Shown here: one piece after another, positions 1 through 49,134 of the stretch
Layout of the letters: each line of letters opens with the position of its first letter
How positions within the stretch are numbered: the stretch's first letter is position 1
NCBI GenBank assembly: GCA_017617795.1
Contig: JAFZVM010000013.1
Coordinates: forward strand, 1 to 49,134
Source: Oscillospiraceae bacterium
GTDB taxonomy: Bacteria; Bacillota; Clostridia; Oscillospirales; Oscillospiraceae
DNA length: 49,134 nucleotides
Direction: 5' to 3'
Program-made: the position numbers and the translations under genes
Notes under the pieces: model-generated
The model's database searches: none
What the model saw: only the letters and a program-made list of their open reading frames with translations
Told to the model about the DNA's origin: nothing

Positions 1-12
1 AGTTGGCGGTAT

Positions 13-35
13 GGAGCTGGAAAAGGCTCCTTTTT
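13..35 (+). terminator. weak intrinsic terminator of a gene left of the window
   Basis: A short stem (GGAGC with GCTCC, loop of 8 nt) is followed by five T residues. It probably ends a plus-strand gene lying before the window start. The stem is short, so this is tentative. Confidence 0.35.
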
Positions 36-73
36 GACTTCTTTCTTCCGCCCTTTTCCCCTCTTGATACCAA

Positions 74-106
74 AACACGGTGTTTCGCTTGACAAAACAC
101 CGTGTT
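74..106. repeat. 12-bp inverted repeat
   Basis: Arms at 74-85 and 95-106 are perfect reverse complements around a 9-nt loop, followed by CTTT. It sits just ahead of a second, stronger hairpin (120-150). It could be an operator or part of a tandem terminator; the sequence alone does not decide. Confidence 0.5.
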
Positions 107-119
107 CTTTGACAGTCTG

Positions 120-156
120 GCCCGCCGTCCGGCTGCGCCGGACGGCGGGCATTTTT
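120..156 (+). terminator. strong intrinsic terminator
   Basis: A 13-bp GC-rich perfect stem (120-132 with 138-150) with a 5-nt loop is followed by ATTTTT. The T tract lies on the plus strand, so it terminates plus-strand transcription entering from the left. It also lies just beyond the 3' end of the minus-strand yerC-like gene, which has no T tract of its own here. Confidence 0.8.
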
Positions 157-164
157 CTGTGTTC

Positions 165-476
165 TTATTCCTCCGGTTCCGATTCTCCGTCCACCCGCTC
201 CAGGAGCAGACGATATCCGCCGCTGCCGTACTGGAGGCAGCGATTCACCCGGCTGATGGTGGCTGAGCTGGCGCCGGAGAGCCGTCCCACTTCGCTGTAT
301 ACCAGGCCGGAACGCAGGAGCCGGGCCACATGATAGCGCTGGGACATCGCCTGCAGCTCGCCAACGGTGCACAGGTCCTCAAAGAAGGCGTAACACTCCT
401 CCTCGCTGCGCAGGGACAAAATGGCCTTGAACAGGGCGTCCGCCGCTTCGCTGTGCAGATCCGCCACGGGAATCAC
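165..476 (-). CDS. TrpR-like regulator, YerC/YecD family
   Basis: This 103-residue protein matches the small TrpR-superfamily YerC/YecD group of Firmicutes, DNA-binding helix-turn-helix proteins of about 100 residues. Residues 40-85 carry the usual core: MSQRYHVARLLRSG, then a turn and GASSATISRVNRCL as the recognition helix, followed by GSGGY. The family role is poorly defined and no tryptophan-binding function is implied. The gene stands alone, facing left, with its own sigma-A promoter at 504-532 and a good ribosome binding site (AGAGAGG) just upstream of the ATG. Its acidic tail is not conserved in the family. The family call is firm, the regulon unknown. Confidence 0.88.
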   Translation of the reverse strand: MIPVADLHSEAADALFKAILSLRSEEECYAFFEDLCTVGELQAMSQRYHVARLLRSGLVYSEVGRLSGASSATISRVNRCLQYGSGGYRLLLERVDGESEPEE

Positions 477-503
477 CTCTCTTTACCGCATTAAAACGAT
501 AGT

Positions 504-532
504 ATCTTAACACGAAAAAGCGCTTATGTCAA
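504..532 (-). promoter_or_regulatory. sigma-A promoter of the yerC-like gene
   Basis: On the minus strand, TTGACA (527-532), a 17-bp spacer and TAAGAT (504-509) lie about 28 bp ahead of the start codon. Confidence 0.75.
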
Positions 533-613
533 TCCCGTCCGGCTCAATGATCCGCTCATGCCGGGCATCCTCCCTGCCCATCCGCCTCTCTGTATGATTT
601 GCTGAGAGAAGCC

Positions 614-642
614 TTGAATATCCGCTTCAAATATGGTAATCT
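614..642 (+). promoter_or_regulatory. sigma-A promoter of the URO-D family gene
   Basis: TTGAAT (614-619), a 17-bp spacer and TAATCT (637-642) precede the ribosome binding site AAGGAGG and the start at 682. The transcript leader would be about 33 nt. Confidence 0.6.
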
Positions 643-681
643 GGCACAAATACCAATTGGATATTCTAAGGAGGTACTAGG

Positions 682-1941
682 ATGACACCGGAGGCAAAAA
701 AACGGTATGACGAAAAGGTCGCCAGGGTCGAAGCCGCAATCGCCCTGAAGGAACCGGACATGGTGCCCATGATGCCCTCCGCCGCCCTGTTCCCCATGCT
801 GAACGCGGGATACACGGTGGCCGAGGTGATCTATGACACCAGCCTGGAGAAGATGACCAAGAGCATCGTGAAATACCTGAACGATTTTGATCCCGACGCC
901 GGTCTGAACACCGGCACCAACTATGCAGGCGAAGGCCCCATGCTGGAGCTGGAGCAGCCGAAAAACATGCGCTGGGCGGGCATGCCGGGCCATATCATCG
1001 ACGACAACTCCATCCAGCAGTTCATCGAGTTCCCCACCCTCCTGGACGATGAATTCGACGAGTTCTTCACCGACCGCACCGGCTGGGCCCTGCGCAAGCA
1101 GCTCTTCCGTGAATCCACCCTGCTGGAGCCCTTCTCCAAGCTCTTCGTGGGCAACCGGTTCAGCGCCCGGATGATGGCCTCCCAGGTCTCCACACCGGAA
1201 TTCAAGAAGATGATGGAGACCCTGTGGAAGATCAACGATATGAACCAGGAGTATCGGAAGAACGCGGAAAAGCTGAACAAGACCGTGTATGAGATGGGCT
1301 ACCCCGTCTTCCGGGGCGGCGGCGCGGCGGTCCCCTTCGACAGCTACTCCGACGGGCTCCGGGGCACCATTCTTTCTCTCCAGGACCTGTACGAGAATAC
1401 AGAGATCGTGGAGAAGTACATTGAAGAATCCATCGGCCCCATGCTGGAGATGATCCGCATGCAGGGGAAGAACCCCGCCTCCAAGGGCAAGCACGTGTTC
1501 ATGGCGCTCCACAAGGGCATGGACGGCTTCATGAGCGACGAGCACTACAGGAAGTACTACTGGCGGCATCTGCAGATGATCATCGAGGAGATCATCAAGG
1601 CGGGCATGGTGCCCTATATCTTCTGCGAGGGCAAGTACAATTCCCGGCTGGACTGCCTGACGGAAGTCACCCCGGGCAAGGTGTTCTACCACTTTGAGGA
1701 AGTGAATATGGAGGTGGCCAAGAGCAAGCTGAAGGATATCGCCTGCATCGCGGGCAGCTTCAGCACCAACCTGCTCCAGTTCGGCACCCCGGAACAGGTA
1801 CGGGACGAGGCCAAGAAGCTGCTGGATATCTGCGCCCCCGGCGGCGGCTTCATCTTCATGACCAGTTCCGGCCTGAGCCATGTGAAGCGGGAGAACGTGG
1901 AGGCCATGTTCGAGACCGTGCGGCTGTACGGAAAATACTGA
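682..1941 (+). CDS. uroporphyrinogen decarboxylase family protein (not HemE)
   Basis: This 419-residue protein has the overall look of the URO-D superfamily branch that includes corrinoid/methyl-transferring MtaA and CmuA-like enzymes: an N-terminal helical segment (MTPEAKKRYDEKVARVEAAI) and C-terminal blocks such as GMVPYIFCEGKYNSR, GKVFYHFEEVNME and CAPGGGFIFMTSSGLSH. True HemE is about 350 residues and starts differently, and no haem genes lie nearby. Members of this branch often serve anaerobic demethylation or methyl transfer, but the substrate here cannot be read. A predicted Zn or corrinoid ligand set is not obvious to me. It is transcribed alone between its own promoter and a strong terminator, upstream of an ECF vitamin importer. 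The start is supported by AAGGAGG 9 nt upstream. Confidence 0.8.
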   Translation: MTPEAKKRYDEKVARVEAAIALKEPDMVPMMPSAALFPMLNAGYTVAEVIYDTSLEKMTKSIVKYLNDFDPDAGLNTGTNYAGEGPMLELEQPKNMRWAGMPGHIIDDNSIQQFIEFPTLLDDEFDEFFTDRTGWALRKQLFRESTLLEPFSKLFVGNRFSARMMASQVSTPEFKKMMETLWKINDMNQEYRKNAEKLNKTVYEMGYPVFRGGGAAVPFDSYSDGLRGTILSLQDLYENTEIVEKYIEESIGPMLEMIRMQGKNPASKGKHVFMALHKGMDGFMSDEHYRKYYWRHLQMIIEEIIKAGMVPYIFCEGKYNSRLDCLTEVTPGKVFYHFEEVNMEVAKSKLKDIACIAGSFSTNLLQFGTPEQVRDEAKKLLDICAPGGGFIFMTSSGLSHVKRENVEAMFETVRLYGKY

Positions 1942-1954
1942 TCGATCTTTTAGG

Positions 1955-1992
1955 CTCTCCCCGCATCCTCGGGATGCGGGGAGAGTTTTTTT
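1955..1992 (+). terminator. intrinsic terminator after the URO-D family gene
   Basis: A 14-bp perfect stem (1955-1968 with 1972-1985) with a 3-nt loop is followed by seven T residues. Confidence 0.9.
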
Positions 1993-2003
1993 GCGGGAAT
2001 GAC

Positions 2004-2033
2004 TTGCAAAGCAGACACCTGTTAAACTATAAT
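2004..2033 (+). promoter_or_regulatory. sigma-A promoter of the ECF transporter operon
   Basis: TTGCAA (2004-2009), an 18-bp spacer and a perfect TATAAT (2028-2033). The leader to the start at 2073 is only about 33 nt, so no riboswitch fits between promoter and gene. Confidence 0.65.
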
Positions 2034-2072
2034 CATTCCATGAAGTCTATGCGAGAAAAAGGAGGAATCAGC

Positions 2073-2624
2073 ATGAAAAATTCACCGGTGAAAACCATCG
2101 TATCCATCGGCATCGGCGCTGCGCTCTTCTTTGTGCTGGGCCGCTTTGTGGCGATCCCCAGTCCCGTCCCCAATACCAGCATCTGCATCCAGTATGGTCT
2201 GCTGGCCTTCATGGCCGTTCTCTTCGGCCCGCTGGCCGGCGCGCTCATCGGCCTGATCGGCCATTTCCTCATCGACCTCTCCTGGGGCTACGGCATCTGG
2301 TGGAGCTGGGTCATCTGCTCCGGCATCTTCGGTCTGCTCATGGGCTTCGCCGGAAAAAAGATCCGGCTTGAGGACGGCACGTTCGGCGGCAAGGAGATCG
2401 CGATTTTCAACATCGCCCAGGTCATCGCCCACCTCATCTGCTGGGTGGTGGTCGCGCCGATCCTGGATATCGTGATGTATGCCGAACCGGCCAACAAGGT
2501 CTTTCTCCAGGGCCTGGTGGGCGGCGTTTCCAACATCGTCACCACCGCCATCGTCGGCACGCTGCTGTGCATCGCCTATGCGGCGTCCAAGCCCAAGAAG
2601 GGCAGTCTGAAAGAAGAGAAATAA
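2073..2624 (+). CDS. ECF transporter S component, UPF0397/riboflavin-type family
   Basis: This 183-residue, almost entirely hydrophobic protein is the substrate-binding membrane subunit of an energy-coupling-factor importer. The N-terminal run VSIGIGAALFFVLGRFVAIP and the blocks VPNTSICIQYGLLAF and HFLIDLSWGYGIWWSW are typical of the UPF0397 family, annotated in databases as a riboflavin-type S component but with the ligand unsettled. About five membrane helices can be seen. The chosen ATG follows AAGGAGG by 6 nt; a longer in-frame start at 1974 overlaps the terminator and promoter and is rejected. The ATPase and EcfT genes follow, so this is a dedicated (group I) ECF module. Confidence 0.85.
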   Translation: MKNSPVKTIVSIGIGAALFFVLGRFVAIPSPVPNTSICIQYGLLAFMAVLFGPLAGALIGLIGHFLIDLSWGYGIWWSWVICSGIFGLLMGFAGKKIRLEDGTFGGKEIAIFNIAQVIAHLICWVVVAPILDIVMYAEPANKVFLQGLVGGVSNIVTTAIVGTLLCIAYAASKPKKGSLKEEK

Positions 2625-2636
2625 CATGGGATACGG

Positions 2637-2665
2637 ATACGGCGGGAGCATCTCTCCCGCCGTAT
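2637..2665 (+). other. intra-operon hairpin without T tract
   Basis: A perfect 12-bp stem (2637-2648 with 2654-2665) with a 5-nt loop sits in the 66-bp gap between the S component and the ATPase. It lacks a T run, so it is more likely an mRNA-stability or processing element that sets the ratio of the two products than a terminator. Confidence 0.55.
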
Positions 2666-2690
2666 TGATTATTGCGCATGAGGGATCGCC

Positions 2691-4415
2691 ATGAAGGACA
2701 CCACCGAACGGGAACCCATAATTGAATTCCGGGATTTCGGCTTTCAGTACAACGCCCAGGCGGAGCCTACCCTGAAGGGGATCGATCTGCAGATCCGCAA
2801 GGGGGAAAAGGTGCTGATCGCCGGCCCCTCGGGCTGCGGAAAATCCACTCTGGCCCACTGCATCAACGGACTCATCCCCTTCGCTTACCGGGGAACCATC
2901 ACCGGCAGCGTCACCGTCCGGGGCAGGGAGACGCAGGATCTGAGCATTTTCGCCCTCTCCCGCACCGTGGGCACCGTCCTTCAGGATTCGGACGGCCAGT
3001 TCATCGGTCTCACCGTGGCGGAGGACATTGCCTTTGCCCTGGAAAACGACTGCGTGCAGGAGCCTGAGCTCCATGACCGGGTGCTCAGAGCCGCCGGAGC
3101 GGTGGGGATCGACAGCCACCTTCTCAACGCCCCGGACCAGCTCTCCGGAGGGCAGAAGCAGCGGGTGGCCATGGCCGGGGTAATGGTGGACGACGTGGAG
3201 GTCTTCCTGTTCGATGAGCCTCTGGCCAACCTGGACCCGGCCACGGGGAAATCCGCCATGGAGCTTATCGACGAGATCCATGACCGCACCGGGGCGGCGG
3301 TGATCATCATCGAGCACCGGCTGGAGGACGTCCTCCACCGGAGCATGGACCGGATCGTGCTCATGAACGAGGGGCGGATCATCGCGGACACGGACCCGGA
3401 TACCCTGCTCAGCGGCGAGCTGCTCCGGAGCCACGGCATCCGGGAGCCTCTGTACGTCACCGCGCTGAAATACGCCGGCGTCCGGGTGACCCCGGAGCTG
3501 AAGCCCAGCAGCATCCGTTCCCTGCGTCTGGGGCCGGAGGAAAAGCAGAAGGTGCTGGACTGGTACCGCAGGACCCCGCCCAGTCCCGCGCCGCCCCCCA
3601 GGCCGGTGCTGCTGAAGGCAGAGGACGTGACCTTCTCCTACGACGGCCGGAGGGAGACCCTCTCCCACATCTCCCTGGAGATCTTCCGGGGGGAAAGCCT
3701 GGCCATCGTGGGCACCAACGGGGCGGGAAAATCCACCTTCTCCAAGGTGGTCTGCGGCTTTGAAAAGCCCCAGTCCGGGACCCTCTGCTTCACCGGGCTG
3801 GACTGGCCCTCCCTCTCCCTGAAGGAACGGGCGGATCACGTGGGGTACGTGATGCAGAACCCCAACCAGATGATCTCCAAGCCCATGATCTTCGACGAGG
3901 TGGCCATGGGCCTCCGCAACCGGAACGTACCGGAGGAGGAGATCCGCCCCCGGGTGGAGCAGGCGCTGAAGACCTGCGGCCTGTGGCCCTTCCGGAACTG
4001 GCCGGTCTCCGCTCTGAGCTTCGGTCAGAAGAAACGGGTCACTATCGCCTCCATCCTGGTGCTGGAGCCGGAGATCATCATTCTGGACGAGCCCACGGCC
4101 GGCCAGGATTACCGCCATTACACGGAGATCATGGAATTCCTCCGGGAGCTGAACGCCCGGGGAGTCACGGTGGTGATGATCACCCACGATATGCACCTGA
4201 TGCTGGAATACGCGGATCGGAGCGTGGTCTTTTCCCAGGGCAGGGTGATCGCGGACGACAGCTCCGCCGCCATCCTCACGGATCCGGATCTGGTCCGCCG
4301 GGCCAGCCTCAAGGAGACCAGCCTCTACGGCCTCGCCCTTCTCTGCGGCATCGACGAACCGAAGGAATTCGTCCGGCGCTTCATCGATTTTGAACGGGAG
4401 GCGTATCGGTCATGA
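2691..4415 (+). CDS. ECF transporter fused double ATP-binding protein (EcfA-EcfA')
   Basis: This 574-residue protein contains two complete ABC ATPase domains in tandem, the fused form of EcfA1/EcfA2 (YkoD-like). Domain 1 has Walker A GPSGCGKST at about residues 45-53, signature LSGGQKQR near 151, Walker B with LFDEP and an H-loop in IIEHRLEDVLH. Domain 2 has Walker A GTNGAGKST at about 341-349, signature LSFGQKKR and ILDEPTAGQD, with MITHDMH as H-loop. Both sites look catalytically intact. It powers import of the ligand captured by the upstream S component. Its stop codon overlaps the start of the permease gene by four bases (ATGA), indicating translational coupling. Confidence 0.92.
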   Translation: MKDTTEREPIIEFRDFGFQYNAQAEPTLKGIDLQIRKGEKVLIAGPSGCGKSTLAHCINGLIPFAYRGTITGSVTVRGRETQDLSIFALSRTVGTVLQDSDGQFIGLTVAEDIAFALENDCVQEPELHDRVLRAAGAVGIDSHLLNAPDQLSGGQKQRVAMAGVMVDDVEVFLFDEPLANLDPATGKSAMELIDEIHDRTGAAVIIIEHRLEDVLHRSMDRIVLMNEGRIIADTDPDTLLSGELLRSHGIREPLYVTALKYAGVRVTPELKPSSIRSLRLGPEEKQKVLDWYRRTPPSPAPPPRPVLLKAEDVTFSYDGRRETLSHISLEIFRGESLAIVGTNGAGKSTFSKVVCGFEKPQSGTLCFTGLDWPSLSLKERADHVGYVMQNPNQMISKPMIFDEVAMGLRNRNVPEEEIRPRVEQALKTCGLWPFRNWPVSALSFGQKKRVTIASILVLEPEIIILDEPTAGQDYRHYTEIMEFLRELNARGVTVVMITHDMHLMLEYADRSVVFSQGRVIADDSSAAILTDPDLVRRASLKETSLYGLALLCGIDEPKEFVRRFIDFEREAYRS

Positions 4416-5239
4416 GGAACATTTTCAACTACGTGGACCGCCCCTCCCCCATCCATCGCCTCACCGGGGCCACCAAGCTGGTCTGTCTGCTCCTGTGGAG
4501 CTTTGCCGCCATGAGCACCTACGACACCCGTCTGCTGGTGTTCCTGACGCTCCTGAGCCTGGTCCTGTTCGCCCTGTCCCGGATCCGTTTTTCGGATGTC
4601 TCCTTCCTGGTGAGCTTCATGGCCGCCTTTATGGTCCTGAACAACGTGCTCATCTTCGTCTTCTCCCCCCAGCATGGGGTCACCCTCTATGGGTCCAGCC
4701 ATCCGCTCCTCAGCCTGGGCGGGCAATATGTGATCACCCGGGAACAGCTTTTCTACCATCTGAACCTGGTACTCAAGTATTTCGCCACCATCCCCATCGT
4801 CCTGCTCTTTGTGTGCACCACAAACCCCAGCGAATTTGCCGCCTCCCTGAACCGCATCGGGATCAAATACACCGTCGCCTATTCCGTGGCCCTGGCCCTG
4901 CGGTATATCCCGGATATCCAGAAGAACTACCATGAGATCAGCCAGGCCCAGCAGGCCAGAGGGATCGAAATGAGCCGGAAGCAGAACCTGGTGAAGCGGC
5001 TGAAAAGCGCCGCCGCCATTCTGATCCCGCTGATCCTCTCCAGCATGGACCGGATCGAGGTCGTCTCCAATGCCATGGAGCTTCGGGGCTTCGGCAAGGG
5101 GAAAAAGCGCACCTGGTACATGGGCAGGCCTTTCCGCCCCGCCGACATCCTGGCCATGGTCTTCTGCGCGCTTCTGCTGGCCGCCGCCATCGCGCTGAAC
5201 GTGCTGAACGGGGGCCGATTCTGGAATCCCTTCCGGTAA
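4412..5239 (+). CDS. ECF transporter transmembrane component EcfT
   Basis: This 275-residue membrane protein has four or five hydrophobic helices and the two Ala/Leu-Arg-Gly coupling-helix motifs of EcfT, QQARGIEMS and AMELRGFGKG, that contact the two ATPase domains. The N-terminus FNYVDRPSPIHRLTGATKL is typical of the family. It starts inside the stop of the ATPase gene (ATGA). It completes the importer made with the genes at 2073 and 2691. Confidence 0.9.
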   Translation: MRNIFNYVDRPSPIHRLTGATKLVCLLLWSFAAMSTYDTRLLVFLTLLSLVLFALSRIRFSDVSFLVSFMAAFMVLNNVLIFVFSPQHGVTLYGSSHPLLSLGGQYVITREQLFYHLNLVLKYFATIPIVLLFVCTTNPSEFAASLNRIGIKYTVAYSVALALRYIPDIQKNYHEISQAQQARGIEMSRKQNLVKRLKSAAAILIPLILSSMDRIEVVSNAMELRGFGKGKKRTWYMGRPFRPADILAMVFCALLLAAAIALNVLNGGRFWNPFR

Positions 5240-5263
5240 TCGGCATTTTACCGGAAATCCGGC

Positions 5264-5292
5264 TTGCGAAGTCGGGATTTATATGCTAAACT
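5264..5292 (+). promoter_or_regulatory. probable sigma-A promoter of the SDR gene
   Basis: TTGCGA (5264-5269), a 17-bp spacer and TAAACT (5287-5292). The -35 is imperfect. No T-rich terminator separates the gene from ecfT, so read-through is also possible. Confidence 0.45.
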
Positions 5293-5346
5293 GACTAAAC
5301 AGCAAGAGGATTAACAAAATTAAACGATACAGGAGGCACACAGAAT

Positions 5347-6306
5347 ATGGGAACTTTTGTCACACTCGGCGGCGAGACCCAGGAGTCTTTCCTGAACATC
5401 GAACCCATCGACCTGACCTATACCGGTCTGAAGAAAGGCTGCATGGCAGGTGAGGTGGCCGTGGTCACCGGCAGCGCCAGCAACGTGGGCCTGGGCTACG
5501 TCCGGGCGCTGGCCTGGGCCGGAGCCAAGGTGGTCATCGCGGACCTGAACGAGGAAGCCGGCGCGGAGGCGGAGCGGGTCATCAATCTGGAAAGCGGCCC
5601 GGACTGCGCCCTCTTTGTCAAGACCAACGTCACCCTTCAGGAGGATATCGACAATCTGGCGGAAAAGGCATTCGCCAAATTCGGCAAGGTGGATCTGCTT
5701 CTGAACAACGCCATGAACATGCGGCTGAACGGACCCATCCTCAGCTCTCCGGTTTCCGACCTGGAGCAGAGCTTTGCCATCTCCGGCAAGGGCGTGATGA
5801 TGGCCATCAAAGCCTTCGTTCCCGCCATGATCGAACGGGGCCACGGCGTGGTCACCTACAGCGCCACCCAGTTCCACTATATGCCTCCCATGGTGGGCGG
5901 CAGCATGTACACCGCGGGCAAGGCTTCCGCCACCAGCCTGATCATGTCCTTGGCCAACGAGGTGAAGGGCAAGGGCGTATACGTCTTCTGCCTCACCCCC
6001 GCGGGCATCGGCAGGCCGGATTTCTCCAAGTTCCCGCCCCTGAAGCCGGGAGAAAAGCGCCGCATGTTCGGTATGCCCGGCTTTGAAGGCATGATCCCGC
6101 CGGAGGCCGGCGGCGCGGGCATGGTATACAGCCTGCTCCACGCGGAACAGCTCCATGGCTCCGGCATCCTCATCAACGACGCCCTCATCGCCATGGACTT
6201 CCCCTTCCCCAAGCCCGAGAGCGTCAACCGCATGAAGGGCCGCAGACTCACGGACATGGAGCTCACCATGACCTTCTGCTACATGGGCAAGGGCTTCGAC
6301 GAATAA
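5347..6306 (+). CDS. short-chain dehydrogenase/reductase (SDR)
   Basis: This 319-residue protein carries a Rossmann-fold nucleotide site, TGSASNVG at residues 41-48, with an acidic residue ending beta-2 (VVIADLNEE), which favours NAD(H). It also has an LLNNAMN motif and the catalytic Tyr188-x-x-x-Lys192 (YTAGK) with a Ser in VVTYSAT. It is longer than classical SDRs (about 250) by an N-terminal extension of some 35 residues and a C-terminal tail. The substrate is unknown. The start follows AGGAGG by 10 nt. A second, distinct SDR lies at 30723-31757; the two share no special tail. Confidence 0.88.
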   Translation: MGTFVTLGGETQESFLNIEPIDLTYTGLKKGCMAGEVAVVTGSASNVGLGYVRALAWAGAKVVIADLNEEAGAEAERVINLESGPDCALFVKTNVTLQEDIDNLAEKAFAKFGKVDLLLNNAMNMRLNGPILSSPVSDLEQSFAISGKGVMMAIKAFVPAMIERGHGVVTYSATQFHYMPPMVGGSMYTAGKASATSLIMSLANEVKGKGVYVFCLTPAGIGRPDFSKFPPLKPGEKRRMFGMPGFEGMIPPEAGGAGMVYSLLHAEQLHGSGILINDALIAMDFPFPKPESVNRMKGRRLTDMELTMTFCYMGKGFDE

Positions 6307-6322
6307 ACGAAACGACCCTCAG

Positions 6323-6349
6323 GCTCCGGGCTTTCGCCCGGAGCTTTTT
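6323..6349 (+). terminator. intrinsic terminator after the SDR gene
   Basis: A 9-bp perfect stem (6323-6331 with 6336-6344), TTTC tetraloop and five T residues. Confidence 0.85.
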
Positions 6350-6367
6350 GTGTCCTGGCATTCCCAC

Positions 6368-6396
6368 TTGACACCGGCGCGGAAACCCGATATCCT
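6368..6396 (+). promoter_or_regulatory. sigma-A promoter of the blaI-M56 pair
   Basis: A perfect TTGACA (6368-6373), 17-bp spacer and TATCCT (6391-6396). The AT-rich stretch around 6404-6417 (ATAGCATATGATAT) is partly palindromic and would be a sensible place for BlaI autoregulation, but it does not match the classical TACA-TGTA operator. Confidence 0.65.
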
Positions 6397-6433
6397 GTTT
6401 CCATAGCATATGATATGAACAGGAGTAAAAGCC

Positions 6434-6814
6434 ATGGAAAAAGCCTGGAAGATATCCGATTCGGAGTGGCTGGTGCTGCGCTGCCTCTGGAAAAAGTCCC
6501 CCCTGCGGCTCAAGGAGATCACTGCCATGCTCAGGGAGGAGACCGGCTGGACCTCCAACATGGTCCGGGCCATGATCGTACGTCTGCAGGAGAAGGAGGC
6601 CATCCGCGTGGAGCGGACGGGGCACAGCTACAACTACTACCCCATCGCGGATGAAGCTGCCTGCGTAAAACAGGAGACGGAGTCGTTCCTGGACCGGGTC
6701 TTTGAGAGCAGCCTGTCCAGGCTCTTTGCCACCCTGGCGGACACCCGGGGTATCAGCGACCGGGAGCTGGAAGAGCTGGAGGATCTGATCCGGAAGCTGA
6801 AGAAGGAAGAGTGA
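6434..6814 (+). CDS. BlaI/MecI/CopY-family transcriptional repressor
   Basis: This 126-residue protein has the BlaI winged helix at residues 5-70 (ISDSEWLVLRCLW, then the LKEIT helix, TSNMVRAMIVRLQEKEAI and the wing VERTGHSYNYYP), followed by a helical dimerisation tail. In this family the repressor is removed or cleaved after a signal from a partner M56 membrane protease, which here is the next gene, one base after the stop. No beta-lactamase gene lies nearby; the likely regulated targets are this pair and perhaps the ABC genes that follow. The start is supported by AACAGGAG 9 nt upstream. Confidence 0.92.
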   Translation: MEKAWKISDSEWLVLRCLWKKSPLRLKEITAMLREETGWTSNMVRAMIVRLQEKEAIRVERTGHSYNYYPIADEAACVKQETESFLDRVFESSLSRLFATLADTRGISDRELEELEDLIRKLKKEE

Positions 6815-6815
6815 G

Positions 6816-8630
6816 ATGTACGCCGCGACGCTGAAGCTGCTGCACATGAGTCTCCGGGGAGCAGTGCTCATCCTGGCGGCGGCCTTCATCCGCAGCTGCC
6901 TGCTGCGCATCCTGCCCAAGGGCGTGCTGCGCCTGCTCTGGATCCCTGCCATCCTGGCCCTGCTGCTGCCCCTCCCTGTCCTGTATACCGTCACCCTGCC
7001 CATGCCGGTGCTGCCGGTGGAGGGAACGAGTCTTTCGGAGACGGAAACCGACCGGGTGGATTGGGACAGCTGGGAGGCCCTTGCCGCATCTGAACCCGGG
7101 GGCATCCTCACCTCCGAGGCGGGGCCGGCGGCCGAGCCGGGGCGCGGGACGCCGCTGCTGCCGCTGGTATGGCTCACGGGGGCCGGACTCCTGGGCCTCG
7201 GGGTACTGCTGCTCTATCTCCGGGAGTATGCCCGCCTGCGCCGGGCCGTCCCCCTGCGGGGATCGGAAGCCTGGCTGCAGAAGCATCCTGCCCATCGGAA
7301 GCTGAGCCTGCGGCGGCTTCCCGGTCTGCCGGGCCCCATGACCTACGGGGTATTCCACCCCGCCATCCTCCTCCCGGAGGAACCGGACTGGGAACGCCTG
7401 CCGGACCTCCTGGCCCTGGAACACGAATACGTCCACGTGCGGCACCTGGACGCCGCCTGGAAGCTGCTGCTGCATCTGCTGCTGATCCTGCATTGGTTCA
7501 ACCCTTCCGTATGGCTGATGTACTTTCTCCTGAACCGGGATCTGGAACTGGGCTGCGACGAAGCCGTACTCCGGCACTTCGGCAGGGAGCGGCGGACGGA
7601 CTTTGCCTGCCTGCTGGTGGATTCCGGCCGTCGGAGCCGTATTGCGGCTTTCCCGGGCCTGAAGGCCGGGATGCTGCGGGAGCGGGTGAACGCCATCATG
7701 CGCTACCGGCGCGCGGGCATACCCCGCCGCTGCCTGGCCGGAGCCCTGGTGCTGGGGCTGACCCTCTGCGCCTTCTGCTCCCTTCGGGCGGGGGCCGCGG
7801 GAGAAACCTTGTATCGCAGCGGGGGCATGCTCCTTTCCGTGCCCGATGAACTGAAGGATCTGCTGATCGTGGAGACCCCCGCCCTTACCGGGGAGACGAA
7901 GGAGGTCCTGTTCCGGATACTGGAGCGGGAGACCTGGGAGGCGGGAATGGATCTCTACCCCGACTCCCGGCGGGAATACGGCCTCATCCTCACCATTCTG
8001 CGCACGGATGAGGCCACCGCAGGCAGGTATCTGCGTCAGGTGACGGCGTGGGATCTGCTGGCAAGGGACGAGCAGGGGTACTACTACATGGTGAAACGCA
8101 GCACTGTGGAGGCCAATATGCTCACCTCCCCGGAAACGGAGGACCAAAACGCCCGCTGGGAGCGTCGGAAGCTGGTGAACGCCTGGGTCCGGGACCTGCG
8201 GAGCCACGTGGAATGGCAGGGGGATACCCGAACCCGCTATCCCGCCTACAGCTCTGCCGTCTCCGCTTACCTCTCCAGCGTGCTGACGAACCGCACCCAC
8301 CGCTACCACATCAGCTGGGGAGAGGCGGGGACCCGTACGGTCACCGGCAGCACACCCGGGGACCCCTTCCTGGAGCGCATGATCTGGGAAACGGCGTCGG
8401 AATCGGTCCGGGTAAGCGCGGCGCCGCCGGGGGAACCTATCATCGTGACCCAGCCCTTCCGGGACAGAGACCTGTACTTCTGGCCCGGCTCCGACGTGGT
8501 ACTGTGCAGGACCAACGCCAGCACCGCCAGCGATACGCGCAGCTGGTATACCGTACGCCTTCTGGATGAGCCGGAAATAAAAGTGGGGGACCTGGCGGCT
8601 GCCTGGTTCCGGGCGGTGGATACCGACTAG
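6816..8630 (+). CDS. M56-family (BlaR1/MecR1-like) membrane metalloprotease
   Basis: This 604-residue protein begins with several membrane helices (residues 10-60 and 115-135) and carries the M56 zinc site HEYVH at residues 203-207 in EHEYVHVRHLD, followed by LHWFNPSVWLMYF and the third-ligand helix LGCDEAVLRHF (Glu249). A further helix near residues 305-325 leads to an external C-terminal region. That region lacks the penicillin-binding serine motifs (SxxK, SxN, KTG) of BlaR1, so it probably senses something other than a beta-lactam. It is paired with the BlaI repressor just upstream and ends near a terminator-like hairpin before the ABC permease genes. Confidence 0.88.
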   Translation: MYAATLKLLHMSLRGAVLILAAAFIRSCLLRILPKGVLRLLWIPAILALLLPLPVLYTVTLPMPVLPVEGTSLSETETDRVDWDSWEALAASEPGGILTSEAGPAAEPGRGTPLLPLVWLTGAGLLGLGVLLLYLREYARLRRAVPLRGSEAWLQKHPAHRKLSLRRLPGLPGPMTYGVFHPAILLPEEPDWERLPDLLALEHEYVHVRHLDAAWKLLLHLLLILHWFNPSVWLMYFLLNRDLELGCDEAVLRHFGRERRTDFACLLVDSGRRSRIAAFPGLKAGMLRERVNAIMRYRRAGIPRRCLAGALVLGLTLCAFCSLRAGAAGETLYRSGGMLLSVPDELKDLLIVETPALTGETKEVLFRILERETWEAGMDLYPDSRREYGLILTILRTDEATAGRYLRQVTAWDLLARDEQGYYYMVKRSTVEANMLTSPETEDQNARWERRKLVNAWVRDLRSHVEWQGDTRTRYPAYSSAVSAYLSSVLTNRTHRYHISWGEAGTRTVTGSTPGDPFLERMIWETASESVRVSAAPPGEPIIVTQPFRDRDLYFWPGSDVVLCRTNASTASDTRSWYTVRLLDEPEIKVGDLAAAWFRAVDTD

Positions 8631-8655
8631 GCAGGAGGAAAAAGCCCCGCAGGCA

Positions 8656-8684
8656 TTGACAAGTTATATAGCAAGTGCTATTCT
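8656..8684 (+). promoter_or_regulatory. sigma-A promoter of the ABC permease operon
   Basis: A perfect TTGACA (8656-8661), 17-bp spacer and TATTCT (8679-8684). The left arm of a 12-bp dyad (8668-8679) lies in the spacer and meets the first base of the -10, so a repressor bound to the dyad would block this promoter. Confidence 0.6.
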
Positions 8685-8714
8685 TATTTCAAATAGAAAG
8701 CGCTTGCTATTTTT
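8668..8714 (+). promoter_or_regulatory. 12-bp dyad over the ABC promoter: operator and/or terminator
   Basis: Arms at 8668-8679 and 8699-8710 pair over 12 bp with one G-U, loop of 19 nt, followed by a T run. As RNA it would terminate the M56 transcript; as DNA it covers the -10 of the next promoter. The left arm is itself a small palindrome, TAGCA-AG-TGCTA. Either role, or both, is possible. Confidence 0.6.
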
Positions 8715-8737
8715 ATGCGCATTTAGGAGGGATACCC

Positions 8738-10675
8738 ATGAAGCAGCACCTGAAGTCCCTTTACCGCAGCCCGCTGAAAACGGGCCTGACCCTGCTGCTT
8801 TTGGCGGCGGCGGCATTTCTGTTCCTGTACAACCTTTCGGAATACGCCGTCTCGGACCGGGAATACCGAGAAGCCCGGGACCGGTATGAGGGGGTGCTGA
8901 CGGTGGAGGATTCCGCTCCGCCGGAGCGAAAGAACGCCCTCTTTGATTATTTTCTCCTGACGGACCCCACCAATCCTGCGGAGACCTACGGCTATACGGA
9001 GTATGCGGACGTGCATCATGAAAGCCTCCATCCGGAGACCCTGGCGGAGATGGAGGCCCTGCCCCACATCTCCCGGGTAGAGCGGCGGTACATGACCGCC
9101 GGTGTCTCCCCGGACTATGTGCGCCTGGAAACGGATTGGAGCTTCTTCCCCTACTATGCCCGCTGTGTCCTGGTAGGGACCGTGACGCTGATCCAGCCCG
9201 CCTTCGGCGGAAGCATCATCACTATGGTTTTCCCGGAGATGGGGGAAGAGGGTTTCCAGGCCGTCAGCGTCATGGACTGGGATGTGCTGGCGGGGGACGA
9301 GGCCTGGCTCCGGGGGGACGAGGAACAGCGGGTAGAAATGTGGATCCTGCCTGACGAGCTGAAGGGAAGCCTGTATGAGCTGTTCTGGGCCGATTTCAAT
9401 ACCCGCTGCGCCTTCATCACCCTGGATCCGGACTACTTCTGGTCGGACTTTGAACAGCTGGGGGTGGGACGAAGATACGTCTTCGTCCTGAGGAACAACC
9501 GGGCGGACGGCCACTCAGACAGTCAGAAGGAATCGGAGGAATCACAAGCCGGTATCCGGAACTGGTCCCTGCACCGCTTCTATATGGGAGACGACACCCG
9601 CAAGGGCTGGTGGCCCTATGTGACGGATATCACGGATCTGCCGGAAAACTGGCTGGAAACGGACGAATTTGCCCCCCTGCGGGAACTCATCCAGGTGACC
9701 AACGACGATGTGCACACCTTCGATATGGTGTACACCGGGGACATGGCTGCCATCCGCCGGGTGGCCCAGGGGCGGATTGTCTGCGAAGAGGGGCGCTTCC
9801 TCACCCCGGCGGACGAGGGGCAGCCTGTGTGCGTGGTAAATACGGACGTGCTGGAGGCTTACGGCCTGAAGGTGGGAGATACCCTCACCCTGGACCTGGG
9901 GAACTACCTCTGCGAGCAATACGCTCCCCTGGGGGCGGTGGCCTCCACCCAGGGACGGCATGCCACGGAATTCACCCGGCAGGATTTCACCATCGTGGGT
10001 TCCTGGCGGGATCTGAACGAGGGGAAGCACGCCCAGCGGGACCTGTACTGGTGCTACAGCAACAACGCGATCTTCGTTCCCGCCTCTTTCCTGCCGGACT
10101 GCGTGAACAAGGATACCTATGAAGCGAAGCCCGGAGAAGTGAGCTTCATCGTGGGTGCTGCGGAGGAGATCGTTCCCTTCATGGAGGAGGTCCTGCCGGA
10201 TCTGGAGGCAGAGGACCGCCTGTACGAATTCAGCGACGGAGGCTGGAGCCTTATCGCGGAGGATCTGATACAGGCCAGGAGCCTGGCCCTGGTGAAGCTG
10301 CTGATCTTCGCCGCCGCTGCCCTCTTCGCCCTGGTGCTGACGGTGTGGCTCTTCATCGGCCGGAAGAAGCGGGAGTACGGCATCCTCCGGGCCCTGGGCA
10401 TGCCCAAAGGGGAAGCCGGGAACCGCCTGTTCATCCCCTTCCTGCTCCTGGGGATCCTCTCCGCCGTCCTGGGTCTGATCATCGCCCGGATCGTGACCCT
10501 GCGGCAACTGACCGCCGCAACAGAGGAAACGGCGGTCCATGAGCCCGCAGGCTTTGGTCTCTTCCTCCTGGGAGCGGTGGGCTTCCTGATCCTCCTGGCG
10601 GCGATCGCCCTGGTCGGTCTGGGCCTGATCCGGCGGAAGAGCGTCCTGGAGCTGGTGCAGGAGAAAAACAAATGA
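8738..10675 (+). CDS. FtsX-like ABC transporter permease (large)
   Basis: This 645-residue protein has an N-terminal helix (about residues 16-34), a long extracytoplasmic region of some 490 residues, then three C-terminal helices in the FtsX/MacB arrangement (near 530, 570 and 620). GRKKREYGILRALGMPK between the first two C-terminal helices is the family's cytoplasmic coupling segment. The start was chosen at 8738 because AGGAGG lies 7 nt ahead; the longer in-frame start at 8675 overlaps the promoter. It overlaps the second permease by four bases (ATGA). With that permease and the ATPase at 11947 it forms a MacB/Bce-like exporter or envelope-stress transporter. Confidence 0.85.
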   Translation: MKQHLKSLYRSPLKTGLTLLLLAAAAFLFLYNLSEYAVSDREYREARDRYEGVLTVEDSAPPERKNALFDYFLLTDPTNPAETYGYTEYADVHHESLHPETLAEMEALPHISRVERRYMTAGVSPDYVRLETDWSFFPYYARCVLVGTVTLIQPAFGGSIITMVFPEMGEEGFQAVSVMDWDVLAGDEAWLRGDEEQRVEMWILPDELKGSLYELFWADFNTRCAFITLDPDYFWSDFEQLGVGRRYVFVLRNNRADGHSDSQKESEESQAGIRNWSLHRFYMGDDTRKGWWPYVTDITDLPENWLETDEFAPLRELIQVTNDDVHTFDMVYTGDMAAIRRVAQGRIVCEEGRFLTPADEGQPVCVVNTDVLEAYGLKVGDTLTLDLGNYLCEQYAPLGAVASTQGRHATEFTRQDFTIVGSWRDLNEGKHAQRDLYWCYSNNAIFVPASFLPDCVNKDTYEAKPGEVSFIVGAAEEIVPFMEEVLPDLEAEDRLYEFSDGGWSLIAEDLIQARSLALVKLLIFAAAALFALVLTVWLFIGRKKREYGILRALGMPKGEAGNRLFIPFLLLGILSAVLGLIIARIVTLRQLTAATEETAVHEPAGFGLFLLGAVGFLILLAAIALVGLGLIRRKSVLELVQEKNK

Positions 10676-11817
10676 ACTGGTCAATCCGTTATCTTTTTCG
10701 CCTGCTGGGACGGAACCCGGGGCGGAGCCTGCTGAGTCTGCTGCTGGCGGCGCTCCTGGCCTTTGCCTTCGGCCTGGTGACGGTGCTCCGGGGGATCTAT
10801 GGGGAGCTGTATCAGCAGGTGGAGGTGAAGCCGGTGCTGTCCAACATCGGCTATGAGCGGGCCAGGAAGGTGGAGAACTCCGGCTATGTGCGGGACGCCT
10901 ATTATGAGACCTTCAGCCGGGACTGCGAGATCCAGATGACCGCCGCCCCCTCTTACTTCGTCAACCGCTTCGACAAACTCCTGCATTCGCCGGAGATCCT
11001 CTGGGCGGAGGGCTGGGACGAGGGGACCTTTCTGGCCTCCCAGCGGCAAGTCTGCGTCCTGTACGCGGGCCATGCCGAGGAGCTGGGAGTGGAACTGGGT
11101 GACAGGGTGCGGGTGAATGAGGACCAGTGGCTCACGAACCTCTCCAAGAACGGAAATCCCTTCGAGCCGGGGGAGACATTGGAGCAGCTGCGGGACCGCC
11201 GGCGGCCCTTCGCCGCGGTGGTGGGGCTCATTCAAGGGGAAAACTGGGAGCGCACCGGATTCTTCCCTGCAGCCGCCCATATCCAGTACGGCTGCCTCTT
11301 CCCTGTGTTTGCCCTGGATATTGCGGAATACGTCCTGATGGATTACCACAGCGTCGGAGATTTCCGCATCTTCATCCAGGGGATCCTGGACGGGACCAAG
11401 GGAGCGGCGAAGTTCCACATGGATACGTCCAACGCGGACCGGATCTATAAGATCCACCGGCTGCTGGAGACCCTGTACCCTCTGACCATCGCGGCGGCGC
11501 TCCTCCTGGGGTGTGTGCTGCCGGGGCTCACGGTGCTCCACGCTTCCGGCGAGATCAGCATCCTGCGGGCATTGGGGGCAAAGGCGCGAAAATGCGTGGG
11601 GATCTATACTCTGGCCCAGGTGCTGTGCGCCTTCGTGGGTCTGCTTCTGGGCTTTATTCTGGTGATCCTGATCCAGAGGCCGGACCCGGGAGGGGTGATG
11701 AGACCCTTTGCCTTGTATCTGCTTGCCCACCTGGCGGCCTGCGCCGTCGGCAGCGGGGTGTTTGCCTGGATTTGTGCCAGGAAGCACGTGCTGGCCCAGC
11801 TGCAGGCAAAGGAATAA
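10672..11817 (+). CDS. FtsX-like ABC transporter permease (small)
   Basis: This 381-residue protein has the same plan as its neighbour, with a shorter outer domain: one N-terminal helix (residues 17-40), an extracytoplasmic region of about 225 residues and three C-terminal helices. The coupling segment ASGEISILRALGAKARKC is well conserved. It starts within the stop of the upstream permease, so the two are probably made in equal amounts as a heterodimer. Confidence 0.85.
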   Translation: MNWSIRYLFRLLGRNPGRSLLSLLLAALLAFAFGLVTVLRGIYGELYQQVEVKPVLSNIGYERARKVENSGYVRDAYYETFSRDCEIQMTAAPSYFVNRFDKLLHSPEILWAEGWDEGTFLASQRQVCVLYAGHAEELGVELGDRVRVNEDQWLTNLSKNGNPFEPGETLEQLRDRRRPFAAVVGLIQGENWERTGFFPAAAHIQYGCLFPVFALDIAEYVLMDYHSVGDFRIFIQGILDGTKGAAKFHMDTSNADRIYKIHRLLETLYPLTIAAALLLGCVLPGLTVLHASGEISILRALGAKARKCVGIYTLAQVLCAFVGLLLGFILVILIQRPDPGGVMRPFALYLLAHLAACAVGSGVFAWICARKHVLAQLQAKE

Positions 11818-11893
11818 GGCGCCCTGCGGGCGTTAAAAGGGAAGAGGTATCCGGACAAACAGAGTGAAATACCGCCGCAAAGCGGCGCTCCTT

Positions 11894-11925
11894 CAACTAT
11901 TCCCTATTCGCTATTCCTTATTCAC
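11894..11925 (+). repeat. CTATTC-type short tandem repeat upstream of the ABC ATPase
   Basis: Four to five imperfect copies of an A/C-TATTC unit (ACTATTC, CCTATTC, GCTATTC, CTTATTC) lie between the second permease and the ATPase gene, directly before its ribosome binding site. They break the otherwise tight operon with a 129-bp gap. Origin and role are unknown. Confidence 0.6.
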
Positions 11926-11946
11926 TCAAATACAGGAGGTATTCCG

Positions 11947-12615
11947 ATGAACACCCTCACTTTAGACAACGTATCCTATACTTACCCCGGAGGGACTTCT
12001 CCGGTGGTCAAAAACGCGACCTGTGGCTTCGAGGCCGGAAAGCTGTACGCAGTAGTCGGGCCCAGCGGGAGCGGGAAGAGCACCCTGCTGAGCATGCTGG
12101 CGGGGCTGGACGCCCCCGGCGAAGGGGATGTGATCCTGCAGGAGGAGAACCTGAAGACCCTGGACCTGGACAAGTACCGCCGGGAGGGGGTCAGCATCAT
12201 CTTCCAGGCCTTCTGCCTCCTGCCCCTGCTCACCGTCCTGGAGAACGTGTGCCTCCCCATGGAGATGCAGGGTATCCCGGAGAACCAGGCCCGGATCAGA
12301 GCAGCGGAAGCCCTGGTGAAGGTGGGCATTGAGGAAAGCAAGCACAAGCGTTTTCCCTCGGCCCTCTCCGGCGGCGAACAGCAGAGGGTGGCCATCGCCC
12401 GGAGCCTGTGTTCCGGCGCGCCGGTGCTTCTGGCGGACGAGCCCACCGGCAATCTGGACGGAGAGAACACCCGCATCGTCATGGACATCCTGCGGAAGCT
12501 GGCCCATGAGGAGGACCGCTGCGTCATCGTGGTCACACACGACCCGGAGGTGGCGGAGGCCGCCGACCTGGTCCTGCGGATGAAGGACGGAGTGCTGACG
12601 GCGGAGCAGGCGTGA
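11947..12615 (+). CDS. ABC transporter ATP-binding protein, MacB/LolD type
   Basis: This 222-residue protein is a single complete ABC ATPase: Walker A GPSGSGKST (about residues 39-47), Q-loop in IIFQAFCLLP, signature LSGGEQQRVAIARSL, Walker B LLADEPTGNLD and H-loop VTHD. The ADEPTGNLD block is typical of the LolD/MacB/BceA branch that drives FtsX-type permeases by mechanotransmission rather than classical transport. It serves the two permeases upstream. The start follows AGGAGG by 8 nt. Confidence 0.93.
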   Translation: MNTLTLDNVSYTYPGGTSPVVKNATCGFEAGKLYAVVGPSGSGKSTLLSMLAGLDAPGEGDVILQEENLKTLDLDKYRREGVSIIFQAFCLLPLLTVLENVCLPMEMQGIPENQARIRAAEALVKVGIEESKHKRFPSALSGGEQQRVAIARSLCSGAPVLLADEPTGNLDGENTRIVMDILRKLAHEEDRCVIVVTHDPEVAEAADLVLRMKDGVLTAEQA

Positions 12616-12640
12616 AACCGCCGCCGGGTAAAAAAAGAAA

Positions 12641-12669
12641 CCGGAGCGATCCGCATGGGATCGCTCCGG
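12641..12669. terminator. bidirectional intrinsic terminator
   Basis: A perfect 12-bp stem (12641-12652 with 12658-12669) with a 5-nt loop sits between the convergent ABC and ribosomal operons. On the plus strand it is followed by TATTTT; on the minus strand by a longer T run from the A-rich stretch 12630-12640. It therefore ends both operons, and shows that rplJ-rplL do not follow rplA here. Confidence 0.88.
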
Positions 12670-12684
12670 TATTTTCGATGTTTT

Positions 12685-13380
12685 TTACGCCTGAGCCTTG
12701 GCGGCGTTGATCTTCACGCCGGGGCCCATGGTGCTGGCCGCTACGCAGCTGCGGATATACTGGCCTTTGGCGGCGGCGGGCTTCGCCTTGATGACCGCGC
12801 TGATGAGGGCGTTGTAGTTCTCCACCAGCTTGTCGGCGCCGAAGGAGACCTTGCCGATGGGGCAGTGGATGATGTTGGTCTTATCCAGACGGTACTCCAC
12901 CTTACCGGCCTTGATCTCGGTGACGGCCTTGCCCACGTCGGGGCTGACGGTGCCGGACTTGGGGCTGGGCATCAGGCCCTTGGGACCCAGGACACGGCCC
13001 AGACGGCCCACCACGCCCATCATATCCGGGGTGGCGACGACCACGTCGTAATCGAACCAGTTCTCGCTCTGGATCTTCTGGACCAGCTCCTGGCCGCCCA
13101 CGAAGTCCGCGCCCGCGGCCTTGGCTTCCTCTTCCCGCTCGGGCTTGCAGAAGACCAGCACGCGCTTGGTCTTGCCGGTGCCGTGGGGCAGGACGATGGC
13201 GCCGCGGACCTGCTGATCCGCATGGCGGGAGTCGACGCCCAGCTTGATATGGAGCTCGACGGTCTCGTCGAACTTCGCCTTGGAAGCCTTGATGACGAGA
13301 TCCATGGCATCCTGGGGATCATACTGAACGGCACGGTCGATGAGCTTGGCGCTCTCCTGATAATTCTTTCCTCTGAACAT
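12685..13380 (-). CDS. rplA: 50S ribosomal protein L1
   Basis: This 231-residue protein matches bacterial L1 in length and sequence. It starts [16 protein letters not shown] and contains [15 protein letters not shown], the conserved VLPHGTGK motif, [18 protein letters not shown] and the C-terminal [14 protein letters not shown]1 binds 23S rRNA at the stalk base and, in many bacteria, represses its own L11-L1 mRNA. It starts 4 bp after rplK with AAGGAGG ahead. A terminator follows, so L10 and L7/L12 are encoded elsewhere. Confidence 0.98.
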
Positions 13381-13384
13381 GCTC

Positions 13385-13813
13385 TCAGTCCTCCTTCACC
13401 ACGATGCCCATGCTGCGGGCGGTGCCCTTGATCATCCGGTACGCGCCTTCGATATCGGCGGCGTTCAGGTCGGGCATCTTCTGCTCGGCGATCTTGCGGC
13501 AGTCCTCAGCGGAGATGGTGGCCACCTTGTCCCGCTGGGGAACGCCGGAGGCCTTATCGATACCGGCGGCCTTCTTCAGAAGGACGGCGGCGGGGGGAGT
13601 CTTGCAGATGAAGGTGAAGCTGCGGTCGGAATAAACGGTGATGACAACGGGGATGGTCAGGCCCATATCGGCCTTGGTCCGCTCGTTGAACTCCTTGGTA
13701 AAGGCGGCGATGTTCACGCCGTGCTGACCCAGGGCCGGGCCAACAGGGGGCGCGGGGGTCGCCTTGCCGGCAGGGATCTGCAGTTTGACGATTCCGGTTA
13801 CTTTCTGTGCCAC
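13385..13813 (-). CDS. rplK: 50S ribosomal protein L11
   Basis: This 142-residue L11 begins with [19 protein letters not shown] and has the [11 protein letters not shown] block and the C-terminal rRNA-binding domain ending ARSMGIVV. I place the start at the GTG at 13811-13813, giving the standard family length: the ribosome binding site TGGAGGAA lies 8 nt ahead. A longer reading to 13849 adds twelve residues not seen in L11. Confidence 0.97.
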
Positions 13814-13847
13814 TGTACGTTTCCTCCAAATATATTGTGGTGTGTGC

Positions 13848-13925
13848 ACCGGCTATGCGCCGGTATGCGCTGGCGGAAGGATCCATTGCCTTCCTCCCAC
13901 GTGCTTGTCTCCCGGGCCGGGAGAC
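13848..13925 (-). promoter_or_regulatory. structured leader between nusG and rplK
   Basis: The 125-bp gap between nusG and rplK holds two hairpins: 13907-13925 (7-bp stem, inner GGC loop) and 13848-13864 (6-bp stem). In many bacteria L1 binds a leader hairpin ahead of rplK to shut off L11-L1 synthesis; this leader is a reasonable place for it. I cannot confirm an L1-specific fold by eye. Confidence 0.4.
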
Positions 13926-13938
13926 GGATATGCTGCCC

Positions 13939-14463
13939 TCAGTGTTCGATGGCCTCCACCTGATCCAGCTCCAGCTCCACCGGGGTCTCCCGGCCGAACA
14001 TGGAGACGGTCACCCGTACCCGGTTCCGGGCAGGATCCAGCTCGTCCACCGTGCCGATGAAGCCCTCCAGAGGCCCATCCAGCACCTTTACGCTGTCCCC
14101 AAGCTGGAAGCCCAGGTTCAGCTCCCGCTTCTCCACCCCCAGGGCGAGGATCTCGTCCTCGGTCAGAGGGATGGCCTTTCCGGCGCTGCCCACGAACCCG
14201 GTGACCCCGCGCACGTTGCGCACGAGATGCCAGCTTTCGTCCGTGAGGATCATTTTTACGAGAACATAACCGGGGAAAAGCTTCTTTTCCTTGGTGACGG
14301 TCTTCCCGTCCTCGATCTCCGTGACGGTCTCCAGAGGGATGTTGACCTCCAGGATCAGGTCCTCCATGTGCCGGTTTTCCCGGGCCTTCATGATGGACGC
14401 GGAGACGGTGTTCTCATAGCCGGAATAGGTATGCAGGACATACCATTGTGCAAGCTCAGCCAT
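13939..14463 (-). CDS. nusG: transcription termination/antitermination protein NusG
   Basis: This 174-residue NusG has the N-terminal NGN domain (WYVLHTYSGYENTVSASI, LFPGYVLVKM, VRNVRGVTGFVG) and the C-terminal KOW domain (GDSVKVLDGPLEGFIGTVDELD, then TPVELELDQVEAIE). It binds RNA polymerase and links it to the ribosome or Rho. It lies 10 bp after secE, in the usual Firmicute order. Confidence 0.98.
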   Translation of the reverse strand: MAELAQWYVLHTYSGYENTVSASIMKARENRHMEDLILEVNIPLETVTEIEDGKTVTKEKKLFPGYVLVKMILTDESWHLVRNVRGVTGFVGSAGKAIPLTEDEILALGVEKRELNLGFQLGDSVKVLDGPLEGFIGTVDELDPARNRVRVTVSMFGRETPVELELDQVEAIEH

Positions 14464-14473
14464 TCCGGTACCC

Positions 14474-14737
14474 TCAGCCGCCGATGGAGATCAGCGTCTG
14501 CACCACCAGCATGGCCACCTGGTCAAAGGCCCAGAGCACGATGCCGGAGACGACCATCACGGTGACGGCCACGACGGTGTTCTTCATGACCTGCTTCCGG
14601 GTGGGCCAGACGACCTTCTTGAGCTCGCTCTTCATTTCGCGGAACCAGCGGTTCAGGCCGGCCCACGCCCGCTGGAACCAGTTCTGCTTTTTCTTGCCGG
14701 ACTTGGTCTCAGTGGTCTTTTCCATTTTCTCAGCCAA
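14474..14737 (-). CDS. secE: preprotein translocase subunit SecE
   Basis: This 87-residue SecE has a basic N-terminal region with the conserved amphipathic helix (FREMKSELKKVVWPTRKQV) followed by one membrane helix. It is the clamp subunit of SecYEG. The start codon is TTG (14735-14737), chosen because GGGAGGAAG lies 7 nt upstream; the first ATG is internal (residue 5). Confidence 0.95.
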   Translation of the reverse strand: MAEKMEKTTETKSGKKKQNWFQRAWAGLNRWFREMKSELKKVVWPTRKQVMKNTVVAVTVMVVSGIVLWAFDQVAMLVVQTLISIGG

Positions 14738-14755
14738 TGTTCTTCCTCCCGTCCC

Positions 14756-14920
14756 TTACTTCGTTTCCGTGTGGACGGTGTGCTTGCGGCAGAAACGGCA
14801 GTACTTGTTCATCTCAAGCCGCTCGGTGGTGTTCTTTTTGTTCTTCACCGTGTTGTAGTTTCTCTGCTTGCACTCGTTGCAACGGAGCGTGACCCTTACG
14901 CGGGACCCGTTCTTCGCCAT
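14756..14920 (-). CDS. rpmG: 50S ribosomal protein L33 (zinc-binding type)
   Basis: This 54-residue protein begins [20 protein letters not shown] and ends with [15 protein letters not shown]. The two CxxC pairs mark the zinc-containing L33 form, which some Firmicutes exchange for a zinc-free paralogue under zinc starvation. The start has AAGGAGGT 9 nt upstream. It is the first gene of rpmG-secE-nusG-rplK-rplA and lies directly behind the promoter at 15026-15054. Confidence 0.97.
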
Positions 14921-15025
14921 GGTTTCGGCACCTCCTTATCGAATTTGGCCCGAAGGCCGGGCTGCCTCCCTGATCTTTGCCGGCTGGGCGCACGAAAATA
15001 AACCCATCCGGGGACAGGTAAAGGC

Positions 15026-15054
15026 ACTATACCACAGCTTTCCGGCATAGTCAA
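15026..15054 (-). promoter_or_regulatory. sigma-A promoter of the rpmG-secE-nusG-rplKA operon
   Basis: On the minus strand TTGACT (15049-15054), a 17-bp spacer and TATAGT (15026-15031). The leader to rpmG is about 100 nt. Confidence 0.85.
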
Positions 15055-15118
15055 GCGCATTTTCCAGAAAAATCATTTCTCATGAGCTTTGCCCTATATG
15101 GTGGCCATGTGCAATCTA

Positions 15119-15147
15119 TTGACTATGCCAGATATATTATCTATACT
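15119..15147 (+). promoter_or_regulatory. distal sigma-A promoter ahead of the 1073-residue gene
   Basis: TTGACT (15119-15124), a 17-bp spacer and TATACT (15142-15147). A transcript from here would have an AT-rich leader of about 185 nt, with no obvious ORF before the gene at 15336. It could also make a small RNA. Confidence 0.6.
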
Positions 15148-15259
15148 TTGTATTATCAAATGGGAGATATCGGAATTTGCTTCAATCTTACACCGCCTAT
15201 ATGACAAGCTTAAAATGACAATCTGTCTTTTCTTCAATGCATAATACCAAGTATACCGA

Positions 15260-15288
15260 TTGACAGCTTTACATCGATGGCATATATT
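15260..15288 (+). promoter_or_regulatory. proximal sigma-A promoter of the 1073-residue gene
   Basis: A perfect TTGACA (15260-15265), a 17-bp spacer and TATATT (15283-15288), about 47 bp before the start codon. Confidence 0.75.
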
Positions 15289-15335
15289 CCATAAACAACG
15301 CACTATAGCACTATATTACAAGGAAAGGTCTTGAA

Positions 15336-18300
15336 ATGATGAAACGAATGCTTTGTATAGCAGTTTTCGTGGTAGTCTTATTGTTTTCTTCCTGTTCGAC
15401 AGATATTAAGAAACCGGGTAATAGCGGGGAAACGCAGGATTTTGAAGTCAAGCCAACCAACCGGGGCATCTCCGAAGGCATTGACAATGAAACGCTTATA
15501 AATGACGTAATTGACTGTGATTCCTTCGATTTTGTGGACAACTCGCTAGAGGTCACTGAATTTTCTATCATAAAGCGTCAGACAAACATAGAAGAGAAGA
15601 CCGATTTTGTCTGGGTTAGCATCAAAGCAAAGAATCTTCTATATCAAATCGAACGTAACTTCAAAATGACCTATATTCTATATAATGAAGGCTGGCTTCT
15701 TGAGGAATTTGATGTCTACTCAGATTCAAAACACAGTGATCACATCCTCCCATTACAGAGCATTGAGCAGGAATCGCTTGATTACTATACTTCTTTTGAG
15801 TTTTTGTCCTCAGTTTTAGATGTTACGCAAATCCCGTCTTGGCCAAATGCTGTTCATCACTTTGGTTATTTGAACACAGGACACGATGGTCCGTATATGG
15901 CTGACCAAAACAGCTTCGATATTTATTACATTACAACCGAATATGAATATGAAACTGTGACGGAACGAGTTACAATCCCGATACGACTTGATTTTGCAAA
16001 CAACGATGATGGGGCGGGGTGGCATTGGGTTCCGAGCGTTATCACAAACGATGCCGTGAGATCAATTGTTTTCAACTCTGGAATTCTTGGAACATGGACA
16101 TCCAAGTTTTCAGGCGGTGTTACGCTGTATGGTAATGAAATAGGTGAACGTTGGTTTGAAATGACCATAAGCGATTATGGGGATGATTGGTGTTACATAG
16201 ATTCGTACACTTATACTTATCCTTATTCTCCAAAAAACTCTAGAATCGAGGAAACCCGTTCTAATACCACAGAAGGCAAATTAAAGTTTTGCTGGTCGTT
16301 TGATAAGTACTTTAATGACGGTGGTTACAATGATATTGCTTATACCGTTTCTTGTTATTTGAATAATCTATCGGCGAAGGATCTTCCTGACAGGAGTCAT
16401 GAAACAAATTACACAACATATCAACTTGGCGGTCTTGAATACAGCTTTATTAATATTCCGTTGGTGTGGTCTGAGGGTGACGGAGCATATTGGTCAGATA
16501 ACTCAAATGATGTCCCGTCTGTCGTCAAGAATAGTTGTCCTTCTCCTATCATCTGTGCGGTGGACGACCCATTATACTTGAAAATATTTGATCGAGGTGA
16601 TTTATTCAGTGCACATGGATATAGTCTTGTCAATACGAGATACCTCAAAAGTTCTTCAGAGGAGACATCGACTACTACGCCCGTTCCGACTCAAACTCCA
16701 CAGCAGGATTCCGGGGGAAATGTTTCAGCTATCGGTGGAATAGATGATGGTGAAACGATCGGGAAAATTGTGATTATAGTAGATGCCCTGCGGGTCCGTT
16801 CTTCCCCCAGCACATCCGGCGAAGAAGTTGCCAAGACGATAATGGGCGAAGAATTCCGGGTTTTTGAGATTTCACATGCGGATGGATATACTTGGTACAG
16901 AATCGGGAAGAATGCCTGGATCGCTGATAAAAACAGTGAATATGCGGCGTTCTCGCAAAACAATTCTCCGACAGACTGGGACCTGGATGCTTCGCTCGGC
17001 ACGATCGAGATTCTGGTCGATACCGTCCAGATGAGGAAAGCGCCCAGTATACGCGCGGAAAAAACAATCTGGACTGCTAAGGGAGATAAGTATTGGGTTT
17101 ATGAGATTTCCTATGCGGAATCTTCTGAGGGGCACCTATGGTATAAGATCGGACCGGATGCCTGGGTCCTAGATACAGACGGGAAATCTATCCGCTATTC
17201 TAACCGCATAGACCTGCTGATTGCCCAGGCACAAGGCGTAACGCCGGACCAGAATGATCCGACGACCTTCCGAGGGCATACCTTGGGCGAAGTCATCAAG
17301 GCATTCGGCGATGGGTATAAGACAGATGACTTCGGCTGTTCCGAGCCGTATCCTGGGCTCTTTTACCCGGACAATCGGACGCCCTATGTGTTCCTGTATG
17401 TTGACGCTCATGAGAAACTCGGAGGCCGACAGATCGATCAAAGTGATCTGGATATGGACTTTGTTGTGGCAGATGTCGCGATTCTCAGCGAGATCGAAGC
17501 GGAAACGATATACGGTATAGCAGAGTATCAGAATTGGATATTCGGGGATTCCGGAAGCAACAGTCAAAACGCAGCCACGCTTAACACAGACCTTTACTCC
17601 GTAACGATCCCCGCAGCAATCAATGCAAAATGCGTCTCCCGAGAGCATTGGGACGGGATTTCCTTATATGAGATTACCAGTGTGCTCGACGGCTGCGGCG
17701 GCAATTTCTTCAGTTTGGTCATGTATGCGGCTGACGATTTCAGCTTTCTGGATAATCCAACCATTGTATCCTATCAGGGAATGCTCACCGCGCAGAACGG
17801 AGAACGATACAACTTGTTTTTCTGCCAGCCTACGGACGTTCAATGGTCGTCCGCAGGTTATGACAACTTTGTTGCCTGCTCCGACTGCGCAGAGGAGATC
17901 CTGGCATCCCTCCGGCCGCAGAATGGTGTTACTTTAACAAAGCCGAAGGAACTGAATCCTCAAAGCAAACAGGTCGTATTTGTCAGCACATACGAATACA
18001 ACGGTCAATACGGTGCCAGACTGTGCGTGGCAGAGTGGACGGATGAAGCCTGGAAAACCAGGCTCTCCGATATCGTTGCTTCCATCGGCTCCAATGGTAC
18101 CACGACCGACAAGCATGAAGGGGATCACTGCACCCCAAGCGGCACCTTCAATATCCTGTTCTGCTTCTCCGACCGCACATTGGAAACCGGACTCAGGCAG
18201 AAAACGCTACGCGACGGGGACGTATGGGTCACGGATCAGAACTCCCGATACTACAACACGATCCAGGCCGACAGCGCCCGATACAAGGACTGGACCAAGA

Positions 18301-18557
18301 GCGAGAACATCTATCGGCAGCTTACCTCTGGCCGCAGCGTCGCCGGGATCTTCTTCGATTATAACGGAGATGGGGAGACCGCAGGTTCCGCAACGCCGGG
18401 TGCCGGGGCCGCACTGTTCCTGGATGGAGTTGGCAGCAACGGTGATCTCTACACCGGATACGGAGACATCAAGCTTAACGGTGATGATATGCTGCGGCTG
18501 CTGAAGGTCCTGGATTCCACTCTAAACCCCGTGATCATCATTGATCCGGTAAACTGA
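15336..18557 (+). CDS. lipoprotein with two SH3b domains and a catalytically dead L,D-transpeptidase-like domain
   Basis: This 1073-residue protein starts with a lipoprotein signal (hydrophobic run, then LLFSSC). Residues 20-455 are an unrecognised, Tyr/Asp-rich extracellular region. Two bacterial SH3 domains follow (about 475-540 and 550-615: DALRVRSSPS and DTVQMRKAPS, each ending in a WYRIG/WYKIG block), then a region of unknown fold to about 865. The last 200 residues resemble a YkuD-type L,D-transpeptidase: GDHCTPSG at 929-936 matches the substrate-loop motif. Where the neighbouring enzyme has IFLHC and AGCVSL, this protein has LFLDG (Asp1030) and YGDIKL (Asp1044), so both His and Cys are replaced by Asp. 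Probably a cell-wall-binding pseudoenzyme. The first half is clearly more AT-rich than the flanks. AAGGAAAGG precedes the start. Confidence 0.75.
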   Translation: MMKRMLCIAVFVVVLLFSSCSTDIKKPGNSGETQDFEVKPTNRGISEGIDNETLINDVIDCDSFDFVDNSLEVTEFSIIKRQTNIEEKTDFVWVSIKAKNLLYQIERNFKMTYILYNEGWLLEEFDVYSDSKHSDHILPLQSIEQESLDYYTSFEFLSSVLDVTQIPSWPNAVHHFGYLNTGHDGPYMADQNSFDIYYITTEYEYETVTERVTIPIRLDFANNDDGAGWHWVPSVITNDAVRSIVFNSGILGTWTSKFSGGVTLYGNEIGERWFEMTISDYGDDWCYIDSYTYTYPYSPKNSRIEETRSNTTEGKLKFCWSFDKYFNDGGYNDIAYTVSCYLNNLSAKDLPDRSHETNYTTYQLGGLEYSFINIPLVWSEGDGAYWSDNSNDVPSVVKNSCPSPIICAVDDPLYLKIFDRGDLFSAHGYSLVNTRYLKSSSEETSTTTPVPTQTPQQDSGGNVSAIGGIDDGETIGKIVIIVDALRVRSSPSTSGEEVAKTIMGEEFRVFEISHADGYTWYRIGKNAWIADKNSEYAAFSQNNSPTDWDLDASLGTIEILVDTVQMRKAPSIRAEKTIWTAKGDKYWVYEISYAESSEGHLWYKIGPDAWVLDTDGKSIRYSNRIDLLIAQAQGVTPDQNDPTTFRGHTLGEVIKAFGDGYKTDDFGCSEPYPGLFYPDNRTPYVFLYVDAHEKLGGRQIDQSDLDMDFVVADVAILSEIEAETIYGIAEYQNWIFGDSGSNSQNAATLNTDLYSVTIPAAINAKCVSREHWDGISLYEITSVLDGCGGNFFSLVMYAADDFSFLDNPTIVSYQGMLTAQNGERYNLFFCQPTDVQWSSAGYDNFVACSDCAEEILASLRPQNGVTLTKPKELNPQSKQVVFVSTYEYNGQYGARLCVAEWTDEAWKTRLSDIVASIGSNGTTTDKHEGDHCTPSGTFNILFCFSDRTLETGLRQKTLRDGDVWVTDQNSRYYNTIQADSARYKDWTKSENIYRQLTSGRSVAGIFFDYNGDGETAGSATPGAGAALFLDGVGSNGDLYTGYGDIKLNGDDMLRLLKVLDSTLNPVIIIDPVN

Positions 18558-18569
18558 CAAAATGCGCCG

Positions 18570-19631
18570 ATGAGACAGAAAAAGAAACCGTTGCTTGCCT
18601 TACTGGCCGCGGCAGTCCTGATGGCAAGTCTGGCCGCCTGTCAGGAGCAGCCGGATTCAGGGCGCGGGGAAGCGGAGGCTGCGGACTTCCCGATCCCTGC
18701 GGAGACTGCCGAACCGAGCGTTTTCCCTGTCCCGCCGCAGGCGGCTCCCAGCCCGCAGATGACCGCAGTTCCGGATTCTCCGTCCCCTGCAGATGAACCT
18801 TTCGATCCCCCGGCGGAAAGCCCGCCGCCTCCGGAGCCGGAAAAGCGCGGGAACCTGATGGTACGGGACGGACTGGCATACCTGACGGACGGCAGCGGCA
18901 GCGTGATCTCCCATGAAGCAGGCCTGTACGACTGGGACGGTTATACCTATTATTTCCGGGAGGACGGAACGGTCGCTGCGGACAAGGTCGTATCCATTGC
19001 GGGCAGCGATTACCGATTCGATGAACAGGGCCGGTGGATGAGCCCCCTGCGGGCCGCGGTGGAAGCGACGGAAACGGCAAAAAAGACGGACCAGATCGTG
19101 CTGGCGGTGGACCACGAGTTGACATTTTGGGAAAAGGCGGAGGACGGCTCCTGGCGGCTGCGGATGGACGTCTGCTGCGGATATGGCGGAAACGGACTGG
19201 TGGAGGCGGACTCCCGGATCATGGGCACGCGCACCACCCCCATCGGCTCCTTTCCTCTGACCCTCGCTTTCGGTCTCGGTCCGGATCCGGGGACCGGCAT
19301 GACTTACCGACAGATCACGGAGAACTCCTATTGGTCGTCGGAGGATAACGACACCTACAACACCTGGGTCGAAAGCGATACGCCCGTCTCCGGGGAGCAC
19401 CTGATCGACTATTACCAGTACAAATACGCCGTGAATATCGGTTTCAACCTGGACCCGCCGGACCATGGCCGGGGCTGCGCCATCTTCCTGCACTGCAAAA
19501 GCACCGGCACCTGGAATACCGCGGGCTGCGTCAGTCTGACGGAGGAGGACATGCTGGAACTCCTGCTGTACCTGCGGGACGGAGCGTACATGATCATCGT
19601 AAAGGATATAGAATCCATATCCGTATACTGA
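18570..19631 (+). CDS. L,D-transpeptidase lipoprotein
   Basis: This 353-residue protein has a lipobox (MASLAAC, Cys24), a Pro/Glu-rich linker to about residue 85, a short choline/glucan-binding-like repeat region (about 90-150: GLYDWDGYTYYFREDGT and YRFDEQGRWM) and a YkuD catalytic domain at the C-terminus. The domain shows RTTPIGSFPL, then IFLHC with His308 and AGCVSL with Cys320, the catalytic pair. Such enzymes make 3-3 peptidoglycan cross-links or attach proteins to the wall, outside the membrane. The start lies 12 bp after the stop of the dead paralogue with no clear ribosome binding site, suggesting translational coupling. It is GC-rich, unlike the first half of its neighbour. Confidence 0.85.
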   Translation: MRQKKKPLLALLAAAVLMASLAACQEQPDSGRGEAEAADFPIPAETAEPSVFPVPPQAAPSPQMTAVPDSPSPADEPFDPPAESPPPPEPEKRGNLMVRDGLAYLTDGSGSVISHEAGLYDWDGYTYYFREDGTVAADKVVSIAGSDYRFDEQGRWMSPLRAAVEATETAKKTDQIVLAVDHELTFWEKAEDGSWRLRMDVCCGYGGNGLVEADSRIMGTRTTPIGSFPLTLAFGLGPDPGTGMTYRQITENSYWSSEDNDTYNTWVESDTPVSGEHLIDYYQYKYAVNIGFNLDPPDHGRGCAIFLHCKSTGTWNTAGCVSLTEEDMLELLLYLRDGAYMIIVKDIESISVY

Positions 19632-19647
19632 GTTTCGAAAAAGAGAA

Positions 19648-19677
19648 AACAACCGGGCCCATACGGGCTCGGCTGTT
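19648..19677 (-). terminator. intrinsic terminator between convergent genes
   Basis: A 13-bp stem with wobble pairs (19648-19660 with 19665-19677) and an ATAC loop. The T-rich tail is on the minus strand (complement of 19633-19647), so it chiefly ends the coaX operon; plus-strand termination after the L,D-transpeptidase would be weaker. Confidence 0.7.
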
Positions 19678-19696
19678 CTTCATAAAAGCGGTTGGA

Positions 19697-20554
19697 TTAT
19701 TCTTCCGTCTGATCCTTCGGCTCCTGGGGAGCTTCCTCCGCCGGCTGAGGGATCTGCGGCGCCAGAGCGCGTCCGCAGTTGGGGCAGAAGCGGGAGTCCG
19801 CCTTGACGGGGCTGCCGCAGCCGGGGCAGTAGATCATAGGAGATGCGGAGCCGGCAGCGGAGCCCACATCGTATGCGGAGGCTTCCTGAGCCGCCCGCTC
19901 CGAAGCCATGCGGCCGGTGGTGATCTCCTCATAGAAGGCCGCGTGGAGCAGGCCGTAGAGCAGAGGCAGGAAGGCGATGCAGCACAGGACATAGATGAAG
20001 GTCACCAGCCGGAAGAGGACGCCGATCACCGGGATCGCGCTCAGGGCGATCAGGATCAGGAACGCCACCGCGACCAGGACAGCGGTAAGGATATCCGCAC
20101 CGAACATGAGGCCCTTCCAGCCCTTCGTCTCCTCCCGGGAGACCTTCCTGGCATCCAGCGCCTTCACCTCGGGCCGCTCCATGAGGATGTAGGGCACAAA
20201 GGCGTATTCATAGGACCGGATGATGGCAAAGATGAAGCCCACGATGGGGATCAGGCCCCACAGGAGCTTGAACAGCTCCGCCCAGGCCGAGCCCGCCAGC
20301 TTTTTGCCGAAATCCTGACGGAAACCGTCGAACAGGTTCTCCACCCGGATGTCCTCCCCCCGGTAGCCCAGGAGATAGACCCGGTTGATGCCCAGGCCCA
20401 TGAGGAGCGCAATGGCAAGGGCAATCAGAGGCACAAAGCCGGACAAAGCGCTGCCCAGACTCGTGAGAAAGATGCCCAGCAGGGTGATGCCCCAAAGCCG
20501 GAACGGCTTTTTCACCAGGACGCTGAATACGCGGCCGTAGATGGTTTTGATCAT
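19697..20554 (-). CDS. DUF975-like membrane protein with C-terminal zinc ribbon
   Basis: This 285-residue protein has about five or six hydrophobic helices with polar loops, resembling the DUF975 family (VENLFDGFRQDFG; ALDARKVSREETKGWKG between helices). The C-terminal tail has a double-Cys zinc ribbon, YCPGCG and FCPNCGRAL, and ends in a Pro/Glu-rich stretch. No biochemical role is known for the family. Its start overlaps the stop of coaX by four bases, so the two are co-translated. Confidence 0.7.
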   Translation of the reverse strand: MIKTIYGRVFSVLVKKPFRLWGITLLGIFLTSLGSALSGFVPLIALAIALLMGLGINRVYLLGYRGEDIRVENLFDGFRQDFGKKLAGSAWAELFKLLWGLIPIVGFIFAIIRSYEYAFVPYILMERPEVKALDARKVSREETKGWKGLMFGADILTAVLVAVAFLILIALSAIPVIGVLFRLVTFIYVLCCIAFLPLLYGLLHAAFYEEITTGRMASERAAQEASAYDVGSAAGSASPMIYCPGCGSPVKADSRFCPNCGRALAPQIPQPAEEAPQEPKDQTEE

Positions 20555-21354
20555 GATTCTTTACCGCCCTTTCTTTGTTTTCTTTCCTTCGGTCTGTTTT
20601 TCTCATAGAGGATGCGCAGACCCTCCAGAAGCAGATTATCGTCGTGTATCACCTTGTGACGGCAATGAGGGATGATCTTGGAGCTCAGCCCGCCGGTGGA
20701 CACCACGGTGCAGGTATCTCCCAATTCCTCCTCGATCCGGTCGATGAGGCCGTCCACCATGGCGGCGTTGCCGTAGATAAGGCCGCTCTGCATGCTGTCC
20801 ACGCTGTTGGTGCCGATGACCTGCTTCGGTTCGTCGAAGGAGATCCGGGGCAGCTGGGCCGTGCGGGCGGTGAGGGCGTCGAAGGAGACCATCACGCCGG
20901 GATAGATGATGACTCCCCGGAAAAAGCCCTCCCGGTCGATCACCGAAAAGGTGGTGGCCGTGCCCAGGTCCATGATGATCTGGGGCTTGGGGTACTTGTC
21001 CAGGGTGGCCACCGCAGCCACCACCAGGTCCGCGCCCAGCTCCTTGGGATCGCCCACCGCGATGTTCAGCCCGGTCTTCATGCCGGGTCCCACCACCATG
21101 GCTTCCTTCCCCGTCAGGAGCAGCACCACGTTCTTCATGATGCTGATGAGGGGCGGCACGACGGAGGAGATGATGGAGCCCTCCACCTTTTTCAGGTCCA
21201 CCTGGTGGATCTCCAGCAGTTCCTTGATCAAAACGGTGTACTCCGCCTCGGTCTTATCCAGGCTGGTGGAGATGCGGGTGAGGAACAGGGTCTTCTCCCC
21301 TTCCAATCCCCCCAGGACGATGTTGGTATTGCCGATATCAAACGCAAGGATCAT
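20551..21354 (-). CDS. coaX: type III pantothenate kinase
   Basis: This 267-residue CoaX phosphorylates pantothenate in the first step of coenzyme A synthesis. It has the ASKHA phosphate motif DIGNTN at residues 5-10, GADLVVAAVA and DLGTATTFSVID, a YPGVMVSFDALTARTAQLP block and VVSTGGLSSKI near the C-terminus. Length fits the family (about 255-270). Ribosome binding site GGAGGG lies 8 nt ahead. It follows an ECF S component that may import pantothenate. Confidence 0.95.
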   Translation of the reverse strand: MILAFDIGNTNIVLGGLEGEKTLFLTRISTSLDKTEAEYTVLIKELLEIHQVDLKKVEGSIISSVVPPLISIMKNVVLLLTGKEAMVVGPGMKTGLNIAVGDPKELGADLVVAAVATLDKYPKPQIIMDLGTATTFSVIDREGFFRGVIIYPGVMVSFDALTARTAQLPRISFDEPKQVIGTNSVDSMQSGLIYGNAAMVDGLIDRIEEELGDTCTVVSTGGLSSKIIPHCRHKVIHDDNLLLEGLRILYEKNRPKERKQRKGGKES

Positions 21355-21378
21355 GGTCTTTCCCTCCGTTCCGCAGCG

Positions 21379-21960
21379 TTAATTCTTATCCTTCCGGGCA
21401 ATGCGGATCAGCCGGACGATCACGGGGCTCAGCACGATGTTGAACAAAAGCTCAAACAGGAAGTTGCCCCCCACCAGGCCCAGGATCATAAAGGTGCCGG
21501 CGTTTTCGTAGCCGAAGCGTGCAGCCCACTCCCGGATGGTGGGCATGAAGAAGACCAGGCAGCCCAGCAGGAACACGCCGGTATTCACCACAGGGGTGAC
21601 GACGGCTGCGGTGATCACGGCAGGGGTCTCATGCCTGGACAGCAGATTGTACACCGCTCCGGCGCAGAGACCTGCCAGGGAGCCCTTCACCAGGACGGTG
21701 AGGATCGTGCCCAGGGGACTGATGGCCAGAAAGGCAGCCGCGTCTCCGCTCAGAAGCACCACGATGCCGAAAACGAAGCCCAGCCAGCACCCCGCCCAGG
21801 GACCGTACAGGGCGGCGCCCACCACGATGGGCACCAGCACCAGGGAGATGGAGAAGGTGCCGAATCGGATGAAGGAGCCCAGGAGCTGGAGCACCACCAC
21901 GATGGCTGTGAGCAGGGCAAGCCCGGTGAGCTTACGGGTGTTGAAGCGTTTACCGTTCAT
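21379..21960 (-). CDS. ECF transporter S component, possibly for pantothenate
   Basis: This 193-residue membrane protein has five or six helices and an ECF S-component look (LTGLALLTAIVVVLQLLGSF, then FGTFSISLVLVPIVVGAALYGP and GFVFGIVVLLSGD). No ATPase or EcfT is adjacent, so it would use a shared ECF module. The next gene is coaX, so pantothenate is the natural guess for its ligand; this is context inference only. The start at 21960 follows AAGGAGG; a longer reading to 22008 lacks a ribosome binding site. Confidence 0.8.
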   Translation of the reverse strand: MNGKRFNTRKLTGLALLTAIVVVLQLLGSFIRFGTFSISLVLVPIVVGAALYGPWAGCWLGFVFGIVVLLSGDAAAFLAISPLGTILTVLVKGSLAGLCAGAVYNLLSRHETPAVITAAVVTPVVNTGVFLLGCLVFFMPTIREWAARFGYENAGTFMILGLVGGNFLFELLFNIVLSPVIVRLIRIARKDKN

Positions 21961-22019
21961 ATTCAATTCCTCCTTGCTGTCGCCCCGCTCCGGGCGGGTG
22001 CGGCGCATATTGCGCTCCC

Positions 22020-22048
22020 ATTATATGCATGGACGCGGAAAATGTAAA
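22020..22048 (-). promoter_or_regulatory. sigma-A promoter of the ECF-S/coaX operon
   Basis: On the minus strand TTTACA (22043-22048), a 17-bp spacer and a perfect TATAAT (22020-22025), about 60 bp before the start. Confidence 0.75.
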
Positions 22049-22134
22049 GAGGTTCCGGGTCCTGCGGCGGCGCCGGTTCGGAACGGCCCCGAAAAGTCCT
22101 CCTCCGCGACTGAAAACTTTTTCTTTATCGGATA

Positions 22135-22163
22135 TTGACAAACCCATTCATCTTTGTTATGAT
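22135..22163 (+). promoter_or_regulatory. sigma-A promoter of the tRNA pair
   Basis: A perfect TTGACA (22135-22140), a 17-bp spacer and TATGAT (22158-22163), about 31 bp before the tRNA-Thr gene. Confidence 0.8.
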
Positions 22164-22194
22164 TCCCCTTGCTGGTATTGACGCGGCGCCTCAT

Positions 22195-22270
22195 GCTGGT
22201 GTAGCTCAGTCGGTAGAGCAGCTGATTTGTAATCAGCAGGTCGGGGGTTCAAGTCCGTCCACCAGCTCCA
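22195..22270 (+). tRNA. tRNA-Thr (anticodon TGT)
   Basis: A 76-nt cloverleaf: acceptor GCTGGTG with CACCAGC, D-arm AGCTCAGTCGGTAGAGC, anticodon stem GCTGA/TCAGC with loop TTTGTAA, T-loop GTTCAAG, and an encoded CCA end. Confidence 0.97.
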
Positions 22271-22526
22271 TCGTCGGTGCGGATTGCGCATATTCGTTTC
22301 CGCGCAAGCGCGAAAACTCATTCGCTTCATCGCACCTCCTCCTCGCGCCGCGACCACTTCGCTGGGTCGCGCCGCGAAAACGGGGGATATAGGCGATTTG
22401 TCACAATTGAATTCCTCAATCTCAAATCGAAGCGGATGCTTCGATTTGAAGAGGAGCCGCAGCGAAGGGAGCGAGCTTTCGGCCTTGGCCGGAAGCGAGA
22501 CGATCCGGAGCTTGCGGCGACGACGC
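22271..22526 (+). repeat. hairpin-rich spacer between two tRNA genes
   Basis: This 256-bp spacer has no credible gene. It holds several GC-rich inverted repeats: CGCGCAAGCGCG near 22302, a CGCGACC stem around 22350, a perfect 11-bp stem with GGAT loop at 22423-22448 (CAAATCGAAGC arm) and a GCTTTCGGCC/GGCCGGAAGC stem near 22470. The 22423 hairpin shares its CAAATCG...CGATTTG frame with a hairpin at 30679-30711, so both may belong to one dispersed intergenic repeat family. Confidence 0.6.
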
Positions 22527-22611
22527 GGGGGTGTTCCCGAGTGGCCAAAGGGGACAGACTGTAAATCTGCTGGCTATGCCTACGGTGGTTCGAATCCACC
22601 CGCCCCCACCA
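22527..22611 (+). tRNA. tRNA-Tyr (anticodon GTA)
   Basis: An 85-nt class II tRNA with a long variable arm: acceptor GGGGGTG with CGCCCCC, anticodon loop CTGTAAA giving GTA, variable arm after TCTGC, T-arm GGTGG-TTCGAAT-CCACC and an encoded CCA end. Confidence 0.97.
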
Positions 22612-22613
22612 TG

Positions 22614-22645
22614 AAAAAAGCACTTGCTTCGGCAAGTGCTTTTTT
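22614..22645 (+). terminator. intrinsic terminator after tRNA-Tyr
   Basis: A perfect 14-bp stem including A6/T6 ends (22614-22627 with 22632-22645) with a very stable TTCG tetraloop. The A and T tracts make it work on both strands. Confidence 0.95.
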
Positions 22646-22705
22646 CAATGAAGCCGCCCCTGCGGGGCTAATGAAGGAATGAAGCCGCTTCGCTATGGGT
22701 AACGC

Positions 22706-22734
22706 TTGCGTCGTACCGCATGATTACCTATAAT
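22706..22734 (+). promoter_or_regulatory. sigma-A promoter for the 22.9-27.3 kb genes
   Basis: TTGCGT (22706-22711), a 17-bp spacer and a perfect TATAAT (22729-22734). It gives a leader of about 110 nt ahead of the first gene at 22852; the leader shows no clear known riboswitch. Confidence 0.65.
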
Positions 22735-22851
22735 ATAATCATCAAAACGACTGCCCCTCAGGAGACGGGCTCCATGGAGTTCAAGCACTCCCGGGGAGCA
22801 GAGATCGTTCTTCGAAGTCCGGCGAAAACAGCGGGACAAGGGAGGCACAGC

Positions 22852-23142
22852 ATGAAAACGATCGCCGAGACGATCCTTTCCGACGGTTTTGCAGAGTTTT
22901 CCCATCATGGCATACAATACCTTATCCAGCAGGAGAGCAACAAAGGGTGCCACTACCTCAGCTTATGGCGTCAATCCCCCGGCGCGGCCTGTTTGTGCCG
23001 TGTTTGCTTTGACGTTTTTGATGGGATCTCGGACGAGACCATAGAGGAATTGTTCGACCAGCCGCTCCCGGACGGGAAAACGGTTCGGGACATGATCCAA
23101 AGTGCGGAGATCATCACGGCTGACTGCGCCGACAAATCATAA
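22852..23142 (+). CDS. small hypothetical protein
   Basis: This 96-residue protein is not one I recognise. It begins MKTIAETILSDGFAEFSHHG and has a mixed alpha/beta look, with LCRVCFDVFDGISDETIEELF in the middle and a short acidic C-terminus. The start follows GGAGG by 6 nt; an upstream in-frame ATG at 22720 overlaps the promoter and is rejected. It stands 43 bp before the oxidoreductase operon with no terminator between, so it is probably co-transcribed with it. Confidence 0.65.
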   Translation: MKTIAETILSDGFAEFSHHGIQYLIQQESNKGCHYLSLWRQSPGAACLCRVCFDVFDGISDETIEELFDQPLPDGKTVRDMIQSAEIITADCADKS

Positions 23143-23185
23143 TAAAAGACTATAAATATCAACTGCTCATAAGGAGGGATCCGCC

Positions 23186-24490
23186 TTGCTGTTTCCCGAA
23201 AGCACCCGGGACGTCCAGGACCTTGTGCTGGAGGCCCGGAGGACCGGTACGCCTCTGGTTCCCCTGAGCTCCGGACCGCCGCATTTCCACGGCGCGTCCG
23301 TGAACCCGGCCGCAGAAACCGTCTGCTTTTCCCGCATGGACCATATCCTGCAGATCGACCGCAAGGCCCGGTACGCCCGGGTGGAGGCGGGGGTCACCTT
23401 CGGGGCACTGATCCCGAAGATGCGGGAAAAGGGCCTGCGCCTCAATCTCCCCTTCCTGCCCAGGGCGAACAAGTCCGCCCTGGCCAGCGCCCTGGAGAAG
23501 GAGGCCGTGCTCATTCCCAAATACCAGTACGACTACCCCGATCCCCTGCTGACCCTGGAGGTGGTCTTCGGCACCGGAGATGTGTTCCGCACGGGCTCCG
23601 CCTCGGGGCCGGGGACCATGGAGGAGAACAGCTCGGACAAGGTCCTGCCCTGGGGCCCCGGCTCCGTGGACTACTACCGCCTGTTCACCGCCGCCCAGGG
23701 CACCTTCGGTCTGGTCACCTGGGCCACCCTGAAGGCGGAGGTCCTGCCCAGCCTCAGCCGGCTTTTCTTCGTGCAGGCGGAGGAGCCGGGACCGCTGGTC
23801 CGCCTGGCCAACCACCTGTGCCGGGAGCGCATCCCGGATGAGCTCATCATCCTGGACCGCCGGAACTTCGCCCAGGCCTTCGGAGACACGCCGGAGGAGG
23901 AGAAGGCCCTGTCGGGCGCCGCCCCCTGGATCATGCTCTGCCGGGTCTGCGGCTTCGACCGCTACCCGGAGGAACGGGTGGACATCTATTCGGGCTATGT
24001 GCGGGAGGCGTGCGCGAAATTTGATCTCCCCTGCGAAACGGCGCCTGCCTTCCTCCCCTGCACGCCGGAAAAGCTGGAGGAAACGCTCACGGACTGCGAC
24101 CGCCGGGAGGTCTGCTGGAAATGCCGCCGAGGCCCGGAACGGGAGCTGGTGCTCCTGGCGCCTCCCAGCAAAACCACGGCCATCGCGGAGGCGATCCGGG
24201 CCCGGTTCCCGGAGGCCGGGATCCTGCTGCAGCCCCAGGTGCAGGGCCGCGCCTTCCGGGTGGAATGCGACCTGTTTCCCGGCGAGGGGGAGGCCGCGGC
24301 GGCGGAGGCGGAGGAAGCCCTGTTCCGCATGGCCCGGGAGCTGATGCCCCTGGGGGCGTACTACGACCGGCCCTACGGACGGCTGCCCGAGCTGGTGTAC
24401 ACGGAGCCCGTATCCCTGGACGCCATCCGCAGGCTGAAAAAGATCTTCGATCCGGACGGGATCCTCAATCCCGGCAAGCTGTGTTTCTGA
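23186..24490 (+). CDS. FAD-binding oxidoreductase, GlcD/GlcE-like
   Basis: This 434-residue protein has a PCMH-type (vanillyl-alcohol-oxidase-like) FAD domain: FPESTRDVQDLVLEARRTGTP at the N-terminus, ARVEAGVTFGALIPKM and AQGTFGLVTWATLK. The C-terminal KIFDPDGILNPGKLCF is the conserved end of the GlcD family. The N-terminus starts directly at the FAD domain, about 40 residues shorter than typical GlcD. The start codon is TTG at 23186, with AAGGAGGG 7 nt ahead. It is the first of three tightly linked redox genes; the electron acceptor is probably the Fe-S protein encoded next. Substrate unknown, likely a 2-hydroxy acid or aromatic alcohol. Confidence 0.82.
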   Translation: MLFPESTRDVQDLVLEARRTGTPLVPLSSGPPHFHGASVNPAAETVCFSRMDHILQIDRKARYARVEAGVTFGALIPKMREKGLRLNLPFLPRANKSALASALEKEAVLIPKYQYDYPDPLLTLEVVFGTGDVFRTGSASGPGTMEENSSDKVLPWGPGSVDYYRLFTAAQGTFGLVTWATLKAEVLPSLSRLFFVQAEEPGPLVRLANHLCRERIPDELIILDRRNFAQAFGDTPEEEKALSGAAPWIMLCRVCGFDRYPEERVDIYSGYVREACAKFDLPCETAPAFLPCTPEKLEETLTDCDRREVCWKCRRGPERELVLLAPPSKTTAIAEAIRARFPEAGILLQPQVQGRAFRVECDLFPGEGEAAAAEAEEALFRMARELMPLGAYYDRPYGRLPELVYTEPVSLDAIRRLKKIFDPDGILNPGKLCF

Positions 24491-24505
24491 GGGAGGTGCG
24501 GCAGA

Positions 24506-25753
24506 ATGTCTGATCTGAACCGATTCCGGTATACCATGGAGAGCTGCAACCACTGCGGCCAGTGCAAGTGGATCCTGCCCTCCCGCATGTGGGGCTGGGA
24601 TTTCGCCGAGGTCTGCCCCATCCACGCCCGATACGGCTTCGACGCCTGCTCCGGCCAGGGCCTGCTGAACATGGCCCGGGAGCGTATGGAAAACAAGCTG
24701 CAGTGGTCGGAGGGCATGGCGAAGCTGGTACACGGCTGCACCGCCTGCGGAGCCTGCGACGTGAACTGCAAAAGCGTGCGGGACATGGAGCTCCAGGAGA
24801 CCATCTACGCACTGCGGCAGGACTGCGCGGAATCCGGCTTTCTGCCCGAGGCGAAGCGGAGGACGGCGGAGAACATCCGCAAGACCGGCAACCGCCACGG
24901 CCTGCCCCCGGAGGAGCGCCTTGCCCGCCTCCCGGAGGATCTGACCGAGGACGAAAACGCGGATACCGTCCTCTTCCTGGGCTGCGACATTTACCGGCGT
25001 CCGGAAACCGCTCTGGCCGCCATCCGCATCCTGAAGGCGGGAGGCGTGCGCTTCCGGATCCTGAGGGAGGAACGGTGCTGCGGCGCGTATCTCTGGCGCG
25101 CCGGTCTGCGGGAGCAGGCGGCGGAGCAGATGGGGCAAAACGCCCGGCTCTTCCGGGAACAGGGGATCCGCACCGTGATCACCGCCTGCGCCGAGTGCTT
25201 CGGCAGCTTCCGAAATTACTATCCCCGGGTGACGGAGACGCCCTTTGAGACGAAGCACATCACCCAGATCGCGGCGGAGCTCATCCGGGACGGCCGTCTG
25301 CGGCTGAGGGGCACGGAAAAGCCCCTTACCCTGACCTACCACGACCCCTGCATGCTGGGCAGGCTCTCCGAGACCTACGTTCCCTGGGAGGGGGAGATCC
25401 GCTCCTACGGGCTGCACGTGCCGGAGAAGCACTGGAACCGGGGGGAAAACGGCGTATACGACCCGCCGCGGGAGGTGCTGAAGGCCATCCCCGGCGTCAC
25501 CCTGAAGGAGATGGTCCGGTATAAGGAGGAGGCCTGGTGCTGCGGCGCCCAGGCCCAGGAGACCGATCCGGACCTGGCCGCCTTTACCGCCGGGGAACGG
25601 CTGCGGGAGGCCGCCTTTACGGGGGCCGAGGCCATCGTATCCTGCTGTCCCTACTGCAGAGACGCCCTTTCTCCGGAGGGAGAACAGCCGGTCCGGTATC
25701 TCGATCTGACGGAGTTTCTGGCGGCGCATATACGGGAGGAGGCGGAGGCATGA
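24506..25753 (+). CDS. (Fe-S)-binding oxidoreductase subunit, GlcF/HdrD-like
   Basis: This 415-residue protein has two [4Fe-4S] ferredoxin-type sites near the N-terminus: CNHCGQC with a distant VCP (residues 12-34), and CTACGACDVNCK (about 75-86). Two CCG-type cysteine-rich modules follow: ERCCGAYLWRAG with ITACAECFG, and YHDPCMLGR with EEAWCCGAQAQ and SCCPYC. This is the GlcF/HdrD/LutA-like architecture that passes electrons from a flavoprotein to a quinone, ferredoxin or thiol carrier. Ribosome binding site GGGAGG lies ahead; the stop overlaps the next start (ATGA). A partner role with the two flanking flavoproteins is inferred from the operon. Confidence 0.88.
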   Translation: MSDLNRFRYTMESCNHCGQCKWILPSRMWGWDFAEVCPIHARYGFDACSGQGLLNMARERMENKLQWSEGMAKLVHGCTACGACDVNCKSVRDMELQETIYALRQDCAESGFLPEAKRRTAENIRKTGNRHGLPPEERLARLPEDLTEDENADTVLFLGCDIYRRPETALAAIRILKAGGVRFRILREERCCGAYLWRAGLREQAAEQMGQNARLFREQGIRTVITACAECFGSFRNYYPRVTETPFETKHITQIAAELIRDGRLRLRGTEKPLTLTYHDPCMLGRLSETYVPWEGEIRSYGLHVPEKHWNRGENGVYDPPREVLKAIPGVTLKEMVRYKEEAWCCGAQAQETDPDLAAFTAGERLREAAFTGAEAIVSCCPYCRDALSPEGEQPVRYLDLTEFLAAHIREEAEA

Positions 25754-27264
25754 GTCTGTCCGAAGAGCTGTACCGCGAATTCGCGGCCATCGTGGGCGAA
25801 AAGAACATCAGCCGGGAGGAGTACATCCTGGCGGGGAACCGGGCCCAGACCCCGGAGATCCCCATGGCCCACAAAAGCGCCGATGCCATCCTGCTTCCGG
25901 GCAGCGCGGAGGAGGTGGCGCAGATCGTCCGGCTGTGCAACAAGCACCGCATCGAATACGTGGGCGTGGTGGCCGGCTGCATCCCCACCGCCTACTCCAC
26001 CCGGGAAAACTCCATCATCATGCACTTCAAGCGCATGAACCGGATCCTGGAGATCAACGAGGAGGACCGGTACGCGGTGATCGAGCCGGGGGTGCGGCAT
26101 ATCCAGCTGTATCCGGAGGTGCGGAAGCGGGGGCTGAGCTACACCGCCGCCGCCGTGGGCCCCGGGGGCTCCGTTCTGGTGAACATCGCCTGCACCGGTG
26201 GAGACCACCACGTGCAGTACGGGACCTCCCGCCCCACCCGGTACCTGCTGGGGGTGGAGATGGTCACCCCGGAGGGGGAGATCCTGCGCACTGGCTCCCT
26301 GCAGACGGGCTCCGGCTGGTTCTGTCCGGAAAGCCCGGGGCCCAGCCTGCGAAGCATCGTGAAGGGCTACGCGGGCAACGCTGGCAAGCTGGGCATCGTC
26401 ACCAAGATCGCCGTGGCCCTGGACCGGTGCAAGGGTCCTGCGGAGATCCGCACGGAGGGAATCAGCCCCCACCACAAGGTGTTCATGGACAGCGACTGCA
26501 GCCGGGTCTACGTATTCAACTACAAGGATATTCAGGACGTGTGCCGGGCCATGCTGGCCCTGGGAGAGGCGGAGGTCTGCGCCACCGTGCAGAAGTATTT
26601 CTACCTGCCCCTGACCCTGATGATGACGGACTCCGCCAACGAATTCTGGAAGAAATGGACCGGAGGCTATAAGGAAGCCCTCTCCATGCCCCTGGTGGTG
26701 CACATCGCCGCACACTCCCTGCGGGAGCGGGAGTACGAGGAAAAGATCCTCTTCGACGTCGTCCGGGAGACCGGGGGCGAGCGGATCCCCCGGGAGCTGG
26801 AGAAATGGTGGGAAGAGCACATGGACTACTTCATGATCGTCTCCCGGCTCCAGAGCGTCCTGCGCCTGGGGGGCAGCTGGCTGCCCCAGAAGGCCGGTGC
26901 GGAGTCCGTGCAGCACATGTGCGACGTGTGCGAATCCATCGGCACTTACATCCATGATTTCACGGATACCGGGAAGATCTTCGACGCCCCGGAGAACTAT
27001 CAGATCATCCCCATGGAGTACAGCCATTTTGCCTCCAACGAGCTGCTGATCATGTGGGACCGCACGGATCCCAAGGCCATGTCCTACGTGGGAGAGCTGG
27101 GCGCCGTATCCCGGGCCACAGACGCGAAGCGCCATTTCTATTCCTCCAGCCCCGGCGTCGCCGGCAAGGCCGGTGAGGCCACCGGAAGGCTCTATTCCAA
27201 CGTCCACGTCTGGATGGGACGGATCCGGGAGGCCTTCGACCCCTTCTATCAGTCGGGGCTGTAA
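25750..27264 (+). CDS. FAD-binding oxidoreductase, 4-cresol/vanillyl-alcohol oxidase-like
   Basis: This 504-residue flavoprotein has a PCMH FAD domain with SADAILLPGSAEEVAQIVRLC, RYAVIEPGVRHIQLYPEV, SYTAAAVGPGGSVLVNIACT and VEMVTPEGEILRTGS, and continues to a substrate cap with RIREAFDPFYQSGL at the C-terminus. It is longer than the first flavoprotein and more like the vanillyl-alcohol oxidase and p-cresol methylhydroxylase group. An obvious covalent-flavin His or Tyr is not identified by eye. It starts at the ATG overlapping the Fe-S gene (25750); a longer reading inside that gene is rejected. A good terminator follows. Confidence 0.84.
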   Translation: MSLSEELYREFAAIVGEKNISREEYILAGNRAQTPEIPMAHKSADAILLPGSAEEVAQIVRLCNKHRIEYVGVVAGCIPTAYSTRENSIIMHFKRMNRILEINEEDRYAVIEPGVRHIQLYPEVRKRGLSYTAAAVGPGGSVLVNIACTGGDHHVQYGTSRPTRYLLGVEMVTPEGEILRTGSLQTGSGWFCPESPGPSLRSIVKGYAGNAGKLGIVTKIAVALDRCKGPAEIRTEGISPHHKVFMDSDCSRVYVFNYKDIQDVCRAMLALGEAEVCATVQKYFYLPLTLMMTDSANEFWKKWTGGYKEALSMPLVVHIAAHSLREREYEEKILFDVVRETGGERIPRELEKWWEEHMDYFMIVSRLQSVLRLGGSWLPQKAGAESVQHMCDVCESIGTYIHDFTDTGKIFDAPENYQIIPMEYSHFASNELLIMWDRTDPKAMSYVGELGAVSRATDAKRHFYSSSPGVAGKAGEATGRLYSNVHVWMGRIREAFDPFYQSGL

Positions 27265-27294
27265 ACGTTCCCGATCCGCTGGAAAACAAAGTCG

Positions 27295-27331
27295 GGCTGT
27301 CTGCTTCCGAAGGGAGGCAGACAGCCTTTTT
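27295..27331 (+). terminator. intrinsic terminator of the flavin/Fe-S operon
   Basis: A 14-bp stem with one wobble (27295-27308 with 27313-27326), GAAG loop, five T residues. Confidence 0.88.
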
Positions 27332-27427
27332 ATCCGGATAAGACATCAGAAATCGCTTCCCGGGAGGGGTCCATGGCGCCGTTCCTGCAACTTGTGCCTG
27401 GTTCCGGTGCATCTTGTTTCCCAGGCC

Positions 27428-27455
27428 TTTTCAAGGAAAAATGTTCTGTTATAAT
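27428..27455 (+). promoter_or_regulatory. probable promoter of the LytTR gene
   Basis: A perfect TATAAT (27450-27455) with a weak -35 (TTTTCA at 27428-27433, 16-bp spacer). A weak -35 suggests help from an activator. Confidence 0.45.
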
Positions 27456-27483
27456 GGACCCGCAAAGGAAAGAGGGGACGCCC

Positions 27484-27933
27484 ATGAAGATATGCATATC
27501 CGTATCGCCGGAGAAGGAAGAGGAGGTCATCGCCTGCCTCGCGGCCCACGGGCTGGAGACCGGGGAGGATGGAGAATACCTCCTCACGGAAAACAGCCGG
27601 TACCCGGCCTTTCTCTCTGCCCGGGACGGGGACCGGGATCGGATCCGCCTGGCGGCGGAAGAGGTGGTGTACATCGAAGCCTTCGGGAAGGACGTGGAGA
27701 TCCACACCGGGAAGGACACCTACTTCGCCCAGGACAGGATGTATCAGCTGGAGGCTTCGCTGGACCCGTCAAAGTTCCTGCGGGTGAGCAAGTCGGTGAT
27801 CGTCTCCGCCGCCCATGTGCGGAAGATCCGGCCATCCCTGTCCATGAAATTCATCCTCACCCTGTCGGACGGGACCCTGGTGGACGTGACCAGAAGCTAT
27901 TACAGCGATTTTCGCCGGTTTTTCGGCATCTGA
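27484..27933 (+). CDS. LytTR DNA-binding domain protein without receiver
   Basis: This 149-residue protein ends in a LytTR domain (about 55-149): VVYIEAFGKDVEIHTGKDTY, LEASLDPSKFLRVSKSVIVSAAHVRKI and DGTLVDVTRSYYSDFRRFFG are the classic blocks. The short N-terminal part (MKICISVSPEKEEEVIACLA) is not a response-regulator receiver, so the protein resembles the LytTR regulators paired with a membrane partner encoded alongside. The next gene, 14 bp on, encodes a two-helix membrane protein that may be that partner. Ribosome binding site AAAGAGGGG is upstream. Confidence 0.85.
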   Translation: MKICISVSPEKEEEVIACLAAHGLETGEDGEYLLTENSRYPAFLSARDGDRDRIRLAAEEVVYIEAFGKDVEIHTGKDTYFAQDRMYQLEASLDPSKFLRVSKSVIVSAAHVRKIRPSLSMKFILTLSDGTLVDVTRSYYSDFRRFFGI

Positions 27934-27947
27934 ACGGAGGAAAAGCC

Positions 27948-28946
27948 ATGAGCAATCTGATCGTCTATATCATTATCGTTCTTGTATTGGCGGCAGTCAT
28001 CGTCGCCCTCAGCGTACATGCCTATAACCGGCGTCTGGACCGCATCGCCCGGGGGGAGGAGCGGGACACCCACAGTGCCGTGCCCGAGCCCAGGACCACC
28101 GTGAGCGTCCTCTACCGCACCATCCTCATGGCGGTGGTCATCGTTTCCCTGCTCACCGTGTCCGCCCTCAGCGGCAGGATCAGCACCCTCCAGTCCTCCC
28201 TGAACGAGCTCCGCTCCAACCAGAACAGCATGAACTGGGATCTGGAATCCATCCGGCAGCAGCTGGAGGAACAGGATGAGCGCGTGGAGCTCTTTGCCTG
28301 GGAGGTGATGGACGCGGATATGGACAGCCGCAAGGCGGAGGTCCGTTTCTTCGTCCGGCTGCGGGAATACGGGGAGGACACCGCCGTGACCCTGGAACTC
28401 AACGGTCTCTCTCTTCCCCTCACCGGCGATCCCGGCCGGGAGCTCACCGGAACGGCGACCCTGGACCTGTTTGGCTGTTATGATCAGTCCTCTCTCCGCA
28501 TCACCGAGGGAGGCAGGACCTATGTGAAGACCGAGGACATGCCGGGCTGGCTCTTCTGGGAGTACCTGCCCATGCCCTCCTTTGAGTGCCGGTTCAACAG
28601 CGGCGTCCGCCTGGGAAAAACCACCTATGACGGGGAGTACCGGGTGGTGACGGACTGCATGGAGGATATTCAGAGCGTGACCGTGACCTACCTCTCCGGA
28701 GGCAGGGAGCTGAAGACCCTGGACATCACCGCCCAAACCCTGGCGGAGGAAATGACCTCCCTGGACAAGGGGCTGGATATCGGGTCCGACCTGACCTTCC
28801 GCCTGGAGATCGTGACCAAAAGCGGCTTCCTCATTCAGAAGCAGATCATAATGATCTACGATTCCGCTTATGACCCTGAGTTGGAGGAATATGAGCGGAT
28901 CACGGACGCCGCCGGGAACCTCCTCTGGGCGAACGGCAAATACTGA
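27948..28946 (+). CDS. membrane protein with coiled coil, partner of the LytTR gene
   Basis: This 332-residue protein has an N-terminal helix (SNLIVYIIIVLVLAAVIVAL), a polar stretch, a second helix (about 60-78), then a likely coiled coil (LQSSLNELRSNQNSMNWDLE) and a beta-rich outer domain. I do not recognise a family. It starts 14 bp after the LytTR gene with CGGAGGAAAA ahead, so the two are co-transcribed. Membrane partners of LytTR regulators often inhibit them by sequestration, which would fit, but this is inference. Confidence 0.68.
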   Translation: MSNLIVYIIIVLVLAAVIVALSVHAYNRRLDRIARGEERDTHSAVPEPRTTVSVLYRTILMAVVIVSLLTVSALSGRISTLQSSLNELRSNQNSMNWDLESIRQQLEEQDERVELFAWEVMDADMDSRKAEVRFFVRLREYGEDTAVTLELNGLSLPLTGDPGRELTGTATLDLFGCYDQSSLRITEGGRTYVKTEDMPGWLFWEYLPMPSFECRFNSGVRLGKTTYDGEYRVVTDCMEDIQSVTVTYLSGGRELKTLDITAQTLAEEMTSLDKGLDIGSDLTFRLEIVTKSGFLIQKQIIMIYDSAYDPELEEYERITDAAGNLLWANGKY

Positions 28947-29062
28947 GCCCCGGCAGAACAACCCGCTCCGCAGAACCGAAGGCTTGCAAATCGCAAGACG
29001 GGGTCCCGGGGAAACCTGGGCCGGACCGAAAACGAAACACATGGATGTGAGGAGTCGATCCT

Positions 29063-29518
29063 ATGGATACAGTCAAAGTCGCGATCCGGCATTTTTCCCT
29101 CGGGGACGCCGAGGCCATCCGTGCCGGTCAATATCCGGATCTGAGGGAAGACGAGATCCGCAGCATGATCCGCAAATGGAACTCCGGTTCGTATCACGGC
29201 AGGTTTTTTGAGATGTTCGCGGTTCTTCACGACGGGGAGATCGTCGGAGCCGTATCGCTGTACGAGCACAGCAAAAGTATCGCATCCATCGGGGCCGAGA
29301 TCTATCCCGCCTTCAGGCGTATGGGCTTTGCGTATGCGGCGAACCTGCTGCTGCTCGACCGGGCAAAGCAGCTTGGCTACCGGATCATCCAAAACCAGGT
29401 CGGGACCGATAACACCGCCAGTATCCGGCTGAACGAAAAACTGGGGTTTGAGTCAGACCGTTATGAATACAGGAACCAAAAGGACCACCCGGTATTTTTA
29501 TTTCTGAAGGCGTTATAG
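29063..29518 (+). CDS. GNAT family N-acetyltransferase
   Basis: This 151-residue protein has the GNAT fold: FSLGDAEAIRAGQYP at the N-terminus, EIVGAVSLYEHSKSIASIG, the acetyl-CoA loop FRRMGFAYAANLLLLDRAK and NTASIRLNEKLGFESD. Substrate unknown. It resembles small-molecule or ribosomal-protein acetyltransferases of the RimI/RimJ type. Ribosome binding site GTGAGGAG lies 8 nt upstream; it is followed by a good terminator. Confidence 0.88.
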   Translation: MDTVKVAIRHFSLGDAEAIRAGQYPDLREDEIRSMIRKWNSGSYHGRFFEMFAVLHDGEIVGAVSLYEHSKSIASIGAEIYPAFRRMGFAYAANLLLLDRAKQLGYRIIQNQVGTDNTASIRLNEKLGFESDRYEYRNQKDHPVFLFLKAL

Positions 29519-29523
29519 TCCAT

Positions 29524-29554
29524 GGGGCAGCCCGTTTGCGGCTGCCCCGTTTTT
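29524..29554 (+). terminator. intrinsic terminator after the acetyltransferase
   Basis: A 9-bp perfect stem (29524-29532 with 29540-29548), 7-nt loop, then GTTTTT. Confidence 0.85.
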
Positions 29555-29595
29555 CCGCCCTCCGTCCCGCTCATCCGTTTTCCCGATTTCCCGCA

Positions 29596-29624
29596 TTGTC
29601 ACCCGGCTTACGGTATGGTAGAAT
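29596..29624 (+). promoter_or_regulatory. sigma-A promoter of the mscS-like gene
   Basis: TTGTCA (29596-29601), a 17-bp spacer and TAGAAT (29619-29624). Confidence 0.6.
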
Positions 29625-29651
29625 AACACCGACGGAGAGGGGGAGAAAAGA

Positions 29652-30464
29652 ATGAATGAATTCCTCAAAAGCGGTATCGATTTCATCAGCACCTACGGCG
29701 GGCGGATCATCATCGCCGTCCTGGTCTTTGTGATCGGCTGCTTCGTGATCAAGCTGCTGATGAAGGCTCTGGGCAAGGCAATCGACAAGCTGAAAATGGA
29801 CGAGACCCTGAAGCAGATCGCCAAGAAATTCCTGCGGCTGCTGCTTTACGTCATTCTGATCATCAGCGTGGTGGAGATCCTGGGCGTATCCATGTCCAGC
29901 GTCGTCGCCATCCTGGCCTCCTGCGGTCTGGCGGTGGGCCTGGCGCTGCAGGGTTCCCTGGGCAACCTGGCCGGCGGACTGATGATCCTCCTGTTCCACC
30001 CCTTCAAGATCGGGGATTATATTGAAGCCGGAGGCTCCGAGGGCGTGGTGACGGATATCAGCATCTTCTACACCACGGTCATGACTCTGGACAACAAGCA
30101 GATCTTCGTGCCCAACGGGGAGCTGATGAATGCCAGCATCACGAACTATACCGCGGCGGCGAAGCGCCGCATCGACCTGGAATTCAAGATCACCAACGAC
30201 ATCGACGCCGAGCTGGTGAAGCGGGTGCTGCTGGCCGCGTCCAGTGAGACCGAAGGCGTTCTGGCAGACCCCGCTCCTTTCGCCCGCATGGGCGCCGTGG
30301 ACGACGATACATACATCTTTTATGTGCGCTCCTGGTGCGAAACGGGGAAATACTGGGACGTGTACTTCGACCTGATCGAGAACTGCAGCAAGGCCCTGGC
30401 GGATAACAATATCGACGACCCGGAGGAGCGGATCGCCGTGCGCATCGTCAAGGACGAGGACTGA
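29652..30464 (+). CDS. small-conductance mechanosensitive channel, MscS family
   Basis: This 270-residue protein has three N-terminal helices; the third is the pore helix, with the glycine/alanine-rich VVAILASCGLAVGLALQGSLGNLAGG of MscS, followed by the family block PFKIGDYIEAGGSEGVV and FVPNGELMNASITNY. It opens under membrane tension and protects against osmotic downshock. Length fits MscS (about 280). It has its own promoter and is monocistronic. Confidence 0.94.
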   Translation: MNEFLKSGIDFISTYGGRIIIAVLVFVIGCFVIKLLMKALGKAIDKLKMDETLKQIAKKFLRLLLYVILIISVVEILGVSMSSVVAILASCGLAVGLALQGSLGNLAGGLMILLFHPFKIGDYIEAGGSEGVVTDISIFYTTVMTLDNKQIFVPNGELMNASITNYTAAAKRRIDLEFKITNDIDAELVKRVLLAASSETEGVLADPAPFARMGAVDDDTYIFYVRSWCETGKYWDVYFDLIENCSKALADNNIDDPEERIAVRIVKDED

Positions 30465-30489
30465 CAGGGAAAAATGGATAAATCAACGG

Positions 30490-30516
30490 ACCGCCGGGCC
30501 ATTGGCCCGGCGGTTT
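30490..30516 (+). terminator. hairpin after the mscS-like gene
   Basis: An 11-bp perfect stem (30490-30500 with 30504-30514) with a 3-nt ATT loop, followed by only two further bases of T-rich sequence. It probably stabilises or ends the mscS transcript. Confidence 0.55.
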
Positions 30517-30550
30517 CAGACTGTAGGCAAAGTTCCCGAACGCCTCGCAG

Positions 30551-30711
30551 AGTTCGCGGCTCGCAAGCCGCGAACAGAATGGGAATCATTTTGGGCGGAA
30601 TTCATTTCTGCCCAAAATACTGCTCGCGGAGCGGACTGTACGAGCGGAGCGAGTGCGGGGAGCGCAGCGCAGTTTTCTCAAATCGGAACCCAACGAAGTG
30701 GTTCCGATTTG
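30551..30711. repeat. block of four hairpins in an intergenic region
   Basis: The convergent gap of about 250 bp has no gene. It holds a perfect 10-bp stem (30552-30575, loop CGCA), a TTTTGGGC/GCCCAAAA stem (around 30590-30618), a GCTCGCGGAGC region with purine-rich GGAGCG repeats, and a perfect 12-bp stem (30679-30711, CAAATCGGAACC arm). The last shares its outer bases with the hairpin at 22423-22448. It looks like a composite palindromic repeat element. Confidence 0.6.
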
Positions 30712-30722
30712 AAGTGTACTGT

Positions 30723-31757
30723 TTATTTGCGGGTCGGGTCGATCCAGTCCAGGTCGTGACGGGCATGGCCAAAGGCCTCGGCGCCTTCCGGCACCTCCCA
30801 GCCCTTGGGCATCCGGCGGCCGCCTTCCTTCCCGTCGCCGGCGTCGGCAAACATGGCCTCCATCTCCTTGCGGCGGGCCTCATTGCGCTTGCGGTTCCAT
30901 TCATCGCGCTCAGCCCGGGTCAGGGTATAGCTCTCGATGACTTCGTCGTTCCGGCGCATCTGGGCGATCCAGGTCTCGGGATGACGGTCGGGCAGGACGA
31001 TGACGCGCTCGTTCTCGATGCCCTCCTTCAGGATCTCGGCCAGCTCCACCGGGTCGATGCCCTGGGCATGGATGCTGCGCAGGTGAGCCATGGTGCCCTC
31101 GGAAACGTGGTACCCGGTGTTCTTCAGGTTGGCGGGGCGGAACTTTTCCGCGTTGCCGATGTTGGAGTTGATGTTGGCCGGGCAGAGGACCGTGGCGCCG
31201 GAGCCATAGGGCCGCAGAGCCTCGTCATAGGAGTACATCAGGTTGTTCACGGCGGCCTTGGAGGCGCTGTAGGGGGCGCAGGTGGAGCCTGCGCCGAAGG
31301 CACCGCCGGAGGAGGTGGTGGCCACCCAGAACTCCGTCTTGTGGGCGTAGGCCTTGATCATCCGCGGGACAAAGATCAGCAGGCCGTTCACCACGGCGAA
31401 GAGGTCGACGCCCATGACCCAGTCAAAGTCGTCGAAGGTGGAGGCCTCCACGGGGCCGAAGGAGTTGACGCCCGCGGTCTGGATGAACAGATGAGGAGGA
31501 CCGCCGAACACTTCCTCGATCTTGTCGGCGCAGGCGGTGTAGCTCTCCCGGTTCGTCAGGTCCACCTTGATGGGCAGGATATCCTGCTCCGGGATGCCGA
31601 AAGCGATCAGTTCCTTTTTGGCGTTCTCCAGCGCGTCCTCGCGCACGTCGCCGATGGCGACCTTCATACCCTCCCGGCCGAAGACCTTGGCCTGGCCCAG
31701 GCCCGCGCCGGATGCGCCGCCGGATACGAATACGATCTTGCCTTTGAAATCTTTCAT
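30723..31757 (-). CDS. short-chain dehydrogenase/reductase (SDR), second copy
   Basis: This 344-residue SDR has the nucleotide motif SGGASGAGLG at residues 12-21, with Asp37 ending beta-2 (favouring NAD), a sequence FIQTAGVN in place of the NNAG motif, TTSSGGAF with the catalytic Ser, and Tyr163-x-x-x-Lys167 in YSASK. A C-terminal extension of about 80 basic/acidic residues follows the core. It belongs to the same broad group as the SDR at 5347 but the sequences differ strongly. Substrate unknown. The start has AAAGGAG ahead. Confidence 0.88.
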   Translation of the reverse strand: MKDFKGKIVFVSGGASGAGLGQAKVFGREGMKVAIGDVREDALENAKKELIAFGIPEQDILPIKVDLTNRESYTACADKIEEVFGGPPHLFIQTAGVNSFGPVEASTFDDFDWVMGVDLFAVVNGLLIFVPRMIKAYAHKTEFWVATTSSGGAFGAGSTCAPYSASKAAVNNLMYSYDEALRPYGSGATVLCPANINSNIGNAEKFRPANLKNTGYHVSEGTMAHLRSIHAQGIDPVELAEILKEGIENERVIVLPDRHPETWIAQMRRNDEVIESYTLTRAERDEWNRKRNEARRKEMEAMFADAGDGKEGGRRMPKGWEVPEGAEAFGHARHDLDWIDPTRK

Positions 31758-31795
31758 ACGTAACGCTCCTTTCCAGATTTTCTTCGGATGTCTAT

Positions 31796-31824
31796 AGCTT
31801 ACTTCATTTTCCCGTCAGATGCAA
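31796..31824 (-). promoter_or_regulatory. probable promoter of the second SDR gene
   Basis: On the minus strand TTGCAT (31819-31824), a 17-bp spacer and TAAGCT (31796-31801). Confidence 0.5.
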
Positions 31825-31888
31825 CAGGGAACTGAAGCTCCGGAACGGCCCGGATGACTCCTGTGTTTCATTCTTTGCTTGTCCCCCA

Positions 31889-31918
31889 TTGTTGCTGTAT
31901 AACTGTTCCACATATTAT
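31889..31918 (+). promoter_or_regulatory. probable promoter of the alpha/beta hydrolase gene
   Basis: TTGTTG (31889-31894), an 18-bp spacer and TATTAT (31913-31918). The leader of about 130 nt is GC-rich with a small dyad near 31980-32000 (CGGCGG and CCGCCG). Confidence 0.45.
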
Positions 31919-32054
31919 GTTATTATGTATATGAACAGAAAACACCGGCGGCGAGATCATCCGGGGATCCCGCGCAGACGGCGGCGAGGCCTCCGCCGGG
32001 AGAAACGATGCGGAAATACAATTAAATAAGTAATATATGAGGGAGGAAACGAAC

Positions 32055-32897
32055 ATGTCCATGATTCCCGTTGCGGAAGGAATTGAGCTTTACTGCGAGG
32101 AGATCGGCTCCGGCGACCGTTGGCTGCTCACCTGTCAGGAGGGCTTCCAGGAGGGTGACGGATATCTGTCCCTGCTGGCAGACGAGGGCTTCCACGTGCT
32201 TTGCATCCAGATCCGGGGCTTCGGCCGCTCCACCCATGTGCTGGAGGACTACGACAATCGCTGGTGGGAGATCTGGGCGGATGATGCTGTGACCGTAGCC
32301 GACCGGCTGGGGATCGACCGTTTCTTCTACTGCGGCGTTTCCCATGGAGCCGGGATCGGCTGGTACATCTGCCAGCGCCACCCCGAACGGGTGCGGGGCT
32401 TCTTCGGCATCGTGGCGGGGCCGCATCCCCGGGGCGGGCTGGAGACCAGCGAGGCCCGGTGGCGGGTGATCCAGGCAGCCCAGACCCAGGAGAGCTGGAA
32501 CGCCTATGTGAACGAGCGTTTCGGCGGCGGGCGGCCTGAGCTCACCGGCACGGAATCCGAGGAGGAGAAAGCGAAGGTGCTGAAAAAGCAGAAGGCCTAC
32601 GACCGGCAGATCGCCATCCCCATCGAGTGCTCCCGCATCAACCCGAAAAAGCCCTTCAACCACTGCAAGACCGAGGAGGAGCTGAGCGAGCTCCTGTCCC
32701 ACATCACCGTTCCCACCCTTCTGCTGGGGGGCATGCACGACGTGATCAGCACCACCGCCACCATGATCCGCTCCGGCTCTGCGGTGCCCAACGCCAAGAC
32801 CGTGTTCTACGACGCCACCCACGGTCTCTCCGGTGAGCGGCCCCAGGAGGTGGTGGACGACATTCTGCTGTTCTGCAGGCAGCGGAAGCTGTACTGA
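32055..32897 (+). CDS. alpha/beta-fold hydrolase
   Basis: This 280-residue protein has the alpha/beta hydrolase triad: Ser96 in the nucleophile elbow GVSHG, Asp229 in LLGGMHDVIS and His256 in DATHGLSGE. It lacks a signal peptide, so it is cytoplasmic. The clear match is to the general esterase/lactonase type; the substrate cannot be inferred. I take the start at 32055, with GGGAGG 8 nt ahead, over an in-frame ATG at 32037. It is transcribed away from the SDR gene. Confidence 0.9.
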   Translation: MSMIPVAEGIELYCEEIGSGDRWLLTCQEGFQEGDGYLSLLADEGFHVLCIQIRGFGRSTHVLEDYDNRWWEIWADDAVTVADRLGIDRFFYCGVSHGAGIGWYICQRHPERVRGFFGIVAGPHPRGGLETSEARWRVIQAAQTQESWNAYVNERFGGGRPELTGTESEEEKAKVLKKQKAYDRQIAIPIECSRINPKKPFNHCKTEEELSELLSHITVPTLLLGGMHDVISTTATMIRSGSAVPNAKTVFYDATHGLSGERPQEVVDDILLFCRQRKLY

Positions 32898-32980
32898 TAT
32901 GTTATGGGGCAGAGTTCATTCCCGTCCTCTGCCCTGAACGGCACCCTGCTCTGATATCGCAGCTGCAGCCAAGGAAATAG

Positions 32981-33025
32981 AGAAATCCCGGAAGGCCCTG
33001 TAAATAAGGACTTTCCGGGACTTCT
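32981..33025. terminator. bidirectional intrinsic terminator
   Basis: A stem of about 14 bp (32981-32995 with 33011-33025, one mismatch and one wobble) with a 15-nt loop, between the convergent hydrolase and acetyltransferase genes. The T-rich tails are modest on both strands. Confidence 0.6.
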
Positions 33026-33065
33026 GTCGTTGTGTCACAGAATGAATGTCTTTTTTGTGAGGGTA

Positions 33066-33983
33066 TCAAAGCAGCTTTACAAAAACCTCGTCTTCGTTTT
33101 TCGCCTTGCAGCCGGGTGCCTTCCGGTACCCGTGTTTCAGGTAAAAGCTCCCGGCAGTATCGGTTGTCAGAATGCTTGTGTGCATTCCATGTTCCTTGAA
33201 ACAGCTTTCTGCAAGTCGCAGAAGCGCCGATCCATGACCGGCGTTTCGATTGGCTTTTGAAATCCAGAATTCCCGGATAAACCCGCAGGTTTCTTCAAAA
33301 AACCAGCTTGTAAACTTGGTGGGCTTGAACTGAATAAACCCGATGACGCTTCCATCCGTGGCCGTCCGGACAAAGGCCTGATTATCGCCTTCATCATTCA
33401 TCTCCCGGAACAGCCCGTCCCAATCCTTCACAGTGATCCCCAGTTCGGAGAAATAGGTTTGAAATGCGGCTTGGAAGAGCGGATCGGAGAAATCAGAGAT
33501 CAATACGTCAGAAAACGCAGATGGATGATCAGAAAAGTTATACATCAGATTCAGGGCATCCGGCACTTCCTCGTCGATGTAACCGGTATCGATAAAACCG
33601 GTCTTTTCATAGACCCGGAGCGCCGCGGCGTCCGTCTTCTTGACGCAGACCTCCACGCAGTCGTATTTCCGCTCTTTTTCGAGTTCAGACAAAATCATTC
33701 GCAAAGCTGCCGTGCCGCAGCCCTTCCCCTGAAATCGAGCGTCGATCATAAATTGCTGCAAATCATAGCAGGCAGGTTCATCGTCCAGATCCCGCACCAG
33801 GGCAACGCCGATCACGGTATCATCTTCTTCGATTCCGATGACCCTTGCCCGGTCATGCCGATAGACATAGCCTCTGGCAAGGATACCTAAGGGACTGTCC
33901 AGAAATCCCTTCTGCGCTTCGCTGACAGACAGTCTTCTGAAATCCAGCCAGTTTTCTTCGTTTACATCAATTAGTTTGATCAA
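33066..33983 (-). CDS. protein with two GNAT acetyltransferase domains
   Basis: This 305-residue protein has two GNAT domains in tandem. The first has FMIDARFQGKGCGTAALRMIL and VCVKKTDAAALRVYEKTGF; the second has WISKANRNAGHGSALLRLAE and TDTAGSFYLKHGYR. The first resembles diamine/spermine acetyltransferases. I prefer a TTG start at 33981-33983 (IKLIDVNEENW): GGAGG lies 8 nt upstream of it, whereas the ATG at 33998 has no ribosome binding site and its own codons 1-3 contain that GGAGG. The longer start would add MEDRI. It faces the hydrolase. Confidence 0.82.
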   Translation of the reverse strand: MIKLIDVNEENWLDFRRLSVSEAQKGFLDSPLGILARGYVYRHDRARVIGIEEDDTVIGVALVRDLDDEPACYDLQQFMIDARFQGKGCGTAALRMILSELEKERKYDCVEVCVKKTDAAALRVYEKTGFIDTGYIDEEVPDALNLMYNFSDHPSAFSDVLISDFSDPLFQAAFQTYFSELGITVKDWDGLFREMNDEGDNQAFVRTATDGSVIGFIQFKPTKFTSWFFEETCGFIREFWISKANRNAGHGSALLRLAESCFKEHGMHTSILTTDTAGSFYLKHGYRKAPGCKAKNEDEVFVKLL

Positions 33984-34013
33984 TATTCTATCCTCCATTC
34001 TTGTTTTGGAGGG

Positions 34014-34052
34014 TCAAATCTCGTGGGCCCCCCATACGCGATTCATTGTCAT
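34014..34052 (-). other. 12-codon leader ORF in frame with the double GNAT gene
   Basis: A short reading frame (MTMNRVWGAHEI, stop TGA) has AAAGGAG about 10 nt upstream and is in frame with the acetyltransferase gene; removing the TGA would join them. It may be a leader peptide that tunes translation, or the end of an older start region. Confidence 0.35.
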
Positions 34053-34141
34053 ATATGATCACTCCTTTATGTGTATTTTCTGCTTACAAACGACAGCCCA
34101 GATAATATACCACATTTTTCTGATGATTGCTGCTTCCCCCA

Positions 34142-34588
34142 TCACTCCTGCAAATTGAATTCAAAAATGACGCCGTCTTCCTGCCTGTTTTCATGACCCG
34201 TATCAGTTTTTATCACCACGCCGCCCATCCGCCGATAGAAGCGCATGGCATTCTCATTGTGCGGACTGCAATTGCAGGAAAAACGGTTGATCCCGTTTTC
34301 TCTGCAGTAATCCTTCAAAATTGAGAAGGCCTGTTTTCCGATCCCTCTGTGTTGATACGCTCGCAGCACATACAGGGAATGCAGCCATACCCCGGAGCCG
34401 GCATGCTGAAAAATGAAATATCCGATATTCTCGTCACCGCATTTGATCAGATATACCGTGAAGGATGGATCTGAGATCTTTTTCAGATCGCGCCGTTGAT
34501 GCCAGTCATAGTTGAAATCATCAATGACCGCATCCGGGTAAATGCGGAACTGATCTATAGCTAAGGCGCTCGACGGTGGGGCTGCCAT
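34142..34588 (-). CDS. GNAT family N-acetyltransferase, N-terminus doubtful
   Basis: This 148-residue frame has the GNAT core: FTVYLIKCGDENIGYFIFQ, the acetyl-CoA loop YQHRGIGKQAFSILKDYC and NENAMRFYRRMGG. The first 20 residues (MAAPPSSALAIDQFRIY) do not look like a GNAT N-terminus, which usually has a beta strand and helix before this point; about 25-40 residues seem missing. No ribosome binding site precedes the ATG and an in-frame stop lies three codons upstream. It may be a truncated pseudogene or may start by another route. A GNAT core is certain; whether the protein is functional is not. Confidence 0.6.
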   Translation of the reverse strand: MAAPPSSALAIDQFRIYPDAVIDDFNYDWHQRRDLKKISDPSFTVYLIKCGDENIGYFIFQHAGSGVWLHSLYVLRAYQHRGIGKQAFSILKDYCRENGINRFSCNCSPHNENAMRFYRRMGGVVIKTDTGHENRQEDGVIFEFNLQE

Positions 34589-34734
34589 TCGGCAGTCTCA
34601 CTTCTTACTACATCAGAATTAAAACCAACGAATATTTCAGACGCTACTGGAACATAACCGGAATTCTGTGCCTCTGCCGAAAAAACGGAAATGCCGCCAT
34701 GGGCATAGCCGCCATAAAAGCGACGCCTAGGCTG

Positions 34735-35316
34735 CTATGCCCACCAGATCTCTCTCCGCATTTCCTGCGGCAGCCGGCTGACCGGCATATCGTACCGATC
34801 ATCCTTTCCCAAAGCCTCATCCTCTTCTTTGATACTGCGCAGTTTTTCAGCGATCCGGCTCTGATCCAGGACCTCCTGCAGGACCCCCTTTTCAAATGAA
34901 ACGCTCAGCAGGGTCTGATAGGCAAAGGGTCTCTGCAGGCCGATATTTATCCGGTATTGCCAGATGAATCCGTCCGCCAGAAGGATCCTGCCGGTATAGT
35001 CCATGGTCATATCAAGGTTCTCGTACTTTTCGTGTATCATTTCCGGATTGACAAAGGCCAGGGTCCCGCTTCGCGGCGTGATGCTGACGCCGTTCAGCGG
35101 CGGGTATCTGCAATCCTTGTCATGGATACTGAGCGTCTGCAGTTTGACGACGTTCGTGATCTCAAATTCACACCAGTAGCCATCCCAGCAATTCGTATCG
35201 ACAGCCGACGGATGGAATCCGTGTTCCTTCGGATAGAAAAGCCTGCCGTCGGACAGTTTAAGGCAATCGTATTCGACCCCTTTATGGCGATACACATCTC
35301 CGATCTGTGCAGTCAC
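34735..35316 (-). CDS. hypothetical protein, paralogue of the 35545 gene
   Basis: This 193-residue protein is a tandem paralogue of the one at 35545-36117: both begin MTAQIGDVYR, share YWCEFEIT, VVKLQTL, YPPLNGVSI, DYTG+ILLADGFIW and end EIWWA. The GTG start has GGAGTAAACC ahead, as in its paralogue. No signal peptide and no membrane helix are visible. Residues 150-190 are helical. The function is unknown; it may be a substrate, an accessory or an immunity-like protein of the adjacent radical SAM system. It lies after a copied 3' fragment of the radical SAM gene. Confidence 0.78.
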   Translation of the reverse strand: MTAQIGDVYRHKGVEYDCLKLSDGRLFYPKEHGFHPSAVDTNCWDGYWCEFEITNVVKLQTLSIHDKDCRYPPLNGVSITPRSGTLAFVNPEMIHEKYENLDMTMDYTGRILLADGFIWQYRINIGLQRPFAYQTLLSVSFEKGVLQEVLDQSRIAEKLRSIKEEDEALGKDDRYDMPVSRLPQEMRREIWWA

Positions 35317-35540
35317 GGTTTACTCCTCCCTTCACGTGTCCCGGGCAATGCGCCGCCGCGGTCCCCATTTCCCCGCTCTCTGACGCACAGCCGGTTTTCG
35401 TACAGCTTGCCTCCGGCGAAATAATTGTGGCTCCGGCAGCCGCCCGCGCAGAACTCCCCGAGCTCGCATCTGCCGCATCTGCCGCATCTGCCAGTCAGGC
35501 GGTCCGGGGTGAAGCGGCGGTTATAGGCAAAGGCGTTTTC
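35317..35540 (-). pseudogene. duplicated 3' end of the radical SAM gene
   Basis: This interval matches the last 220 bp of the radical SAM gene (36120-36340) nearly base for base. The reading frame still spells AYNRRFTPDRLTG, CELGEFCAGGCRSHNYF and GGKLYENRLCVRE, i.e. the SPASM cysteine region, but has no start. A 9-bp unit is expanded, giving CGRCGRC where the parent has CGSC, and the original stop is changed. It shows that a unit of radical SAM tail plus the 190-residue gene was duplicated in tandem. Confidence 0.88.
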
Positions 35541-35544
35541 CCCG

Positions 35545-36117
35545 CTATGCCCACCAGATCTCTTTTCTCACTTCCTCCGGCAGCGCCTGGATCGGCGTTG
35601 TATCCCAGCCGTATTTTCTGATCCATCGATCCTCTTCCTTGATTTTTCGCAGCTGTTCAGCGATTCCGCTTTGATCGCGGATCTCCTTCAGTACTCCATT
35701 TTCAAACTCAAAGCTCAATAGAGTCTGAAAAGCATGAGGCTTTTGCAGGCCCATGTGGATATAATAATTCCAAATGAAACCGTCTGCTAACAAGATTTTT
35801 CCTGTATAGTCTATGGCCAATCCGATGTTCTCGTATTTCGCATACGTCTCGCCCGGAAACGCACTCATCCCAGGGGACGAAATGCTGACACCGTTCAACG
35901 GAGGATAGCTTCCGTTTTTATCGTGGATATGAAGCGTCTGCAGCTTTACAACATCCGTTATCTCGAATTCACACCAGTATCCAGCCCAGCAGCAGGTCTC
36001 AATAAACAATGGATGGAATCCATGATCCCACGGGCTGAAAAGCCTGCCATTCGATAGGTCAAGGCATTCATATTTTATATTTTTGGTCCGATAAACATCA
36101 CCGATTTGCGCAGTCAC
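35545..36117 (-). CDS. hypothetical protein directly after the radical SAM gene
   Basis: This 190-residue protein is the presumed parent copy of the pair; its GTG start lies two bases after the radical SAM stop, with GGGAGGAG overlapping that stop, so it is tightly coupled to the enzyme. Conserved positions shared with the copy at 34735 include the Trp/Tyr/Cys group near residues 42-48 (CCWAGYWCEFEIT versus NCWDGYWCEFEIT) and the C-terminal EIWWA. No known family recognised. It could be a substrate, an accessory protein or a target of the maturase. Confidence 0.8.
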   Translation of the reverse strand: MTAQIGDVYRTKNIKYECLDLSNGRLFSPWDHGFHPLFIETCCWAGYWCEFEITDVVKLQTLHIHDKNGSYPPLNGVSISSPGMSAFPGETYAKYENIGLAIDYTGKILLADGFIWNYYIHMGLQKPHAFQTLLSFEFENGVLKEIRDQSGIAEQLRKIKEEDRWIRKYGWDTTPIQALPEEVRKEIWWA

Positions 36118-36119
36118 GG

Positions 36120-37205
36120 TTAACTCCTCCCTTCACATTTCCCGGCCAATGCGCCGCCGCAGTCCCCATTTCCCTGCTCTCTGACGCACAGCCGGTTTTC
36201 GTACAGCTTGCCTCCGGCGAAATAATTGTGGCTCCGGCAGCCGCCCGCACAGAGCTCCCCGAGCTCGCAGCTGCCGCATTTTCCGGTCAGGCGGTCCGGG
36301 GTGAAGCGGCGGTTGTAGGCAAAGGCGTTTTCATCCTCCCAGATGTCCCGGAGGGGCCGCTCCCGGAGGTTCCCCTCGATGAAGACTTCGTCGTACAGGC
36401 TTTCGCATCCCCGGACGTTTCCCACGCTGTCGATGCCCAGGGTGCTCAGCCCGGCGCTGCAGCCGCCGAAGGCCGCTCCTCTTCTGCCCCGGATGTTCGT
36501 TTCCTCCGGGGTGTAATACCCGATGTTGTCGGCAATGATCACGCGGAAAGGCGCTTCCCCCGCTATCCCGGCAACGAAACGGATCACACGGAGAGGGTCA
36601 AAGCGCGTATCCAGTCCGACGTCCTGGGCGTATCCCATGGAATTGCAGGCCTGGAGCTGCCAGGCAAAGATCGGGTATGCCTTCAGGGACTCGTAAAACT
36701 CCGGCAGCAGGGGTGCGTTATTGGCCCGCAGTGTGGTGATGACAGACGTCGGGATCCCTGCTTCCGTAAGCGCGGCAATCGCCTCCAATGCCCGGCGATA
36801 ACTGCCCCTTTGGCGGCAGGCGTCATGGACCCGCTCCGGTCCGTCCAGGGATACGGCCACGGATTCGATCCCCAGACGGGAAAGCGTTTTCACCGTCGCG
36901 GCCGTCAGGATAAATCCGCTGGTGATCACACACACCTTCAGTCCGAGTCCCGCCAGCGCGCCGACGATCCTGGCCCAGTCATCCCGCAGAAAGATCTCTC
37001 CACCCAGGAGATTCACGCGTCCGCAGCCCAAGTCGGCCAATTGCCGTGCCACATCCAGGCATTCTTCCGTGTTCAGTTCGTTTACCCTGGCTTCCCCGGC
37101 CCGGCTCCCGCAGAAAGCACACCGAAAACAGCATTTATGCGTCAATTCCCATACGACCCTGGAAAGCCTCCAGGGAAAATCAGTAGTAATTGATGATGTC
37201 ATCAT
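36120..37205 (-). CDS. radical SAM protein with C-terminal SPASM domain
   Basis: This 361-residue enzyme has the radical SAM cluster CCFRCAFC (Cys25, Cys29, Cys32: CxxxCxxC), GGE at the SAM-binding strand (NLLGGEIFL), a TIM-barrel body and a SPASM-type C-terminus (CGSCELGELCAGGCRSHNYF, then LC and GDCGG) for extra [4Fe-4S] clusters. SPASM enzymes such as PqqE, MftC and AlbA modify ribosomal peptides or activate enzymes. I place the start at the tandem ATGs 37203-37205/37200-37202, which overlap the upstream 146-residue gene by 26 bases; longer readings upstream are in that gene's antiphase and not plausible. Peptide maturation is likely, with the 146-residue protein or the downstream paralogues as candidates. 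Confidence 0.88.
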   Translation of the reverse strand: MMTSSITTDFPWRLSRVVWELTHKCCFRCAFCGSRAGEARVNELNTEECLDVARQLADLGCGRVNLLGGEIFLRDDWARIVGALAGLGLKVCVITSGFILTAATVKTLSRLGIESVAVSLDGPERVHDACRQRGSYRRALEAIAALTEAGIPTSVITTLRANNAPLLPEFYESLKAYPIFAWQLQACNSMGYAQDVGLDTRFDPLRVIRFVAGIAGEAPFRVIIADNIGYYTPEETNIRGRRGAAFGGCSAGLSTLGIDSVGNVRGCESLYDEVFIEGNLRERPLRDIWEDENAFAYNRRFTPDRLTGKCGSCELGELCAGGCRSHNYFAGGKLYENRLCVREQGNGDCGGALAGKCEGRS

Positions 37206-37620
37206 CGTCACCCGGCGTACGGCCATCCTCGTCCGATCGATCCGGAGCATTCCAGTCGGCATCCACCTCCGGCGCTGCGTAAAGCGGACGCTCGCAAAGC
37301 TTCTTGTTTTTGTCTTCAAAGTCCGGTCCGCCATACAGGATGCCTTTCGCCAGCTCGGCGAACTCCTCCGAAATCCTCTGAAGCAGATCCCGATCCGGCT
37401 CCTGTTCATCGTTCTCTGCCGACGTTGTACGACCCTCATCGGATCCCGGTTCCCGTTTATATTTGCTCAGCATCCGGTTGATCTCTTCCAGCATTTTCTT
37501 GCTTTCTTCCCCAAGCCTGTCGATAAAGCTGAAATCCATCTCCAGGGAATCCTTGTCTGCAGGATCTGCGTCCTTTCCGGCCGCCGCATGATTCATCGGA
37601 TATCTGCGATTATAGGACAT
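37180..37620 (-). CDS. acidic 146-residue protein, candidate precursor or partner of the radical SAM enzyme
   Basis: This protein is strongly acidic with a helical N-terminal half (EESKKMLEEINRMLSKYK, RISEEFAELAKGILYGG) and a flexible C-terminal tail rich in Asp, Pro, Gly and Tyr/Trp, ending GDDDDIINYY. The arrangement of leader-like helix and unstructured aromatic tail is what one expects of a substrate for a SPASM maturase, and the last 26 bases overlap the enzyme's start. It is longer than most RiPP precursors (usually under 100 residues), so a chaperone-like or partner role is also possible. A good ribosome binding site (AAGGAGG) precedes the ATG. Confidence 0.65.
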   Translation of the reverse strand: MSYNRRYPMNHAAAGKDADPADKDSLEMDFSFIDRLGEESKKMLEEINRMLSKYKREPGSDEGRTTSAENDEQEPDRDLLQRISEEFAELAKGILYGGPDFEDKNKKLCERPLYAAPEVDADWNAPDRSDEDGRTPGDDDDIINYY

Positions 37621-37700
37621 GGGTAAACCTCCTTTTTCTGTCTGCTCCGTGCAGGCTCAACGAACGCTGCCGGTCTCTCTGTCGACGGCACAAAGGAAAC

Positions 37701-38942
37701 CTATCTGTGCTGCCGCAGCACCACCGCGTCCTCCCGGCTGCCGGAAAGGACTGCTCTCAGTCTGGGCCGCAGTGCGAACCGGAAACCATACCCCGCGGCG
37801 ATGGCAGCCACGGCGATCAGAAATACGGCGGGATAACGGCAGGCCGCCATCCCTTCGCAATATCTGAGATCCTGTCCCAGCAGCTGCCAAAATGCGGCAA
37901 TCAGGCTTCCCGGGCCGTAACGATCCCAAGCTGAAGCAAAGAGCGGCAGATACTCCATACAGTGCCAGAGATTGTTCAGCAGCATGACAAAGCCCGTATA
38001 GAAGAGGGCGGAAAGGACCAGGATCCCGCAGGCTGCGATCCCTCGTTTACGGCGCATCAGCGGCGGGACGAGAATGCCGAGCCATACGGCAAGGGCGGCG
38101 TACACAAGGAATTCCCGCCGGATGCCAAAGAGGTACGGATCCTCCAGTCCATAACGGGACAGTGCCCACAGGATCTGCAGGAAAAACATCTGGACGGTAA
38201 GCACGGCCAGAGTCATATACAGAAGCACGGGAGTCTGTCGTTCCTCTTCCTCTTTCTTCTGTCTGCGCACCTTCTTCTGCGGCCTTTTTCCGGTCGCCGT
38301 CCTGCGGCGGGAGGGGGCTTTTTCTGTCCTGCCCGTACTGTGCTGCTCCGCCGAAGCACCCGTGTTTATGGGGCAATCGGTCATGTCGATCACCCCAAGG
38401 CGCCGGATCTCCTCTGCGAAGCGGCGGCGCATCAGCTTCCGGTACAGCGCAGAAGTATTCCAGTCGGTCACATGGATCGGGAGATCCTCCGCATGATAAT
38501 ACGCTTTTGCCAGTCTGAGGAACAGCCGGTCCGCCAGGCTGCTTTCCAGCGCAAAGACCAGTTGGGGAAAAACGACGGTTTCCAGCGTATAATCGAATTT
38601 TCTGAGTTTTTTCAGGCAGTACTGTCCGAAGATCTCATCGGGGATCTCGTCGGAGAGTTTTTCTGCCGCAACGATTTCCCCGTCCTCGTCACGGTAGCAG
38701 TGCATGCCGCAGGCCTGCTCAACGGCCCTGCATGCTCTGCGGAGGGCAGGGGCTCTTGCGGTCGGGCCGGAAACCGGAAACGTCGTGAAGATATATCCTC
38801 CTTTTTCCTTGAGCATGAATTCAATGGTCCAGGGTCTGCGGTCTCCCACCTGCACGCTGACCATGTCGTTCACGTATACGCGATAGGTAAGATCCTTCTC
38901 TTCGAGGAATGCGTCAACCATACTCTCCATTCTCGGATCCAC
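37701..38942 (-). CDS. four-helix membrane protein with cytoplasmic N-terminal domain
   Basis: This 413-residue protein has an N-terminal soluble domain of about 200 residues (ending near a basic, Lys/Arg-rich linker, RRQKKEEEE), then four membrane helices: TPVLLYMTLAVLTVQMFFLQ, FLVYAALAVWLGILVPPLM, GIAACGILVLSALFYTGFVM and YPAVFLIAVAAIAAGYGF. No known transporter family recognised. It starts with GTG (38940-38942), AAAGGAGG 6 nt ahead, and lies in the same minus-strand run as the radical SAM gene. It may export or display a product, which is speculation. Confidence 0.7.
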   Translation of the reverse strand: MDPRMESMVDAFLEEKDLTYRVYVNDMVSVQVGDRRPWTIEFMLKEKGGYIFTTFPVSGPTARAPALRRACRAVEQACGMHCYRDEDGEIVAAEKLSDEIPDEIFGQYCLKKLRKFDYTLETVVFPQLVFALESSLADRLFLRLAKAYYHAEDLPIHVTDWNTSALYRKLMRRRFAEEIRRLGVIDMTDCPINTGASAEQHSTGRTEKAPSRRRTATGKRPQKKVRRQKKEEEERQTPVLLYMTLAVLTVQMFFLQILWALSRYGLEDPYLFGIRREFLVYAALAVWLGILVPPLMRRKRGIAACGILVLSALFYTGFVMLLNNLWHCMEYLPLFASAWDRYGPGSLIAAFWQLLGQDLRYCEGMAACRYPAVFLIAVAAIAAGYGFRFALRPRLRAVLSGSREDAVVLRQHR

Positions 38943-38978
38943 GGTCTCTCCTCCTTTCCTTCTGTCATCCCGGAAAAT

Positions 38979-40340
38979 CTATCCTTCGGATATTTCGGGT
39001 CCATCCGCCTGCATTGCCTCGGTCGGCGGCCGCCGCAGGATGCGGCTGTTGTCTGAGATCCGATCCGGTCCGTCGGCGATCATCTGCATAAGGTATACGT
39101 CCAGATACTCCTGGGTAATGGCGTCGCAGTTAAAGGATTCCGTTTTCAGCAGCTCCCACTCGCCGCTCATTCCGGGAAGATAACGGTAAAGCCGGATCGT
39201 ACTTCCGGGCTCATCCTCACTTGCCACGGCAGCATAAAAGCTGTCCCCGGCGGCAATGGCGATCTTCTCCGTTTCCCCCTGCACGCTCAGGGTAAACAGC
39301 GGGTACCCTTCCTGGTACAGCGATCGATAGACGCCGGTTTCCCGAAGACCGGGCAGCGGGCCGACGGCATCCAGCGGCCCCGTATGCCGGAAGACGCCGT
39401 ACAGGCGGATGGTTTTTCCCTCTTCCCACCTTCTGAATTCCACTACCCATTCCTGAATACCGTCGTTGTCCGTATCCGCTTCCGCGAGGATCTGATAGAG
39501 GGAACAGCACTCTTGTTCCTCCTCGCTCCAGCAGGCAAACGCACTCATGCATTCCAGGGCGGTTCCCGTGAACGGGTCGTTGAACGCGTTGAAGAAGAGG
39601 GTGATTGCCATGGGGCAGACCACCTCGTCGTCTCCGACGTAATTTGCCAGAAGCACGCCGTCCGCCAGAAGCAGGGTGGACAGATCCCGGTGAGCGACTT
39701 CCTCGCTTGCCTGCATGCCGTATATCTCTATCAAGCGGGATTCCTGCGCTTCCAGCCTTTCCCGGGATACCCGGAACGGCGCGAATACGAAATCCTCCGG
39801 AGCAAGTTCCCGAACGGTCTCCTCTTTGCTGCCGATCCCGGCAGAATAAACCGTCCGGAACCGGCCTCTCTGATAACTTTCGCGGATGGACGACGGATCT
39901 GCATTTTTATAATAATCTTCCCTGATCCGACCCGCCTCCACGACGCCGCCGCGGCTGCGGTAAACGATGAGCCTGTGGGATCCGTCCTCCATACGAGCGT
40001 TGCAGATCAGCTCGGGGACTGCGTCGCCGTCCACGTCCGCCAGAACATCCCGGTCTCCCGGGATACCGCTGCTCTCCGCCAGAAAAGCATATACCCCGTT
40101 CTCCTGCCTTTCCAGATACACGCGCCGGATCCGATCCCCGGATCCGGGAAATTCGGTGTATCGCCCCTCATATCCAAGTATCCCGGAGAAATCGGTGGGA
40201 TCTCTGAGCTCCGGCTCATATCCCAGGATCGTGAACTTGAGGTCATATTTCCGGGCTGCGGCCGATCCGCACCCCGCCAGCAGGAGGACCGCAAGGGCAC
40301 AAAGAACGCAGAGCAGGATGGAATGCCTGTATCGTTTCAT
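38979..40340 (-). CDS. lipoprotein with Asp-rich repeat motifs
   Basis: This 453-residue protein starts MKRYRHSILLCVLCALAVLL with lipobox LLAGC; the start at 40340 is set by AAAGGAGG 10 nt ahead rather than an ATG twelve codons upstream in the previous gene. The outer domain has two FG-GAP/VCBS-like Asp-rich loops, DVDGDAVPEL and DTDNDGIQEW, suggesting calcium-bound beta-propeller blades. It may bind a ligand or partner at the cell surface. It begins 32 bp after the stop of the 40373 gene. Confidence 0.75.
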   Translation of the reverse strand: MKRYRHSILLCVLCALAVLLLAGCGSAAARKYDLKFTILGYEPELRDPTDFSGILGYEGRYTEFPGSGDRIRRVYLERQENGVYAFLAESSGIPGDRDVLADVDGDAVPELICNARMEDGSHRLIVYRSRGGVVEAGRIREDYYKNADPSSIRESYQRGRFRTVYSAGIGSKEETVRELAPEDFVFAPFRVSRERLEAQESRLIEIYGMQASEEVAHRDLSTLLLADGVLLANYVGDDEVVCPMAITLFFNAFNDPFTGTALECMSAFACWSEEEQECCSLYQILAEADTDNDGIQEWVVEFRRWEEGKTIRLYGVFRHTGPLDAVGPLPGLRETGVYRSLYQEGYPLFTLSVQGETEKIAIAAGDSFYAAVASEDEPGSTIRLYRYLPGMSGEWELLKTESFNCDAITQEYLDVYLMQMIADGPDRISDNSRILRRPPTEAMQADGPEISEG

Positions 40341-40372
40341 CTTTTGATTCCTCCTTTGCGCAGCGGCGCCGG

Positions 40373-41047
40373 TCATTGAGCGTCGTCTTTCCGATCATCG
40401 ATCCGGGGAAGCTGCAGGATCCGGATCATGAATTCCTGGATGCGCTGACGGTATGCCGCTTCCCGAAACTCTCTGCAGCGTCCGCGTTCCCGAAAGTACC
40501 GCCGAGGCTGTCTCCTGCGTTCTGTCGGCGGATTGGGAGGCGCAAAACTTCGGGCCTCTGCCGGCTCGTCTTCTCCCGTTCCCGGCAGATCTGTCTCGTC
40601 CGAACAGGCGAAAAGCGCCGGGAACCGGCTGCAGGCCGCCAGCGCCAATTCCAGATCAAAGAGCACCGACAGGCAGATCCGTCCCACGTCCTTGTCGGAT
40701 ACCAGCGGGGGGATCGGACACACCAGCATGATGTCAGCCTCAAACAAATCAAGGTATACCCTGACCCCGGATTCTGTCAGCAGTTCGAAGTTGACCGCAT
40801 TGAGCGCTTCATACAAAGGGAGATCCGGCTCCTCGACACAGTGTGCGAGGTAGACGCACGATTCGATCACATGAAGATCTCCCGTGTCCTGTATCACACG
40901 AAAGAATGCGGTATGAAACCCATGCGAAACAGGACCGCGGATATGAACGGCGATCTCCGCTGTTCCGTCGTCCGCCTCCAGCGTACAGGTCATCCGCGAA
41001 CGGGCTTCGAACGCGCGGCGGATCAGGTCCAGTGTATTTTTGGCCAA
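40373..41047 (-). CDS. hypothetical protein, 224 residues, TTG start
   Basis: The first 145 residues look like an alpha/beta domain (AKNTLDLIRRAFEARSRM, then strands and YEALNAVNFELLTESGVRV), a little like YbjN or type III chaperone-like folds; this is a weak visual impression. The C-terminal 75 residues are basic and probably flexible (Arg/Pro-rich). The start is TTG at 41045-41047 with AAAGGAGG 8 nt ahead; a reading from 41089 has no ribosome binding site. Function unknown. Confidence 0.68.
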   Translation of the reverse strand: MAKNTLDLIRRAFEARSRMTCTLEADDGTAEIAVHIRGPVSHGFHTAFFRVIQDTGDLHVIESCVYLAHCVEEPDLPLYEALNAVNFELLTESGVRVYLDLFEADIMLVCPIPPLVSDKDVGRICLSVLFDLELALAACSRFPALFACSDETDLPGTGEDEPAEARSFAPPNPPTERRRQPRRYFRERGRCREFREAAYRQRIQEFMIRILQLPRIDDRKDDAQ

Positions 41048-41216
41048 GGGAACAGCCTCCTTTCCCGGCAGTGATCCTGGTGGATCCATTTCTCCCGCCC
41101 CATATGCCGCATTCTGAACGGAACATCCTCCTGCGCGCTCACTGCGGCATGCGCGGCGCGTCTTCCCGGTGTAATGCCATTGGCGGATAAACGGTTCCGT
41201 TCACCGGAGCTGCGGA

Positions 41217-42866
41217 TCAGAACGGCAGATCAAAATTGTCGACATCGATGAAATCTTCTTCGACGTACTGCGGGATGCGGAACCGACAGAGCCCCGCCCA
41301 GCGTTCGATCGTTGCCCACAGGCCGCTCTCCCGATCGATGCGGACATTGTGTGCCATGTATGCCTGCACGATCCGCTCATCCCGGACTTCCACTGCCGCC
41401 AGGGCTTTCTCTCCCTTGCAGATCACAAGCACTCTCATTTCAAGCGGTCCATATGATGCCAGGCAATTGTGCAGTGCGCACCCCGCCCGGATGAAATCGC
41501 TCTTCTTGCGGAGCCAGGAAAACAGGAGCCCGTCCACGATCAGATCACGGTACCGGATGCCGATCCTGACGCTCGGGGGATAATACCCGTTTGCAGGCCG
41601 GGGCTCAGCCTGACCTTTTGTCCAGCGCTGCCTTTCGCAGCTTCTGAGGAAATCGCTGCCGGCTGCGTACCGCAAGGCACACGTCCGAAGATTCTCCAGA
41701 TCTTCGGAGTGAGAGATGACGCGCATCAGGCCCCTGGCTCCCTTCACTGCCGCATAGTCCCGAAAATAGATCTCCGCCGCAGGATAAAAATGCAGAAAGA
41801 GCAGGAGATCGCCGGAAACCGGCAGGTCCAGGAAAGCATGAAACTGATCCACGTTGCCGAAAACGTCCCACAGGGATCGGAGTTCCGGCAGGAAGAAAAA
41901 GAGATACGGCATCTCGAAGAGACTGCGGCGGATGCTTTTCTTGTCCGGCAAACCGGACGATTCAAACAAACGTGGCAAGCACCGCGCATCCTGAAGCCTG
42001 CGGGCGGCGGTACGGAAGCTTCGGTCAATGCCGCCGACACCGTCTGTGGGGATCAAATCAAAGAATTCACGATCAAACCCGCGATGGCGGTTGAGCAGGA
42101 GGAACCGGTCCGGTGCGGACAACTCCGGGAGCTCGTAGGGAAGAGGACCGTTCCAGACGGTTTCAAAGGCCTCCGCCAACACCTTTCTCGCCCGTTCGCT
42201 GCGGGTCAGAAGCCAGCAGGTCTTGGAACGCGACCAATCCTTGTTCGGCACAGAAACGTCCCGGATCTCCAATGCATGGCCGCAGTCGTCATATACCGTC
42301 AGCCAGGCCCGCCCCGCGGAGAAGCAGACCGTCTCTCTCAGGGGGAACAAAAGCAGAAATCCTTGCCGGGCTGCATCCTGCAGATACCGGCTGACGTCGA
42401 TCCCCCGGATATCGAAAACCGTGAATCGGATCGTCCCTTTCTCCGTCCGGAGCTCCGCCTGACAGCGGCCATCATCCTTCAGGCTGGTCAAGCCGCAGTG
42501 GGGACACAGGAAGCGCTTTCCGTTCCAGACCCGGTTGAGCTTCAGCTCATTGTCTTCAGTAAACAAGCTGAGGTTGTTCATCCAGGCTTTGATCTCCGAC
42601 TTCGGAATGCAGGCCTCCTGAGGATAACCGACGGTCTCCCCCTTCATGAACCAACCGTAAGCCGGTGTACTGCGCCCGCAGCAGGGGCAGCGCAGAGCAT
42701 CCTTTATCAGAAGGCAGTCCGATTCCCGACGGATCACCGACGTGTAGCGGCGCTGTCTCCCTGTGCTTAGGATCGCCACAGCCTCATCCGGACTTACTGC
42801 CCTGGTCTGGCGCTCAAGCCGAAAACCGCTGGGGACGGAAAATCGGACCGTCTTCATCATCTTCAC
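41217..42866 (-). CDS. PcfJ-like protein with zinc ribbon
   Basis: This 549-residue protein has a pair of CxxC motifs early, CPCCG (about residue 60) and CPHCG (about 120), a typical zinc ribbon. Near the C-terminus a PcfJ-like domain is visible: AGCALHNCLASYG, then VLVICKGEKALAAVEVRDERIVQAYMAHN, matching the Cys/His-x-Tyr and Gln-x-x-x-x-Asn pattern of PcfJ proteins, which are found in plasmid and conjugative-element genes but whose activity is unknown. It is first in the minus-strand run. The start codon is uncertain: GTG at 42866 or ATGs at 42860 and 42857, the last being best placed after AAGGTG. Confidence 0.68.
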   Translation of the reverse strand: MKMMKTVRFSVPSGFRLERQTRAVSPDEAVAILSTGRQRRYTSVIRRESDCLLIKDALRCPCCGRSTPAYGWFMKGETVGYPQEACIPKSEIKAWMNNLSLFTEDNELKLNRVWNGKRFLCPHCGLTSLKDDGRCQAELRTEKGTIRFTVFDIRGIDVSRYLQDAARQGFLLLFPLRETVCFSAGRAWLTVYDDCGHALEIRDVSVPNKDWSRSKTCWLLTRSERARKVLAEAFETVWNGPLPYELPELSAPDRFLLLNRHRGFDREFFDLIPTDGVGGIDRSFRTAARRLQDARCLPRLFESSGLPDKKSIRRSLFEMPYLFFFLPELRSLWDVFGNVDQFHAFLDLPVSGDLLLFLHFYPAAEIYFRDYAAVKGARGLMRVISHSEDLENLRTCALRYAAGSDFLRSCERQRWTKGQAEPRPANGYYPPSVRIGIRYRDLIVDGLLFSWLRKKSDFIRAGCALHNCLASYGPLEMRVLVICKGEKALAAVEVRDERIVQAYMAHNVRIDRESGLWATIERWAGLCRFRIPQYVEEDFIDVDNFDLPF

Positions 42867-42894
42867 CTTCTTTTCCCGGATCCAGAGATTAAAC

Positions 42895-42914
42895 CATCGC
42901 CCGAAAGGGCGATG
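42895..42914 (-). other. leader hairpin with GAAA/TTTC loop ahead of the PcfJ-like gene
   Basis: A perfect 8-bp stem (42895-42902 with 42907-42914), 30 bp before the start. It is followed by no T run on the minus strand. It may protect the transcript or act as an attenuator. Confidence 0.45.
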
Positions 42915-43014
42915 TCTTTACTGCTATACTGGCACTCTATTATTGTAATGGTCAAGCATTATTTTATTTTGTTCTATGTCTTTTTTTATATTTTAGATTT
43001 TATACATGTTACAG

Positions 43015-43043
43015 TTGACTCCATTGGCCTTTCATGATATAAT
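43015..43043 (+). promoter_or_regulatory. sigma-A promoter of the 550-residue gene
   Basis: TTGACT (43015-43020), a 17-bp spacer and a perfect TATAAT (43038-43043). It diverges from the PcfJ-like gene; no equally good minus-strand promoter is visible in the gap of 222 bp. Confidence 0.85.
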
Positions 43044-43088
43044 GTCACGAAATGATCGGACAAACGACAGTGAAACAGGAGGCTCGCC

Positions 43089-44741
43089 ATGAGCAATACC
43101 ATACCGCTGAATGATCCGCTGAATCTGCGGGATTTTATCGCAAGGCTCACCGATACCATCCGGGAGAAAGGCGGTCCGGACCCAGCGCCGAAGAGCATCG
43201 TCGGGTTCCTCGCCCTGATCCTGCCGAATCCGGATGCCGCTGATGCGCAGAAGGACGGCGGCGTTTCCCCGGCGGAATCCGATACCTCCAAGTCGACAAA
43301 GCCTACCAACGTCACGACGATGCAGAGGCTGCTTTCCGGCAACATTCCCTACAGCACGAAAGCAGTCCAGGCGATGGCCGACGAGATCTGCTCGGGAAGC
43401 AGAGACGCAGAATTGCTGGAAAGTATGGCCGTCGTTGCCAACGCGATCCTGGGAAGCTCCGAAGGAGCGGATTATTTCAAAAACCGATTATACCCGCTGA
43501 TCAGTTTTCGCTTCTTTTCCGACGAAGAGCTGCAGACACTCAAGTCCCTGCTGGAGGAAAAGGACTATCCCCGATTCCTCCTGGCCCTTCTGAAGCACGG
43601 GTTCGGCAGCTTATACAATCTGCCCTGTTTCTTTTCACAGCGAATGTTTGAGGAAGCCGTCACCTGCGATTTTGACTCCCCCCACCGATACGCCCTGATG
43701 AAAGCCGCTGCGGATAATGGATCCCGCGACGCGGCGCTGGAATATGCCAATTACCTGGCCCGTCATCCCAATTCCGGCGCGGACGAGTATTTCTTAATGG
43801 CGATCCCCAGACCTTCGGCGGTCTGGGCCATTGCATACCAGCTGGAGATCGGGTGGATCAGCCGGGATGGGCTGCCTCGATTCCAAAACGCTTTCCGGGT
43901 GGATGAAAAGCTCAACGGTCCGGAGTTCGAGCCATATCGTCAGGAATTGGAAGGGATCGTTTACGGCGGACAGGATCAGGAAATGAAGGAGACGATGCTA
44001 TACATATACAGGGTGTATTTCTACCTGGCTTACACGGATTACTTTAAGGGCTTTCACAGCATGGCCAAGCAGCTGGAGACCGGTACGATCCGGTTCGAAG
44101 GTCCCGGCAGCGCCGAAAAAACCGCCCGTCTGCGAAAAAAATACCGGGATGCCTCCATCAGGGCTTCCGTCGTGATCTCCAGCATGTCCGAGGGGAATTA
44201 TCTGCTGCAGAAACAGATGGAGGAAGGAAAATACGATCCCGGCTCTGAGGCGGAACGCAGATCTCTTGAACTGCTGGAGCTTGGGGCGGAAATGGATCTT
44301 CTGTACGGCAATTATCATTTGGGCGAATACTACGAATACGTCAGCCGCAGGGATCCGGAGAAACCGGAATCCAGAAAGATTGCCAACGCTTTCTATATGC
44401 GGGCGGCACAGCTGGATACGGACGGGACCGGCCGCCAGGGCAAGCTGTGGCTGAAGCTGGGTCTGGTTTCGGATTCCCCGGAGGAAAAGCGGAAATATTT
44501 CGAGATGGCGCTGGACGCCAGGCAATGGGACGCCGCGTATTACCTGGCGGATATGGAGATGAACCGGTATATGTCAGGCGGGGAATCGGCGATGCTCCAT
44601 CTGTACAGTTCATATAAGTATCTGAGAGAATACCTGCCCATGATCTCCGGTGAAAACCGCAGGATGGCAGATCTTCTGTATCGCGGCCTGTGTTCTTTAT
44701 TTGAAGAGAACAGCAAAAACAAAACGGGATCGCAGACGTAA
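43089..44741 (+). CDS. helical-repeat (Sel1/TPR-like) protein
   Basis: This 550-residue protein is mostly alpha-helical. The C-terminal two-thirds have Sel1-like features: AAADNGSRDAALEYANYLA, GNYHLGEYYEYVSRRDPEKPE, AFYMRAAQLDTDGTGR, KLWLKLGLVSDSPEE and YYLADMEM. The N-terminal 110 residues include LSGNIPYSTKAVQAMADEI, which may be a small helix-turn-helix, so a sensor or regulator is possible. No signal peptide or membrane helix; cytoplasmic. The start follows AGGAGG by 6 nt. Function unknown. Confidence 0.72.
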   Translation: MSNTIPLNDPLNLRDFIARLTDTIREKGGPDPAPKSIVGFLALILPNPDAADAQKDGGVSPAESDTSKSTKPTNVTTMQRLLSGNIPYSTKAVQAMADEICSGSRDAELLESMAVVANAILGSSEGADYFKNRLYPLISFRFFSDEELQTLKSLLEEKDYPRFLLALLKHGFGSLYNLPCFFSQRMFEEAVTCDFDSPHRYALMKAAADNGSRDAALEYANYLARHPNSGADEYFLMAIPRPSAVWAIAYQLEIGWISRDGLPRFQNAFRVDEKLNGPEFEPYRQELEGIVYGGQDQEMKETMLYIYRVYFYLAYTDYFKGFHSMAKQLETGTIRFEGPGSAEKTARLRKKYRDASIRASVVISSMSEGNYLLQKQMEEGKYDPGSEAERRSLELLELGAEMDLLYGNYHLGEYYEYVSRRDPEKPESRKIANAFYMRAAQLDTDGTGRQGKLWLKLGLVSDSPEEKRKYFEMALDARQWDAAYYLADMEMNRYMSGGESAMLHLYSSYKYLREYLPMISGENRRMADLLYRGLCSLFEENSKNKTGSQT

Positions 44742-44786
44742 GTATTTGTCCGGCGATCTCCGATCTCGTTCACATGAGGGCGAAAC

Positions 44787-45230
44787 ATGGTTGTAAGGAT
44801 TAACCACACGAATGGCTCGACGGTCAAAACCAAAGAATGCCGCAGCGTGATCCGCGTTTCTGCAAGCCCCGATCAACGATACGCCGTGGCGGAAACTTCT
44901 CCGGGTGTCTTTGTGGCAATGAAAGTGACGTTGCTGGACGGGGATCTGCTGATCGGGGAATTTGTCAACTCCTGCGTATATTCCGATGACACGCCGATGC
45001 TGAACAGCATTTTCGTCGATTGGGGATGTATTGGATTCGGTTTTTGCAAGCTGATCCTTTGGGCACCCGAATGTGTCAATGAATTTGGAGGATTTGAAAA
45101 GACCATCGAGCGATTCTATTTTGATTGGGAGCTGTACAAAACCTGCTACGAGAAACTGCATGGAGTTCCCTGCAAAAAGAAATCCCCAAACGCCGGATCG
45201 GCTTGGGATCGCCAATCACGGATCTTCTGA
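44787..45230 (+). CDS. hypothetical protein, 147 residues
   Basis: I do not recognise this protein. It is mixed alpha/beta with six Cys residues (CRS, CVY, GCIGFGFC, CVN, CYE, CKK) and aromatic Trp/Phe blocks (FVDWGCIGFGF, ERFYFDWELY). There is a weak ribosome binding site (GAGGG) 6 nt ahead, and it lies 45 bp after the helical-repeat gene, so co-transcription is likely. Confidence 0.6.
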   Translation: MVVRINHTNGSTVKTKECRSVIRVSASPDQRYAVAETSPGVFVAMKVTLLDGDLLIGEFVNSCVYSDDTPMLNSIFVDWGCIGFGFCKLILWAPECVNEFGGFEKTIERFYFDWELYKTCYEKLHGVPCKKKSPNAGSAWDRQSRIF

Positions 45231-45317
45231 GGATCGTGGAACATAGAAGCCCTGTGAGGAGGCAGACAGGACCTGTCAACACGGGGAACGTTTCATCGTG
45301 ACGCTGAAGAGGCGGAT

Positions 45318-46295
45318 ATGCTGGGGAGTGCGAAGGATCCCGTATCAGACAGCAGCACAAGGGAGTGGCGATCTTTGAAATCTGCATTGACGACCGAGAG
45401 CGTAAAGGATACGCTGGAAAAGACGTTTCAGGAATTCAATCACATCGGAGAATCATATCGGAGGGGATTCTTAAACGACTCCGATTTCCTGTATGGGATG
45501 GAACAGGCGTTATACCGCGGCTTTTGGAGTTTTCTGAGCGCCAACGGGATAGAATTGCGCATCAATGAGGCGAACTATCCATCGTTTGCAAAAGAGTACC
45601 GAGCCTGTTTCGATGGTGTTGACGAGGAGGGTCACAGCCAGCATTCCTGGTTTTGCGACCGCAGAGATCCCACCGGTGAAGCATCTGCGAATGACAGCAG
45701 AATGATTTTTAACCTGATGGGAAAATACCATATGGGGCCGGATTATTTTGAGCCTATCCCGGAGGACATTCCCAGATACAGCCTTCACGGGATCCATCAA
45801 TATCATTCTGCCGGAGTTTGCGGCACGGATTTCAACTGTGTTGATGACGGAGGTTTGTTGTCGGACGATCGTCCGGTGGGAAAAACGTTCCGGCTGAAAA
45901 ACGATCTCGGCCTGGAAGCGGTGCTCACGATCAAAGAGGACCGCAGGAACGGGAACCGAAGCGGCATGGATTTTGATGAACTGGTTATTTCGTCAGATAA
46001 AGGTACAGAAGTTCTCTTAGCTGAGTTCCTCGCTGAAGGGTATATCGAAGGATATACTGCCAAAGAGCGAACCGGTAATCCGGATATCCTGGTAAGGCTT
46101 CAAAACAAAGGGAAACAAGTTTGCTGGCTGGCATATTGGAGAGATTCCAACGACGAAAAAGCATTTTTGGATTATCCGCTGTGGCAAAGCAATTTTGACT
46201 GGGATTCGCAAAAAATCCTCAGACAAAGGCAGCTGTTGGCGCCTTTCTTCAATGCATTTAAGATAAAGAATCAGACGCCGAATCCGGATGCCTGA
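45318..46295 (+). CDS. hypothetical protein, about 306-325 residues
   Basis: I do not recognise this protein. It has a helical N-terminal half with FNHIGESYRRGFLNDSDFLYGM, a Gly/Asp/Cys-rich middle (GVCGTDFNCVDDGGLLSDDRPVG) and a mixed C-terminal part with VCWLAYWRDSNDEKAF. The start could be ATG at 45318 (AAGAGG 5 nt ahead) or TTG at 45375 (AAGGGAG 9 nt ahead); the shorter one gives 306 residues. No signal peptide. It lies 87 bp after its neighbour in the same direction. Confidence 0.6.
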   Translation: MLGSAKDPVSDSSTREWRSLKSALTTESVKDTLEKTFQEFNHIGESYRRGFLNDSDFLYGMEQALYRGFWSFLSANGIELRINEANYPSFAKEYRACFDGVDEEGHSQHSWFCDRRDPTGEASANDSRMIFNLMGKYHMGPDYFEPIPEDIPRYSLHGIHQYHSAGVCGTDFNCVDDGGLLSDDRPVGKTFRLKNDLGLEAVLTIKEDRRNGNRSGMDFDELVISSDKGTEVLLAEFLAEGYIEGYTAKERTGNPDILVRLQNKGKQVCWLAYWRDSNDEKAFLDYPLWQSNFDWDSQKILRQRQLLAPFFNAFKIKNQTPNPDA

Positions 46296-46651
46296 GGCTG
46301 GTTCTCCCGAAGGCGCTGCGGCTGGCTGCAAGCCAGTATTCTCAGGTCCGGGGAGCTCACCCGGGGAGAATATGACCACTGGCGATAATGCTGCCGGAGT
46401 ACGACAAGAGCCATTTGTGAGTACGGTCCCACTATTTGTATAGACTTGCCCTGGATAGTTGAATATTCATATTGCTCGAGTAATCGTTTCCCAAACCAAT
46501 AATCTTCCGACGCAAAAAAACTTTGATCTCATTTACACAGAGCTAGTATTTCCCTGCGTGAAGCTGATCGAAGGTATTTAACTGGACGAAGCCTAATAAT
46601 ACAAAGGTAGTTAGCCACGCCACCTTTAACTAGCAGAAGGAGAAGAAGAGC
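46296..46651. other. gap of 356 bp with no gene seen
   Basis: The left part (46296-46375) has several short GC-rich inverted repeats (such as CTGGCT/AGCCAG near 46331) and a CCGGGGAGC-type dyad, perhaps a degenerate terminator. The right part is AT-rich and must hold the promoter of the 46652 gene, but no clear -10/-35 pair stands out. An imperfect dyad of AAAGGT and ACCTTT lies at about 46602-46627. I see no coding frame with a ribosome binding site. Confidence 0.5.
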
Positions 46652-47902
46652 ATGAGTGAGTATGGGTTTTCTGGCGAAATGAATCTTGACACATGGAATT
46701 CAGGTACAAATCGTGCTTATAAAGCGATGGACAGAGGTGATGTGGATAGAGCCATTCGAGAAGCTAGACTTGTTGAGGATAGCTACCTGAAACACCGGCG
46801 TGGTACTGACAAGTGGAATAAATTAGTTACTATTGTGACTGCAGTTATTATCGTAATGGCAATTGTATTGGGCATTGCCTCTGGTTCTTGGATAGCTGCA
46901 ATCATCGTAGGCGTTATCGGGTTTGCATTCTGTGGTTTTCTTAACAGCAAAATAGTTGACAAAAGAATAGCGGTAGATAATGCCTTCTATGATAGTTATG
47001 AAAATCTCGTAGAAGCGATAAACCAGTTTTCCACTGCCGCCCGTGTCAACCTAGACGATCCCACCTCCGCTACCGCCCGTGTCAAACCAGACGATCCCAC
47101 CACCGCTGCCGACCATGTCAAACCAGACAATCCCACCTCCGCTGGCGCCCGTGGGCAAGCGAAAAGTCGATGGATCCCCTTAGTCTGCTTAGTCCTGATC
47201 CTGGTGACTGCCGTGGTGCTGTACTTTACCGGGATTTTTGAAAACTCCTCCGGACTGAAACCACCCGCCTCCCCGGTCAGCGCTGCCGCGACACCTGCGC
47301 CAGACTCGAAACTCCGTCCGGGGATCGCCACCCCAAAGGTCACCCCGGAATCAACACCGAAAGTCACCGCGGAACCAATGCCCCATGACACCCCCGTCGT
47401 TACCGAATCACAGAATGGTAACCAGCATTCAACCCACGAGAAGGATCCCGACAGCGCGATCGGCTCGATCACAATATTGGTCCATGCCCTTCGGCTCAGG
47501 CAGTCTCCCAGCACTGATGGGAAGGAGTTGGGCAAGACAACAAAGGGGGAAAAATTCCAGGTTTTTGAAATCGTACATACGGATGAATATACCTGGTACA
47601 GAATAGGAGCGGATTTCTGGGTTGCGGACAAAGATGGCAATTACGTCTCTTTTTCGGATGATGCTTCTCCGACAAGCTGGGACCTGACCCATTCCTTGGG
47701 AACCATTAAGATCCTGGTCGATACGCTTAAAATCAGGACAGCTCCAAGCACCCACGCAGAAGAAACTATCTGGACAGCAAAGGGTGACGTGTACCGAGTC
47801 TATGAGGTCACTTCAGCGGACGGATACACTTGGTACAGAGCCGGACCGGAAGCATGGATCGCGGACAAGGAAGGGAAATACGTTCTTTTCACCGAGCATT
47901 AA
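46652..47902 (+). CDS. membrane protein with two extracellular SH3b domains
   Basis: This 416-residue protein has an N-terminal helical cytoplasmic part (to about residue 60), a hairpin of two membrane helices (about 64-100), a linker with three 12-residue repeats (at 131-166), a third helix (WIPLVCLVLILVTAVVLYF, about 175-195), a Pro/Thr-rich stalk with P-K-V-T repeats, and two SH3b domains (about 275-335 and 345-410: HALRLRQSPS, DTLKIRTAPS, YTWYRIG, YTWYRAG). The SH3 pair is very similar to that of the 15336 lipoprotein, so they are paralogues. SH3b domains bind peptidoglycan stem peptides or ligands at the wall. Ribosome binding site AGAAGGAGAAG. It is AT-rich at the 5' end. Confidence 0.78.
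   Translation: MSEYGFSGEMNLDTWNSGTNRAYKAMDRGDVDRAIREARLVEDSYLKHRRGTDKWNKLVTIVTAVIIVMAIVLGIASGSWIAAIIVGVIGFAFCGFLNSKIVDKRIAVDNAFYDSYENLVEAINQFSTAARVNLDDPTSATARVKPDDPTTAADHVKPDNPTSAGARGQAKSRWIPLVCLVLILVTAVVLYFTGIFENSSGLKPPASPVSAAATPAPDSKLRPGIATPKVTPESTPKVTAEPMPHDTPVVTESQNGNQHSTHEKDPDSAIGSITILVHALRLRQSPSTDGKELGKTTKGEKFQVFEIVHTDEYTWYRIGADFWVADKDGNYVSFSDDASPTSWDLTHSLGTIKILVDTLKIRTAPSTHAEETIWTAKGDVYRVYEVTSADGYTWYRAGPEAWIADKEGKYVLFTEH
47042..47149 (+). repeat. three copies of a 36-bp in-frame repeat
   Basis: Units at 47042-47077, 47078-47113 and 47114-47149 encode V-x-x-D-D/N-P-T-S/T-A-x-x-x variants between the second and third membrane helices of the SH3b membrane protein. The copies differ at a few bases, so expansion is recent but not fresh; copy number could vary among strains. 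Confidence 0.85.
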
Positions 47903-48229
47903 CCAGACGGCCGATCTAGGCACGCCGGGAGTCGCAAATCATGTATTTCATTGAAATGCCGTGAGCTTCAAATTATCGGGCAGATTGAAGAGGCATACCA
48001 GCTATGAGAGAATGAATTGGGGCTCTATTAGACTTCCATAGAGTCGATTTGTCACGTTTTGAGGGCACAGATAGCTCCGTCTATGGCAAGTGTTTTGAAC
48101 TGGACATATGTTTAAGGCCACGCTTTTGCCATCATACATATTTCAAAGTCAGTTAGCCATGCTATTTTCAGAAAAGTATATCTTTTAAAAATGATTGGTG
48201 CTGTCAAACCGAATATTAGGAGGATGGAT
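47903..48229. other. AT-rich gap of 327 bp with no gene seen
   Basis: No credible frame with a ribosome binding site. A broken small gene starts at 48230 with AGGAGG just ahead. The composition (about 42% GC by eye) matches the flanking accessory genes rather than the core. Confidence 0.5.
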
Positions 48230-48320
48230 ATGAGCTGCCCTTATTATTTGGTACAATAATCACTATGCGTGCAGGAAGTCTGGCAAGGATGTCAACGAGG
48301 ATATAGAGGGTAGTTATTGA
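48230..48320 (+). pseudogene. frameshifted small Cys-rich protein gene
   Basis: A strong ribosome binding site (AGGAGG) precedes ATG at 48230, but the frame stops after nine codons (MSCPYYLVQ). Deleting one T in the run near 48247-48249 restores a frame reading MSCPYYWYNNHYACRKSG, then KDVNEDIEGSY and a stop at 48318-48320. The CPYYW...YACRKSGKDVNED pattern is like small zinc-ribbon-type proteins common in Clostridia, so this is a decayed member with a single-base frameshift and a truncated end. Confidence 0.7.
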
Positions 48321-48359
48321 ATTCTAAAAGTTCACAAATAGCAAATAGGAGGCTAAGAA

Positions 48360-48881
48360 ATGATCGACAATTCTTCTGACAAAGGCTATATTACTGTTGT
48401 AACCAAAAAAGGAGATGATGGGAAACACCTCTGTGAGATTGGGTTTACAAAGGGACCGGACGAAGAATCATTCTATGTTGACTATGAAAATGGTGAAATA
48501 TTCATAGACTATAGTGATGGCAAAGAAATCATTGGTACATATGAGTCTACTCCGAGCAGTCAATACGGTGCCAGAGTATTTGATTATCCCTCAAATCGGT
48601 TAATTGGGCTTGTTGGCAATGAACTGATATATTTTTATAAGGGTAAAGATGCAGACAGAATCATCCTTGACGGGGCGTGCTTAGCCGATTACTCTGGAGC
48701 TGGAAGCATTTCTTTACACGGGCATCCTCTAGATGACTTTGGCCTTATTAATGGAGGGGAGATAGGAGGAGCGGCTGCCTTCGTAGCGCTATTCTATAGT
48801 TACAAGTTTATCGGCGTGTTCCGAGATTATTTTGAAATGGATGAGAGTTCATTCAAGATTAAATACGCTTCCCTCTTATGA
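48360..48881 (+). CDS. hypothetical protein, 173 residues
   Basis: I do not recognise this protein. The N-terminal half is beta-rich (YITVVTKKGDDG, FYVDYENGEIFIDYSDG); the C-terminal part has one hydrophobic stretch (GGAAAFVALFYSYKFIGVF) that may be membrane-associated. The start has AATAGGAGG 7 nt ahead. It is AT-rich (about 40% GC), like the genes left of it and unlike the core. It lies just before the left end of an IS element. Confidence 0.65.
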   Translation: MIDNSSDKGYITVVTKKGDDGKHLCEIGFTKGPDEESFYVDYENGEIFIDYSDGKEIIGTYESTPSSQYGARVFDYPSNRLIGLVGNELIYFYKGKDADRIILDGACLADYSGAGSISLHGHPLDDFGLINGGEIGGAAAFVALFYSYKFIGVFRDYFEMDESSFKIKYASLL

Positions 48882-48909
48882 TATGATTCTGAGTTCAATC
48901 GAATTGTTA

Positions 48910-48979
48910 GCGTCGAGCGATTTCAACCAATGTGCGTCGGGTGAAATCAACCAAAATCCGGTCGGGTAATTTCAACCAA
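48910..48979 (+). repeat. three terminal direct repeats of the IS element
   Basis: Copies at about 48910-48930, 48934-48954 and 48960-48979 share CGTCG-(A/G)G-x-G/A-A-T-T/A-TCAACCAA. They are the expected transposase-binding sites of an IS21-type left end. Confidence 0.8.
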
Positions 48980-49033
48980 AGGTCTTCATAGCGGTATACT
49001 GGAGCCATAAACGGCCCAGGGAAAGGAAGTGCT

Positions 49034-49134
49034 ATGCAAGACCTGTATAACAAGCAGGAGATCGAGAGAATTACCCAGGCGCTTGAAGAAATGAAGGCGG
49101 AGGCCGGAGATGCATACGACCTTGAAAAGGTAAA
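49034..49134 (+). CDS. IstA-like transposase, N-terminal fragment
   Basis: Thirty-three codons of the first gene of the element remain: MQDLYNKQEIERITQALEEM then KAEAGDAYDLEKV. AAAGGAAG lies 4-5 nt upstream. The N-terminus is helical, as expected of the DNA-binding start of an IS21 transposase, but too short for a firm family call. The rest lies outside the window. Confidence 0.6.
   Translation, partial: MQDLYNKQEIERITQALEEMKAEAGDAYDLEKV

Follow-up and report, generated by a model that had tools for sequence, protein, structure and literature searches.

What does a radical SAM/SPASM enzyme act on when its gene begins inside that of an acidic protein, and which chemistry might it carry out there? 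The question arises from a cluster of genes in a 49,134-nucleotide stretch of DNA from a gut-type Oscillospiraceae bacterium (contig JAFZVM010000013.1; hereafter the window is this whole stretch).

Layout of the locus

The whole gene set between positions 34735 and 37620 lies on the minus strand:

37180..37620, minus: 146-residue acidic protein, probably disordered; proposed to be the enzyme's precursor substrate, with several sites
37591..37602, minus: YPMN box, residues 7-10 of the acidic protein; like the YPxN/YPWxK of most relatives' precursors, a possible recognition element
37324..37338, minus: LYGGP, residues 95-99, proposed splice site 1; contains the canonical X-Y-G; matrix score 5.7 including the next D
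37270..37284, minus: LYAAP, residues 113-117, proposed splice site 2; X-Y-A variant; matrix score 5.9 including the next E
36120..37205, minus: 361-residue radical SAM/SPASM enzyme; CxxxCxxC close to the N-terminus, C-terminal SPASM cysteines, WQLQ and NIGYY; proposed splicease-like
35545..36117, minus: B1, 190-residue protein with a GTG start at 36117, downstream of the enzyme; probably accessory or passenger
35322..35543, minus: headless copy of the SPASM-encoding 3′ end of the enzyme gene; its protein is 87% identical to residues 291-361
34735..35316, minus: B2, 193-residue paralogue of B1; 64% protein identity to B1

These coordinates agree with an earlier note on this DNA: the enzyme gene starts at an ATGATG (37205/37202) 26 bases inside the gene of the acidic protein, whose tail reads GDDDDIINYY, and stops at 36120; the 190-residue gene follows after a gap of 2 bases and has indeed been duplicated, B1 and B2 being 68% identical in DNA. 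The duplication also covers the enzyme gene's 3′ end (residues 291-361), and this copy is 94% identical over 213 aligned nucleotides. Both the headless SPASM copy and the tyrosine motifs LYGGP and LYAAP are absent from the earlier note.

That note had tentatively drawn the 190-residue family, a lipoprotein and a membrane protein into one maturation and export system, a proposal that found no support on comparison. Among 300 family genomes two carry the B family: the window's own and one of the 299 others. That second carrier, 71% complete, yielded no enzyme above threshold. Relatives of B at ~35% identity lie on four cyanobacterial plasmid records, and in the three examined the annotation shows no radical SAM gene within 4 kb of B; searches of viral contigs gave no confirmed match, and those of phages none. 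On these grounds B1/B2 were rejected as substrate or core partner, and the 190-residue genes are probably accessory or passenger. A PDB profile search for a fold gave a best E of 0.61, and Pfam nothing above cut-off.

Two more genes lie upstream on the minus strand: one, of 465 aa, is lipoprotein-like (lipobox LLLAGCGS), and the other, of 413 residues, has been described as encoding a membrane protein. These two, a 238-residue gene and a PcfJ-like gene had no match around ten near-clade relatives (3.6-19.9 kb each). The lipoprotein lost further ground as a partner: of 149 other family genomes, eight have weak partial matches to it, and in none of these eight was the enzyme detected. A chaperone role for the 238-residue protein, encoded upstream, was likewise dropped (Pfam Chaperone_III under cut-off; best PDB E 0.47), as was a defense system: PADLOC returned just weak TIR hits, with TIR-WD40 and SLOG/DUF4231-like neighbors in locus L024 and, by similar start, L025.

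The enzyme and its nearest relatives

The enzyme matches Pfam Radical_SAM (1.5e-25) and SPASM (5.4e-07), and C24, C28, C31 and further C-terminal cysteines are invariant in 27 aligned enzyme rows. Its top NCBIfam model is TIGR04103 (rSAM_nif11_3; 9e-74), at 248.5 bits, far under the curated cut-off of 725. This model is NCBI's name for a Nostoc enzyme to which the window enzyme is 36-39% identical. We take TIGR04103, "nif11-class peptide radical SAM maturase 3," to be one family with InterPro IPR026482; the splicease PlpX, which excises tyramine, presumably belongs to these nif11_3 maturases. In the published accounts, PlpX works together with PlpY and excises tyramine at X-Y-G (PMC11002830, PMC10533398), and IPR026482 is given as the spliceotide splicease family (PMC11002830).

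The second NCBIfam match, TIGR03913 (GDL motif peptide-associated maturase), reaches 203 bits against a cut-off of 591.75, and unlike that group the locus showed no DUF1843 match among ten window genes scanned. TIGR03962 (mycofactocin MftC) scores 116 bits (1.5e-33) and misses its cut-off of 265; nine other window genes scanned had no match to mycofactocin families. Nor does the enzyme resemble the anaerobic sulfatase-activating group raised in the earlier note: TIGR03942 is not among the best 25 NCBIfam matches listed, and the ten genes scanned gave no sulfatase match. A WQxQ plus [IV]GY[YF] signature is found in 27/27 enzymes of the window, nif11_3, GDL and KYGYP/KYAAP groups and in 0/14 other radical SAM proteins, a count that overstates independence because the controls hold near-copies (L063-L065, L066-L067, L068/L070) and one search pattern for L016-L023 included the WQLQ stretch.

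In two trees the window enzyme falls within a monophyletic clade of 11 clostridial enzymes (100/99). The nearest other clades are the NCBI nif11_3 maturases, the GDL/DUF1843 maturases and enzymes paired with KYGYP/KYAAP repeat proteins; the branch that sets the three clades apart from the remaining radical SAM proteins lacks good support (88/92 in one tree, 74/59 in the other). Judged by sequence, the enzyme sits beside PlpX-type maturases and represents a variant within a known class, not the system of a new kind suggested earlier.

The three neighboring groups resemble the window locus in different ways. Like PlpX and PlpY, the window has a radical SAM/SPASM enzyme beside a candidate precursor with one X-Y-G motif, next to one X-Y-A, and possibly several sites, and the enzyme shares the WQxQ and GY[YF] signature of the Nostoc member. 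The GDL group shares the signature as well, and its peptides carry LYGG, PYGV, LYAAG and PYGAG (a further DUF1843 peptide has MYMA instead). The KYGYP/KYAAP enzymes (L018-L023, L028, L047; Fibrobacter, Lachnospiraceae and others) are 34-38% identical to the window enzyme and have a multi-site XY[G/A]xP protein directly upstream. In contrast to the window clade they are ~130-165 residues longer at the C-terminus, and their substrates carry, in place of zinc ribbons, chagasin-like protease-inhibitor domains (6/8, five via one shared profile) or S-layer domains (L028).

Tyrosine sites in the upstream proteins

The acidic protein (38 D/E vs 21 K/R) has no NCBIfam match, only a sub-threshold Pfam match to DksA_N, and no match to a Nif11 or NHLP leader. 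It carries two XY[A/G]xP copies, LYGGPD and LYAAPE, and the N-terminal YPxN box. A corresponding gene recurs throughout the clade: in 11/11 members the gene whose end falls within 26 bases of the enzyme start encodes 2-7 XY[A/G]xP copies, with X mostly Val. Precursors were assigned by reading all ORFs, as a greedy ORF set had missed some, and the enzyme starts used for L017 and L026 in this comparison are off by one and two codons.

The 47 strict sites in ten relatives' precursors have V (41), I (3), A (2) or T (1) before the tyrosine and A (46) or G (1) after it, followed in all 47 by G and then P. The L027 precursor has VYAPP/IYASP; those of L024 and L025 have seven [V/I]YAGP sites each. YG and YA alternate inside one protein in the window, in L043 and in the KYGYP/KYAAP group, where a precursor holds up to 13 sites. 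Eight of the 11 relatives' precursors have a YP box in their first 45 residues (YPxN five, YPWxK three), as does the window's; those of L016b, L017 and L027 have none there. Zinc ribbons stand at the C-terminus in 7/11.

The earlier note had coupled the enzyme to the acidic protein, and proposed looking for changes on the aromatic tail and asking whether both flanking genes recur. The recurrent pairing bears out the coupling, with the acidic protein the probable substrate. The aromatic tail was discarded as the target: none of the 11 relatives' precursors has a YY end, and what they share is the internal XY[A/G]xP motif. Of the two flanking genes, only the motif-bearing upstream one recurs (11/11); B is absent from the stretches around all other group enzymes.

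The motif exceeds chance. A first test, with the motif picked after seeing the window, gave 0/100000 shuffles for the strict form, P 0.0013 for.Y[AG].P and 0.26 for.Y[AG] alone. Because of that choice, we built a position matrix from the relatives only, with the window left out, and compared the window protein with 20000 shuffles: its second-best site was equaled in 4 and its best site in 448. The window sites score 5.7-5.9, far under the relatives' 13-20. Among 263 ORFs of 100 aa or more, a greedy set that omits several real small genes including the window's acidic gene and contains spurious ORFs, only four reach the second-site score, and all four are enzyme-adjacent precursors.

Elsewhere in the group, enzymes adjoin precursors of a Nif11- or nitrile-hydratase-like kind that have YG in the core; the Nif11 precursor of the Nostoc enzyme ends SIALYGLPPELF. 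Among the genes listed for L029, for L037 and for L060, a locus from a viral collection that bears the signature, none is a clear XY[GA] precursor.

Proposed tyramine excision and its alternatives

We favor, with modest confidence, a two-gene cassette in which the acidic protein would be the substrate and the overlapping enzyme would act on its internal XY[A/G] motifs as a stand-alone, splicease-like protein, excising tyramine and rejoining the chain. Each site would become an alpha-keto-beta-amino unit, whose electrophilic alpha-keto amide could serve as a warhead against serine or cysteine proteases; X would then be the P1-like residue. The chagasin-like domains in six of the eight sister precursors suggest this inhibitor role. 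A separate recognition protein is not evident, and the enzyme may itself read the sites along with the YPxN box.

Two features differ from PlpX and PlpY: near-clade sites are mostly X-Y-A-G-P (the window has one LYG and one LYA), whereas PlpX is described for YG, and the search turned up no counterpart of PlpY, the protein with which PlpX works. The 71-residue protein downstream of the Nostoc enzyme is, from its position, a candidate PlpY; a single-sequence search, which is insensitive, found no homologue in the 11 near-clade loci.

Chemistry varies widely among close branches of the radical SAM/SPASM families. These same two differences, together with the limited identity to the nif11_3 member, would fit other radical chemistry at the same sites: a Tyr-ring crosslink, epimerization, or alpha-carbon oxidation at Tyr or the next residue. 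We regard this as rather unlikely, and the signature common to the window and Nostoc enzymes speaks against it. For the crosslink there is a further obstacle. A three-residue cyclophane (triceptide) requires a beta carbon on the motif's third residue, and glycine, which has none, occupies the second position after Tyr in 47/47 relatives' sites and likewise in LYGG of the window, although LYAA has Ala there and could still form such a crosslink.

It is improbable that the acidic protein is an adaptor or regulator whose motif binds the enzyme or another protein, the true substrate lying elsewhere, for example in B1/B2. Zinc ribbons are unusual for RiPP precursors, no known-class leader was matched, and B1 closely follows the enzyme; against this, multiplication of sites (up to 7 in the window clade) and the core YG of precursors beside the group's other enzymes suit a substrate, and B is missing from the stretches around those enzymes. 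Maturation of a C-terminal Tyr or YY into a redox cofactor or tag, as by MftC or PqqE, is very improbable. The window protein's YY end recalls the CGVY of the compared MftA, and TIGR03962 does match the enzyme, but far below its cut-off; the YY end is not conserved, and the MftC, PqqE and TIGR04053 rows lack the signature.

Returning to tyramine excision, we tentatively extend it, as a possibility we hold less firmly than the cassette itself, to the whole clostridial clade: stand-alone enzymes needing neither leader nor PlpY would splice Tyr from X-Y-A and X-Y-G in disordered, often zinc-ribbon proteins, and the amino acid preceding Tyr (Val, Leu, Lys) would set the protease specificity of multi-warhead products. 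If so, beta-amino-acid splicing would reach multi-site proteins without a recognized leader, and X-Y-A sites, and this rare chemistry could make ordinary proteins multi-headed protease inhibitors. A V-Y-A-G-P tag with one ~345-residue enzyme would then be simpler than PlpXY for placing keto-amide handles in proteins. The chagasin-XYG fusions of the sister group suggest a natural logic: an inhibitor domain joined to electrophilic warheads.

A rare radical SAM enzyme and its partly copied locus

Checked on the sequence, the genes at 34735-37620 have the coordinates and overlaps that the earlier note described:

37180-37620, minus: acidic 146-residue gene, first in transcription order
36120-37205, minus: radical SAM/SPASM gene, starting 26 bases inside the acidic gene
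35545-36117, minus: B1, 190-residue gene, third in transcription order
35322-35543: headless copy of the radical SAM 3' end (SPASM end), between B1 and B2
34735-35316, minus: B2, B1 paralogue, last in transcription order

The enzyme has Radical_SAM and SPASM domains (Pfam). Its best NCBIfam match, at 248 bits where the cut-off is 725, is TIGR04103 (nif11-class peptide radical SAM maturase 3), which we take to correspond to IPR026482; the second is TIGR03913 (GDL peptide-associated), at 203 bits where the cut-off is 592. Because it scores below both cut-offs, we place it in neither. Enzymes of this type are rare, matching in 7/300 family genomes at E 1e-30, and at 1e-50 in 6/394 order and 4/398 phylum genomes (tool-drawn, overlapping samples, the window's own genome counted in each); eight further loci came from a genome-contig collection. 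Ten enzymes at 54-73% identity form one clade with the window enzyme (the near clade; support 100/99, two trees with different outsiders).

The 190-residue gene had been read as duplicated, and B1 and B2 are indeed paralogous (68% DNA and 64% protein identity), but the copied stretch is longer than that reading allowed, since it includes the headless radical SAM 3' end (94% identity over 213 nt). Because identity is high across the SPASM end and the stretch ahead of the B start, and falls thereafter, the arrangement looks like recombination at a shared, conserved 5' module joined to divergent B bodies.

A probable substrate protein with repeated tyrosine sites

The earlier note paired the enzyme with its acidic neighbour and named recurrence of both neighbours as the check. 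The upstream partner does recur: at 11/11 near-clade loci, tyrosine motifs are repeated in the product of a gene that ends at most 26 bases from the enzyme start, and an enzyme-substrate pair is well supported. Ten precursors of relatives (nine loci, two precursors in L016) hold 47 strict sites. The residue before the Tyr is V in 41, I in 3, A in 2 and T in one; the residue after it is A in 46 and G in one; G and P follow in all 47, with E the commonest next residue (28). The L027 precursor carries VYAPPE and IYASPP.

In the window protein the sites are LYGGPD and LYAAPE, its top two by a matrix built from the relatives' sites alone, the window excluded. Both resemble the consensus of the relatives weakly, scoring 5.7-5.9 against 13-20. 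Shuffles of the protein matched its best site in 448/20000 cases and its second-best in 4/20000, and only four of 263 ORFs (100 residues or longer) had a second site that good, all four being enzyme-adjacent precursors. A YPxN box lies near the N-terminus of the window protein, and 8/11 relatives' precursors have a YP box. C-terminal zinc ribbons occur in 7/11 (L016b, L017, L026, L043-L046); the window protein, with a single cysteine, did not match a zinc ribbon.

Sister systems and the possible product

The next group, at 32-38% identity, comprises Fibrobacter, Lachnospiraceae and other enzymes (L018-L023, L028, L036, L047-L049), and a further group comprises a Nostoc TIGR04103 enzyme (36-39% identity) and GDL enzymes (L035, L038, L039). 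Support for joining them with the near clade, to the exclusion of other radical SAM proteins, is weak (88/92 in one tree, 74/59 in the other). WQxQ and [IV]GY[YF] motifs are present in 27/27 members of these groups, counting L029 and L037, and in 0/14 radical SAM proteins used for comparison. The 14 consist of eight next-best matches taken from two of the genomes that supplied these enzymes (several being near-copies of one another), three proteins of the window genome, and single MftC, PqqE and TIGR04053 representatives. Both motifs also occur at three of five viral-collection loci (L058-L060); L061 and L062 lack both. In one of these, an IMG/VR contig (L059 3293-4872), the enzyme with the signature is preceded by three proteins with tails that look GDL/DUF1843-like (PYGV, LYGV, LYAA).

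The gene preceding each of enzymes L018-L023, L028 and L047 encodes 3 to 13 XY[G/A]xP sites. KYGYP is the commonest form in L018, L020, L021 and L023; L047 has KYAAP instead, and its further variants are YMAP, YFAP, YEAP and YMPP. The L047 protein has an N-terminal domain of the chagasin family of peptidase inhibitors (PF09394, 4e-09), matched by a profile of the N-terminal domain of five KYGYP proteins (L018, L020-L023, with L019 left out; probability 91.6%, 8e-07); those five had no Pfam chagasin match when taken singly, and no PDB match. At these six loci, next to a splicease-like enzyme, a chagasin-like cysteine-protease-inhibitor domain is fused to KYGYP/KYAAP-type sites, 3-13 in number. 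The L028 protein has S-layer domains rather than chagasin, and its product is possibly surface-displayed:

L028 10073-11023, minus: S-layer-homology protein, four sites of the XY[GA]xP form, gene immediately ahead of the sister-clade enzyme

Peptides adjoin other enzymes of these groups: an AYG core with a sub-threshold nitrile-hydratase-alpha match (L048, L049), a Nif11 peptide ending ALYGLPPELF (Nostoc), and LYGG, PYGV, LYAAG or PYGAG, with MYMA in one (GDL type). Counting against the pattern, the sole candidate at L036 is a small unannotated ORF with MYG, and no clear XY[GA] precursor was found among the neighbouring genes listed for L029, L037 and L060; a lone XY[GA] in a short peptide is by itself weak evidence.

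According to a review, PlpX, placed in IPR026482 and studied together with the RRE protein PlpY, excises tyramine from Xaa-Tyr-Gly to give an alpha-keto amide (PMC11002830), and another paper gives the mass loss as -135.0757 Da (PMC10533398). Judged by enzyme family, the likeliest reaction at the window sites is the same splicing. The product might act as a protease inhibitor, a role suggested by the sister clade, whose chagasin fusions fit it, and by a paper that, citing Scott et al. 2022, credits alpha-keto-beta-amino residues with protease inhibition (PMC10373908). Our literature search, drawing on PMC10533398, PMC10373908, PMC11002830, PMC9505594 and PMC10885120, turned up nothing on VYAGP proteins or chagasin-XYG fusions among the papers listed. 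Scott et al. 2022, the principal survey, lay outside its reach, and because its title names peptides and proteins, parts of the finding may already be in print.

Neighbours outside the system

The B family does not seem to belong to the system. Of 299 other family genomes one, G003, carries it, and no relative of the enzyme scored above threshold there, an absence that is soft because the estimated completeness of G003 is 71%. B had no confirmed match in viral contigs or phages. Distant relatives (about 35% identity) lie on four cyanobacterial plasmid records; in the three examined, no radical SAM gene is annotated within 4 kb of them:

L074 4001-4549: B relative, no Pfam match
L075: B relative; the fourth codon is a stop, and the tblastn match starts upstream of it
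L076 4001-4549: B relative

The lipoprotein and membrane protein, proposed earlier as system parts, drop out: neither they nor the 238-residue and PcfJ-like genes, all upstream, had a match around the ten near-clade relatives (L043 stretch only 3.6 kb) or twelve other loci. The 238-residue protein (window 40373-41089, minus) matches type III secretion chaperones below threshold (Pfam, 0.0043). At L024, a TIR-WD40 gene (5742-8480) is divergent from the precursor and a SLOG/DUF4231-like gene (10246-11841; sub-threshold Pfam matches) overlaps the enzyme stop; similar-looking genes occur at L025, in a genome of the same genus. In the window, 43089-48881 (plus) holds a run of five genes, lying for the most part in DNA of lower GC; one has bacterial SH3 domains and the other four match nothing in Pfam.
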